The notes beneath the pieces were generated by a model. That model did not search any database. It saw nothing but the letters and a program-made list of their open reading frames with translations, and was not told the DNA's origin. From Meandrina meandrites (lineage: Eukaryota; Cnidaria; Anthozoa; Scleractinia; Meandrinidae): a stretch of 64,000 nucleotides of DNA. Position 1 is the first letter of the stretch. Each line of letters begins with the position of its first letter. Made by a program: the position numbers and the translations under genes. Location: assembly GCA_963693305.1 (NCBI GenBank), contig OY855909.1, positions 506,001 to 570,000 of the forward strand. The letters run 5' to 3'. Shown piece after piece: positions 1 through 64,000 of the stretch.

Positions 1-3000
1 ATACACGGTACACTGTACTCTGTGTGTTGTGCACTATACACGGTACACTATACGCTGTGCACTGTGCACTATACACGGTACACTGTACTCTGTGCACTGT
101 GCACTATACACAGTAGACTGTACTCTGCACTATACACGGTACACTGTACTCTATGCCCTGTGCACTAAACACGGTAAACTGTACTCTGTGCACTGTGCAC
201 TATACACGGTACACTGTACCCTGTGCACTGTGTACTATACACGGTACACTGTACTCTGTGCACTGTGCACTATACACGGTACACTGTACTCTGTGCACTA
301 TACACGGCACACTGTACTCTGTTCACTATACACGGTACACTGTACTCTGTGCACTGTACACCATACACGGTACACAGTACTCTGTGCACTATACACGGTA
401 CACTGTACTCTGTGCGCTGTGCACTATACACGGTACACTGTACTCTGTGCACTGTGCACTGTGCATTATACACGGTACACTGTACTCCGTGCACTGTGCA
501 CTGTGCACTATACACGGTACACTGTACTCTGTGCACTGTGCACTATACACGGTACACTGTACTCTGTGCACTGTGCACTATACACGGTACACTGTACTCT
601 TTGCACTGTGCACTATACACGGTACACTGGACTCAGTGCACTATGCACTATGCACGGTACACTGTACTCTGTGCACTGTGCACTATACACTGTACACTCT
701 ACTCTGTGCACTATACATGGTACACTGTACTCTGTGCACTATACACAGTACACTGTACTCTCTGCACTGTGCACTGTGCACTATACATGGTACACTGTAC
801 TCTGTGCACTGTGCACTATACACGGTATAGTAGTATATACTGTATATACACGGTATATATACGGTATATACACGGTATATACACTGTACTCTGTGCGCTG
901 TGCACTATACACGGTACACTGTACTCTGTGCACTGTGCACTGTGCACTATACACGGTACACTGTACTCTGTGCACTGTGCACTATACACGGTACACTGTA
1001 CTCTGTGCACTGTGCACTATACACGGTACACTGGACTCAGTGCACTGTGCTCTATACACGGTACACTGTACTCTGTGCACTGTGCACTATGTACGGTACA
1101 CTGTACTCTGTGCACTATACACGGTAAACTGTACTCTTAACACTATACACGGTACACTGTACTCTGTGCACTATACACAGTACACTGTACTCTCTGCACT
1201 GTGCACTATGCATGGTACACTGTACTCTGTGCACTGTGCACTATACACGGTACACTCTACTCTGTGCACTATACACGGTACACTGTACTCTGTGCACTAT
1301 ACACGGTACACTGTACTCTGTGCACTATACACGGTACACTGTACTCTGTGCACCGTGCACTATACACGGTACACTGTACTCTGTGCACTGTGCACTATAC
1401 ACGGTGCACTGTACTCTGTGCACTGTGCACTATACACGGTACACTGTACTCTGTGCACTGTGCACTATACACGGTACACTTTACCCTGTGCACTGTGTAC
1501 TATACACGGTACACTGTACTCTGTGCACTGTGCACTATACACTGTACACTCTACTCTGTGCACTATACACGGTACACTGTACTCTGTACACTATACACAG
1601 TACACTGTAGTCTCTGCACTGTGCACTGTGCACTATACATGGTACACTGTAATCTGTGCACTGTGCACTATACACGGTATAGTAGTATATACTGTATATA
1701 CACGGTATATATACGGTATATACACGGTATATATACTGTACTCTGTGCGCTGTGCACTATACACGGTACACTGTACTCTGTACACTGTGCACTGTGCACT
1801 ATACACGGTACACTGTACTCTGTGCACTGTGCACTATACACGGTACACTGTACTCTGTGCACTGTGCACGATACACGGTACACTGGACTCAGTGCACTGT
1901 GCTCTATACACGGTACACTGTACTCTGTGCACTGTGCACTATATACGGTACACTGTACTCTGTGCACTATACACGGTACACTGTACTCTTTGCACTATAC
2001 ACGGTACACTGTACTCTGTGCACTATACACAGTACACTGTACTCTCTGCACTGTGCACTATGCATGGTACACTGTACTCTGTGCACTGTGCACTATACAC
2101 GGTACACTCTACTCTGTGCACTATACACGGTACACTGTACTCTGTGCTCTATACACGGTACACTGTACTCTGTGCACTATACACGGTACACTGTACTCTG
2201 TGCACCGTGCACTATACACGGTACACTGTACTCTGTGCACTGTGCACTATACACGGTGCACTGTACTCTGTGCACTGTGCACTATACACGGTACACTGTA
2301 CTCTTTGCACTGTGCACTATACACGGTACACTTTACCCTGTGCACTGTGTACTATACACGGTACACTGTACTCTGTGCACTGTGCACTATACACGGTACA
2401 CTGTACTCTGTGCACTATACACGGCACACTGTACTCTGTTCATTATACACGGTACACTGTACTCTGTTCACTGTACACCATACACGGTACACAGAACTCT
2501 GTGCACTATACACGGTACACTGTACTCTATGCCCTGTGCACTAAACACGGTACACTGTACTCTGTGCACTGTGCACTATAAACGGTACACTGTACACTGT
2601 GCACTGTGTACTATACACGGTGCACTTTACTCTGTGCACTGTGCACTATACACGGTACACTGTACTCTATGCCCTGTGCACTAAACACGGTACACTGTAC
2701 TCTGTGGACTGTGCACTATACACGGTACACTGTACTCTGTGCGCTGTGCACTATACACGGTACACTGTACTCTGTGCACTGTGCACTGTGCATTATACAC
2801 GGTACACTGTACTCAATGCACTGTGCACTATACACGGTACACTGTACTCTGTGCACTGTGCACTATACACGGTACACTGGACTCAGTGCACTGTGCACTA
2901 TGCACGGTACACTGTACTCTGTGCACTGTGCACTATACACGGTACACTCTACTCTGTACACTATACACGGTACACTGTACTCTGTGCACTATACACGGTA

Positions 3001-3020
3001 CACTGTACTCTGTGCACTGT
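1..3020 (+). repeat. 7-bp-module satellite, block 1 (forward)
   Basis: Satellite built from five 7-bp modules: CACTATA, CACGGTA, CACTGTA, CTCTGTG and CACTGTG. Four of them make a 28-bp unit. One or two extra CACTGTG modules give 35- or 42-bp units. This block carries GTATATAC-rich islands at about 824-883 and 1675-1737. Its first 2.5 kb closely matches 11,082-13,580 (both islands offset by 11,081 bp). The long open frames are a by-product: the forward unit contains no stop triplet in any frame. No gene is seen. Confidence 0.95.
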
Positions 3021-4690
3021 GCACAGTGTACCGTGTAAAGTGCAGAGTACAGTGTACTGTGTATAGTGCACAGTGCACAGAGTACAGTGTACCGTGTATA
3101 GTGCACAGTGCAGAGGGTACAGTGTACCGTGTATAGTGCACAGCACACAGAGTACAGTGTACCGTGTATAGTCCACAGTACACAGAGTACAGTGCACCGT
3201 GTATAGTGCACAGTGCACAGAGTACAGTGTACCGTGTATAGTGCACAGTGCACAGAGTACAGTGTACCGTGTATAGTGCACAGTGCACAGAGTACAGTGT
3301 ACCACGTATAGTGCACAGGGCACAGAGTACAGTGTACCGTGGATAGTGCACAGAGTACAGGGAACTGTGTATAGTGGACAGTGCACAGAGTACAGTGTAC
3401 CGTGTATAGTGCACAGTGCACAGTGTACCATGTATAGTGAACAGAGTACAGTGTACCGTGTATAGTACACAGTGCACAGAGTACAGTGTACCGTGTATAG
3501 TGCACAGTGGAGAGAGTACAGTGTACCGTGTATTGTGCACAGAGTACAGTGTACAGTCTATGGTGCACAGTGCACAGAGTACAGTGTACCGTGTATAGTG
3601 CACAGAGTACAGTGTACCGTGTATAGTGCAAAGAGTACAGTGTACCGTGTATAGTGCACAGAGTAGAGTGTACCGTGTATAGTGCACAGTGCACAGAGTA
3701 CAGTGTACCGTGCATCGTGCACAGTGCAGAGAGTACAGTGTACCGTGTATAGTGCACAGAGTACAGTGTAGCTTGTATAGTGCAAAGAGTACAGTGTACC
3801 GTGTATAGTGCACAGAGTAGAGTGTACCGTGTATAGTGCACAGTGCACAGAGTACAGTGTACCGTGCATCGTGCACAGTGCAGAGAGTACAGTGTACCGT
3901 GTATAGTGCACAGAGTACAGTGTAGCGTGTATAGTGCAAAGAGTACAGTGTACCGTGTATAGTGCACAGAGTACAGTGTACCGTGTATAGTGCACAGTGC
4001 TTAGAGTACAGTGTACCGTGTATAGAGCACAGTGCACTGAGTCCAGTGTACCGTGTATAGTGCACAGTGCACAGAGTACAGTGTATACGTACCGTGTATA
4101 GTGCACAGTGCACAGAGTACAGTGTACCGTGTATAGTGCACAGTGCACAGTGCACAGAGTACAGTGTACCGTGTATAGTGCACAGCGCACAGAGTACAGT
4201 GTATATACCGTGTATATACCGTGTATATACCGTATATACTACTATACCGTGTATAGTGCACAGTGCGCAGAGTACAGTGTACCGTGTATAGTGCACAGTG
4301 CACAGTGCACAGAGTACAATGTACCGTGTATAGTGCACAGAGTACAGTGTACCATGTATAGTGCACAGAATAGAGTGTACCGTGTATAGTGCACAGTGCA
4401 CATAGTACAGTTTACCGTGCATAGTGCACAGTGCACTGAGTCCAGTGTACCGTGTATAGTGCACAGTGCACAGAGTACAGTGTACCGTGTATAGTGCACA
4501 GTGCACAGAGTACAGTGTACCGTGTATAGTGCACAGTGCACAGTGCACAGAGTACAGTGTACCATGTATAGTGCACAGTGCACAGTGCACAAAGTACAGT
4601 GTACCGTGTATAGTGCACAGCGCACAGAGTACAGTCTACCGTGTATAGTGCACAGAGTACTGTGTACCGTGTATGGTGTACAGTGCACAC
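3021..4690 (-). repeat. 7-bp-module satellite, block 2 (reverse)
   Basis: The same satellite continues in reverse complement after a switch near 3,020. A reverse-oriented GTATATAC island lies at about 4199-4250. The block ends in the palindrome ACACGTGT at 4687-4694, where the orientation returns to forward. No gene is seen. Confidence 0.93.
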
Positions 4691-7600
4691 GTGTACTCTG
4701 TGTGCTGTGCACTATGCACGGTACACTGTACGCTGTGCACTGTGCACTATACACGGTACACTGTACTCTGTGGAGTGTGCACTATACACAGTACACTGTA
4801 CTCTGCACTATACACGGTACACTGTACTCTATGCCCTGTGCACTAAACACGGTACACTGTACTCTGTGCACTGTGAACTATACTCGGTACACTGTACCCT
4901 CTGCACTGTGTACTATAAACGGTACACTGTACTCTGTGCACTGTGCACTGCACACGGTACACTGTACTATGTTCACTATACACGGTACACTGTACCCTGT
5001 GCACTGTACTCTGTGCACTGTACACTATACACGGTACACGGTACACTGTACTCTGTGCACTATACACGGTACACTGTACTCTGTGCACTGTGCACTATAC
5101 ACGGTACACTGTACTCTGTGCACTGTGCACTATACACGGTACACTGTACTCTGTGCACTGTGCACTATACACGGTACACTGTACTCTGTGCACTGTGCAC
5201 TGTTTTCTAATACACGGTACACTGTACTCTGTGCACTATACACATTACACTGTACTCTGTGCACTGTGCACTATTAACGGGACACTGTACTCTGTGCACT
5301 GTACACCATACACGGTACACAGTACAGAGTACACTATACACGGTACACTGTACTCTGTGCACTATACACGGTACACTGTACTCTGTGCACTGTGCACTAA
5401 ACACGGTACACTGTACTCTGTGCACTGTGCACTATACATGGTACACTGTACCCTGTGCACTGTGTACTATACACGGTACACTGTACTCTGTGCACTGTGC
5501 ACTATACACGGTACACTGTACTCTGTGCATTATACACGGCACACTGTACTCTGTTCACTATACACGGTACACTGTACTCTGTGCACTGTGCACTATAGAC
5601 GGTACACTGTACTCTGTGCACTGTGCACTATACACGGTACACTGTACTCTGTGCACTGTTCACTATACACGGTACACTACTCTGTGCACTGTGCACTATA
5701 CACGGTACACTGTACTCTGTGTGCTGTGCACTATACACGGTACACTGTACGCTGTGCACTGTGCACTATACACGGTACACTGTACTCTGTGCACTGTGCA
5801 CTATACACAGTACACTGTACTCTGCACTATACACGGTACACTGTACTCTATGCCCTGTGCACTAAACACGGTACACTGTACTCTGTGCACTGTGCACTAT
5901 ACACGGTACACTGTACCCTGTGCACTGTGTACTATACACGGTACACTGTACTCTGTGCACTGTGCACTATACACGGTACACTGTACTCTGTGCACTATAC
6001 ACGGCACACTGTACTCTGTTCACTATACACGGTACACTGTACTCTGTGCACTGTACACCATACACGGTACACAGTACTCTGTGCACTATACACGGTACAC
6101 TGTACTCTGTGCGCTGTGCACTATACACGTTACACTGTACTCTGTGCACTGTGCACTGTGCACTATACATGGTACACTGTACTCTGTGCACTGTGCACTG
6201 TGCACTATACACGGTACACTGTACTCTGTGCACTGTGCACTATACACGGTACACTGTACTCTGTGCACTATACACGGTACACTGTACTCTGTGCACTATA
6301 CACGCTACACTGTACTCTGTGCACTATACACGGTACACTGTACTCTCTGCACTGTGCACGATGCACGGTACACTGTACTCTGTGCACTGTGCACTATACA
6401 CGGTACACTCTACTCTGTGCACTATACACGGTACACTGTACTCTTTGCACTATACACGGTACACTGTACTCTGTGCACTATACACGGTACACTGTACTCT
6501 GTGCACTGTGCACCATACACGGTACACGGTACTCTGTGCACAATACACGGTACACTGTACTCTCTGCACTGTGCACTATACACGGTACACTGTACTCTGT
6601 GCACTGTACACCATACACGGTACACAGTACTCTGTGCACTATACACGGTACACTGTACTCTATGCCCTGTGAACTAAACACGGTACACTGTACTCTGTGC
6701 ACTGTGCACTATACACGGTACACTGTACTCTGTGCACTGTGCACTATACACGGTACACTGTACTCTGTGCACTATACACGGTACACTGTACTCTCTGCAC
6801 TGTGCACTATGCACGGTACACTGTACTCTGGGCACTATACACGGTACACTCTACTCTGTGCACTATACACGGTACACTGTACTCTGTGCACTATACACGG
6901 TACACTGTACTCTGTGCACTATACACAGTACACTGTACTCGTTGCACTGTGCACCATACACGGTACACTGTACTCTGTGCACAATACACGGTACACTGTA
7001 CTCTGTGCACAATACACGGTACACTGTACTCTCTGCACTGTGCACTATACACGGTACACTGTACTCTGTGCACTGTACACCATACATGGTACACAGTACT
7101 CTGTGCACTATACACGGTACACTGTACTCTATGCCCTGTGCACTAAACACGGTACACTGTACTCTGTGCACTGTGCACTATACACGGTACACTGTACTCT
7201 GTGCACTGTGCACTATACACGGTACACTGTACTCTGTGCACTATACACGGTACACTGTACTCTCTGCACTGTTCACTATGCACGGTACACTGTACTCTGG
7301 GCACTATACACGGTACACTCTACTCTGTGCACTATACACGGTACACTGTACTCTGTGCACTATACACGGTACACTGTACTCTGTGCACTATACACAGTAC
7401 ACTGTACTCTTTGCACTGTGCACCATACACGGTACACTGTACTCTGTGCACAATACACGGTACACTGTACTCTCTGCACTGTGCAATATACACGGTACAC
7501 TGTACTCTGTTCACTGTACACCATACACAGTACACAGTACTCTGTGCACTATACACGGTACACTGTACTCTATGCCCTGTGCACTAAACACGGTACACTG

Positions 7601-10600
7601 TACTCTGTGCACTGTGCACTATACACGGTACACTGTACCCTGTGCACTGTGTACTATACACGGTACACTGTACTCTGTGCACTGTGCACTATACACGGTA
7701 CACTGTACTCTGTGCACTATACACGGCACACTGTACTCTGTTCACTATACACGGTACACTGTACTCTGTGCACTGTACACCATACACGGTACACAATACT
7801 CTGTGCACTATACACGGTATACTGTACACTGTGCACTGTGCACTATACACGGTACACTGTACCCTGTGCACTGTGTACTATACACGGTACACTGTACTCT
7901 GTGCACTGTACACTATACACGGTACACTATACTCTGTGCACTATACACGGCACACTGTACTCTGTTCACTATACACGGTACACTGTACTCTGTGCACTGT
8001 ACACCATACACGGTACACAGTACTCTGTGCACTATACACGATACACTGTACTCTATGCGCTGTGCACTATACACGGTACACTGTACTCTGTGCACTGTGC
8101 ACTGTGCACTGTGCACTATACACGGTACACTGTACTCTGTGCACTGTGCACTATACACGGTACACTGTACTCTGTGCACTGTGCACTGTTTTCTAATACA
8201 CGGTACACTGTACTCTGTGCACTATACACAGTACACTGTACTCTGTGCACTGTGCACTATTAACGGGACACTGTACTCTGTGCACTGTACACCATACACG
8301 GTACACAGTACTCTGTGCACTATACACGGTACACTGTACTCTGTGCGCTGTGCACTATACACGGTACACTGTACTCTGTGCACTGTGAACTGTGCACTAT
8401 ACACGGTACACTCTACTCTGTGCACTGTGCACTATACACGGTACACTGTACTCTGTGCACTGTGTACTATACACGGTACACTGTACTATGTTCACTATAC
8501 ATGGTACACTGTGCACTGTGCCCTATACACGGTACACTGTACTCTGTGCACTGTCCACTATACACAGTACCCTGTACTCTGTGCACTATCCACGGTACAC
8601 TGTACTCTGTGCCCTGTGCACTATACGTGGTACACTGTACTCTGTGCACTGTGCACTATACACGGTACACTGTACTCTGTGCACTGTGCACTATACACGG
8701 TACACTGTACTCTGTGCACTGTGCACTATACACGGTGCACTGTACTCTGTGCACTGTGCACTATACACGGTACACTGTACTCTGTGTGCTGTGCACTATA
8801 CACGGTACACTGTACGCTGTGCACTGTGCACTATACACGGTACACTGTACTCTGTGCACTGTGCACTATACACAGTACACTGTACTCTGCACTTTACACG
8901 GTACACTGTACTCTATGCCCTGTGCACTAAACACGGTACACTGTACTCTGTGCACTGTGCACTATACACGGTACACTGTACTCTGTGCACTGTGCACTAT
9001 ACACGGTACACTGTACTATGTGCACTATACACGGTACACTGTACTATGTTCACTATACACGGTACACTGTACTCTGTGCACTGTACTCTGTGCACTGTAC
9101 ACTATACACGGTACACTGTACTCTGTGCACTATACACGGTACACTGTACTCTGTGCACTGTGCACTATACACGGTACACTGTACTCTGTGCACTGTGCAC
9201 TATACACGGTACACTGTACTCTGTGCACTGTGCACTATACACGGTACACTGTACTCTGTGCACTGTGCACTATACACGGTACACTGTACTCTGTGTGTTG
9301 TGCACTATACACGGTACACTATACGCTGTGCACTGTGCACTATACACGGTACACTGTACTCTGTGCACTGTGCACTATACACAGTAGACTGTACTCTGCA
9401 CTATACACGGTACACTGTACTCTATGCCCTGTGCACTAAACACGGTACACTGTACTCTGTGCACTGTGCACTATACACGGTACACTGTACCCTGTGCACT
9501 GTGTACTATACACGGTACACTGTACTCTGTGCACTGTGCACTATACACGGTACACTGTACTCTGTGCACTATACACGGCACACTGTACTCTGTTCACTAT
9601 ACACGGTGCACTGTACTCTGTGCACTGTACACCATACACGGTACACAATACTCTGTGCACTATACACGGTATACTGTACACTGTGCACTGTGCACTATAC
9701 ACGGTACACTGTACCCTGTGCACTGTGTACTATACACGGTACACTGTACTCTGTGCACTGTACACTATACACGGTACACTATACTCTGTGCACTATACAC
9801 GGCACACTGTACTCTGTTCACTATACACGGTACACTGTACTCTGTGCACTGTACACCATACACGGTACACAGTACTCTGTGCACTATACACGATACACTG
9901 TACTCTATGCGCTGTGCACTATACACGGTACACTGTACTCTGTGCACTGTGCACTGTGCACTATACACGGTACACTGTACTCTGTGCACTGTGCACTATA
10001 CACGGTACACTGTACTCTGTGCACTGTGCACTGTTTTCTAATACACGGTACACTGTACTCTGTGCACTATACACAGTACACTGTACTCTGTGCACTGTGC
10101 ACTATTAACGGGACACTGTACTCTGTGCACTGTACACCATACACGGTACACAGTACTCTGTGCACTATACACGGTACACTGTACTCTGTGCGCTGTGCAC
10201 TATACACGGTACACTGTACTCTGTGCACTGTGAACTGTGCACTATACACGGTACACTCTACTCTGTGCACTGTGCACTATACACGGTACACTGTACTCTG
10301 TGCACTGTGTACTATACACGGTACACTGTACTCTGTTCACTATACATGGTACACTGTGCACTGTGCCCTATACACGGTACACTGTACTCTGTGCACTGTC
10401 CACTATACACAGTACCCTGTACTCTGTGCACTATCCACGGTACACTGTACTCTGTGCCCTGTGCACTATACGTGGTACACTGTACTCTGTGCACTGTGCA
10501 CTATACACGGTACACTGTACTCTGTGCACTGTGCACTATACACGGTACACTGTACTCTGTGCACTGTGCACTATACACGGTGCACTGTACTCTGTGCACT

Positions 10601-11268
10601 GTGCACTATACACGGTACACTGTACTCTGTGTGCTGTGCACTATACACGGTACACTGTACGCTGTGCACTGTGCACTATACACGGTACACTGTACTCTGT
10701 GCACTGTGCACTATACACAGTACACTGTACTCTGCACTTTACACGGTACACTGTACTCTATGCCCTGTGCACTAAACACGGTACACTGTACTCTGTGCAC
10801 TGTGCACTATACACGGTACACTGTACTCTGTGCACTGTGCACTATACACGGTACACTGTACTATGTGCACTATACACGGTACACTGTACTATGTTCACTA
10901 TACACGGTACACTGTACTCTGTGCACTGTACTCTGTGCACTGTACACTATACACGGTACACTGTACTCTGTGCACTATACACGGTACACTGTACTCTGTG
11001 CACTGTGCACTATACACGGTACACTGTACTCTGTGCACTGTGCACTATACACGGTACACTGTACTCTGTGCACTGTGCACTATACACGGTACACTGTACT
11101 CTGTGCACTGTGCACTATACACGGTACACTGTACTCTGTGTGTTGTGCACTATACACGGTACACTATACGCTGTGCACTGTGCACTATACACGGTACACT
11201 GTACTCTGTGCACTGTGCACTATACACAGTAGACTGTACTCTGCACTATACACGGTACACTGTACTCT

Positions 11269-13740
11269 ATGCCCTGTGCACTATACACGGTACACTGTAC
11301 CCTGTGCACTGTGTACTATACACGGTACACTGTACTCTGTGCACTGTGCACTATACACGGTACACTGTACTCTGTGCACTATACACGGCACACTGTACTC
11401 TGTTCACTATACACGGTACACTGTACTCTGTGCACTGTACACCATACACGGTACACAGTACTCTGTGCACTATACACGGTACACTGTACTCTGTGCGCTG
11501 TGCACTATACACGGTACACTGTACTCTGTGCACTGTGCACTGTGCATTATACACGGTACACTGTACTCCGTGCACTGTGCACTGTGCACTATACACGGTA
11601 CACTGTACTCTGTGCACTGTGCACTATACACGGTACACTGTACTCTGTGCACTGTGCACTATACACGGTACACTGTACTCTTTGCACTGTGCACTATACA
11701 CGGTACACTGGACTCAGTGCACTATGCACTATGCACGGTACACTGTACTCTGTGCACTGTGCACTATACACTGTACACTCTACTCTGTGCACTATACATG
11801 GTACACTGTACTCTGTGCACTATACACAGTACACTGTACTCTCTGCACTGTGCACTGTGCACTATACATGGTACACTGTACTCTGTGCACTGTGCACTAT
11901 ACACGGTATAGTAGTATATACTGTATATACACGGTATATATACGGTATATACACGGTATATACACTGTACTCTGTGCGCTGTGCACTATACACGGTACAC
12001 TGTACTCTGTGCACTGTGCACTGTGCACTATACACGGTACACTGTACTCTGTGCACTGTGCACTATACACGGTACACTGTACTCTGTGCACTGTGCACTA
12101 TACACGGTACACTGGACTCAGTGCACTGTGCTCTATACACGGTACACTGTACTCTGTGCACTGTGCACTATATACGGTACACTGTACTCTGTGCACTATA
12201 CACGGTACACTGTACTCTTAACACTATGCACGGTACACTGTACTCTGTGCACTATACACAGTACACTGTACTCTCTGCACTGTGCACTATGCATGGTACA
12301 CTGTACTCTGTGCACTGTGCACTATACACGGTACACTCTACTCTGTGCACTATACACGGTACACTGTACTCTGTGCACTATACACGGTACACTGTACTCT
12401 GTGCACTATACACGGTACACTGTACTCTGTGCACCGTGCACTATACACGGTACACTGTACTCTGTGCACTGTGCACTATACACGGTGCACTGTACTCTGT
12501 GCACTGTGCACTATACACGGTACACTGTACTCTGTGCACTGTGCACTATACACGGTACACTTTACCCTGTGCACTGTGTACTATACACGGTACACTGTAC
12601 TCTGTGCACTGTGCACTATACACTGTACACTCTACTCTGTGCACTATACACGGTACACTGTACTCTGTACACTATACACAGTACACTGTAGTCTCTGCAC
12701 TGTGCACTGTGCACTATACATGGTACACTGTACTCTGTGCACTGTGCACTATACACGGTATAGTAGTATATACTGTATATACACCGTATATATACGGTAT
12801 ATACACGGTATATATACTGTACTCTGTGCGCTGTGCACTATACACGGTACACTGTACTCTGTACACTGTGCACTGTGCACTATACACGGTACACTGTACT
12901 CTGTGCACTGTGCACTATACACGGTACACTGTACTCTGTGCACTGTGCACGATACACGGTACACTGGACTCAGTGCACTGTGCTCTATACACGGTACACT
13001 GTACTCTGTGCACTGTGCACTATATACGGTACACTGTACTCTGTGCACTATACACGGTACACTGTACTCTTTGCACTATACACGGTACACTGTACTCTGT
13101 GCACTATACACAGTACACTGTACTCTCTGCACTGTGCACTATGCATGGTACACTGTACTCTGTGCACTGTGCACTATACACGGTACACTCTACTCTGTGC
13201 ACTATACACGGTACACTGTACTCTGTGCTCTATACACGGTACACTGTACTCTGTGCACTATACACGGTACACTGTACTCTGTGCACCGTGCACTATACAC
13301 GGTACACTGTACTCTGTGCACTGTGCACTATACACGGTGCACTGTACTCTGTGCACTGTGCACTATACACGGTACACTGTACTCTTTGCACTGTGCACTA
13401 TACACGGTACACTTTACCCTGTGCACTGTGTACTATACACGGTAAACTGTACTCTGTGCACTGTGCACTATACACGGTACACTGTACTCTGTGCACTATA
13501 CACGGTACACTGTACTCTTAACACTATACACGGTACACTGTACTCTGTGCACTATACACAGTACACTGTACTCTCTGCACTGTGCACTATACACGGTACA
13601 CTGTACTCTGTGTGTTGTGCACTATACACGGTACACTATACGCTGTGCACTGTGCACTATACACGGTACACTGTACTCTGTGCACTGTGCACTATACACA
13701 GTAGACTGTACTCTGCACTATACACGGTACACTGTACTCT
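11269..13740 (+). repeat. Higher-order satellite unit of 2,472 bp, copy 1
   Basis: This segment and the one beginning at 13,741 contain the same succession of variant units and the same pair of GTATATAC islands, at a constant 2,472-bp offset. Each carries an equal-length 750-codon satellite frame. It is a recent segmental tandem duplication within the array. Confidence 0.85.
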
Positions 13741-16212
13741 ATGCCCTGTGCACTATACACGGTACACTGTACCCTGTGCACTGTGTACTATACACGGTAC
13801 ACTGTACTCTGTGCACTGTGCACTATACACGGTACACTGTACTCTGTGCACTATACACGGCACACTGTACTCTGTTCACTATACACGGTACACTGTACTC
13901 TGTGCACTGTACACCATACACGGTACACAGTACTCTGTGCACTATACACGGTACACTGTACTCTGTGCGCTGTGCACTATACACGGTACACTGTACTCTG
14001 TGCACTGTGCACTGTGCATTATACACGGTACACTGTACTCCGTGCACTGTGCACTGTGCACTATACACGGTACACTGTACTCTGTGCACTGTGCACTATA
14101 CACGGTACACTGTACTCTGTGCACTGTGCACTATACACGGTACACTGTACTCTTTGCACTGTGCACTATACACGGTACACTGGACTCAGTGCACTATGCA
14201 CTATGCACGGTACACTGTACTCTGTGCACTGTGCACTATACACTGTACACTCTACTCTGTGCACTATACATGGTACACTGTACTCTGTGCACTATACACA
14301 GTACACTGTACTCTCTGCACTGTGCACTGTGCACTATACATGGTACACTGTACTCTGTGCACTGTGCACTATACACGGTATAGTAGTATATATTGTATAT
14401 ACACGGTATATATACGGTATATACACGGTATATACACTGTACTCTGTGCGCTGTGCACTATACACGGTACACTGTACTCTGTGCACTGTGCACTGTGCAC
14501 TATACACGGTACACTGTACTCTGTGCACTGTGCACTATACACGGTACACTGTACTCTGTGCACTGTGCACTATACACGGTACACTGGACTCAGTGCACTG
14601 TGCTCTATACACGGTACACTGTACTCTGTGCACTGTGCACTATATACGGTACACTGTACTCTGTGCACTATACACGGTACACTGTACTCTTAACACTATG
14701 CACGGTACACTGTACTCTGTGCACTATACACAGTACACTGTACTCTCTGCACTGTGCACTATGCATGGTACACTGTACTCTGTGCACTGTGCACTATACA
14801 CGGTACACTCTACTCTGTGCACTATACACGGTACACTGTACTCTGTGCACTATACACGGTACACTGTACCCTGTGCACTATACACGGTACACTGTACTCT
14901 GTGCACCGTGCACTATACACGGTACACTGTACTCTGTGCACTGTGCACTATACACGGTGCACTGTACTCTGTGCACTGTGCACTATACACGGTACACTGT
15001 ACTCTGTGCACTGTGCACTATACACGGTACACTTTACCCTGTGCACTGTGTACTATACACGGTACACTGTACTCTGTGCACTGTGCACTATACACTGTAC
15101 ACTCTACTCTGTGCACTATACACGGTACACTGTACTCTGTACACTATACACAGTACACTGTAGTCTCTGCACTGTGCACTGTGCACTATACATGGTACAC
15201 TGTACTCTGTGCACTGTGCACTATACACGGTATAGTAGTATATACTGTATATACACCGTATATATACGGTATATACACGGTATATATACTGTACTCTGTG
15301 CGCTGTGCACTATACACGGTACACTGTACTCTGTACACTGTGCACTGTGCACTATACACGGTACACTGTACTCTGTGCACTGTGCACTATACACGGTACA
15401 CTGTACTCTGTGCACTGTGCACGATACACGGTACACTGGACTCAGTGCACTGTGCTCTATACACGGTACACTGTACTCTGTGCACTGTGCACTATATACG
15501 GTACACTGTACTCTGTGCACTATACACGGTACACTGTACTCTTTGCACTATACACGGTACACTGTACTCTGTGCACTATACACAGTACACTGTACTCTCT
15601 GCACTGTGCACTATGCATGGTACACTGTACTCTGTGCACTGTGCACTATACACGGTACACTCTACTCTGTGCACTATACACGGTACACTGTACTCTGTGC
15701 TCTATACACGGTACACTGTACTCTGTGCACTATACACGGTACACTGTACTCTGTGCACCGTGCACTATACACGGTACACTGTACTCTGTGCACTGTGCAC
15801 TATACACGGTGCACTGTACTCTGTGCACTGTGCACTATACACGGTACACTGTACTCTTTGCACTGTGCACTATACACGGTACACTTTACCCTGTGCACTG
15901 TGTACTATACACGGTAAACTGTACTCTGTGCACTGTGCACTATACACGGTACACTGTACTCTGTGCACTATACACGGTACACTGTACTCTTAACACTATA
16001 CACGGTACACTGTACTCTGTGCACTATACACAGTACACTGTACTCTCTGCACTGTGCACTATACACGGTACACTGTACTCTGTGCACTGTGCACTATACA
16101 CGGTACACTGTACTCTGTGCACTATACACGGCACACTGTACTCTGTTCATTATACACGGTACACTGTACTCTGTTCACTGTACACCATACACGGTACACA
16201 GAACTCTGTGCA
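13741..16212 (+). repeat. Higher-order satellite unit of 2,472 bp, copy 2
   Basis: Second copy of the preceding segment. The near-perfect match weakens toward the right end, near 16.0-16.2 kb. The right boundary is approximate. Confidence 0.75.
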
Positions 16213-18838
16213 CTATACACGGTACACTGTACTCTATGCCCTGTGCACTAAACACGGTACACTGTACTCTGTGCACTGTGCACTATAAACGGTACACTGT
16301 ACACTGTGCACTGTGTACTATACACGGTGCACTTTACTCTGTGCACTGTGCACTATACACGGTACACTGTACTCTATGCCCTGTGCACTAAACACGGTAC
16401 ACTGTACTCTGTGCACTGTTCCCTATACACGGTACACTGTACTCTGTGCACTGTGCACTATACACGGTACACTGTACTCTGTGCACTGTGCACTATACAC
16501 AGTACACTGTACTCTGCACTTTACACGGTACACTGTACTCTATGCCCTGTGCACTAAACAAGGTACACTGTACTCTGTGCACTGTGCACTATACACGGTA
16601 CACTGTACTCTGTGCACTGCGCACTATACACGGTACAGTGTACTCTGTGTGATGTGCACTATACACGGTACACTGTACGCTGTGCACTGTGCACTATACA
16701 CGGTACACTGTACTCTCTGCACTGTGCAGTATACACAGTACACTGTACTCTGCACTATACACGGTACACTGTACTCTATGCCCTGTGCACTAAACACGGT
16801 ACACTGTACTCTGTGCACTGTGCACTATACACTGTACACTGTACTCTGTGCACTATACACGGCACACTGTACTCTGTTCACTATACACGGTACACTGTAC
16901 TCTGTGCACTGTACACCATACACGGTACACAGTACTCTGTGCACTATACACGGTACACTGTACTCTGTGCGCTGTGCACTATACACGGTACACTGTACTC
17001 TGTGCACTGTGCACTGTGCACTATACACGGTACACTGTACTCTGTGCACTGTGCACTGTGCACTATACACGGTACACTGTACTCTGTGCACTGTGCACTA
17101 TACACGGTACACTGTACTCTGTGTGCTGTGCACTATACACGGTACACTGTACTCTGTCCACTTTGCACTATACACGGTACACTGTACTCTGTGCACTGTG
17201 CACTATACACAGTACACTGTACTCTGCACTTTACACGGTACACTGTACTCTATGCCCTGTGCACTAAACAAGGTACACTGTACTCTGTGCACTGTGCACT
17301 ATACACGGTACACTGTACTCTGTGCACTATACACGGTACAGTGTACTCTGTGTGATGTGCACTATACACGGTACACTGTACGCTGTGCACTGTGCACTAT
17401 ACACGGTACACTGTACTCTCTGCACTGTGCACTATACACAGTACACTGTACTCTGCACTATACACGGTACACTGTACTCTATGCCCTGTGCACTAAACAC
17501 GGTACACTGTACTCTGTGCACTGTGCACTATACATGGTACACTGTACCCTGTGCACTGTGTACTATACACGGTAAACTGTACTCTGTGCACTGTGCACTA
17601 TACACGGTACACTGTACTCTGTGCACTATACACGGCACACTGTACTCTGTTCACTATACACGGTACACTGTACTCTGTGCACTGTGCACTATACACGGTA
17701 CACTGTACTCTGTGCACTGTGCACTATACACGGTACACTGTACTCTGTGCACTGTTCACTATACACGGTACACTGTACTCTGTGCACTGAGCACTATACA
17801 CGGTACACTGTACTCTGTGTGCTGTGCACTATACACGGTACACTGTACGCTGTGCACTGTGCACTATACACGGTACACTGTACTCTGTGCACTGTGCACT
17901 GTGCACTATACACAGTACACTGTACTCTGCACTATACTCGGTACACTGTACTCTATGCCCTGTGCACTAAACACGGTACACTGTACTCTGTGCACTGTGC
18001 ACTATACACGGTACACTGTACTCTGTGCACTATACACGGCACACTGTACTCTGTTCACTATACACGGTACACTGTACTCTGTGCACTGTACACCATACAC
18101 GGTACACAGTACTCTGTGCACTATACACGGTACACTGTACTCTGTGCGCTGTGCACTATACACGGTACACTGTACTCTGTGCACTGTGCACTGTGCACTA
18201 TACACGGTACACTGTACTCTGTGCACTGTGCACTGTGCACTATACACGGTACACTGTACTCTGTGAACTGTGCACTATACACGGTACACTGTACTCTGTG
18301 CACTGTGCACTATACACGGTACACTGGACTCAGTGCACTGTGCAATATGCACGGTACACTGTACTCTGTGCACTGTGCACTATACACGGTACACTCTACT
18401 CTGTGCACTATACACGGTACACTGTACTCTGTGCACTATACACGGTACACTGTACTCTCTGCACTGTGCACTGTGCACTATACACGGTACACTGTACTCT
18501 GTCCACTGTGCACTATACACGGTATAGTAGTATATACAGTATATACACGGTATATACACGGTATATACACGGCATATACACTGTACTCTGTGCGCTGTGC
18601 ACTATACAGGGTACACTGTACTCTGTGCACTGTGCACTGTACACTATACACAGTACACTGTACTCTGTGCACTTTGCACTATACACGGTACACTGTACTC
18701 TGTGCACTGTGCACTATACACGGTACACTGGACTCAGTGCACTGTGCTCTATACACGGTACACTGTACTCTGTGCACTGTGCACTATAAACGGTACACTG
18801 TACTCTGTGCACTATACACGGTACACTGTACTCTTTGC

Positions 18839-21800
18839 AGTGCACAGTGCACAGTGCACAGAGTACAGTGTACCGTGTATAGTGCACAGTGCACAGAGTA
18901 CAGTGTACCGTGTATAGTGCACAGAGTACTGTGTACCGTGTATGGTGTACAGTGCACAGAGTACAGTGTACCGTGTATAGTGAACAGAGTACAGTGTGCT
19001 GTGTATAGTGCACAGAGTACAGTGTACCGTGTATAGTGCACGGTGCACAGAGTACAGTGTACCGTGTATAGTACACAGTGCACAGGGTACAGTGTACCGT
19101 GTATAGTGCACAGTGCACAGAGTACAGTGTACCGTGAATAGTGCACAGAGTACTGTGTACCGTGTATGGTGTACAGTGCACAGAGTACAGTGTACCGTGT
19201 ATAGTGCACGGTGCACAGAGTACAGTGTACCGTGTATAGTGCACAGTGCACAGAGTACAGTGTACCGTGTTTAGTGCACAGGGCATAGAGTACAGTGTAC
19301 CGTGTATAGTGCACAGAGTACTGTGTACCGTGTATGGTGTACAGTGCACAGAGTACAGTGTACCGTGTATAGTGAACAGAGTACAGTGTCCCGTGTATAG
19401 TGCTCAGAGTACAGTGTACCGTGTATAGTGCACAGTGCACAGAGTACAGTCTACCGTGTATAGTACACAGTGCACAGGGTACAGTGTACCGTGTATAGTG
19501 CACAGTGCACAGAGTACAGTGTACCGTGTATAGTGCACAGTGCACAGAGTACAGTGCACCATGTATAGTGCACAGTGCACAGAGTACAGTGTACCGTGTA
19601 TAGTGCACGGTGCACAGAGTACAGTGTACCGTGTATAGTGCACAGAGTACAGTGTACCGTGTATAGTGCACAGAGTACAGTGTACCGTGTATAGTGCACA
19701 GAGTAGAGTGTACCGTGTATAGTGCACAGTGCACAGAGTACAGTGTACCGTGTATAGAGCACAGTGCACCGAGTCCAGTGTACCGTGTATAGTGCACAGT
19801 GCACAGAGTACAGTGTACGGTGTATAGTGCACAGTGCACAGAGTACAGTGTACCGTGTATAGTGCACAGTGCACAGTGCACAGAGTACAGTGTACCGTGT
19901 ATAGTGCACAGCGCACAGAGTACAGTGTATTTACGGTATATATACCGTGTATATACCGTGTGTATACCGTATATACTACTATACCGTGCACAGTGCACAG
20001 TGCACAGAGTACAGTGTACCGTGTATAGTGCACAGAGTACAGTGTACCGTGTATAGTGCACAGAGTAGAGTGTACCGTGTATAGTGCACAGTGCAAAGAG
20101 TACAGTGTACCGTGCATAGTGCACAGTGCACTGAGTCCAGTGTACCGTTCATAGTGCACAGTGCACAGAGTACAGTGTACCGTGTATAGTGCACAGAGTA
20201 CTGTGTACCGTGTATGGTGTACAGTGCACAGAGTACAGTGTACCGTGTATAGTGAACAGAGTACAGTCTGCCGTGTATAGTGCACAGAGTACAGTGTACC
20301 GTGTATAGTGCACGGTGCACAGAGTACAGTGTACCGTGTATAGTACACAGTGCACAGGGTACAGTGTACCGTGTATAGTGCACAGTGCACAGAGTACAGT
20401 GTACCGTGAATAGTGCACAGAGTACTGTGTACCGTGTATGGTGTACAGTGCACAGAGTACAGTGTACCGTGTATAGTGAACAGAGTACAGTGTGCCGTGT
20501 ATAGTGCACAGAGTACAGTGTACCGTGTATAGTGCAGAGTGCACAGAGTACAGTGTACCGTGTATAGTACACAGTGCACAGGGTACAGTGTACCATGTAT
20601 AGTGCACAGTGCACAGAGTACAGTGTACCGTGTTTAGTGCACAGGGCATAGAGTACAGTATACCGTGTATAGTGCACAGAGTTCTGTGTACCGTGTATGG
20701 TGTACAGTGAACAGAGTACAGTGTACCGTGTATAATGAACAGAGTACAGTGTGCCGTGTATAGTGCACAGAGTACAGTGTACCGTGTATAGTGCACAGTG
20801 CACAGAGTACAGTGTACCGTGTATAGTACACAGTGCACAGGGTAAAGTGTACCGTGTATAGTGCACAGTGCAAAGAGTACAGTGTACCGTGTATAGTGCA
20901 CAGTGCACAGAGTACAGTGCACCGTGTATAGTGCACAGTGCACAGAGTACAGTGTACCGTGTATAGTGCACGGTGCACAGAGTACAGTGTACCGTGTATA
21001 GTGCACAGAGTACAGTGTACCGTGTATAGAGCACAGAGTACAGTGTACCGTGTATAGTGCACAGAGTACAGTGTACCGTGTATAGTGCACAGAGTAGAGT
21101 GTACCGTGTATAGTGAACAGAGTACAGTGTGCCGTGTATAGTGCACAGAGTACAGTGTACCGTGTATAGTGCACAGTGCACAGTGCACAGAGTACAGTGT
21201 ACCGTGTATAGTGCACAGAGTACAGTGTACCGTGTATAGTGCACAGAGTAGAGTGTACCGTGTATAGTGCACAGTGCACAGAGTACAGCGTACCGTGTAT
21301 AGTGCACAGTGCACTGAGTCCAGTGTACCGTGTATAGTTCACAGTGCACAGAGTACAGTGTACCGTGTATAGTGCACAGTGCACAGAGTACAGTGTACCG
21401 TGTATAGTGCACAGTGCACAGTGCACAGAGTACAGTGTACCGTGTATAGTGCACAGTGCACAGTGCACAGAGTACAGTGTACCGTGTATAGTGCACAGCG
21501 CACAGAGTACAGTGTACCGTGTATAGTGCACAGAGTACTGTGTACCGTGTATGGTGTACAGTGCACAGAGTACAGTGTACCGTGTATAGTGAACAGAGTA
21601 CAGTGTGCCGTGTATAGTGCACAGAGTACAGTGTACCGTGTATAGTGCACAGTGCACAGGGTACAATGTACCGTGTATAGTGCACAGTGCACAGAGTACA
21701 TTGTACCGTGTTTAGTGCACAGGGCATAGAGTACAGTGTACCGTGTATAGTGCAGAGTACAGTGTAGTGTGTATAGTGCACAGTGCACAGAGTACAGTGT

Positions 21801-24800
21801 ACCGTGTATAGTGCACAGTGCACAGCGTACAGTGTACCGTGTATAGTGCACAGCACACAGAGTACAGTGTACCGTGTATAGTGCACAGTGCACAGAGTAC
21901 AGTGTACCGTGTATAGTGCACAGTGCACAGAGTACAGTGTACCGTGTATAGTGCACAGTGCACAGAGTACAGTGTACCGTGTATAGTGCACAGTGCACAG
22001 AGTACAGTGTACCGTGTATAGTGCACAGAGTACAGTGTACCGTGTATTAGAAAACAGTGCACATTGCACAGAGTACAGTGTACCGTGTATAGTGCACAGT
22101 GCATAGAGTACAGTGTACCGTGTATAGTGCACAGTGCACAGTGCACAGAGTACAGTGTACCGTGTATAGTGCACAGCGCACAGAGTACAGTGTACCGTGT
22201 ATAGTGCACAGAGTACTGTGTACCGTGTATGGTGTACAGTGCACAGAGTACAGTGTACCGTGTATAGTGAACAGAGTACAGTGTGCCGTGTATAGTGCAC
22301 AGAGTATAGTGTACCGTGTATAGTGTACAGTGCACAGAGTACAGTTTACCGTGTATAGTACACAGTGCACAGGGTACAGTGTACCGTGTATAGTGCACAG
22401 TGCACAGTGTACAGTATACCGTGTATAGTGCACAGAGTACTGTGTACCGTGTATGGTGTACAGTGCACAGAGCACAGTGTACCGTGTATGGTGAACAGAG
22501 TACAGTGTGCCGTGTATAGTGCACAGAGTACAGTGTACCGTGTATAGTGCACAGTGCACAGAGTACAGTGTACCGTGTATAGTACACAGTGCACAGGGTA
22601 CAGTGTACCGTGTATAGTGCACAGTGCACAGAGTACAGTGTACCGTGTTTAGTGCACAGGGCATAGAGTACAGTGTACCGTGTATAGTGCACAGAGTACT
22701 GTGTACCGGTTATGGTGTACAGTGCACAGAGTACAGTGTACCGTGTATAGTGCACAGTGCAGAGAGTACAGTGTACCGTGTATTGTGCACAGAGTACAGT
22801 GTACCATGTATGGTGCACAGTGCAAAGAGTACAGTGTACGGTGTATAGTGCACAGAGTACAGTGTACCGTGTATAGTGCACAGAGTACAGTGTACCGTGT
22901 ATAGTGCACAGAGTAGAGTGTACCGTGTATAGTGCCCAGAGTACAGTGTACCATGCATAGTGCACAGTGCAGAGAGTACAGTGTACCGTGTATAGTGCAC
23001 AGAGTACAGTGTACCGTGTATAGTGCACAGTGCACAGAGTACAGTGTACCGTGTATAGTGCACAGTGCAAAGAGTACAGTGTACCGTGTTTAGTACACAG
23101 GGCATAGAGTAGAGTGTACTGTGTATAGTGCACAGAGTACTGTGTACCATGTATGGTGTACAGTGCACAGAGTACAGTGTACCGTGTATAGTGCACAGTG
23201 CTGAGAGTACAGTGTACCGTGTATTGTGCACAGAGTACAGTGTACCGTGTATGGTGCACAGTGCACAGAGTACAGTGTACCGTGTATAGTGCACAGAGTA
23301 CAGTGTACCGTGTATAGTGCAAAGAGTACAGTGTACCGTGTATAGTGCACAGAGTAGAATGTACCGTGTATAGTGCACAGTGCACAGAGTACAGTGTACC
23401 GTGCATCGTGCACAGTGCAGAGAGTACAGTGTACCGTGTATAGTGCACAGAGTACAGTGTAGCGTGTATAGTGCAAAGAGTACAGTGTACCGTGTATAGT
23501 GCACAGAGTACAGTGTACCGTGTTTAGTGCACAGTGCACAGAGTACAGTGTACCGTGTATAGAGCACAGTGCACTGAGTCCAGTGTACCGTGTATAGTGC
23601 ACAGTGCACAGAGTACAGTGTACCGTGTATAGTGCACAGTGCACAGAGTACAGTGTACCGTGTATAGTGCACAGTGCACAGTGCAGAGAGTACAGTGTAC
23701 CGTGTATAGTGCACAGCGCACAGAGTACAGTGTATATACCGTGTAAACACCGTGTATATACCGTGTATATACCGTATATACTACTATACCGTGTATAGTG
23801 CACAGTGCACAGAGTACAGTGTACCGTGTATAGTGCACAGTGCACAGTGCACAGAGTACAGTGTACCGTGTATAGTGCACAGAGTACAGTGTACCGTGTA
23901 TAGTGCACAGAGTAGAGTGTACCGTGTATAGTGCACAGTGCACAGAGTACAGTGTACCGTGCATAGTGCACAGTGCACTGAGTCCAGTGTACCGTGTATA
24001 GTTCACAGTGCACAGAGTACAGTGTACCGTGTATAGTGCACAGTGCACAGAGTACAGTGTACCGTATATAGTGCACAGTGCACAGTGCACAGAGTACAGT
24101 GTACCATGTATAGTGCACAGTGCACAGTGCACAGAGTACAGTGTACCGTGTATAGTGCACAGCGCACAGAGTACAGTGTACCGTGTATAGTGCACAGAGT
24201 ACTGTGTACCGTGTATGGTGTACAGTGCACAGAGTACAGTGCACAGAGTACAGTGTACCGTGTATAGTGAACATAGTACAGTGTACCGTGTATAGTGCAC
24301 AGAGTACAGTAAACCGTGTTTAGTGCACAGTGCACAGAGTACAGTGTACCGTGTATAGTGCAAAGTGCACAGAGTAAAGTGTAAATTGTTTAGTGCACAG
24401 GGCATAGAGTACAGTGTACCGTGTAAAGTGCAAAGTACAGTGTACTGTGTATAGTGCACAGTGCACAGAGTACAGTGTACCGTGTATAGTGCACAGTGCA
24501 CAGCGTACAGTGTACCGTGTATAGTGCACAGCACACAGAGTACAGTGTACCGTGTATAGTGCACAGTGCACAGAGTACAGTGCACAGAGTACAGAGCACA
24601 GTGCACAGAGTACAGTGTACCGTGTATAGTGCACGGTGCACAGAGTACAGTGTACCATGTATAGTGCACAGTGCACAGAGTACAGTGTACCACGTATAGT
24701 GCACAGGGCACAGAGTACAGTGTACCGTGGATAGTGCACAGAGTACAGGGTACTGTGTATAGTGGACAGTGCACAGAGTACAGTGTACCGTGTATAGTGC

Positions 24801-25589
24801 ACAGTGCACAGTGTACCATGTATAGTGAACAGAGTACAGTGTACCGTGTATAGTACACAGTGCACAGAGTACAGTGTACCGTGTATAGTGCACAGAGTAC
24901 AATGTACCGTTTATAGTGCACAGTGCACAGAGTACAGTGTACTGTGTATAGTGCACAGAGTACAGTGTACCGTGTATTAGAAAACAGTGCACAGAGTACA
25001 GTGTACCGTGTATAGTGCACAGTGCACAGAGTACAGTGTACCGTGTATAGTGCACAGTGCACAGTGCACAGAGTACAGTGTACCGTGTATAGTGCACAGC
25101 GCACAGAGTACAGTGTACCGTGTATAGTGCACAGAGTACAGTGTACTGTGTATAGTGCACAGTGCACAGAGTACAGTGTACCGTGTATAGTGCACAGTGC
25201 ACAGCGTACAGTGTACCGTGTATAGTGCACAGCACACAGAGTACAGTGTACCGTGTATAGTGCAAAGTGCACAGAGTACAGTGTACCGTGTATAGTGCAC
25301 AGTGCACAGAGTACAGTGTACCGTGTATAGTGCACAGTGCACAAAGTACAGTGTACCGTGTATAGTGCACAGTGCACAGAGTACAGTGTACCGTGTATAG
25401 TGCACAGAGTACAGTGTACCGTGTATAGTGTACAGTGCACAGAGTACAGTGCACAGGGTACAGTGTACCGTCTATAGTGAACATAGTACAGTGTACCGTG
25501 TATAGTGCACAGTGCACAGAGTACAGTGTACCGTGTATAGTACACAGTGCACAGGGTACAGTGTACTTTGTATAGTGCACAGTGCACAC
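18839..25589 (-). repeat. 7-bp-module satellite, block 4 (reverse)
   Basis: Reverse-oriented satellite. The switch at about 18,838 lies in a run of GTGCAC modules. Reverse GTATATAC islands lie near 19,926-19,984 and 23,731-23,790. The TAGAAAACAG form of the TTTTCTA variant lies near 22,047 and 24,975. The block ends at ACACGTGT (25,586-25,593). No gene is seen. Confidence 0.93.
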
Positions 25590-28500
25590 GTGTACTCTGT
25601 GTGCTGTGCACTATACATGGTACACTGTACGCTGTGCACTGTCCACTATACACGGTACACTGTACTCTGTGCAGTGTGCACTATACACAGTACACTGTAC
25701 TCTGCACTTTACACGGTACACTGTACTCTATGCCCTGTGCACTAAACACGGTACACTGTACTCTGTGCACTGTGCACTATACACGGTACACTGTACCCTG
25801 TGCACTGTGTACTATACACGGTACACTGTACTCTGTGCACTGTGCACTATACACGGTACACTGTACTATGTTCACTATACACGGTACACTGTACCCTGTG
25901 CACTGTACTCTGTGCACTGTACACTATACACGGTACACTGTACTCTGTGCACTATACACGGTACACTGTACTCTGTGCACTGTGCACTATACACGGTACA
26001 CTGTACTCTGTGCACTGTGCACTATACACGGTACACTGTACTCTGTGCACTGTGCACTATACACGGTACACTGTACTCTGTGCACTGTGCACTATACACG
26101 GTACACGGTACTCTGTGCACTGTGCACTGTGCACTATACACGGTACACTGTACTCTGTGTGCTATGCACTATACACGGTACACTGTACTCTGTGCAGTGT
26201 GCACTTTAAACAGTACACTGTACTCTGCACTATACACGGTACACTGTACTCTATGCCCTGTGCACTAAACACGGTACACTGTACTCTGTGCACTGTGCAC
26301 ATAACACGGTACACTGTACCCTGTGCACTGTGTACTATACACGGTACACTGTACTCTGTGCACTGTGCACTATACACGGTACACTGTACTATGTTCACTA
26401 TACACGGTACACTGTACCATGTGCACTGTACTCTGTGCACTGTACACTATACACGGTACACTGAACTCTGTGCACTATACACGGTACACTGTACTCTGTG
26501 CACTGTGCACTATACACGGTACACTGTACTCTGTGCACTGTGCACTATACACGGTACACTGTACTCTGTGCACTGTGCACTATACACGGTACACTGTACT
26601 CTGTGCACTGTGCACTATACACGGTACACTGTACTCTGTGTGCTGTGGACTATACACGGTACACTGTACGCTGTGCACTGTGCACTATACACGGTACACT
26701 GTACTCTGTGCACTGTGCACTATACACAGTACACTGTACTATGCACTATACACGGCACACTGTACTCTGTTCACTATACACGGTACACTGTACTCTGTGC
26801 ACTGTACACCATACACGGTACACAGTACTCTGTGCACTATACACGGTACACTGTACTCTGTGCGCTGTGCACTATACACGGTACACTGTACTCTGTGAAC
26901 TGTGCACTGTGCACTATACACGGTACACTGTACTCTGTGCACTGTGCACTGTGCACTATACATGGTACACTGTACTCTGTGCACTGTGCACTGTGCACTA
27001 TACACGGTACACTGTACTCTGTGCACTATACATGGTACACTGTACTCTGTACTCTGTGCACTGTGCACTATACACGGTATAGTAGTTTATACGGTTTATA
27101 CACGGTATATACACGGTATATTCACGGTATATACACTGTACTCTGTGCGCTGTGCACTATACACGGTACACTGTACTCTGTGCACTGTGCACTGTGCACT
27201 ATACACGGTACACTGTACTCTGTGCACTGTGCACTATACACGGTACACTGCACTCTGTGCACTGTGCTCTATACACGGTACACTGTACTCTGTGCACTGT
27301 GCACTATACACGGTACACTGTACTCTGTGCACTATACACGGTACACTGTACTCTTTGCACTATACACGCTACACTGTACTCTGTGCACTATACACGGTAC
27401 ACTGTACTCTCTGCACTGTGCACGATGCACGGTACACTGTACTCTGTGCACTGTGCACTATACACGGTACACTCTACTCTGTTCACTATACACGGTACAC
27501 TGTACTCTTTTGCACTATACACGGTACACTGTACTCTGTGCACTATACACGGTACACTGTACTCTGTGCACTGTGCACCATACACGGTACACTGTACTCT
27601 GTGCACATTACACGGTACACTGTACTCTCTGCACTGTGCACTATATACGGTACACTGTACTCTGTGCACTGTACACCATACACGGTACACAGTACTCTGT
27701 GCACTATACACGGTACACTGTACTCTATGCCCTGTGCACTAAACACGCTACACTGTACTCTGTGCACTGTGCACTATACACGGTACACTGTACTCTGTGC
27801 ACTGTGCACTATACACGGTACACTGTACTCTGTGCACTATACACGGTACACTGTACTCTCTGCACTGTGCACTACGCACGGTACACTGTACTCTGGGCAC
27901 TATACACGGTACACTCTACTCTGTGCACTATACACGGTACACTGTACTCTGTGCACTATACACGGTACACTGTACTCTGTGCACTATACACGGTACACTG
28001 TACTCTTTGCACTGTGCACCATACACGGTACACTGTACTCTCTGCACAATACACGGTACACTGTACTCTCTGCACTGTGCACTATACACGGTACACTGTA
28101 CTCTGTGCACTGTACACCATACATGGTACACAGTCCTCTGTGCACTATACACGGTACACTGTACTCTATGCCCTGTGCACTATACACGGTACACTGTACC
28201 CTGTGCACTGTGTACTATACACAGTACACTGTACTCTGTGCACTGTGCACTATACACGGTACACTGTACTCTGTGCACTATACACGGCACACTGTACTCT
28301 GTTCACAATACACGGTACACTGTGCTCTGTGCACTGTACACCATACACGGTACACAGTACTCTGTGCACTATACACGGTATACTGTACACTGTGCACTGT
28401 GCACTATTCACGGTACACTGTACCCTGTGCACTGTGTACTATACACGGTACACTGTACTCTGTGCACTGTACACTATACACGGTACACTATACTCTGTTC

Positions 28501-31170
28501 ACTATACACGGTACACTGTACTCGGTGCACTGTACACCATACACGGTACACAGTACTCTGTGCACTATACACGGTACACTGTACTATGTGCGCTGTGCAC
28601 TATACACGGTACACTGTACTCTGTGCACTGTGCACTATACACGGTACACTGTACTCTGTGCACTGTGCACTGTTTTCTAGTACACGGTACACTGTACTCT
28701 GTGCACTATACACAGTACACTGTACTCTGTGCACTGTGCACTATAAACGGTACACTGTACTCTGTGCACTGTACACCATACACGGTACACAGTACTCTGT
28801 GCACTATACACGGTACACTGTACTCTGTGCGCTGTGCACTATACACGGTACACTGTACTCTGTGCACTGTGCACTGTGCACTATACACGGTACACTGTAC
28901 TCTGTGCACTGTGCACTATACACGGTACACTGTACTCTGTGCACTGTGCACTGTTTTCTAATACACGGTACACTGTACTCTGTGCACTATACACAGTACA
29001 CTGTACTCTGTGAACTGTGCACTATAAACGGTACACTGTACTCTGTGCACTATACACGGTACACTGTACTCTGTGCACTGTGTACTATACACGGTACACT
29101 GTACTCTGTTCACTATACATGGTACACTGTGCACTGTGCACTATACACGGTACACTGTACTCTCTGCACTGTCCACTATACACAGTACCCTGTACTCTAT
29201 GCACTATCCACGGTACACTGTACTCTGTGCCCTGTGCACTATACGTGGTACACTGTACTCTGTGCACTTTGCACTATACACGGTACACTGTACTCTGTGC
29301 ACTGTGCACTATACACGATACACTGTACTCTGTGCACTGTGCACTATACACGGTGCACTGTACTCTGTGCACTGTGCACTATACACGGTACACTGTACTC
29401 TCTGTGCTGTGCACTATACACGGTACACTGTACGCTGTGCACTGTGCACTATACACGGTACACTGTACTCTGTGCACTGTGCACTATACACAGTACACTG
29501 TACTCTGCACTTTACACGGTACACTGTACTCTATGCCCTGTGCACTAAACACGGTACACTGTACTTTGTGGACTGTGCACTATACACGGTACACTGTACT
29601 CTGTGCACTGTGCACTAAACACGGTACACTGTACTATGTGCACTATACACGGTACACTGTACTATGTTCACTATACACGGTACACTGTACTCTGTGCACT
29701 GTACTCTGTGCACTGTACACTATACACGGTACACTGTACTCTGTGCACTATACACGGTACACTGTACTCTGTGCACTGTGCACTATACACGGTACACTGT
29801 ACTCTGTGCACTGTGCACTATACCCGGTACACTGTACTCTGTGCACTGTACACTATACAAGGTACACTGTACTCTCTGTGCTGTGCACTATACACGGTAC
29901 ACTGTACGCTGTGCACTGTGCACTATACACGGTACACTGTACTCTGTGCACTGTGCACTATACACAGTACACTGTACTCTGCACTATACACGGTACACTG
30001 TACTCTATGCCATGTGCACTAAACACGGTACACTGTACTCTGTGCACTGTGCACTATACACGGTACACTGTACCCTGTGCACTGTGTACTATACACGGTA
30101 CACTGTACTCTGTGCACTGTGCACTATACACAGTACACTGTACTCTGTGCACTATACACGGCACACTGTACTCTCTTCACTATACACGGTACACTGTACT
30201 CTGTGCACTGTACACCATACACGGTACACAGTACTCTGTGCACTATACACGGTACACTGTACTCTGTGCGCTGTGCACTATACACGGTACACTGTACTCT
30301 GTGCACTGTGCACTGTGCACTATATACGGTACACTGTACTCTGTGCACTGTGCACTGTGCACTATACACGGTACACTGTACTCTGTGCACTGTGCACTAT
30401 ACACGGTACACTGTACTCTGTGCACTGTGCACTATACACGGTACACTGGACTCGGTGCACTGTGCACTATGCACGGTACACTGTACTCTGTGCACTGTGC
30501 ACTATACACGGTACACTGGACTCAGTGCACTGTGCACTATGCACGGTACACTGTACTCTGTGCACTGTGCACGATACACGGTACACTCTACTCTGTGCAC
30601 TATACACGGTACACTGTACTCTGTGCACTATACACGGTACTTTGTACTCTGTGCACGGTACACTGTACTTTGTGCACTGTGCACTATACACGGTATAGTA
30701 GTATATACGGTATATACACGGTATATACACGGTATATACACGGTATATACACTGTACTCTGTGCGCTGTGCACTATACACGGTACACTTTACTCTGTGCA
30801 CTGTGCACTGTGCACTATACACGGTACACTGTACTCTGTGCACTGTGCACTATACACGGTACACTGTACTCTGTGCACTGTGCACTATACACGGTACACT
30901 GGACTAAGTGCACTGTGCTCTATACACGGTACACTGTACTCTGTGCACTGTGCACTATACACGGTACACTGTACTCTGTGCACTATACACGGTACACTGT
31001 ACTCTTTGCACTATACACGGTACACTGTACTCTGTGCACTGTGCACCATACACGGTACACTGTACTCTGTGCACAATACACGGTACACTGTACTCTCTGC
31101 ACTGTGCACTATACACGGTACACTGTACTCTGTGCACTAGACACGGTACACTGTACTCTGTGCACTACAC
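25590..31170 (+). repeat. 7-bp-module satellite, block 5 (forward), outer left palindrome arm
   Basis: Forward satellite leading to the 152-bp array. GTATATAC islands lie near 27,076-27,136 and 30,693-30,752. The latter is about 480 bp from the satellite boundary, mirroring the island at 55,243-55,291 on the other side. The block stops at a CAGCTG sequence (31,169-31,174), where the 152-bp satellite begins. No gene is seen. Confidence 0.93.
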
Positions 31171-32698
31171 AGCTGGCTTTTTGCGCTGCTTGCAAAAGCC
31201 GACCCAAAATTGTGGTTTGAAACCAAACTCGTGGAATTCGATCCCAAGGGTGTTTTTTCGTTTTGCCCCGATGGGGAATCTCAAAAAAACGAGTTCTGAA
31301 CGCAATTGGACGACCTTCGTCAACCCGGCGTTTTCCGCTACTTGGTAAATCCACCCCAAAATGGTGGTATGAAACCGACCTCGTGGAATTCAATCCAAAG
31401 GGTGTTTTTTCGGTTCGCCCCGATGGGGAAACTCGAAAAAACGAGTTTTCAACGCAATTGGACGACATTCGTCAATCCGCCTTTTTGCACTGCTTGCAAA
31501 AGCCCAGCAAAAATGGTGGTATGAAACCGACCTCGTTTAATTTGATCCCAAGGGTGTTTTTTTGTTCCGTCCCGATGGGGAAACTCGACAAAACGAGTTT
31601 TCAACCCAATTGGACGACCTTGGTCAAACCGGCGTTTTGCGCTGCTTGGAAAATCCCACCCAAAATGGTGGTATGAAACCGACCTCGTGGAATTCGAACC
31701 CAAGGGTGTTTTTTCGTTTCGCCCCGATGGGGAAACTCGACAAAACGAGTTTTGAACGCAATTGGACGACCTTCGTCAACCCAGCGTTTTCCGCTGCTTG
31801 GTAAAGCCCAGCAAAAATAGTGGTATGAAACCGACCTCGTGGAATTCGAACCCAAGGGTGTTTTTTCGTTTCGCCCCGATGGGGAAACTCGACGAAACGA
31901 GTTTTCAACGCAATTGGACGACCTTCGTCAACCCGGCTTTTTGCACTGCATGCAAAAGCCCAGAAAAAATGGTGGTATGAAACCGACCTCATGGAATTCG
32001 ATCCCAAGGGTTTTTTTTTGTTTCCCCCTGATGGGGGAACTCGACAAAACGAGTTTTCAACCCAACTGGAAGACCTTCGTCAACCCGGCCTTTTCCGCTG
32101 CTTGGTAAGTCCAACCCAAAATGGTGGTATGAAACCGACCTCGTGGAATTCGATCCCAAGTGTGTTTTTTCGTTTCGCTCCGATGGGGAAAGTCGAAAAA
32201 ACGAGTTTTCAACCCAATTGGAAGGACTTCGTCATCCCGGCGTTTTCCGCTGCTTCGTAAAGCCCACCCAAAATGGTGGTATGAAACCGACCTCGTGGAA
32301 ATCGATCCCAAGGGTGCTTTTTCGTTTCGCCCCGATGGGGAAAGTCGAAAAAACGAGTTTTGAACGCAATTGGACGACCTTCGTCAACCCGGCGTTTTCC
32401 TCTGCTTGGTAAAAGCAACCCAAAATGGTGGTATGAAACCGATCTCGTGGAATTCGATCCCAAGGGTGTTTTTTCGTTTCGCTCCGACGGGGAAAGTCGA
32501 AAAAACGAGTTTTCAAGGCAAATGGACGACCTTCGTCAACCCGCCTTTTTGCACTGCTTGCAAGGGCCCAGGAAAAATGTTGGTATGAAACCGACCTCGT
32601 GGAATTCGATCCCAAGGGTGTTTTTTTGTTTCGTCCCGATGGGAAAACTCGACAAAACGAGTTTTCAAGCCAATTGGAAGAACTTCGTCATCCCGGCG
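31171..32698 (+). repeat. 152-bp satellite, left segment (forward)
   Basis: About ten units with a strict 152-bp period. The landmark GATGGGGA recurs at 31,272, 31,423, 31,575, 31,727 and 31,879. Each unit contains short inverted repeats: CCCCGATGGGG, AACTCG/CGAGTT around an A-tract, and CCACC/GGTGG. Because 152 is not a multiple of 3, neighbouring units expose 60-140-codon frames in every frame, and these are not genes. The array is interrupted inside a unit by the Polinton. Confidence 0.95.
32694..32698. repeat. Target-site duplication, left copy (CGGCG)
   Basis: CGGCG immediately precedes the element terminus AGTAGG and recurs at 47,701-47,705 straight after the other terminus, CCTACT. 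Polintons generate 5-6-bp target duplications. The uninterrupted unit in the opposite arm (53,220-53,224) has this pentamer only once. Confidence 0.9.
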
Positions 32699-33384
32699 AG
32701 TAGGTATGTTTTGGGAGTTCCGGCTCATTCTCCCAATTTCCTCGAATTCATCGAGGATTTTCTCGGAAAACATACTTTTGAGACACTCGAGGATTTTCTC
32801 GATTTATCTCCATTGATTTTTCATGAGTATCATCCTCTCATAAATATTTATGATAAAATGAAATATTAGCTTAAAAAGAATAAATTGAATACTAAATGGA
32901 TTCTAACAAGCGAGATGTTAATGACCTGAGTGAAGAATTAAAGAAACGAGGGTTTAAACAACCCTCATCAAACAAAATTATCACAGTTGACGAATATATG
33001 CAGATCTTAAACCACAACTATAATGTAATTATGAAAGAGATTCATAATTACACCACAACTCCTCAACCAGGCTCTAAAAAAATGAGTTAAACAAAAATAC
33101 TTTTATAAATATAATCAATGGAGAAACAGACCGTCAAACAGTTGAAGGTCCTTGCTAAAGAGCGAGGTATCAAAGGTTATTATAGAATGCGTAAAGCGGA
33201 GTTAATCGAGGTGTTAAGTACCGATGAGAGTGAAATTTATTACTCAGCGAATGAACAGACTGTACCGGAGGTTGATATACCGATTCCAACACCAAAGAAA
33301 AAATGCTCACATGATAGAGTGAGATACCAATGTAAAGAGTGTAAAGGTCTTGGAATCTGTGAACACAACCGACGTAAATCAAGT
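32699..33384 (+). repeat. Outer terminal inverted repeat, left (686 bp)
   Basis: Matches the reverse complement of 47,015-47,700 over 686 bp with only a few substitutions visible, for example one residue change in the 64-codon ORF. It spans the terminus, a promoter region, the 64-codon gene and the first part of the EsV-1-7-repeat gene. It contains the hairpin CCTCGA-ATTCA-TCGAGG (32,740-32,756) and two direct copies of TCGAGGATTTTCTCG (32,751-32,765 and 32,787-32,801), possible integrase or terminal-protein sites (inference). Confidence 0.93.
32896..33090 (+). CDS. Small hypothetical protein in the left terminal repeat (64 aa)
   Basis: Function unrecognised. It is a hydrophilic 64-residue protein with a predicted helical, charged N-terminal half and a Pro/Gly/Lys-rich tail. 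There is no membrane segment or cysteine motif. The ATG sits in ACTAAATGG, the same start context used by PolB, because the first 14 nt of both genes lie in the shared 211-bp terminal sequence. It ends 27 bp before the EsV-1-7-repeat gene, same strand. A second copy lies at 47,309-47,503, with an H/L difference near residue 50. The well-formed upstream box and the conservation between copies argue that it is expressed, but the evidence is indirect. Confidence 0.55.
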   Translation: MDSNKRDVNDLSEELKKRGFKQPSSNKIITVDEYMQILNHNYNVIMKEIHNYTTTPQPGSKKMS

Positions 33385-33618
33385 TGTAAAGACTGCAAAG
33401 GTAGTGAAATCTGTGAGCATAACCGAATGAGATACCAATGTAAAGACTGTAAAGGAAAAGGTATATGTCCTCGTGGTAAACAAAAATCTTTCTGTAAAGA
33501 TTGTGGAGGGTCACAGATTTGTTATCATGGTAAAAAAAATTTTTTCTGTAAAGAGTGCGGAGGAAAAGGTATCTGTCAACACGGTAGACATAAGTATCAT
33601 TGTAAAGAATGCAAGTGA
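33118..33618 (+). CDS. SAP/Rho-N-like plus EsV-1-7 cysteine-repeat protein (166 aa)
   Basis: Residues 1-35 form a short helical SAP/Rho-N-like module (pattern LKVLAKERGIKG..RMRKAEL), a type often used to bind nucleic acid. After a proline-rich linker (about 48-60), residues 63-166 hold about six 18-residue repeats of the form IC-x-H-x6-C-K-x-C-x-G. These match the EsV-1-7 domain first described in brown algae and found in giant viruses and Polintons. The Cys/His spacing suggests metal binding. A role in DNA binding or regulation is inference. The gene faces the leftward structural cluster, separated by an 11-bp-stem hairpin. The first 267 bp are duplicated at the right end, where the gene is truncated after about one repeat. 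Confidence 0.8.
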   Translation: MEKQTVKQLKVLAKERGIKGYYRMRKAELIEVLSTDESEIYYSANEQTVPEVDIPIPTPKKKCSHDRVRYQCKECKGLGICEHNRRKSSCKDCKGSEICEHNRMRYQCKDCKGKGICPRGKQKSFCKDCGGSQICYHGKKNFFCKECGGKGICQHGRHKYHCKECK

Positions 33619-33631
33619 ACCCATACTTTAT

Positions 33632-33660
33632 TTTTCATAACTCAACCCAAGTTATGAAAA
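33632..33660. terminator. Hairpin between convergent transcripts
   Basis: TTTTCATAACT and its exact reverse complement AGTTATGAAAA form an 11-bp stem with a 7-nt loop in the 57-bp gap between the convergent EsV-1-7 gene and the end of the leftward cluster. The position suggests a bidirectional terminator or 3'-end processing signal. The structure is seen; the function is inferred. Confidence 0.5.
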
Positions 33661-33675
33661 TTCTCATCCCCAACT

Positions 33676-33909
33676 TTATCGAAACATAAACCAAGCTAAT
33701 CCGCCTACGACAATCGTAATCATCGCAAGATTAATCTCATGTTTAGTTGCCTCAGGTTTAGTCGACGGAGTCTCATCCTTCACCTCCTCGGACTTCTTAA
33801 CATCAACCCTCTTCTTAACAACCGAAGTGTGAGGTAACAGTACCTTACTCTTTCCGAGGTTATGTCTTACTCCGACAGGCACAGTCTTCAAATTAACATC
33901 TGTATTCAC
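33676..33909 (-). CDS. ATG-less 77-codon ORF behind an in-frame amber stop; possible readthrough extension
   Basis: This frame begins two codons after the TAG that ends the 448-residue gene and is in the same frame. No ATG is available near its start: the first listed codon is GTG, and the first internal ATG lies within the C-terminal hydrophobic stretch. There is no TTTAAA box and no TAAATG start, unlike the neighbouring genes. The peptide is basic and charged, then ends in a membrane-type segment (about residues 61-75). The sequence after the stop begins GGAG; as I recall, the murine leukaemia virus readthrough stop is followed by a similar GGAGG. The possibilities are programmed readthrough adding a C-terminal membrane anchor, a nonsense mutation in a longer gene, or a GTG start. 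Confidence 0.5.
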   Translation of the reverse strand: MNTDVNLKTVPVGVRHNLGKSKVLLPHTSVVKKRVDVKKSEEVKDETPSTKPEATKHEINLAMITIVVGGLAWFMFR

Positions 33910-33912
33910 TCC

Positions 33913-35259
33913 CTATTTCATGGACGGTTCGACACGTTTCAGTCTATTGTTATAACCGATCGTACTCTCCGTACTGATCACCATTTTCGAAGGCATCAAC
34001 CACGTACCGGGAGAGACGGCTAGATCGAGCTTAACTTTCGCCTCCTGTACCGCCAGTTGAAATCTCTGTACACTCTTACTTATGTCAGGCTGTCTAATCG
34101 CTTCCTCTAATAACACGAGAAACTCTTGTCGAACCTCCTGCGCACTTCCCGTCTCTCCGAGAATTCCGCTTCTTACGTTCACCTGCGCGCCCAATACGCA
34201 GTAGACTAAAGCTTCAATCGATTGATTAAGTCTCGCCTGACCGGCGTTAGTCAATCCGTTAGATACACGAGTGAGAAAGTACTCGTAACCATTATCTATA
34301 TCATTCAATATGTACTGCAGAAGATTACCTTTCGATCCCTCTCCTCCCTCTTCGCTGAATTTGAAAAATCCTGGATAGGAAGATTCATGGCCGGCCTTTG
34401 ACGGTCCTACGTAAGAGACCCAAATGTAAACAGATCCCAAACCGTGATTCTCTCCTTTATGACAGCGAAAATCAGAATCGGTCGAAACATTAAACTCTTT
34501 GCAGATCCTCTTATAAGAAGGAGTGTCGTATCTGTTATCCTTTTCATTAAAGGGTGGATCACCGGGTAAAGCGATCGAACTCTGTATTCCCCCCATCTGA
34601 AACAGGATTCTCCTTATGGTAAAGTAGACGTGAAACCAGAGAATAGCTCGTATCTGCGGAGGAAGTTTGAGTTCATGGTCAGTCGCATCCATTGGTCCCA
34701 TCCTCTCCTCTAATAATGAACGCAGGCTCACCCCGCAACCTGTCGTTGCACACCAGACAGCGAAGTTAAGCTGCTGCGGCCAATACCTCATATTAGGTCT
34801 GTTCAACCACTCATGCGACTCTTTTGAAGAGGTGTGTTTAATCGTTGTATTCGAGAATATGTCTCTGACGGGAACGGAGAAAGAGTCTGTGGGCGTAGCG
34901 AAGATCTGAAGTTTACTTAGCTTCTCTCTCAAGTCGAGACCTCTCAGCGGTCGACTCTCACCGAAATCGATCGCAGGAATAGGTAAAGAGGGATGAGGAT
35001 TCAGTGTCAACTCTAACGGAAAATCCACGGGAAGACCCAACGCTTTTTTCATCTCATTGGGAAAGTATAGACTGTACTCAAATCTTTTCTTATCGAAGAC
35101 TTCATACTCTGAACCGTCCCTTCCGACGAATTTGACATGCTCTTCTTTATTCTCTCTATCGTATCTTTCAAATACTCGTAGGAATTTAGACAGGACGGCA
35201 TGGGGATACCGTTCGAGAAATCTGTTCCACAGAGATTCGGGTTTATCATCATTGCTCAT
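33913..35259 (-). CDS. Conserved Polinton structural candidate (448 aa)
   Basis: Large protein of unknown function, soluble by eye, with no membrane segment. A Trp-rich central region (around residues 160-225, including NFAVWCATTGCGVS and a following FHVYFTIRRILFQ) resembles, from memory, uncharacterised proteins recurrent in invertebrate Polintons. This was not verified by a search. Its size, the multiple conserved Trp/Cys residues and its place in the structural cluster suggest a virion component, possibly a penton or internal protein (inference). The start ATG has a TTTAAAAA box 30 bp upstream. Its TAG stop is followed in frame by the open 77-codon ORF. It lies about 97 bp downstream of the glycine-rich membrane protein gene. 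Confidence 0.7.
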   Translation of the reverse strand: MSNDDKPESLWNRFLERYPHAVLSKFLRVFERYDRENKEEHVKFVGRDGSEYEVFDKKRFEYSLYFPNEMKKALGLPVDFPLELTLNPHPSLPIPAIDFGESRPLRGLDLREKLSKLQIFATPTDSFSVPVRDIFSNTTIKHTSSKESHEWLNRPNMRYWPQQLNFAVWCATTGCGVSLRSLLEERMGPMDATDHELKLPPQIRAILWFHVYFTIRRILFQMGGIQSSIALPGDPPFNEKDNRYDTPSYKRICKEFNVSTDSDFRCHKGENHGLGSVYIWVSYVGPSKAGHESSYPGFFKFSEEGGEGSKGNLLQYILNDIDNGYEYFLTRVSNGLTNAGQARLNQSIEALVYCVLGAQVNVRSGILGETGSAQEVRQEFLVLLEEAIRQPDISKSVQRFQLAVQEAKVKLDLAVSPGTWLMPSKMVISTESTIGYNNRLKRVEPSMK

Positions 35260-35356
35260 ATCTATTTATCAATGATATGTTTTTAAACGAAGTAAGGATT
35301 ATAGGGAGGATCTCTAAATGACTCATCTCTCGACAAGACTATCAGACAGTTACAGC

Positions 35357-35947
35357 TCACTCTGACTGGGCGAGTTTTTTTAATATCCCTGCACGAATCT
35401 CTTCCTCCATCTTTTTTACATCCGCATGCGGAAGCCGCTTTATGTTTTTTTCTCTGATCGATCTCTTCATCTCATAATACTTTTCACACTCTGATTTTAC
35501 CAAAAGAAACTCTTCATGACTTATTGAATCATTCGTCAACGATTTAGAGACGACGTCCTTTATCGTGTTTATCTTCGCTTGACAGACAGAGACGGTCTTT
35601 TCATGCTTACTCACCTTCTTCGAGATGATCTTTGCAAGACTCGCTGTCGCTACGCTCGTCAAGGCACAGACACCCCCGACAACGCCTAATGCGATAGAGA
35701 CGGGAATACCGATTCCGGTAAGTCCCGTTCCCAATCCTCCTCCGCAGAGAGTGACAGACAGAGTTCCACTGCCTGTAGACAGATTGAGTAATGCACTCCT
35801 TGCACGCTTATACTTTTTGTATATTTTTTCACAATCCTGCAGATCCTTCTCGAGAAGGGATAACCAATCTGCGCACTGTTTTAATCTAAAGTTTTCACCG
35901 GTGTATTCGTTTGGCAACTGAGGGTATATCTCTCTGTAACTCTCCAT
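35357..35947 (-). CDS. Glycine-rich membrane-hairpin protein (196 aa)
   Basis: The N-terminal about 50 residues are charged and helical. Residues about 55-105 are a long small-residue hydrophobic stretch (GSGTLSVTLCGGGLGTGLTG and onward), best read as two membrane segments in a hairpin. The C-terminal half is a charged coiled-coil-like helix. It could act in membrane insertion or in an internal virion membrane, but no family function is known to me. Its ATG directly abuts the TAA stop of the upstream 303-residue gene, so stop plus start themselves form TAAATG. An upstream TTAAAAATAAG box lies inside the preceding coding region. Confidence 0.65.
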   Translation of the reverse strand: MESYREIYPQLPNEYTGENFRLKQCADWLSLLEKDLQDCEKIYKKYKRARSALLNLSTGSGTLSVTLCGGGLGTGLTGIGIPVSIALGVVGGVCALTSVATASLAKIISKKVSKHEKTVSVCQAKINTIKDVVSKSLTNDSISHEEFLLVKSECEKYYEMKRSIREKNIKRLPHADVKKMEEEIRAGILKKLAQSE

Positions 35948-36859
35948 TTACTTTCTCTTACTCTTATTTTTAACCTTCTCAACAAAGTAGACAACGATAG
36001 CGACTATCAACAACCACGCATTCTTTGCGAGAAAACCGATCGCCTCACCCGCTGTTTTAAAGATGAAACTTGCGATCGCTCCGATCATTCCGGGAAGTAT
36101 CTCTCCCAACTTCTTTCCTATAGCTTTAAAACCCTTACCTACTCCTTTACCGAGTTTTGAAAGACCACTCTTCAGATCAGTTACTATCACACCGATAACA
36201 GCGCCCACAGCAGAGAGAACAGCGAAGGCGGTGAAACCGTACTTTTTAAAGATAGCCTTCACTCTATCTCTGATTGACATGCGTTCCTCTATCGCTTCGT
36301 TCTCCCTCTCAATACTCTCTCTCTCATCTCTCTGCTGTTCGATGTCTCGAACAATGTTCTCTCTCTGACTGGGCCCGGCATCTTTAAGAGAGGATTCGAG
36401 CTCCTTCTCTTTCTCTATACTCCTTGTTATCCCTCTCTTATTGGACTCAATAACCTTCTCCGCAGAGGGACCGAGACTCTCTTTTATGGTCTTCGGTAAT
36501 TTTTCATTAAGTTCACCATCCGGTTTAAAAAGAGGGTAACTCTTACCTCCCTTTCTTTTCATTCTCACGACCACTCGATCATACTCATCGATATCAGATG
36601 TGAAAGAGGAGTTGGCAGGATTGACCTTCGGATACTTCTCTCGGATCCTTTCCCAAGCGTCATCTCTCCTCTCCTCTCTTCGTATCAGAGGAGTGTTCTC
36701 ATCGATAAAAGAGGTCTCTTCATAATTGCGATTATCAAAACCTCTATCTCTTCTCGATGTAGAGGTCATAGGTATCATCTCTCCATCATCGTCATCACCG
36801 GGGTCAGTAGGTTCAAAAGGATTATCTCTATCGGGTATCTCTGTCGGGTCAACTTCCAT
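35948..36859 (-). CDS. Acidic/coiled-coil protein with amphipathic glycine-rich and membrane C-terminus (303 aa)
   Basis: Residues 1-60 are acidic and disordered. The middle (about 130-200) is a Glu/Arg-rich coiled coil. Residues about 205-230 are a hydrophobic segment, about 231-262 a Gly/Lys amphipathic stretch (KLGKGVGKGFKAIGKKLG), and about 263-297 are strongly hydrophobic before a basic tail. The amphipathic part resembles membrane-lytic virion peptides in general design only. I recall similar proteins in invertebrate Polintons without an assigned role. A role in membrane penetration or scaffolding is inference. The ATG is followed by the TAAATG-coupled 196-residue gene, and a perfect 12-bp-stem hairpin sits directly upstream of the start. 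Confidence 0.65.
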   Translation of the reverse strand: MEVDPTEIPDRDNPFEPTDPGDDDDGEMIPMTSTSRRDRGFDNRNYEETSFIDENTPLIRREERRDDAWERIREKYPKVNPANSSFTSDIDEYDRVVVRMKRKGGKSYPLFKPDGELNEKLPKTIKESLGPSAEKVIESNKRGITRSIEKEKELESSLKDAGPSQRENIVRDIEQQRDERESIERENEAIEERMSIRDRVKAIFKKYGFTAFAVLSAVGAVIGVIVTDLKSGLSKLGKGVGKGFKAIGKKLGEILPGMIGAIASFIFKTAGEAIGFLAKNAWLLIVAIVVYFVEKVKNKSKRK

Positions 36860-36886
36860 GATTCTTTACTTATCAAGTAAAGAATC
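36860..36886. promoter_or_regulatory. 12-bp-stem hairpin abutting a start codon
   Basis: GATTCTTTACTT and AAGTAAAGAATC form a perfect 12-bp stem with a 3-nt loop ending at the base next to the ATG of the 303-residue gene. A TTTAAAAG box overlaps its outer side. It would fold in the 5' leader and could modulate initiation, or act as a protein-binding palindrome at the DNA level. Confidence 0.5.
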
Positions 36887-36898
36887 TTTTAAATTGCT

Positions 36899-37309
36899 TT
36901 ACAAAAATTTACTTGTTAAATAACCCAACGCCAACATCCCTCCCCCGACGTAGACCATCTCACCCATTCTCTGGTCATCACTCGGTCGGTAGTAATCAGA
37001 TAATCGGGGTTCTTGAAGAGAGTAATCCGGATGTGTCTGACTATAGAGTTTGAAAGCCTCATCAGTGTTCGAGAGAATCTGTGAAGCCTGATGCTCCTCA
37101 TCTCTCTGCTGATTATACCAATCCAACAGTCTCTGTCTCTTCTCTTGGTAAGCTGCGTAATCTCTCTGGTACTTTTCCAAGGCTTTATCGTGTCGAATTC
37201 TCTCCGTGTCCGTATTCGATCCGCTCAGATACTTTGCCAAATACGATCCTCCAACGAACGCTGTAGCGTTTAAAACCGCCCCGCCTATCATTAACGCAAT
37301 AGTCGCCAT
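36899..37309 (-). CDS. Two-membrane-segment small protein (136 aa)
   Basis: Hydrophobic N-terminal segment (about residues 3-27, small-residue rich), a charged helical middle (about 35-80) rich in Arg/Gln/Asp, a Tyr/Pro-rich stretch, and a C-terminal hydrophobic segment (about 115-133). I recall similar short proteins in invertebrate Polintons, of unknown function. It is likely a membrane or internal-virion protein (inference). The ATG lies in AATAAATG. The upstream gap to the 71-residue gene is 33 bp. Confidence 0.6.
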   Translation of the reverse strand: MATIALMIGGAVLNATAFVGGSYLAKYLSGSNTDTERIRHDKALEKYQRDYAAYQEKRQRLLDWYNQQRDEEHQASQILSNTDEAFKLYSQTHPDYSLQEPRLSDYYRPSDDQRMGEMVYVGGGMLALGYLTSKFL

Positions 37310-37342
37310 TTATTATTAATAAATAGATAAACCTTTATCTTA

Positions 37343-37558
37343 TTAAGAGGGAAGAATTTTCTGTTTCTCAAGATACTCTTTCAAGTACATACTTCCTGAC
37401 AGAACGGCGACCCATTTACCGTAGTTAACAATGCTGGATGATGGATCGTTTATGAACGATTCTTTCATAGCCTTCTTCGTAATGTATCCGACCCCTGCGG
37501 AGAGACCTATAAGAACGGATGCATCAGTGACGGTCTTCACAAGTCTATTCTCTGACAT
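37343..37558 (-). CDS. Small hydrophobic protein, paralogue A (71 aa)
   Basis: Short protein with two hydrophobic segments around a Ser/Pro turn. It is a clear paralogue of the product of 38,539-38,805: both share DASVLIG-(L/I)-S near the N-terminus, a DPSSS turn, and LSGS-(M/I)-YLK near the C-terminus. It is probably a membrane protein and its function is unknown. A TTTAAAGA box lies about 25 bp upstream of the ATG (AAAAATG). Confidence 0.65.
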   Translation of the reverse strand: MSENRLVKTVTDASVLIGLSAGVGYITKKAMKESFINDPSSSIVNYGKWVAVLSGSMYLKEYLEKQKILPS

Positions 37559-37591
37559 TTTTACTCTTCAGAGATTATCTTTAAATAAATC

Positions 37592-37828
37592 TCACAAGAA
37601 TGTGTCGTAAGAATTTCCTTCACTCTTCTCCTCCTCGATTCTCTTCAACTCCCGTTCTCTCATTATGATCATTCGGTGATAATACTCTCCGCAATCACAC
37701 ATTCCCCCTCCCTCAGGTATCCTTACTCCACAGGTGCAGTTCTCTTTTGGTGACATTAAATAAATGATGGCTTCTAAAATAATTCCTGTGATAAATAGAC
37801 TTCTCCACATCACGACTTTATCCAACAT
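37592..37828 (-). CDS. Single-pass Cys-rich small membrane protein (78 aa)
   Basis: One N-terminal membrane segment (about residues 8-26) is followed by a compact cysteine cluster, CTCG-x9-10-CDCG, in a Gly-rich loop (about residues 31-47), then a charged Arg/Glu helix. The cysteines could bind a metal or form disulfides. Function is unrecognised. It lies between the fibre and the hydrophobic paralogue, with 21-33-bp gaps, in the structural cluster. An upstream GATTAAAG box precedes AAAATG. Confidence 0.6.
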   Translation of the reverse strand: MLDKVVMWRSLFITGIILEAIIYLMSPKENCTCGVRIPEGGGMCDCGEYYHRMIIMRERELKRIEEEKSEGNSYDTFL

Positions 37829-37849
37829 TTTACAGAGGGGAGTAAATCT

Positions 37850-38542
37850 TTAATCTATCTTATTTATAAGAATCATGCCAAACTTTTTATACCCGTTACC
37901 CAAACCGTCAAAGATGGTTCTTGCATCTGAGGTCTGTATCTTTAATGCGGTGTTTTTGTATATATCTAAAACAGAGATAAAATTATACGTTTTCCAACCC
38001 TTGCCTGTGTTGGGTACCGTGATGTTAATATTATCGCTAAGACTCAGAAAGGGTGCGGGATTCAGTATGAACTGAACAGTTCCGTTATCATCTCTCTGAT
38101 CGTGGGTCTTCAATCCATCGATCAGAGAGATAGAGTAGACTCCCGGATTCTTGATTATAATTCTCTCTTCGTCATCCTCATTCACGATGAAATCAGAGGG
38201 ATCACTCTGTCTGGTGTACCGAGTGTGATCCTCTGTTCCGTTTGCAAAGAATCTGATGAAGCTATCATTGTTATGTTTGAGATAACCTTTGTAAAAGACT
38301 TTTTTGGGAACGGATTCACTAATCTTTTGCAGAGTGATCGATTCTCTCTCATCGACGGTATTATTAACATAATTGACATTCGTCGCGTGATCGACGTCTT
38401 TAGTTTCAGGGGTCTTAAGGTTATGTATCGAATTCCCTCCCATGTCGAGATCTCCCTTCCTGTTAACCTTCTCGTTGACGTAACTCTTGTTGACTGCGTC
38501 TCTATCACCGACGGGATTGGCAAGGTTTACGATTCTCTTCAA
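37850..38542 (-). CDS. Fibre/spike-like protein with phage-type shaft repeats (about 231 aa, no ATG)
   Basis: The N-terminal about 65 residues hold two shaft repeats of the type NL-x-P-x(4-6)-DA-x-NK-x-YVN, familiar from phage tail fibres and trimeric spikes (first copy about 6-23, second about 41-58). The rest (about 80-231) is beta-rich, with an NPGVYSISL strand, and is plausibly a jelly-roll-type head for receptor binding (inference). No ATG precedes the first repeat. The listed start is TTG and overlaps the stop of the upstream 88-codon gene by 4 nt (TTGA), in the -1 frame. The first internal ATG (codon 34) would delete the first repeat. Frameshifting, coupled re-initiation or a recent indel could explain this. 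Confidence 0.7.
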   Translation of the reverse strand: MKRIVNLANPVGDRDAVNKSYVNEKVNRKGDLDMGGNSIHNLKTPETKDVDHATNVNYVNNTVDERESITLQKISESVPKKVFYKGYLKHNNDSFIRFFANGTEDHTRYTRQSDPSDFIVNEDDEERIIIKNPGVYSISLIDGLKTHDQRDDNGTVQFILNPAPFLSLSDNINITVPNTGKGWKTYNFISVLDIYKNTALKIQTSDARTIFDGLGNGYKKFGMILINKID

Positions 38543-38805
38543 TTTGAGATGAGATTCTTCGGTGTCTTCTTCTCCTTAAGGTTATTATCCTTCTTCGAGT
38601 TAAGGGAATCGATCCTCTTCAAAATCTCCTCTCTCTGCATATAATCTTTTAAATAGATGCTACCGGACAGGATTCCTGCCCATTTAAGGTAATCGATCAC
38701 GCTGGATGAGGGATCGTACAGATTAACAAAGTATCCGAAACCTGAGGAGATACCTATCAGAACGGAGGCGTCGTAAATCATCTTGAAGATCTTCTCTTTC
38801 GACAT
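38539..38805 (-). CDS. Small hydrophobic protein, paralogue B, upstream of the fibre (88 aa)
   Basis: Paralogue of the 71-residue protein at 37,343-37,558. It has two hydrophobic segments around a DPSSS turn, then a Lys/Asn-rich tail of about 25 residues that the paralogue lacks. The last part of the gene is also open in the fibre frame (from about 38,575 to 38,540), so this tail may be an out-of-frame continuation. The start has both box and context: TTTTAAAGAT about 25 bp upstream and GATAAATG. Confidence 0.65.
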   Translation of the reverse strand: MSKEKIFKMIYDASVLIGISSGFGYFVNLYDPSSSVIDYLKWAGILSGSIYLKDYMQREEILKRIDSLNSKKDNNLKEKKTPKNLISN

Positions 38806-38832
38806 TTATCTTAAGAGAGAAGATCTTTAAAA

Positions 38833-39228
38833 TCAGTGCATCCCCATTTTGGGTACAGGAATCTTTGAGGGTTGAGGTCTTTCTATCACAGGTGGAGGTT
38901 CCGTTAAGGGAGGATCAACCTCTGTATCTTTTCTGTAACTCATAAATATATTGATTGCGGTTAAACCGATTCCGACAAGAGAGATCGCGGTTGTGAAAGA
39001 GATCTCAGGAATCCAACCCTCCATTCGATAGCCTTGCTCTGCTGTGAGATCTTTACTCTCCTCTTCCTTCTCAGCCTCACGTTTCATCTTCTCTTTCAAC
39101 GCCTCTTTCGCCCGTTTATTATACTCGGCGAGTTTCTTTCCTGCAGCGACCTTCTTGGGATCTTTCTCTTTTGTTTTAACGTTACTCTCAATAGGGGTCT
39201 TTGTTATCTGTTCAACATCATCCGACAT
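38833..39228 (-). CDS. Lys-rich single-pass membrane protein (131 aa)
   Basis: The highly charged Lys/Glu N-terminal half (about residues 20-62) contains the motif KDPKKVAAGKKLAEYNKRAK. It is followed by one membrane segment (about 76-94) and a proline-rich tail. The N-terminal motif resembles, from memory, small basic proteins of invertebrate Polintons. Its role is unknown. A basic cytosolic side could contact DNA or the capsid (inference). It starts in CTAAATG with a TTAAAGAG box upstream, 22 bp from the nuclease gene. Confidence 0.6.
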   Translation of the reverse strand: MSDDVEQITKTPIESNVKTKEKDPKKVAAGKKLAEYNKRAKEALKEKMKREAEKEEESKDLTAEQGYRMEGWIPEISFTTAISLVGIGLTAINIFMSYRKDTEVDPPLTEPPPVIERPQPSKIPVPKMGMH

Positions 39229-39250
39229 TTAGTTCTTATTAAACATCTCT

Positions 39251-39637
39251 TTAATCAATCTTCACACCCTTCATTATTAATTTTCCGATAATGAAAGGTG
39301 TGAGATCCCAATAACAAACGTAGTGAGGGATTCTTATTAAGAGAACTCCTTCATCTCTGCACATCTCATCCTTCAAAGAGTCTTTCATAACTTGATACTC
39401 AAAATCACCCACACATGAGTGAAAGAGGGGAGTGAACCTCGAGTGCTGAACACCGTCGTACTCGAATGCTAAACCTTTACCTTTTGGGGTTATCACATCA
39501 GGGTTATAACCGTCCAACTCGAGGTTCTGATAAGTCCAAGGATTCTTTAACCAATCGGGTCTCACCGTTTTGAACTCTTTTTTGAATAACTCTTGAAATA
39601 TCTTTCTGCACTTCTCTTCATATACTCCGAATGACAT
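39251..39637 (-). CDS. PD-(D/E)xK / restriction-endonuclease-like protein (128 aa)
   Basis: Matches small viral nucleases with the pattern LELDGYN...LAFEYDGVQH. Candidate acidic residues are E40/D42 and E59/D61, followed by Q64-H65, a KDSLKDEMC helix and the strand GVLLIRIPH (about 97-105). This order is typical of Vsr/RE-like folds in large DNA viruses. It could resolve or trim DNA ends or act in repair; the role is inference. Length is normal for a single-domain nuclease. A TTTAAACA box lies about 25 bp upstream of the AAAATG start. Confidence 0.7.
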   Translation of the reverse strand: MSFGVYEEKCRKIFQELFKKEFKTVRPDWLKNPWTYQNLELDGYNPDVITPKGKGLAFEYDGVQHSRFTPLFHSCVGDFEYQVMKDSLKDEMCRDEGVLLIRIPHYVCYWDLTPFIIGKLIMKGVKID

Positions 39638-39698
39638 TTTAATTAACTATTAAGAAATGTTTAAATCAACTGACTAGGTTGATTTAGTTAATCTTAAC

Positions 39699-40184
39699 TT
39701 AAGAGTCTACTTCATTCTCCTCACTCGGTCTTAACTTTACGTGCTTAGCGACCTTAAAGAGTCCGCTAGCTAACGCTACCAATCTTCCTCCCTTCAGTAC
39801 CAAGAGACCTGCAAAGTTACTCAGTTCACGTTTAACAAGATCATCGTTTTTCAAGTCTTCATTCAGAGCCTCCACATCATCCACGGGAATTACGTAAGAG
39901 ATAAGAACGGAGGCCGCAGAGATGGCTGACTCTACCAATCCGGTCGATACTCTCTTTCCCATTACGGTCTTGTATCGATTGAAGTACTTTTTCACCTGTT
40001 TGGGGGAGAGTCTCTTTATATCTCCGAGGGACATCGCTTTACCGAGAAACTCCTCTGTCGATCCTAGGGAAGCGAGTATCGCGAGTGATTCTCTATGAGT
40101 ATCGAGATCTTCATCATCATCGGGGGTCTTATCCTCTTTAACCTCGGGTATATCATCGATATAATCTTCAACGTTCGCCATCAT
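39699..40184 (-). CDS. Conserved Polinton hypothetical protein (about 161 aa)
   Basis: The acidic N-terminus (EDYIDDIPEV) is followed by a helical domain with KQVKKYFNRYKTVMGKR and a C-terminal region with hydrophobic helices (LLVLKGGRLVALASGLFKVAKHV). The start is set at the ATG-ATG pair (40,184/40,181). The longer frame to 40,229 would need TTG and would overlap the ATPase gene, and the TTTAAAGG box lies just upstream of the ATG pair. Function is unknown. Its place between packaging ATPase and nuclease suggests assembly or packaging (inference). Confidence 0.65.
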   Translation of the reverse strand: MMANVEDYIDDIPEVKEDKTPDDDEDLDTHRESLAILASLGSTEEFLGKAMSLGDIKRLSPKQVKKYFNRYKTVMGKRVSTGLVESAISAASVLISYVIPVDDVEALNEDLKNDDLVKRELSNFAGLLVLKGGRLVALASGLFKVAKHVKLRPSEENEVDS

Positions 40185-40212
40185 TAATATGATTGGTGAA
40201 ACCTTTAAATTA

Positions 40213-40833
40213 CTAAGTCGGTATCTCAAGATAACACTCGAACGGATATCTGAGACTTAGACAGAGTCGAGAGTATCTCTCTGTTTTTAAAAGTTTCATG
40301 AATTTTTTTCGAGTCTCTGTGTCAAGATCTCCTCCGTAATCCTCAAACAGGGTCTTCATACCGACCTGAGAGGGATTGTGAAAAGTTACCACGAAGGAGA
40401 CGTTCTCTCGGAAGGGTTTCGCTATCGAGGTTAACTGCTGTGTCAACACCCATACACTCAATCCGTGGTGCCTTCCCGAGAAAGCGAGATCGACGAATTT
40501 ATTGGAGCGTTGCTTAAGGTCTTTTGAGACGGCGCAGTCATCGAGAATTAACAGGGTGTTCGTCCCGGAGAAGAGAAGTGATACGTCTGTAAGAAGAGAA
40601 GTGATCTCATCAGAGTCGGTGGAATCCGGAGAGAGTATGAAGAAGCGTTTATCGCCTTCGGCGAACCCTCGGTAGGTTCTGTTCTTCGCATATGTCGGGC
40701 AGATAAGAACAATGTACTCAAAGACCTTTCGAAAGGGTCCTCGTAACTGCTCGATAAGGTACTCTGTCTTTCCACAGTTTGTCGGTCCTGTGATTATCAT
40801 GTTAAAGGGAATATTGTCTCGTAACTCATTCAT
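40213..40833 (-). CDS. A32/FtsK-HerA-like genome-packaging ATPase (206 aa)
   Basis: Walker A is GPTNCGKT (residues 16-23). Walker B is LLILDD (94-99). A sensor-type VLTQQ motif follows at 129-133. The size and order match the packaging ATPases of Polintons, adintoviruses and nucleocytoplasmic large DNA viruses, which pump the genome into the capsid by ATP hydrolysis. It lies directly downstream of the capsid gene with a 24-bp gap, the usual morphogenetic pairing. The start has ATAAATG with an A-rich TTAAAAAAAT box upstream. Confidence 0.9.
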   Translation of the reverse strand: MNELRDNIPFNMIITGPTNCGKTEYLIEQLRGPFRKVFEYIVLICPTYAKNRTYRGFAEGDKRFFILSPDSTDSDEITSLLTDVSLLFSGTNTLLILDDCAVSKDLKQRSNKFVDLAFSGRHHGLSVWVLTQQLTSIAKPFRENVSFVVTFHNPSQVGMKTLFEDYGGDLDTETRKKFMKLLKTERYSRLCLSLRYPFECYLEIPT

Positions 40834-40857
40834 TTATTTATTAATCGAGGGATTTTT

Positions 40858-42096
40858 TTAATATAGGATCGACTTCAACTCTGTGTTCATGATCTCCATA
40901 AATGCGTCAGCAACCACGAACATGTAACAGTTGATTTTTCCCGTTCCACCGACCTTCCTCTTGATCTCAAGTTTCACTCCGTCTCGTGTTGTGTTTATGT
41001 GAAGACCTCCTCCGTGAATACCGTTGTCAGAGAAGGTTCTCAAATCGATCCAGAGAGCGAACTTGTCTGTGTAGAAATCTTCCTCCTTCACCTTGCCTGA
41101 TCCGCCCATTCGTCTCTTGATCGATTCCCAAAAGTCAGACGGAATCATCCCCTTTAAGAAGAGTCGGTTGGGCATACCGTCGATGTTGATGGTGATCGAT
41201 TTAATGTCAGGATTGACAAACTTCTCAGAGTCTCGTTCTCCCTCTTTATAATCCTCTTCAAACAGACAGAGTATGCCTGTCATCGACTTTCTCGGAAGAT
41301 TGATGTGCTCGTTAATTATGCTATCGTCCGGTTTTGAGATGGGGAAAGTTCTGTGAAGGATTACATTCTCGTAGTAGAATCCTTTACCGACCTGATATGA
41401 AGAGGTGGCCTTACTAGACAGGTCTTCACTATTGATGCATCGATACTCCAACTCAATGTTAGTCAATTTATAGGTCGGTGTCTTTTCCTTCTCTTTTTTA
41501 TCATGATTTAATATCTGATCAACCTTCGAAAGAGTGATCTCAAACAACAGAGGATGAGGAAGAGCCTTCGGATAGAGAGCTCCGTGATCACTGAGAACGG
41601 GATGGTCGAGAGGTATAACGTATTTGGTGTTGTGAACTGTGGCGAGGGTGACCTCTTTTGAGTCAGTTTCAACCCTATCCCCTGCAGGTGTACGAAGTTT
41701 TCTCATATTCTCGGATGAGATTCCCTGTTTTAATCTGTCATCTCTATCCTCGAGAAAGAGATCATGATAGGTCTGAAAGAGATCGTATCTCTCTGTGGTC
41801 TGAAGTGTCTCACCTCCGAAAGAGACCTTGAGCTGTTCAACGAGGTTTCTTCCGACGTTATTCACGAGGGTGTTGTTTGCATGACCACCGACTTTCATGT
41901 CGAAGAGAAGTTTAACGCTTCCCGGTACGATGACCACGTTTTCTGACAGTTTGGGAATGTAGATACTGATCGTCTCTCCGGGATTCGCTGATGAGGGATT
42001 AAATGTGATCCTGTTGAGAGATGACTCCGCCTTCAAGCCGAACGGTTCTCTCGGTACTCGGTTAGGATTGATAATCTCTGCGATAGCGTGCGACAT
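40858..42096 (-). CDS. Major capsid protein, double jelly-roll type (412 aa)
   Basis: Soluble beta-rich protein with the features of Polinton/adintovirus capsid proteins: an N-terminal strand with FNPSSANPG...IPKL (about 32-50), a PGS-x-L-x-FDM strand (about 57-67), a helical YDLFQTYHDLFLEDRDDR linker (about 104-121) and a C-terminal strand set ending in CYMFVVADAF. Identification rests on these patterns, its size and the ATPase next door; structure prediction would settle it. It is the first gene of the leftward cluster and shares a 27-bp divergent intergenic region with the integrase. Confidence 0.75.
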   Translation of the reverse strand: MSHAIAEIINPNRVPREPFGLKAESSLNRITFNPSSANPGETISIYIPKLSENVVIVPGSVKLLFDMKVGGHANNTLVNNVGRNLVEQLKVSFGGETLQTTERYDLFQTYHDLFLEDRDDRLKQGISSENMRKLRTPAGDRVETDSKEVTLATVHNTKYVIPLDHPVLSDHGALYPKALPHPLLFEITLSKVDQILNHDKKEKEKTPTYKLTNIELEYRCINSEDLSSKATSSYQVGKGFYYENVILHRTFPISKPDDSIINEHINLPRKSMTGILCLFEEDYKEGERDSEKFVNPDIKSITINIDGMPNRLFLKGMIPSDFWESIKRRMGGSGKVKEEDFYTDKFALWIDLRTFSDNGIHGGGLHINTTRDGVKLEIKRKVGGTGKINCYMFVVADAFMEIMNTELKSILY

Positions 42097-42123
42097 TTTA
42101 AAAGAGAGAGATGTTATTTTTAA
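42097..42123. promoter_or_regulatory. 27-bp divergent promoter between capsid and integrase genes
   Basis: The whole gap between the two start codons contains a TTTAAA-type box facing each way: TTTTAAAAG beside the capsid ATG and TTTTTAAATG at the integrase ATG. No space exists for a conventional upstream promoter, so any initiator elements must be this compact or lie inside the neighbouring gene. Confidence 0.6.
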
Positions 42124-43095
42124 ATGAGTAACCTTATGAGAAAGATTTACTACAGCCCGGAGGGTTATTGGAAAGGGTACTCTGCTGTATCGAAGTTGGC
42201 TTCCACAGCGAATGTCAGTGAGTCTGAGGCGAGAGATTGGTTAGAGAGACAGGCACTTTGGCAGATCTATCTTCCTCCACCGAAGTATTTACCGAGACCA
42301 CATTGGAGTGTGAGTAGACCGAATGAGATTCACCAGGCGGATCTTCTCTTTCTTCCTCACGATAAGGTGGGAAGGAAGACTTATAGATACGCGTTGGTTG
42401 TGATCGATGTTGCCTCGAGATATAAAGATGCTGAGGCGTTAACATCGAAAGAGAGTCAAGAGGTAGCGAAGGTCTTTGAGACTATCTATAAAAGAAAGCT
42501 CCGGTGGCCAAAGACACTGATCGTCGATCCCGGTAAAGAGTTTATGGGTTATGTTACAAAATTAATGGATAAACATAATGTGAAGATACAGAGAAGTGAA
42601 GCGGGTAACCATCGAGCTCAGGCATTCGTTGAGAGAGCGAACAGGACTTTGGGAGAGAGATTATTCAGCCATCAGTACGCACAGGAGATGATTAGTGAAG
42701 GGAGATCGAGAGTCTGGGTGAAGAGGTTGCCTGCCGTTATGAAAGCGTTGAACTCTCAGGTGATCAGAATCACAGGCAAAGAACCTGATAAAGCCCTCGG
42801 TTTAAAAGAGGTAGAGATTAAACAGGTTAATTACAAAAGACCTGTCGGATTAAAGGAGAAGAGATTACCCTCGGGTGTTCAGGTAAGGTATCTTCTCTCT
42901 CCCGGGGAGGATGAGGGAGGAGAGAGAAGAAGAGCGACTGATCCGATCTGGAGTATTACGGTCTATAATATAAATCGTGTGGTGATCTCTCCTGAACAGC
43001 CTGTTTTATATTATCTTCTCGACGGACCGAAGAGATCGTTTGTCAGGGAAGAGCTTCAAGTCGTACCGTCTGACGCTGAGCTTCCACCCTTATAA
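42124..43095 (+). CDS. Retroviral-type (rve) Polinton integrase (323 aa)
   Basis: Catalytic core with D73 (IHQADLLFLP), D135 (LIVDPGKEF) and E170 (AFVERANRTL), giving a D,D-35-E arrangement. The N-terminus (about 1-55) is a helix-turn-helix-like helical region rather than a recognisable HHCC finger. The C-terminus (about 260-315) is an SH3-like segment (WSITVYNINRVVI...LDGPKRSFVREELQ). No chromodomain is seen. It inserts the linear element with a short target duplication, consistent with the CGGCG seen at the ends. Its 3' end overlaps the convergent PolB gene by 40 bp. Confidence 0.92.
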   Translation: MSNLMRKIYYSPEGYWKGYSAVSKLASTANVSESEARDWLERQALWQIYLPPPKYLPRPHWSVSRPNEIHQADLLFLPHDKVGRKTYRYALVVIDVASRYKDAEALTSKESQEVAKVFETIYKRKLRWPKTLIVDPGKEFMGYVTKLMDKHNVKIQRSEAGNHRAQAFVERANRTLGERLFSHQYAQEMISEGRSRVWVKRLPAVMKALNSQVIRITGKEPDKALGLKEVEIKQVNYKRPVGLKEKRLPSGVQVRYLLSPGEDEGGERRRATDPIWSITVYNINRVVISPEQPVLYYLLDGPKRSFVREELQVVPSDAELPPL

Positions 43096-46000
43096 TGACC
43101 GTAAGCGAAGGTATGAATGTTATCCTTCCGTATTAATCTCTTATCATCGAATGGAGAGAGAGCGATCTTGTTAACCGTCTCGGTAAAGATTGTGTGTAGA
43201 TGACTTCTTATCACATTCATCTTTCTCATGGCAGGTTTATTATCGAACAAACAGTCTTTGTAATCGTTGAAGGTGATGGTCTTCTTTATGACCGCCTTCT
43301 TCACTCCCTTACACTTCTTCTCTTCGTACGAATCCTCTACTCTGCTCGTTCCCTCGCAAGCGTCGCTGACTCTGTATGAGTAGAGTTTAGCTCTCAATCC
43401 TACAAACTCTGCGATCTGCTTCCCTGAGGCCTCGTCTTTAAACATACCGATTACCTTCTTATTTACACCGGTGAGAATACCGCTTGGGTGATCTTTCGGG
43501 TAATTACTCGTATCGAACTTCTCTTTCACATCGGAGGAGATGTCTCTGTAAAAATCTTCTGTCTGTATCTCGTAGGCGAGGCTGTCCGTGTCTGTGAATA
43601 AGAGCTTCGCATTCTCTCCGTACTTGGGTTTGATGTAATTATAATGAAAATCGTACATCAAGGTCTTACTCAGGTCGAGGATTGACATGCCGAGGTATAC
43701 GGGTTTGTTAAACTTTAACTTCACCTTCTTCATATGAACGGCCGCAAGATTCTTAGAGAAGATTGTATGGTGTTGATAATTAGGTTTACACGTTAACCTC
43801 TTCGCCTGATATTCTCGAGTGACTAATCTTATGTCGACTCTGTTTCTGATGTTCTCCATAGTCTTACCGAATACGGAGTTATTTATCAACTTGAAAAAGT
43901 CTTTCTCAAAATCGTTCTGTGCCTTCGCTCTGAGATTCGTGTTAAGATCGATGTACGGTTTTAGCCACGCTGACTCTTCGAATGTAATCCCTCTGTGAAT
44001 CTTGGTGAGTTTTAATCCGAGAGAGAGATAGAGTTTTAAGGTTTCGTGATGAATAACGTACTTTTTCTTATCGTTAAGATTGGGAATTAATTTCTCAACC
44101 TTATTCACGGTGACTCTCTCCGGTGCTAAAGGATAGTCGTTATGTAGGTCATGGAGTTTCTCAGGATACTCCAAGTCGACCTCAAGTATGCAGGCCTGAT
44201 TTTTCCAATCCTTCAACTCTTCTCTCTTCCTCCATCTAAAACCTTTAGTCGGTAGAGGTTTACACATTGCCCAACCGTAGAGATTGTTTGCGTCGAGATA
44301 AGAGATGAACTTTGTCGGTTGATCGGGATCGTAATCTTTCATGTAAGGATTGTTGGCCTTTCCATATCTCGTAGAGATCATTGAGACTCCTCCTCTAATA
44401 CCTTTCTCTACCATCATTAACATGTCGTAATCGGTTAATAACTCCAGTCTGACCTTAGTGATTTTTAAACATGCATCCCATGCAAGACCTGGTGCTGTGT
44501 AATAGAATATCGGGTCTAGACGGTAATTATCAAGGCAAACATCCCTGAAGTTTTCAAAGACGTCAGAGAGCAGAAGAACATCACTCTTGAGATAGAGGTC
44601 ATGGTAATCTCTCATGGTCTTCATTTCAAATGTTTTCCACACCTTCTGTGCATGAATGTAATCCTCGATTGAGATGTCACTGTCATTCAATATGGAGTGG
44701 AATGACTCTTTCGGTGGAAGTGATGTTGAAGAGAGTTTACCGAAGTTATCGAACCAATCATAGGGAAAGACACCCTTTCTTAATAGAAGTTTTAACTGTT
44801 CACCTTCATAAAATTCTGTAATATTTTTAAAAGACTCTTTCGGAAGATTTTTTACCAAGTTATCGAGGCTAGTCGCCATGAATTTAAAAGAGTCGATGAA
44901 TCTTATTTTACGCTTTACCTCTACCTCTTTTTTCTCCTCATTTATGAATTTATCAACAATTATCTCTTTGGTAAATGAGATGTACTTCTCCTCATTACAG
45001 GGTATGCAGTCTATCTTTCCCTCTGATTTACCGAGGTTTTTAATGAAGAGATGACTGTCGTAACCTGAGAGATTGTGAAATATGACAGGATAGAATTTGG
45101 GTATTTTAAACTTTAAATTACATTTGTTATGAGCTGCTCCTATAAACTTACCGGTGAGGTGACAATGGTCGCGAACCTTTTTTTCTTTTTTATCATCAGT
45201 CTTTTTTAATTTACCCTCACAGATGTGACAGTGAGTTGCCTTTTCATAGTCGATCTCATCCTCTGGTGTCATCACCATCTTCTTCGGTATTTTAAACTTA
45301 TTATAAATCTCCTTGATATCTGACTCCAAAGACTCAATGAATAACCTAGGGATGTTATCATCAGGAGATTCAGCTGTGTAATGTCTAAGGTGAGGTGCTA
45401 AAAGGTTATCATCAAAGCATTTGATGAGATAACTGAAACCTGAGGGACTGTGCTTTTGGTACTGATTGGTGAAGCTTTTGTTATCGTTGGGTTGACATGT
45501 GTCTATCTTCTCTGTGAAGCACTCGAAATCAGCATAAACAACGAAGGGAACTCTCATCTTCTTATGAAAATGATTGAATTTTATATAGACGGGAAAAGTG
45601 TTTCCTTCATCGTCTTCTCTGATCGGCATCTCAATCTTGACAGCCTCGTTATTCTGGCAGTACTCTTTATGTTTCTCCAGTGATTTCTCTGAATGAAACG
45701 AGTTTAAGCATCTGTAGCAGAAATATCGCTTACCGTGGTGCTTACTAACATCAGAAGATAAAAGTCTCGACATGTTTTTGATCCAGCAGAAGTGATTGGT
45801 CTCTTCATTAGCGATAAGTAGAAGGTTTATCACCTGCTCTTTCTTTTTACTTATTCTCAGAGGGTAAACAACCTTTTCATAACCGAATACATTGATTGCG
45901 TAACTGTTCTGATTCTCAAACTTATCTATCTGTTTAAGCGAGACGGGAAACTCGATACCTGTCCAGTCAAACTTCTCTGAATCTTCTCTCATCCGTTTGC

Positions 46001-46817
46001 TTAGTCTCTCTGCATTTTTCTTTTGAGGAAACACTGCTGAGGTTACTGCCCACTTAAAACACTCATTATCATTCTCATTCTTGACGTTGATGATCGCCTT
46101 TTTCATGTATAAACTACTTGGTAACTCAATATAAGAAGAGGCAGACAGAGGATTGAAAGGATTGATGTTTATGTCGAGGTGTTCGACTCTGTCGAATTGC
46201 CAACCGGAACCTCTGTTTTGAAAATTCTGTATCAATTCAAAGATTTTATCTGTCATCTGATCGTAAATAACAGGGATATCAGTTGCCTCTGTCACAATCT
46301 CCATTTTCGATGCGAAGGAGTATACATTAATATCGATGTTGCCTGTGGCGGGATTCTCTTTGGTAAACCTTACGGTGAGAATTAACTTGACTTTGATTGA
46401 TCCCTTACTCTTTATGAGATCTATAACCCTCGGTTTTACGTTATTCATAAACGTCTTCTCATCCATACCGTTTATACCGTTAACTCTGAACGTTTTAAAA
46501 TAACCCTTTATAGCTGTCTTGTACTCTCTGGGTGTGAGATTATCCTCTTCTGGTGAATTTACATCATCTACAGGTTCTTGGTGATCTTCCTGTCTCCTAA
46601 AAATACTGTTTACTCTCTCCTTCAGGTTCTCGACTCTCTCATTCACAGCTCTTTTGATAGGTTCAGGGATATAATTTAATAACCACCCTGTAAACCTGTT
46701 TATTACACTCTTTACGGGTGCTACCGCATTATAAGCAAGATTCCTCATCTGCGTTACTCTCGATGGTGCGTAAATCGGGATATTAACCTCCGGTATTGGT
46801 TGATTGTTAGAATCCAT
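43056..46817 (-). CDS. Protein-primed family-B DNA polymerase, Polinton type (1,253 aa)
   Basis: Exonuclease motifs: YADFE (D430, E432), HNLSGYD (D587) and YLKSD (about 742-746). Polymerase motifs: A at LDANNLYG (D842), B at KLINNSVFG (976-984) and C at DTDS (1076-1079). A C2HC finger lies at C367/C370/H383/C387. Between Exo I and Exo II is an endonuclease-VII-like treble clef (C530, C533, HCH 551-553, H563, C566). The first about 250 residues have no recognised domain and could hold the terminal-protein or priming function (inference). The length and complete motifs indicate an intact enzyme. The start codon lies in the inner terminal repeat (ACTAAATGG). Confidence 0.93.
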   Translation of the reverse strand: MDSNNQPIPEVNIPIYAPSRVTQMRNLAYNAVAPVKSVINRFTGWLLNYIPEPIKRAVNERVENLKERVNSIFRRQEDHQEPVDDVNSPEEDNLTPREYKTAIKGYFKTFRVNGINGMDEKTFMNNVKPRVIDLIKSKGSIKVKLILTVRFTKENPATGNIDINVYSFASKMEIVTEATDIPVIYDQMTDKIFELIQNFQNRGSGWQFDRVEHLDININPFNPLSASSYIELPSSLYMKKAIINVKNENDNECFKWAVTSAVFPQKKNAERLSKRMREDSEKFDWTGIEFPVSLKQIDKFENQNSYAINVFGYEKVVYPLRISKKKEQVINLLLIANEETNHFCWIKNMSRLLSSDVSKHHGKRYFCYRCLNSFHSEKSLEKHKEYCQNNEAVKIEMPIREDDEGNTFPVYIKFNHFHKKMRVPFVVYADFECFTEKIDTCQPNDNKSFTNQYQKHSPSGFSYLIKCFDDNLLAPHLRHYTAESPDDNIPRLFIESLESDIKEIYNKFKIPKKMVMTPEDEIDYEKATHCHICEGKLKKTDDKKEKKVRDHCHLTGKFIGAAHNKCNLKFKIPKFYPVIFHNLSGYDSHLFIKNLGKSEGKIDCIPCNEEKYISFTKEIIVDKFINEEKKEVEVKRKIRFIDSFKFMATSLDNLVKNLPKESFKNITEFYEGEQLKLLLRKGVFPYDWFDNFGKLSSTSLPPKESFHSILNDSDISIEDYIHAQKVWKTFEMKTMRDYHDLYLKSDVLLLSDVFENFRDVCLDNYRLDPIFYYTAPGLAWDACLKITKVRLELLTDYDMLMMVEKGIRGGVSMISTRYGKANNPYMKDYDPDQPTKFISYLDANNLYGWAMCKPLPTKGFRWRKREELKDWKNQACILEVDLEYPEKLHDLHNDYPLAPERVTVNKVEKLIPNLNDKKKYVIHHETLKLYLSLGLKLTKIHRGITFEESAWLKPYIDLNTNLRAKAQNDFEKDFFKLINNSVFGKTMENIRNRVDIRLVTREYQAKRLTCKPNYQHHTIFSKNLAAVHMKKVKLKFNKPVYLGMSILDLSKTLMYDFHYNYIKPKYGENAKLLFTDTDSLAYEIQTEDFYRDISSDVKEKFDTSNYPKDHPSGILTGVNKKVIGMFKDEASGKQIAEFVGLRAKLYSYRVSDACEGTSRVEDSYEEKKCKGVKKAVIKKTITFNDYKDCLFDNKPAMRKMNVIRSHLHTIFTETVNKIALSPFDDKRLIRKDNIHTFAYGHYKGGSSASDGTT

Positions 46818-47014
46818 TTAGTATTCAATTTATTCTTTTTAAGCTAATATTTCATTTTATCATAAATATTTATGAGAGGATGATACTCATGAAAAATCAA
46901 TGGAGATAAATCGAGAAAATCCTCGAGTGTCTCAAAAGTATGTTTTCCGAGAAAATCCTCGATGAATTCGAGGAAATTGGGAGAATGAGCCGGAACACCC
47001 AAAACATACCTACT
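46804..47014 (-). repeat. Inner terminal inverted repeat, right (211 bp): apparent original right terminus
   Basis: The reverse complement matches 32,699-32,909, beginning with AGTAGG and ending 14 nt into the shared ATGGATTCTAACAA. After that the left side continues into the 64-codon gene and the right side into PolB. This defines the pre-existing right end at 47,014. The 686-bp copy of the left end begins directly outside it. Confidence 0.88.
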
Positions 47015-47281
47015 ACTTGATTTACGTCGGTTGTGTTCACAGATTCCAAGACCTTTACACTCTTTACATTGGTATCTCACTCTATCATGTGAGCATTTTT
47101 TCTTTGGTGTTGGAATCGGTATATCAACCTCCGGTACAGTCTGTTCATTCGCTGAGTAATAAATTTCACTCTCATCGGTACTTAACACCTCGATTAACTC
47201 CGCTTTACGCATTCTATAATACCCTTTGATACCTCGCTCTTTAGCAAGGACCTTCAACTGTTTGACGGTCTGTTTCTCCAT
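46844..47281 (-). pseudogene. Truncated copy of the SAP/EsV-1-7 gene at the right end
   Basis: The first 89 codons match the gene at 33,118-33,618: the SAP-like module, the linker and the first cysteine repeat up to the sequence AAATCAAGT. There the outer terminal repeat stops and the frame runs into the inner terminus for a further roughly 57 codons unrelated to EsV-1-7 repeats. Most cysteine repeats are lost, so a normal product is unlikely, although the ATG and leader are intact and a chimeric 145-residue peptide could be made. Confidence 0.75.
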
Positions 47282-47700
47282 TGATTATATTTATAAAAGT
47301 ATTTTTGTTTAACTCATTTTTTTAGAGCCTGGTTGAGGAGTTGTGGTGTAATTAAGAATCTCTTTCATAATTACATTATAGTTGTGGTTTAAGATCTGCA
47401 TATATTCGTCAACTGTGATAATTTTGTTTGATGAGGGTTGTTTAAACCCTCGTTTCTTTAATTCTTCACTCAGGTCATTAACATCTCGCTTGTTAGAATC
47501 CATTTAGTATTCAATTTATTCTTTTTAAGCTAATATTTCATTTTATCATAAATATTTATGAGAGGATGATACTCATGAAAAATCAATGGAGATAAATCGA
47601 GAAAATCCTCGAGTGTCTCAAAAGTATGTTTTCCGAGAAAATCCTCGATGAATTCGAGGAAATTGGGAGAATGAGCCGGAACTCCCAAAACATACCTACT
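47015..47700 (-). repeat. Outer terminal inverted repeat, right (686 bp): extra copy of the left end
   Basis: Inverted match to 32,699-33,384. It lies outside the inner terminus and its own end, CCTACT at 47,695-47,700, abuts the CGGCG duplication. The two arms are nearly identical, so the duplication is recent or kept homogeneous by replication. Confidence 0.93.
47309..47503 (-). CDS. Second copy of the 64-aa terminal-repeat protein
   Basis: Inverted duplicate of 32,896-33,090, with a visible His-to-Leu change near residue 50. Start context ACTAAATGG and the upstream leader are retained, so it is potentially expressed leftward from the right end. Confidence 0.5.
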   Translation of the reverse strand: MDSNKRDVNDLSEELKKRGFKQPSSNKIITVDEYMQILNHNYNVIMKEILNYTTTPQPGSKKMS

Positions 47701-47705
47701 CGGCG
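47701..47705. repeat. Target-site duplication, right copy (CGGCG)
   Basis: Directly follows CCTACT. The interrupted 152-bp unit resumes here with CGGCGTTTTCCGCTGC. Confidence 0.9.
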
Positions 47706-50227
47706 TTTTCCGCTGCTTGGTACAGCCCACCCAAAATGGTGGTATGAAACCGACCTGGTGGAATTCGATCCCAACGGTGCTTTTTCGTTTCGCCCCGATG
47801 GGGAATGTCGAAAAAACGAGTTTTGAACGCAATTGGACGACCTTCGTCAACCCGGCGTTTTCCGCTGCTTGGTAAAGCCCACCCAAAATGGTGGTATGAA
47901 ACCGACCTCGTGGAATTCGATCCCAAGGGTATTGTTTCGTTTCGCCCCGATGGGGAATCTCGACAAAACGAGTTTTAAACCCAATTGGACGACCTTCGTC
48001 AACCCGGAGTTTTGCGCTGCTGGGAAAAGGCCACCGAAAATGGTGGTATGAAACCGACCTCGTGGAATTCGATCCAAAGGGTGTTTCTTCGTTTCGCCCC
48101 AATGGGGAAAGTCTAAAAAACGAATTTTCAACGCAATTGGACGACCTACGTCAAACCGGCGTTTCGCGCTGCTTGGAAAATCCCACCCAAAATGGTGGTA
48201 TGAAACCGACCTCGTGGAATTCGATCCCAAGGGTGTTTTTTCGTTTCACCCCTATGGGAAAAGTCCAAAAAACGAGTTTTGAACGCAATTGGACGACCTT
48301 CGTCAACACGGCTTTTTTCGCTGCTTCCAAAAGCTCTCCCAAAATGGTGGTATGATACCGAACTCGTTGAATTCGATCCAAGGGTGCTTTTTCGTTTTGC
48401 CCCGATGGGGAAAGTCGAAAAAACGAGTTTTGAACGCAATTGGACGACCTTCGTCAACCCGGCTTTTTGCGCTGCTGGGAAAAGCCCACCCAAAATGGTC
48501 GTATGAAACCGACCTCGTGGAATTCGATCCCAAGGGTGTTTTTTCCATTCGCCACGATGGGGAAAGTCGAAAAAACGTGTTTTGAACACTATTGGCGGGA
48601 CTTCGTCAACCTGGCTTTTTGCACTGCTTGCAAAAGCCCAACCAAAATAGTAATATGAAACCGACCTCGTGGAATTCGATCCCAAGGGTGTTTTTTCGAT
48701 TCCCCCCGATGGGAAAAGTCGAATTAACGAGTTTTTAACGCAATTGGACGACCTTCGTCAACCCGCCGTTTTTCGCTGCTTGGAAAAGCCCACCCAAAAT
48801 GGTGGTATGAAACAAGCCTCGTGGAATTCGATCCCAAGGGTGTTTTTTCGTTTCGCCCCGATGGGGAAAGACGAAAAAACGAGTTTTCAACGCAATTGGA
48901 CGAACTTTGTCAACCCGGCTTTTTACGCTGCTTGCAAAAGCCCACCAAAAATGGTGGTATGAAACCGACCTCGTGAAATTCGATCCCAAGGGTGTTTTTT
49001 CGTTTCGCCCCGATGGGGAAACTCGAAAAAACGCGTTTTGAACGCAATTGGACGACCTTCGTCAACCCGGCTTTTTGCACTGCTTGCAAAAGCCCACCCA
49101 AAATGGTGGTATGAAATCGAAATTGGTAAAATCGATTCCAAGGGTGTTTCTGCGTTTCGCTCCGATGGGGAAAGTCGAAAAAACGCGTTTTGAACGCATT
49201 TGGACGACCTTCGTCAACCCGGCTTTTTGCGCTGCTTGGAAAAGCCCACCCAAAATGGTGGCATGAAACCGAAATTTTAAAATTCGATCCCAAGGCTGTT
49301 TTTTCGCTTCGCCCCGATCGGGAAAATTGAAAAAACGCGTTTTGAACGCAATTGGACGACCTTCGTCAACCCGGCTTTTTCCGCTGCTTGGAAAAGCCCA
49401 CCCAAAATGGTGGTATGAAACCGAAATTTTAAAATTCGATCCCAAGGCTGTTTTTTCGCTTCGCCCCGATCGGGAAAGTTGAAAAAACGCGTTTTGAACG
49501 CAATTGGACGACCTTCGTCAACCCGGCTTTTTCCGCTGCTTGGAAAATCCCACTCAAAATGGTGGCATGAAACAGAAATTTTAAAATTCGATCCCAAGGC
49601 TGTTTTTTCGTTTCCCCCCGATGGGGAAATTTAACAAAACGCGTTTTGAACGAGATTGGACCACTTTCGTGAACCCGGCTTTTTCCGCTGCTTGGAAAAG
49701 CCCACCCAAAATGGTGGCATGAAACCGAAATTGTAAAATTCGATCCCAAGCCTGTTTTTTCGCTTCGCCCCAATGGGGAAAGTTGAAAAAACGCGTTTTG
49801 AACGCAATTGGACGACCTTCGTCAACCCGGCTTTTTCCGCTGCTTGGAAAAGCCCACCCAAAATGGTGGCATGAAACCGAAATTTTAAAATTCGATCCCA
49901 AGGGTGTTTTTTCGTTTCCCCCCGATGGGGAAATTTAACAAAACGCGTTTTGAACGAGATTGGACCACTTTCGTGAACCCGGCTTTTTCCGCTGCTTGGA
50001 AAAGCCCACCCAAAATGGTGGCATGAAACCGAAATTGTAAAATTCGATCCCAAGGCTGTTTTTTCGCTTCGCCCCGAATGGGGAAAGTTGAAAAAACGCG
50101 TTTTGAACGCAATTGGACGACCTTCGTCAACCCGGCTTTTTCCGCTGCTTGGAAAAGACCACACAAAATGGTGGCATGAAACCGAAATTGTAAAATTTGA
50201 TCTCACGGCTGTTGTTTTTGTCTCACC
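47701..50227 (+). repeat. 152-bp satellite, middle segment (forward)
   Basis: Continuation of the same array after the insertion. From about 49,100 the units shift to a second subfamily, with AACGCG in place of AACTCG, GAAATTTTAAAATTCG in place of the CTCGTGGAATTCG version, and GGCATGAAACC. About 16-17 units, no gene. Open frames across units are artefacts of the 152-bp period. Confidence 0.95.
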
Positions 50228-50234
50228 AAAATTT
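50222..50234. other. Centre of the large palindrome (152-bp array inversion point)
   Basis: Forward units stop in a variant reading GGCTGTTGTTTTTGTCTCACC, and reverse-oriented units start with AAATTTCCTCATCGG. The central units on the two sides belong to different variants, so the inversion joined non-equivalent units rather than folding one unit back on itself. Confidence 0.8.
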
Positions 50235-53200
50235 CCTCATCGGGGGGAAACGAAAAAACACCCTTGGGATCGAATTTTAAAATTTCGGTTTCATGCCACC
50301 ATTTTGGGTGGGCTTTTCCAAGCAGCGGAAAAACCCGGGTTGACGAAGGTCGTCCAATTGCGTTCAAAACGCGTTTTTTCAACTTTTCCCATATTGGCCA
50401 GACAAAAAAAACAGCCGTGAGATCAAATTTTACAATTTCCGTTTCATGCCACCATTTTGTGTGGGCTTTTCCAAGCAGCGGAAAAAGCCGGGTTGACGAA
50501 GGTCGTCCAATTGCGTTAAAAACACGTTTTTTCAACTTTCCCCATCGGGGCGAAGCGAAAAAACAGCCTTGGGATCGAATTTTACAATTTCGGTTTGATG
50601 CCACCATTTTGGGTGGGCTTTTCCAAGCAGCGGAAAAACCCGCGTTCACGAAAGTGGTCCAATCTCGTTCAAAACGCGTTTTGTTAAATTTCCCCATCGG
50701 GGGGAAACGAAAAAACACCCTTGGGATCAAATTTTACAATTTCGGTTTCATGCCACCATTTTGTGTGGGCTTTTCCAAGCAGCGGAAAAAGCCGGGTTGA
50801 CGAAGGTCATCCAATTGCGTTCAAAACGCGTATTTTAAACTTTCCCCATCGGGGCGAAGCGTAAAAACAGCCTTGGGATCGAATTTTACAATTTCGGTTT
50901 CATGCCACCATTTTGTGTGGGCTTTTCCAAGCAGCGGAAAAAGCCGGGTTGACGAAGGTTGTCCAATTGCGTTCAAAACGCGTTTTTTCAACTTTTCCGA
51001 TCTTGGCCAGACAAAAAAAACAGCCGTGAGATCAAATTTTACAATTTCGGTTTTATGCCACCATTTTGTGTGGGCTTTTCCAAGCAGCGGAAAAAGCCGG
51101 GTTGACGAAGGTCCTCCAATTGCGTTCAAAACGCGTTTTTTCAACTTTCCCCATCGGGGCGAAGCGAAAAAACAGCCTTGGGATCGAATTTTACAATTTC
51201 GGTTTCATGCCACCATTTTTGGTGGGCTTTTCCAAGCAGCGGAAAAAGCCGGGTTCACGAAAGTGGTCCAATCTCGTTCAAAACGCGTTTTGTTAAATTT
51301 CCCCATCGGGGGGAAACGAAAAAACACCCTTTTGATCGAATTTTAAAATTTCGGTTTCATGCCACCATTTTGGGTGGGCTTTTCCAAGCAGCGGAAAAAG
51401 CCGGGTTGACGAAGGTCGTCCAATTGCGTTCAAAACGTGTTTTTTCAACTTTTCCCATCTTGGCCAGACAAAAAAAACAGCCGTGAGATCAAATTTTACA
51501 ATTTCGGTTTCATGCCACCATTTTGTGTGGGCTTTTCCAAGCATCGGAAAAAGCCGGGTTGACGAAGGTCGTCCAATTGCGTTCAAAACGCGTTTTTTCA
51601 ACTTTCCCCATCGGGGAAAAGCGAAAAAACAGCCTTGGGATCGAATTTTACAATTTCGGTTTCATGCCACCATTTTTGGTGGGCTTTTGCAAGCAGTGCA
51701 AAAAGCCGGGTTGACGAAGGTCGTCCAATTGCGTTCAAAACGCGTTTTTTCGAGTTTCCCCATCGGGGCGAAACGAAAAAACACCCTTGGGATCGAATTC
51801 CACGAGGTCGGTTTCATACCACCATTTTTGGTGGGCTTTTGCAAGAAGCGTAAAAAGCCGGGTTGACGAAGGTCGTCCAATTCCGTTCAAAACTCGTTTT
51901 TTCGACTTTCCCCATTACGGCGAAACGAAGAATCACCCTTGGAATCGAATTTACCAATTTCGGTTTCATACCACCATTTTTGCCGGGCTTTTGCGAGCAC
52001 TGCAAAAAGCTGGGTTGACGAAGGTCGTCCAATTGCGTTGAAAACTCATTTTTTCGACTTTCCCCATCGTTGCGAAACGAAAAAACACCCTTGGGATCGA
52101 ATTCCAGGATGTCGGTTTGATACCACCATTTTTGGTGGGCTTTTGCAAGCAGCGCAAAAAGCGGGGTTGAAAAAGTTCGTCCAATTGCGTTGAAAACTCG
52201 TTTTTTCGTCTTTCCCCATCGGGGCGAAACGAAAAAACACCCTTGGGATCGAATTCCACGAGGCTTGTTTCATACCACCATTTTGGGTGGGCGAAAAACA
52301 GCGAAAAACGGCGGGTTGACGAAGGTCGTCCAATTGCGTTAAAAACTCGTTAATTCGACTTTCCCCATCGGGGGGAATCGAAAAAACACCCTTGGGATCG
52401 AATTCCACGAGGTCGGTTTCATATTACTATTTTGGTTGGGCTTTTGCAAGCAGTGCAAAAAGCCAGGTTGACGAAGTCCCGCCAATAGTGTTCAAGACAC
52501 GTTTTTTTGACTTTCCCCATCGTGGCGAATGGAAAAAACACCCTTGGGATCGAATTCCACGAGGTCGGTTTCATACGACCATTTTGGGTGGGCTTTTCCC
52601 AGCAGCGCAAAAAGCCGGGTTGACGAAGGTCGTCCAATTGCGTTCAAAACTCTTTTTTTCGACTTTCCCAATCGGGGCGAAACGAAAAAACACCCTTTGG
52701 ATCGAATTCCACGAGGTCGGTTTCATACGACCATTTTGGGTGGGCTTTTCCCAGCAGCGCAAAAAGCCGGGTTGGCGAAGGTCGTCCAATTGCGTTCAAA
52801 ACTCGTTTTTTCGACTTTCCCCATCGGGCCAAAACGAAAAAACATCCTTGGATCGAATTCAACGAATTCGTTATCATACCACCATTTTGGGAGGGCTTTA
52901 CCAAGGAGCGGAAAACGCCGGGTTGACGAAAAACGTCAAATTGCGTTTAAAACTCGTTTTGTCGAGATTCCCCATCGGGGTGAAACGAAACAACACCCTT
53001 GGGATCGAATTCCACGAGGTCAGTTTCATACCACCATTTTGGGTGGGCTTTACCAAGCAGCGGAAAACGCCGGGTTGACGAAGGTCGTCCAATTGCGTTC
53101 AAAACTCGTTTTTTCGACATTCCCCATCGGGGCGAAACGAAAAAGCACCGTTGGGATCGAATTCCACCAGGTCGGTTTCATACCACCATTTTGGGTTGGC

Positions 53201-54746
53201 TTTACCAAGCAGCGGAAAACGCCGGGATGACGAAGCTCTTCCAATTGGGTTGAAAACTCGTTTTGTCGAGTTTTCCCATCGGGACGAAACAAAAAAACAC
53301 CCTTGGGATCAAATTCCACGAGGTCGGTTTCATACCAACATTTTTGCTGGGCCCTTGCAAGCAGTGCAAAAAGGCGGGTTGACGAAGGTCGTCCATTTGC
53401 CTTGAAAACTCGTTTTTTCGACTTTCCCCGTCGGAGCGAAACGAAAAAACACCCCTGGGATCGAATTCCACGAGATCGGTTTCATACCACCATTTTGGGT
53501 TGCTTTTACCAAGCAGAGGAAAACGCCGGGTTGACGAAGGTCGTCCAATTGCGTTCAAAACTCGTTTTTTCGACTTTCCTCATCGGGGCGAAACGAAAAA
53601 GCACCCTTGGGATCGATTTCCACAAGGTCGGTTTCATACCACCATTTTGGGTGGGCTTAACGAAGCAGCGGAAAACGCCGGGATGACGAAGTCCTTCCAA
53701 TTGGGTTGAAAACTCGTTTTTTCGACTTTCCCCATCGGAGCGAAACGAAAAAACACACTTGGGATCGAATTCCACGAGGTCGGTTTCATACCACCATTTT
53801 GGGTTGGACTTACCAAGCAGCGGAAAAGGCCGGGTTGACGAAGGTCTTCCAGTTGGGTTGAAAACTCGTTTTGTCGAGTTCCCCCATCAGGGGGAAACAA
53901 AAAAAACCCTTGGGATCGAATTCCATGAGGTCGGTTTCATACGACCATTTTTTCTGGGCTTTTGCATGCAGTGCAAAAAGCCGGGTTGACGAAGGTCGTC
54001 CAATTGCGTTGAAAACTCTTTTCGTCGAGTTTCCCCATCGGGGCGAAACGAAAAAACACCCTTGGGTTCGAATTCCACGAGGTCGGTTTCATACCACTAT
54101 TTTTGCTGGGCTTTACCAAGCAGCGGAAAACGCTGGGTTGACGAAGGTCGTCCAATTTCGTTCAAAACTCGTTTTGTCGAGTTTCCCCATCGGGGCGAAA
54201 CGAAAAAACACCCTTGGGTTCAAATTCCACGAGGTCGGTTTCATACCACCATTTTGGGTGGGATTTTCCAAGCAGCGCAAAACGCCGGTTTGACCAAGGT
54301 CGTCCAATTGGGTTGAAAACTCGTTTTGTCGAGTTTCCCCATCGGGACGGAACAAAAAAACACCCTTGGGATCAAATTCCAGGAGGTCGGTTTCATACCA
54401 CCATTTTTGCTAGGCTTTTGCAAGCAGTGCAAAAAGGCGGGTTGACGAATGTCGTCCAATTGAGTTGAAAACTCGTTTTTTCGAGTTTCCCCATCGGGGC
54501 GAAACGAAAAAACACCCTTTGGATTGAATTCCACGAGGTCGGTTTCATACCACCATTTTGGGGTGGGTTTACCAAGTAGCGGAAAACGCCGGGTTCACGA
54601 AGGTCGTCCAATTGCGTTCAAAACTCGTTTTTTTGAGATTCCCCATCGGGGCGAAACGAAAAAACACCCTTGGGATCGAATTCCACGAGTTTGGTTTCAA
54701 ACCACAATTTTGGGTCGGCTTTTGCAAGCAGCGCAAAAAGCCAGCT
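50228..54746 (-). repeat. 152-bp satellite, right segment (reverse)
   Basis: About 30 reverse units. Subfamily B lies near the centre (to about 51,700) and subfamily A further out, mirroring the left arm. Rare unit variants occur in mirrored order, for example the one missing a C before AAGGGTGC at about 48,380 and its counterpart at about 52,850. A CTGTTTTTTTTGTCTGGCC variant recurs near 50,400, 51,010 and 51,470. The array ends at CCAGCT (54,741-54,746), the mirror of the left border. No gene is seen. Confidence 0.95.
53220..53224 (-). other. Empty Polinton insertion site in the opposite arm
   Basis: The reverse strand here reads GTCATCCCGGCGTTTTCCGC with a single CGGCG. The flanking unit shares private variants with the interrupted left-arm unit, namely GACCTGGTGGAATTCGATCC and CCCAACGGTGC. 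It is therefore the homologous, uninterrupted locus. Confidence 0.88.
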
Positions 54747-57700
54747 GTGTAGTGCACAGAGTACAGTGTACCGTGTCTAGTGCACAGAGTACAGTGTACC
54801 GTGTATAGTGCACAGTGCAGAGAGTAAAGTGTACCGTGTATTGTGCACAGAGTACAGTGTACCGTGTATGCTGCACAGTGCACAGAGTACAGTGTACCGT
54901 GTATAGAGCACAAAATACAGTGTACCGTGTATAGTGCACAGAGTACAGTGTACCGTGTATAGTGCACAGAGTAGAGTGTACGGTGTATAGTGCACAGTGC
55001 ACAGAGTACAGTGTACCGTGCATAGTGCACAGTGCAGAGAGTACAGTGTACCGTGTATATTGCACAGAGTACAGTGTACCGTGTATAGTACAAAGAGTAC
55101 AGTGTACCGTGTATAGTGCACAGAGTACAGTGTACCGTGTATAGTGCACAGTGCACAGAGTACAGTGTACCGTGTATAGAGCACAGTGAACAGTGCACAG
55201 AGTACAGTGTACCGTGTATAGAGCACAGCGCACAGAGTACAGTGTATATACCGTGTATATACCGTGTATATACCGTATATACTACTATACCGTGTATAGT
55301 GCACAGTGCACAGGGTACATGTTACCGTGTATAGTGCACAGTGCACAGTGCACAGAGTACAGTGTACCGTGTATAGTGCACAGAGTACAGTGTACCGTGT
55401 ATAGTGCACAGAGTAGAGTGTACCGTGTATAGTGCACAGTGCACAGAGTACAGTGTACCGTGCATAGTGCACAGTGCACTGAGTCCAGTGTACCGTGTAT
55501 AGTGCAAAGTGCACAGAGTACAGTGTACCGTGTATAGTGCACAGTGCACAGTGCACAGAGTACATTGTACCGTGTATAGTGCACAGCGCACAGAGTACAG
55601 TGTACCGTGTATAGTGCACAGAGTACTGTGTACCGTGTATGGTGTACAGTGCACAGAGTACAGTGTACCGTGTTTAGTGCACAGGGCATAGAGTACAGTG
55701 TACCGTGTAAAGTGCAGAGTACAGTGTACTGTGTATAGTGCACAGTGCACAGAGTACAGTGTACCGTGTATAGCGCACAGTGCACAGCATACAGTGTACC
55801 GTGTATAGTGCACAGCACACAGAGTACAGTGTACCGTGTATAGTGCACAGTGCACAGAGTAATGCACCGTGTATAGTGCACAGTGCACAGAGTACAGTGT
55901 ACCGTGTATAGTGCACGGTGCACAGAGTACAGTGTACCGTGTATAGTGCACAGTGCACAGAGTACAGTGTACCATGTATAGTGCACAGGGCACAGAGTAC
56001 AGTGTACCGTGGATAGTGCACAGAGTACAGGGTACTGTGTATAGGGTACAGTGCACAGAGTACAGTGTACCGTGTATAGTGCACAGTGCACAGTGTACCA
56101 TGTATAGTGAACAGAGTACAGTGTACCGTGCATAGTGCACAGTGCACTGAGTCCAGTGTACCGTGTATAGTGCAAAGTGCACAGAGTACAGTGTACCGTG
56201 TATAGTGCACAGTGCACAGAGTACAGTGTACCGTGTATAGTTCACAGTGCACAGAGTACAGTGTACCGTGTATAGTGCACAGTGCACAGTGCACAGAGTA
56301 CATTGTACCGTGTATAGTGCACAGCGCACAGAGTACAGTGTACCGTGTATAGTGCACAGAGTACTGTGTACCGTGTATGGTGTACAGTGCACAGAGTACA
56401 GTGTACCGTGTTTAGTGCACAGGGCATAGAGTACAGTGTACCGTGTAAAGTGCAGAGTACAGTGTACTGTGTATAGTGCACAGTGCACAGAGTACAGTGT
56501 ACCGTGTATAGCGCACAGTGCACAGCATACAGTGTACCGTGTATAGTGCACAGCACACAGAGTACAGTGTACCGTGTATAGTGCACAGTGCACAGAGTAA
56601 TGCACCGTGTATAGTGCACAGTGCACAGAGTACAGTGTACCATGTATAGTGCACGGTGCACAGAGTACAGTGTACCGTGTATAGTGCACAGTGCACAGAG
56701 TACAGTGTACCATGTATAGTGCACAGGGCACAGAGTACAGTGTACCGTGGATAGTGCACAGAGTACAGGGTACTGTGTATAGGGTACAGTGCACAGAGTA
56801 CAGTGTACCGTGTATAGTGCACAGTGCACAGTGTACCATGTATAGTGAACAGAGTACAGTGTACCGTGTATAGTACACAGTGCACAGAGTACAGTGTACC
56901 GTGTATAGTGCACAGAGTACAGTGTACCGTTTATAGTGCACAGTGCACAGAGTACAGTGTACTGTGTATAGTGCACAGAGTACAGTGTACTGTGTATTAG
57001 AAAACAGTGCACAGTGCACAGAGTACAGTGTACCGTGTATAGTGCACAGTGCACAGAGTACAGTGTACCGTGTATAGTGCACAGTGCACAGTGCACAGAG
57101 TACAGTGTACCGTGTATAGTGCACAGAGTACTGTGTACCGTGTATGGTGTACAGTGCACAGAGTACAGTGTACCGTGTATAGTGAACAGAGTACAGTGTG
57201 CCGTGTATAGTGCACAGAGTACCGTGTACCGTGTATAGTACACAGTGCACAGGGTACAGTGTACCGTGTATAGTGCACAGTGCACAGAGTACAGTGTACC
57301 GTGCATAGTGCACAGTGCACTGAGTCCAGTGTACCGTGTATAGTGCAAAGTGCACAGAGTACAGTGTACCGTGTATAGTGCACAGTGCACAGAGTACAGT
57401 GTACCGTGTATAGTTCACAGTGCACAGAGTACAGTGTACCGTGTATAGTGCACAGTGCACAGTGCACAGAGTACATTGTACCGTGTATAGTGCACAGCGC
57501 ACAGAGTACAGTGTACCGTGTATAGTGCACAGAGTACTGTGTACCGTGTATGGTGTACAGTGCACAGAGTACAGTGTACCGTGTTTAGTGCACAGGGCAT
57601 AGAGTACAGTGTACCGTGTAAAGTGCAGAGTACAGTGTACTGTGTATAGTGCACAGTGCACAGAGTACAGTGTACCGTGTATAGCGCACAGTGCACAGCA

Positions 57701-60700
57701 TACAGTGTACCGTGTATAGTGCACAGCACACAGAGTACAGTGTACCGTGTATAGTGCACAGTGCACAGAGTAATGCACCGTGTATAGTGCACAGTGCACA
57801 GAGTACAGTGTACCGTGTATAGTGCACGGTGCACAGAGTACAGTGTACCGTGTATAGTGCACAGTGCACAGAGTACAGTGTACCATGTATAGTGCACAGG
57901 GCACAGAGTACAGTGTACCGTGGATAGTGCACAGAGTACAGGGTACTGTGTATAGGGTACAGTGCACAGAGTACAGTGTACCGTGTATAGTGCACAGTGC
58001 ACAGTGTACCATGTATAGTGAACAGAGTACAGTGTACCGTGTATAGTGCACAGAGTACAGTGTACCGTTTATAGTGCACAGTGCACAGAGTACAGTGTAC
58101 TGTGTATAGTGCACAGAGTACAGTGTACTGTGTATTAGAAAACAGTGCACAGTGCACAGAGTACAGTGTACCGTGTATAGTGCACAGTGCACAGAGTACA
58201 GTGTACCGTGTATAGTGCACAGTGCACAGTGCACAGAGTACAGTGTACCGTGTATAGTGCACAGAGTACTGTGTACCGTGTATGGTGTACAGTGCACAGA
58301 GTACAGTGTACCGTGTATAGTGAACAGAGTACAGTGTGCCGTGTATAGTGCACAGAGTACCGTGTACCGTGTATAGTACACAGTGCACAGGGTACAGTGT
58401 ACCGTGTATAGTGCACAGTGCACAGAGTACAGTGTACCGTGTTTAGTGCACAGGGCATAGAGTACAGTGTACCGTGTATAGTGCACAGAGTACAGTGTGC
58501 CGTGTATAGTGCACAGAGTACAGTGTACCGTGTATAGTGCACAGTGCACAGATTACAGTGTACCGTGTATAGTACACAGTGCAAAGGGTACAGTGTACCG
58601 TGTATAGTGCACAGTGCACAGAGTACAGTGTACCGTGTATAGTGCACAGTGCACAGAGTACAGTGTACCGTGTATAGAGCACAGTGCACAGAGTACAGTG
58701 TACCGTGTATAGTGCACAGAGTAGAGTGTACCGTGTATAGTGCACAGTGCACAGAGTACAGTGTACCGTGCATAGTGCACAGTGCACTGAGTCCAGTGTA
58801 CCGTGTATAGTGCACAGTGCACAGAGTACAGTGTACCGTGTATAGTGCACAGTGCACAGAGTACAGTGTACCGTGAATAGTGCACAGTGCACAGAGTACA
58901 GTGTACCGTGTATAGTGCACAGTACACGGTGCACAGAGCACAGTGTACCGTTTATAGTGCACAGCGCACAGAGTACAGTGTACCGTGTATAGTGCACAGA
59001 GTACTGTGTACCGTGTATGGTGTACAGTGCACAGAGTACAGTGTACCGTGTATAGTGAACAGAGTAAAGTGTGCCGTGTATAGTGCACAGAGTACAGTGT
59101 ACCGTGTATAGTGCACAGTGCACAGAGTACAGTGTACCGTGTATAGTACACAGTGCACAGGGTACAGTGTACCGTGTATAGTGCACAGTGCACAGAGTAC
59201 AGTGTACCGTGTTTACTGCACAGGGCATAGAGTACAGTGTACCGTGTATAGTGCAGAGTACAGTGTACTGCAAAGTGCACAGAGTACAGTGTACCGTCTA
59301 TAGTGCACAGTGCACAGCGTACAGTGTACCGTGTATAGTGCACAGCACACAGAGTACAGTGTACCGTGTATACTGCACAGTGGACAGAGTACAGTGTACC
59401 GTGTATATTGCACAGTGCACAGAGTACAGTGTACCGTGTATAGTGCACAGTGCACAGAGTACAGTGTACCGTGTATAGTGCACAGTGCACAGAGTACAGT
59501 GTACCGTGTATAGTGCACAGAGTACAGTGTACCGTGTATAGTGTACAGTGCACAGAGTACAGTGCACAGAGTACAGTGTACCGTGTATAGTGAACATTGT
59601 ACAGTGTACCGTGTATAGTGCACAAAGTACAGTGTACCGTGTTTAGTGCACAGTGCACAGAGTACAGTGTACCGTGTATAGTGCACAGTGCACAGAGTAC
59701 AGTGTACCGTGTATAGTGCACAGTGCACAGAGTACAGTGTACCGTGTTTAGTGCACAGGGCATAGAGTACAGTGTACCGTGTAAAGTGCAGAGTACAGTG
59801 TACTGTGTATAGTGCACAGTGCACAGAGTACAGTGTACCGTGTATAGTGCACAGTGCACAGCGTACAGTGTACCGTGTATAGTGCACAGCACACAGAGTA
59901 CAGTGTACCGTGTATAGTGCACAGTGCACAGAGTACAGTGCACCGTGTATAGTGCACAGTGCACAGAGTACAGTGTACCGTGTATAGTGCACAGTGCACA
60001 GAGTACAGTGTACCGTGTATAGTGCACAGTGCACAGAGTACAGTGTACCGTGTACCGTGGATAGTGCACAGAGTACAGGGTACTGTGTATAGTGGACAGT
60101 GCACAGAGTACAGTGTACCGTGTATAGTGCACAGTGCACAGTGTACCATGTATAGTGAACAGAGTACAGTGTACCGTGTATAGTGCAAAGAGTACTGTGT
60201 ACCGTGTATGGTGTACAGTGCACAGAGTACAGTGTACCGTTTATAGTGCAAAGTGCACAGAGTACAGTGTACTGTGTATAGTACACAGAGTACAGTGTAC
60301 CGTGTATTAGAAAACAGTGCACAGTGCACAGAGTACAGTGTACCGTGTATAGTGCACAGTGCACAGAGTACAGTGTACCGTGTATAGTGCACAGCGCACA
60401 GAGTACAGTAAACCGTGTATAGTGCACAGAGTACTGTGTACCGTGTATGGTGTACAGTGCACAGAGTACAGTGTACCGTGTATAGTGAACAGAGTACAGT
60501 GTGCCGTGTTTAGTGCACAGAGTATAGTGTACCGTGTATAGTGTACAGTGCACAGAGTACAGTGTACCGTGTATAGTACACAGTGCACAGGGTACAGTGT
60601 ACCGTGTATAGTGCACAGTGCACAGTGTACAGTATACCTTTGTAGTGCACAGAGTACTGTGTACCGTGTATGGTGTACAGTGCACAGAGTACAGTGTACC

Positions 60701-63150
60701 GTGTATAGTGAACAGAGTACAGTGTGCCGTGTATACTTCACAGAGTATAGTGTACCGTGTATAGTGTACAGTGCACAGAGTACAGTGTACCGTGTATAGT
60801 ACACAGTGCACAGGGTACAGTGTACCGTGTATAGTGCACAGTGCACAGTGTACAGTATACCGCGTATAGTGCACAGAGCACAGTGTACCGTGTATAGTGA
60901 ACAGAGTACAGTGTGCCGTGTATAGTGCACAGAGTACAGTGTACCGTGTATAGTGCACAGTGCACAGAGTACAGTGTACCGTGTATAGTACACAGTGCAC
61001 AGGGTACAGTGTACCGTGTATAGTGCACAGTGCACAGAGTACAGTGTACCGTGTTTAGTGCACAGGGCATAGAGTACAGTGTACCGTGTATAGTGCAGAG
61101 TACAGTGTACTGCACAGTGCACAGAGTACAGTGTACCGTGTATAGTGCACAGTGCACAGCGTACAGTGTACCGTGTATAGTGCACAGCACACAGAGTACA
61201 GTGTACCGTGTATAGTGCACAGTGCACAGAGTACAGTGTACCGTGTATAGTGCACAGTGCACAGAGTACAGTGTACCGTGTATAGTGCACAGAGTACAGT
61301 GTACCGTGTATAGTGTACAGTGCACAGAGTACAGTGCACAGAGTACAGTGTACCGTGTATAGTGAACATAGTACAGTGTACCGTGTATAGTGCACATAGT
61401 ACAGTGTACCGTGTTTAGTGCACAGTGCACAGAGTACAGTGTACCGTGTATAGTGCACAGTGCACAGAGTACAGTGTACCGTGTATAGTGCACAGTGCAG
61501 AGAGTACAGTGTACCGTGTTTAGTGCACAGGGCATAGAGTACAGTGTACCGTGTAAAGTGCAGAGTACAGTGTACTGTGTATAGTGCACAGTGCACAGAG
61601 TACAGTGTACCGTGTATAGTGCACAGTGCACAGCGTACAGTGTACCGTGTATAGTGCACAGCACACAGAGTACAGTGTACCGTGTATAGTGCACAGTGCA
61701 CAGAGTACAGTGCACCGTGTATAGTGCACAGTGCACAGAGTACAGTGTACCGTGTATAGTGCACAGTGGACAGAGTACAGTGTACCGTGTATAGTGCACA
61801 GTGCACAGAGTACAGTGTACCGTGTATAGTGCACAGCGCACAGAGTACAGTGTACCGTGGATAGTGCACAGAGTACAGGGTACTGTGTATAGTGGACAGT
61901 GCACAGAGTACAGTGTACCGTGTATAGTGCACAGTGCACAGTGTACCATGTATAGTGAACAGAGTACAGTGTACCGTGTATAGTACACAGTGCACAGAGT
62001 ACAGTGTACCGTGTATAGTGCACAGAGTACAGTGTACCGTTTATAGTGCACAGTGCACAGAGTACAGTGTACTGTGTATAGTGCACAGAGTACAGTGTAC
62101 CGTGTATTAGAAAACAGTGCACAGTGCACAGAGTACAGTGTACCGTGTATAGTGCACAGTGCACAGAGTACAGTGTACCATGTATAGTGCACAGTGCACA
62201 GTGCACAGAGTACAGTGTACCGTGTATAGTGCACAGTGCACAGTGCACAGAGTACAGTGTACCGTGTATAGTGCACAGCGCACAGAGTACAGTGTACCGT
62301 GTATAGTGCACAGAGTACTGTGTACCGTGTATGGTGTACAGTGCACAGAGTACAGTGTACCGTGTATAGTGAACAGAGTACAGTGTGCCGTGTATAGTGC
62401 ACAGAGTATAGTGTACCGTGTATAGTGTACAGTGCACAGAGTACAGTGTACCGTGTATAGTACACAGTGCACAGGGTACAGTGTACCGTGTATAGTGCAC
62501 AGTGCACAGTGTACAGTATACCGTGTATAGTGCACAGAGTACTGTGTACCGTGTATAGTGTACCGTGCACAGAGCACAGTGTACCGTGTATAGTGCACAG
62601 AGTACAGTGTGCCGTGTATAGTGCACAGAGTACAGTGTACCGTGTATAGTGCACAGTGCACAGAGTACAGTGTACCGTGTATAGTACACAGTGCACAGGG
62701 TACAGTGTATCGTGTATAGTGCACAGTGCACAGAGTACAGTGTACTGTGTTTAGTTCACAGAGCATAGAGTACAGTGTACCGTGTATAGTGCACAGAGTA
62801 CAGTGTACCGTGTATAGTGTACAGTGCACAGAGTACAGTGCACAGGGTACAGTGTACCGTGTATAGTGAACATAGTACAGTGTACCGTGTATAGTGCACA
62901 GTGCACAGAGTACAGTGTACCGTTTATAGTACACAGTGCACAGGGTACAGTGTACCGTGTATAGTGCACAGTGCACAGAGTACAGTGTACCGTGTTTAGT
63001 GCACAGGGTATAGAGTACAGTGTACCGTGTATAGTGCAGAGTACAGTGTACTGTGTATAGTGCACACTGCACAGAGTACAGTGTACCGTGTATAGTGCAC
63101 AGTGCACAGCGTACAGTGTACCGTGTATAGTGCACAGCACACAGAGTACA
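54747..63150 (-). repeat. 7-bp-module satellite, block 6 (reverse), right palindrome arm
   Basis: Reverse satellite mirroring 25,590-31,170 but longer, because of extra higher-order copies. The same succession of variants recurs with offsets of 738 bp (from about 55,509 to 56,247) and 1,173 bp (from about 56,247 to 57,420). TAGAAAACAG variants lie near 57,000, 58,136, 60,308 and 62,108. A GTATATAC island lies at 55,243-55,291. The block ends at ACATGTGT-type sequence near 63,150. No gene is seen. Confidence 0.93.
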
Positions 63151-64000
63151 TGTGTGCACTGTGCACTATACACGGTACACTGTACCCTGTGCACTGTGTA
63201 CTATACACGGTACACTGTACTCTGTGCACTGTGCACTATACACGGTACACTGTACTATGTTCACTATACACGGTACACTGTACCCTGTGCACTGTACTCT
63301 GTGCACTGTACACTATACACGGTACACTGTACTCTGTGCACTATACACGGTACACTGTACTCTGTGCACTGTGCACTATACACGGTACACTGTACTCTGT
63401 GCACTGTGCACTATACGCGGTACACTGTACTCTGTGCACTGTGCACTATACACGGTACACTGTACTCTGTGCACTGTGCACTATACACGGTACACTGTAC
63501 TCTGCGTGCTGTGCACTATACACGGTACACTGTACGCTGTGCACTATGCACTATACACGGTACACTGTACTCTGTGCACTGTGCACTATACACAGTACAC
63601 TTTACTCTGTGCACTATACACGGTACACTGTACTCTGTTCGCTGTGCACTATACACGGTACACTGTACTCTGTGCACTGTGCACTGTGCACTATACACGG
63701 TACACTGTACTCTGTGCACTGTGCACTATACACGGTACACTGTACTCTGTGCACTGTGCACTGTTTTCTAATACACGGTACACTGTACTCTGTGCACTAT
63801 ACACAGTACACTGTACTCTGTGCACTGTGCACTATAAACGGTACACTGTACTCTGTGCACTATACACGGTACACTGTACTCTGTGCACTGTGTACTATAC
63901 ACGGTACACTGTACTCTGTTCACTATACATGGTACACTGTGCACTATACACGGTACACTTTACTCTGTGCACTGTCCACTATACACAGTACCCTGTACTC
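63151..64000 (+). repeat. 7-bp-module satellite, block 7 (forward), continues beyond the window
   Basis: Forward satellite after the last flip. The TTTTCTAATA variant at about 63,765 lies about 615 bp from the junction, the same distance as the mirrored variant at about 24,975 from the 25,590 junction, so the palindrome continues past this point. Confidence 0.93.

Follow-up and report, generated by a model that had tools for sequence, protein, structure and literature searches.

The occurrence of two nested right ends on a single mobile element of Meandrina meandrites has led us to ask how a second end came to lie outside a complete terminus, and whether it was gained on free DNA or in the chromosome. 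The element occupies positions 32,699-47,700 of the window, by which we mean the whole stretch of 64,000 nt that was analysed (C7:506,001-570,000; C-numbers denote contigs of the searched genome, which comprises 551 Mb in 56 contigs), and it is surrounded by a 152-bp satellite that is itself bordered by a 7/35-bp repeat array (Table 1). It is best called Polinton/Maverick-like, with an rve integrase (3141 related proteins at E <= 0.001), an A32/FtsK-type ATPase and inverted terminal repeats with AGT-type ends, the termini reading AGTAGG here and AGTAGG, AGTAGA or AGTAGT in relatives. A PDB search with the putative capsid protein gave no capsid match, a general domain scan of ORFs of the element matched no protease, and none of the 25 pattern matches obtained in IMG/VR with an integrase profile was confirmed as a relative.

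At the right side of the element, 46,804-47,014 is the reverse complement of 32,699-32,909, the one mismatch in 211 bp falling at 46,997, and 47,015-47,700 is the reverse complement of 32,699-33,384, with 2 of 686 positions mismatched (33,044/47,355 and 33,177/47,222). The initial annotation had described here a 211-bp terminus ending CCTACT at 47,014 and, without a gap, a 686-bp inverted left end, and it was right in structure as well as in coordinates. A second computation returned the matching arms as 695 nt at 99% (I1) and 211 nt at 100% (I2), the latter value rounded; the match of the inverted arms is far beyond chance. All but two of the outermost 686 bp of the element match in inverted orientation, both ends deriving from one parental end. 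At the junction, CCTACT is followed by ACTTGATTT, with no inserted bases and no bases shared directly at the joint; the left end in the same orientation reads TTTACAACTTG, in which TAC matches one base further out, past one mismatch, and would make a weak microhomology. The duplication and truncation of the end gene, also claimed beforehand, is seen in the Rho_N gene, whose second copy is truncated and runs into the inner repeat as a chimeric ORF of 145 aa.

Table 1. Features of the double-ended element in the window, and mirrored elements elsewhere in the genome (contig coordinates).
Feature	Position	Strand	Evidence or remark
Target duplication CGGCG, left copy	32694..32698		flanks read
Left terminal repeat A, 211 bp, starts AGTAGG	32699..32909	+	inverted-copy comparison, flanks
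64-aa ORF, start inside terminal repeat	32896..33090	+	ORF list
Segment B, further left-end sequence with inverted copy at right end	32910..33384	+	sequence comparison
166-aa ORF (B gene), Rho_N domain and Cys-rich repeats	33118..33618	+	PF07498, E 1.9e-8
A32-like packaging ATPase	40213..40833	-	PF04665, E 3.3e-13, 50.1 bits (cut-off 22.8)
Putative major capsid protein	40858..42096	-	PF16903, E 0.0011, 19 bits, below cut-off 24
Retroviral-type integrase (rve)	42124..43095	+	PF00665, E 1.7e-8, 35.1 bits (cut-off 32.6)
Candidate protein-primed polymerase, 1253-aa ORF	43056..46817	-	motif order (ExoI-III, A, B, C, KxY)
Inner complete right terminal repeat A'	46804..47014	-	1 mismatch to left repeat
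Chimeric 145-aa ORF, first part of B gene continuing into inner terminal repeat	46844..47281	-	ORF list
Junction of exact inner terminus and inverted segment B	47014..47015		sequence comparison
Inverted copy of segment B	47015..47489	-	2 mismatches
Second copy of left 64-aa ORF	47309..47503	-	ORF list
Outer right terminal repeat A', identical to left, integrated terminus	47490..47700	-	sequence comparison, flanks
Target duplication CGGCG, right copy	47701..47705		flanks read
Inverted satellite units, empty insertion site	53073..53371	-	unit matches; overlap 53220-53224 = target duplication
Mirrored, polymerase ends both sides	C8:20,373,797-20,384,790		arms about 3.3 kb, 99.8%
Mirrored, left ends both sides	C1:13,952,836-13,965,300		arms 1259 bp, 1 mismatch
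Mirrored, left ends both sides	C5:25,320,822-25,330,185		1332-bp match, 5 mismatches
Mirrored, polymerase ends both sides	C9:28,545,493/28,553,967		arms 1126 bp, 1 mismatch
Mirrored, polymerase ends both sides	C7:7,857,630/7,868,097		at least 791 bp, 3 mismatches (inner part only)

Since CGGCG borders both outer ends and the ACTTG that follows the inner terminus finds no match in the left flank, it is the outer terminus that was integrated, as the initial annotation had maintained. The corresponding empty site is preserved in inverted satellite units of the same window, in which 53,371-53,220 matches the last left-flank unit at 97.4% and 53,224-53,073 the first right-flank unit at 98.7%. Duplications of 5 bp accompany all 11 insertions of which both flanks were read (8 events, the window and its duplicate described below counting as one and C11 being read by hand from its flanks, plus C1, C5 and C9, the last with one deviating base in its left terminus). 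The vertebrate Mavericks described in PMC8097293 are alike in rve integrase, A32-type ATPase, candidate protein-primed polymerase, inverted terminal repeats and AGT-starting termini, but their target duplications are there given as 6 bp and their ends as (AGT)2 or (AG)3, against 5 bp and AGTAGG/AGTAGA in our elements, one copy of which, in addition, has the double end. The 6-bp feature is stated for vertebrate elements, so the shorter duplication marks a different lineage and does not exclude the element from Polinton/Maverick.

A genome search with the terminal repeat gave 19 hits, of which five lie on this part of C7 and the others form seven pairs elsewhere. The nearest copy (C7:368,555-382,872), 170 kb away, has a single right end with satellite directly after it. 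Compared in register, its left flank and that of the window element agree at about 99% in 14 stretches of 152 bp (10 units of the satellite plus the array next to them, out-of-register identity within the satellite being 80-94%), the first four units of the right flanks agree at 98-100% and later units follow in order with local rearrangement, and both copies have the CGGCG duplication in the same satellite unit. The in-register flank and the common target duplication rule out an independent sibling: one and the same insertion is present twice, either because the stretch was duplicated or because a second haplotype was assembled in tandem. The search for siblings in the host genome, which the initial annotation had looked to for comparison, thus yielded a copy with the single 211-bp end, but as the same insertion and not as an independent element. 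The two element bodies show 27 differences in about 14.3 kb, 25 of them substitutions and two single-base indels, and the flanking satellite has diverged more (14 in 1,524 versus 25 in 14,318; Fisher p 8e-6), which may reflect conversion of the satellite or a later exchange of sequence between the two elements.

The double end may be ancestral, with a collapse in the duplicate by recombination between its direct 211-bp repeats, or it may have arisen later in the window copy. We favour the ancestral double end. The junction falls on the exact terminal base, which favours formation on free DNA before integration; the single end of the duplicate means that a collapse must then be assumed, and recombination between those repeats probably removed the extra end from the duplicate locus. 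Siblings that all run into unrelated sequence at 47,015 had been named beforehand as evidence against the reading of a double end. In form the duplicate, with satellite after its single end, is such a case, but recombination of the direct 211-bp copies would give exactly this arrangement. Left and outer ends differ at 2 of 686 positions where 1.2 would be expected from the divergence of the two locus copies, which gives no sign that the double end is younger than the duplication of the locus; with so few changes this is a weak argument. The left 686 bp of the window element hold no private mutations by which the event could be dated or its source traced. Site 478, a third codon position, reads G in the extra copy and in C10, C7b and C11, and T in the left ends of the window element and its duplicate and in C2, C12 and C4; this is a weak hint that the extra copy may have come from a different source molecule.

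In five other elements of this genome a single parental end supplied both ends (Table 1). Target duplications of 5 bp flank all four of them in which both termini were read (C8, C1, C5 and C9) and, together with the near-identical arms, suggest that the mirrored molecules were probably made shortly before integration. In alignments to the window element, the joints overlap by 7 bases in C8, 11 in C1, 1 in C5 and 6 in the C7 element at 7,857,630/7,868,097, while those of C9 leave a gap, with an overlap of about 9 bases between arm and interior match; these values are rough, the window element being a diverged stand-in for the true parents. None of the five switched at a terminus, and their inner joints lack one. 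As for frequency, 150 of 294 left-end gene matches (139 distinct loci) and 150 polymerase-start matches (150 of 332 candidates scored) were listed, and among the matches listed at least 77 pairs of left end and polymerase end face each other 6-26 kb apart, window and duplicate included, against three pairs with polymerase ends on both sides and two with left ends on both sides. Among the 150 polymerase ends listed, only that of the window has a same-strand copy of the left-end gene just outside. The search for other elements with the same double end accordingly found none among these 150, a screen that extra ends lacking a recognisable gene would escape. Nor was an inverted extra copy seen outside the left end in 20 further left-end regions (1.4-1.7 kb each, compared with the left end of the window element), a comparison blind to diverged copies or to copies further out.

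The 1253-aa ORF is a candidate polymerase by the order of its motifs, YADFE (428), NLSGYD (582), YLKSD (742), DANNLYG (842), KLINNSVFG (976), FTDTDS (1074) and KLY (1144). We take these to be the ExoI-III, A, B, C and KxY patterns expected of a protein-primed family B polymerase, short patterns such as KxY matching the ORF at other places too. No polymerase match was returned for it from Pfam, NCBIfam, PHROGs or PDB, and its predicted structure (mean pLDDT 31) is unusable for fold comparison. A Rho_N domain, like that of the left-end gene, is present in 107 of 120 listed relatives of the polymerase (hand count; 7988 proteins matched). Among 13 polymerase starts, 11 resemble the start of the left-end Rho_N gene and two, including that of the window, read MDSN, a start common to the window polymerase and the left 64-aa ORF and encoded in the terminal repeat. 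We suggest that such shared starts would result if one end were copied onto the other repeatedly.

It seems reasonable to argue, with somewhat more confidence than doubt, that the second right end was gained by template switching during protein-primed, strand-displacing replication of free linear DNA. A strand begun at the left end would have copied the whole genome to the last base of the right end; its 3' end would then have moved to a left-end strand at 33,384, either its own displaced partner or that of a sibling genome, and 686 nt would have been copied back to the 5' end of that strand. The matching outermost repeats would in this way have lengthened from 211 to 686 bp, with the end gene duplicated and truncated. 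Insertion by the integrase followed, and the 5-bp duplication records that the outermost ends were the ones used; the locus is also present as a second chromosomal copy. One geometry would serve all six elements, in which a strand leaves its template, lands on the strand of its own starting end and copies to the terminus; the window genome would have stayed whole because the point of departure was the end of the template itself. Template switching and the joining of two linear genomes had both been put forward by the initial annotation, and we favour the former because five other elements carry copy-back ends with short joint overlaps, keeping the latter as a minor rival. The open frame of the candidate polymerase, with the expected motifs in order, lends support. 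Against a switch at run-off stand the collapse needed for the duplicate, a joint offering just TAC and one mismatch, the five mirrored elements, none of which switched at a terminus, the lack of a second run-off case among the matches listed and of an outer inverted copy in the 20 left-end regions, and an enzyme recognised as a polymerase by motif order, with no database match. The activities required are described elsewhere: a Polinton-derived polymerase of Entamoeba has strong strand displacement (PMC3511435), phi29 polymerase switches template onto the displaced strand (PMC4176320, with reference to Esteban 1997 and Murthy 1998 for terminal-protein genomes), and the T7 replisome is reported to do the same (PMC9484634). 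Among the literature matches listed, no report linking Polintons with template switching was found.

A different actor, left out of the earlier interpretation, is the integrase encoded by the element. The 3' end of the right terminus could have attacked the left end at 33,384 of the same or a sibling free genome, a one-ended autointegration, and replication from the left terminus of the attacked molecule would then have given a linear double-ended genome ready for integration. At the joint the inner terminus ends on precisely the base that served in the real insertion (CCTACT), which fits this account as well as it fits template switching; an exact terminal base joined to an internal site is a feature of autointegration, no bases are inserted and homology is unnecessary, and a second copy of an internal target duplication is not expected to be kept because only one end was joined. 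Sleeping Beauty and piggyBac are documented cases of autointegration, which is described for retroviruses as well (PMC3952818); those cases are alike in that an element end is joined into the element's own DNA, as would be required here, but consist of deletion or inversion circles and single-ended events, unlike a linear genome with two nested right ends. The branch would, however, need a second step for its resolution, a TAC match adjoins the joint, and the five mirrored elements suggest that polymerase switching alone makes such ends in this genome, so we regard this origin as rather unlikely. We consider improbable that a single end was original and that the window copy received its 686 bp after integration, by microhomology-mediated break-induced replication or gene conversion from a double-ended donor. 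The single-ended duplicate with intact flanks, the satellites rearranged between the two copies and the lower divergence of the element bodies, a hint of exchange or conversion after duplication, would all suit such a history; yet a chromosomal event would hit the exact last base of the element by coincidence and would have to be followed by another homologous switch, back into the right flank, and the difference between left and outer ends is no lower than expected from the divergence of the two locus copies.

Any linear DNA can be joined, and the inner joint has near-zero homology, as it would if host repair had joined a complete genome to a broken left-end fragment of another before integration. 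Protein-capped DNA ends are nevertheless poorly suited to end joining, and recurrent mirrored elements with near-identical arms would be left unexplained, which makes this origin highly improbable. Two near-identical copies 170 kb apart within satellite DNA might also invite an error of assembly; this we judge extremely improbable, for the joint is unique sequence that simple collapse would not produce, the copies differ at 27 places, two single-base indels among them, and the extra copy bears two differences of its own. A nested second element was set aside as less simple, since the first element would have to be inverted, the second inserted at 33,384 and sequence deleted between repeats, and the outer flanks show a single target duplication.

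Template switching at run-off remains the favoured origin, and known protein-primed genomes provide its nearest parallels. In phi29, too, a polymerase on a protein-primed genome switches strand and copies back, making both ends from one, and the switching products in the work of Esteban (1997) and Murthy (1998) were reportedly subgenomic or in-vitro molecules; the molecule of the window, by contrast, kept the whole genome, gained 686 bp and was integrated into a chromosome. Adenovirus genomes are known in which one end stands at both termini, having replaced the other; there as here a protein-primed linear genome carries one of its ends a second time at the opposite terminus, but the end in the window was added outside. 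To our knowledge, the replication of Polintons has so far been deduced from their genes and not watched. Copy-back ends with target duplications of their own preserve a physical record of strand-displacing replication begun at the ends; such ends can be counted in any assembly, and the single-ended copy of the same insertion offers a built-in comparison. As a tentative generalization, which we hold with less confidence than the origin of this one end, Polinton genomes may keep chromosomal fossils of their replication errors, from switches inside the genome (five mirrored elements against at least 77 ordinary pairs among the matches listed) as well as at run-off, and repeated end copying may lengthen terminal repeats and give the gene at one end the start of the gene at the other, so that the shared Rho_N and MDSN starts would be explained. 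In the double end we would then see an intermediate through which terminal repeats can grow longer while every gene is kept.

For the element in the window and its relatives in the host genome, a 5-bp target duplication was found in 11 of the 11 insertions read, whereas 6 bp is reported for vertebrate Mavericks (PMC8097293). In five elements (one each on contigs C8, C1, C5 and C9, and one at 7857630-7868700 of C7, the contig that carries the window) a single parental end gave rise to both ends by copy-back; all four of these mirrored elements that were read to both termini are likewise flanked by 5-bp target duplications.

Most polymerases among the relatives listed carry a Rho_N domain, and all 11 Rho_N-type sequences inspected open with this domain, much as the left-end gene does. 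The window's candidate polymerase and its left 64-aa ORF, by comparison, both open with the motif MDSN, which is encoded within the terminal repeat. Inside this polymerase ORF, residues about 512-568 show a weak resemblance to endonuclease VII.

Features of the element and its surroundings (window coordinates)
Feature	Position	Strand	Remark
TACACTG-type repeat arrays	1-31166 and 54746-64000		7/28/35 bp
Target duplication, window element	32694-32698 and 47701-47705		5 bp
230-aa ORF	37850-38542		residues 1-27 weakly like phage tail-fibre N-terminal families
128-aa ORF	39251-39637		matches phage HNH/homing endonuclease families
Candidate polymerase ORF with endonuclease VII-like stretch	43059-46817	-	weak match of the stretch in Pfam and PHROGs

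The body of the window copy differs by about 0.17% from that of the duplicate locus (C7, 368555-382872), against 0.9% in the flanking satellite, and this lower divergence suggests a possible conversion between the two copies. The 152-bp satellite is bordered on both sides by the very long TACACTG-type arrays. Right of the element the satellite changes orientation: 53220-54742 repeats the array of the left flank (31175-32698) in reverse, at 98.4% over 1.5 kb, and the empty site that corresponds to the insertion lies inside this inverted stretch. Elsewhere, at 3268761-3306877 of contig C6, the polymerase start (plus strand) and the left-end gene (minus strand) each recur at a spacing of 24.6 kb, a sequence arrangement that could reflect tandem duplication of a whole element.

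The C11 relative (26218952-26233690), whose target duplication is CCACA, terminates in AGTAGAGTAG..., with AGTAG repeated at the extreme end, and the C4 element ends in AGTAGTAAGG. Sliding or a jump back during initiation may have left these terminal sequences.
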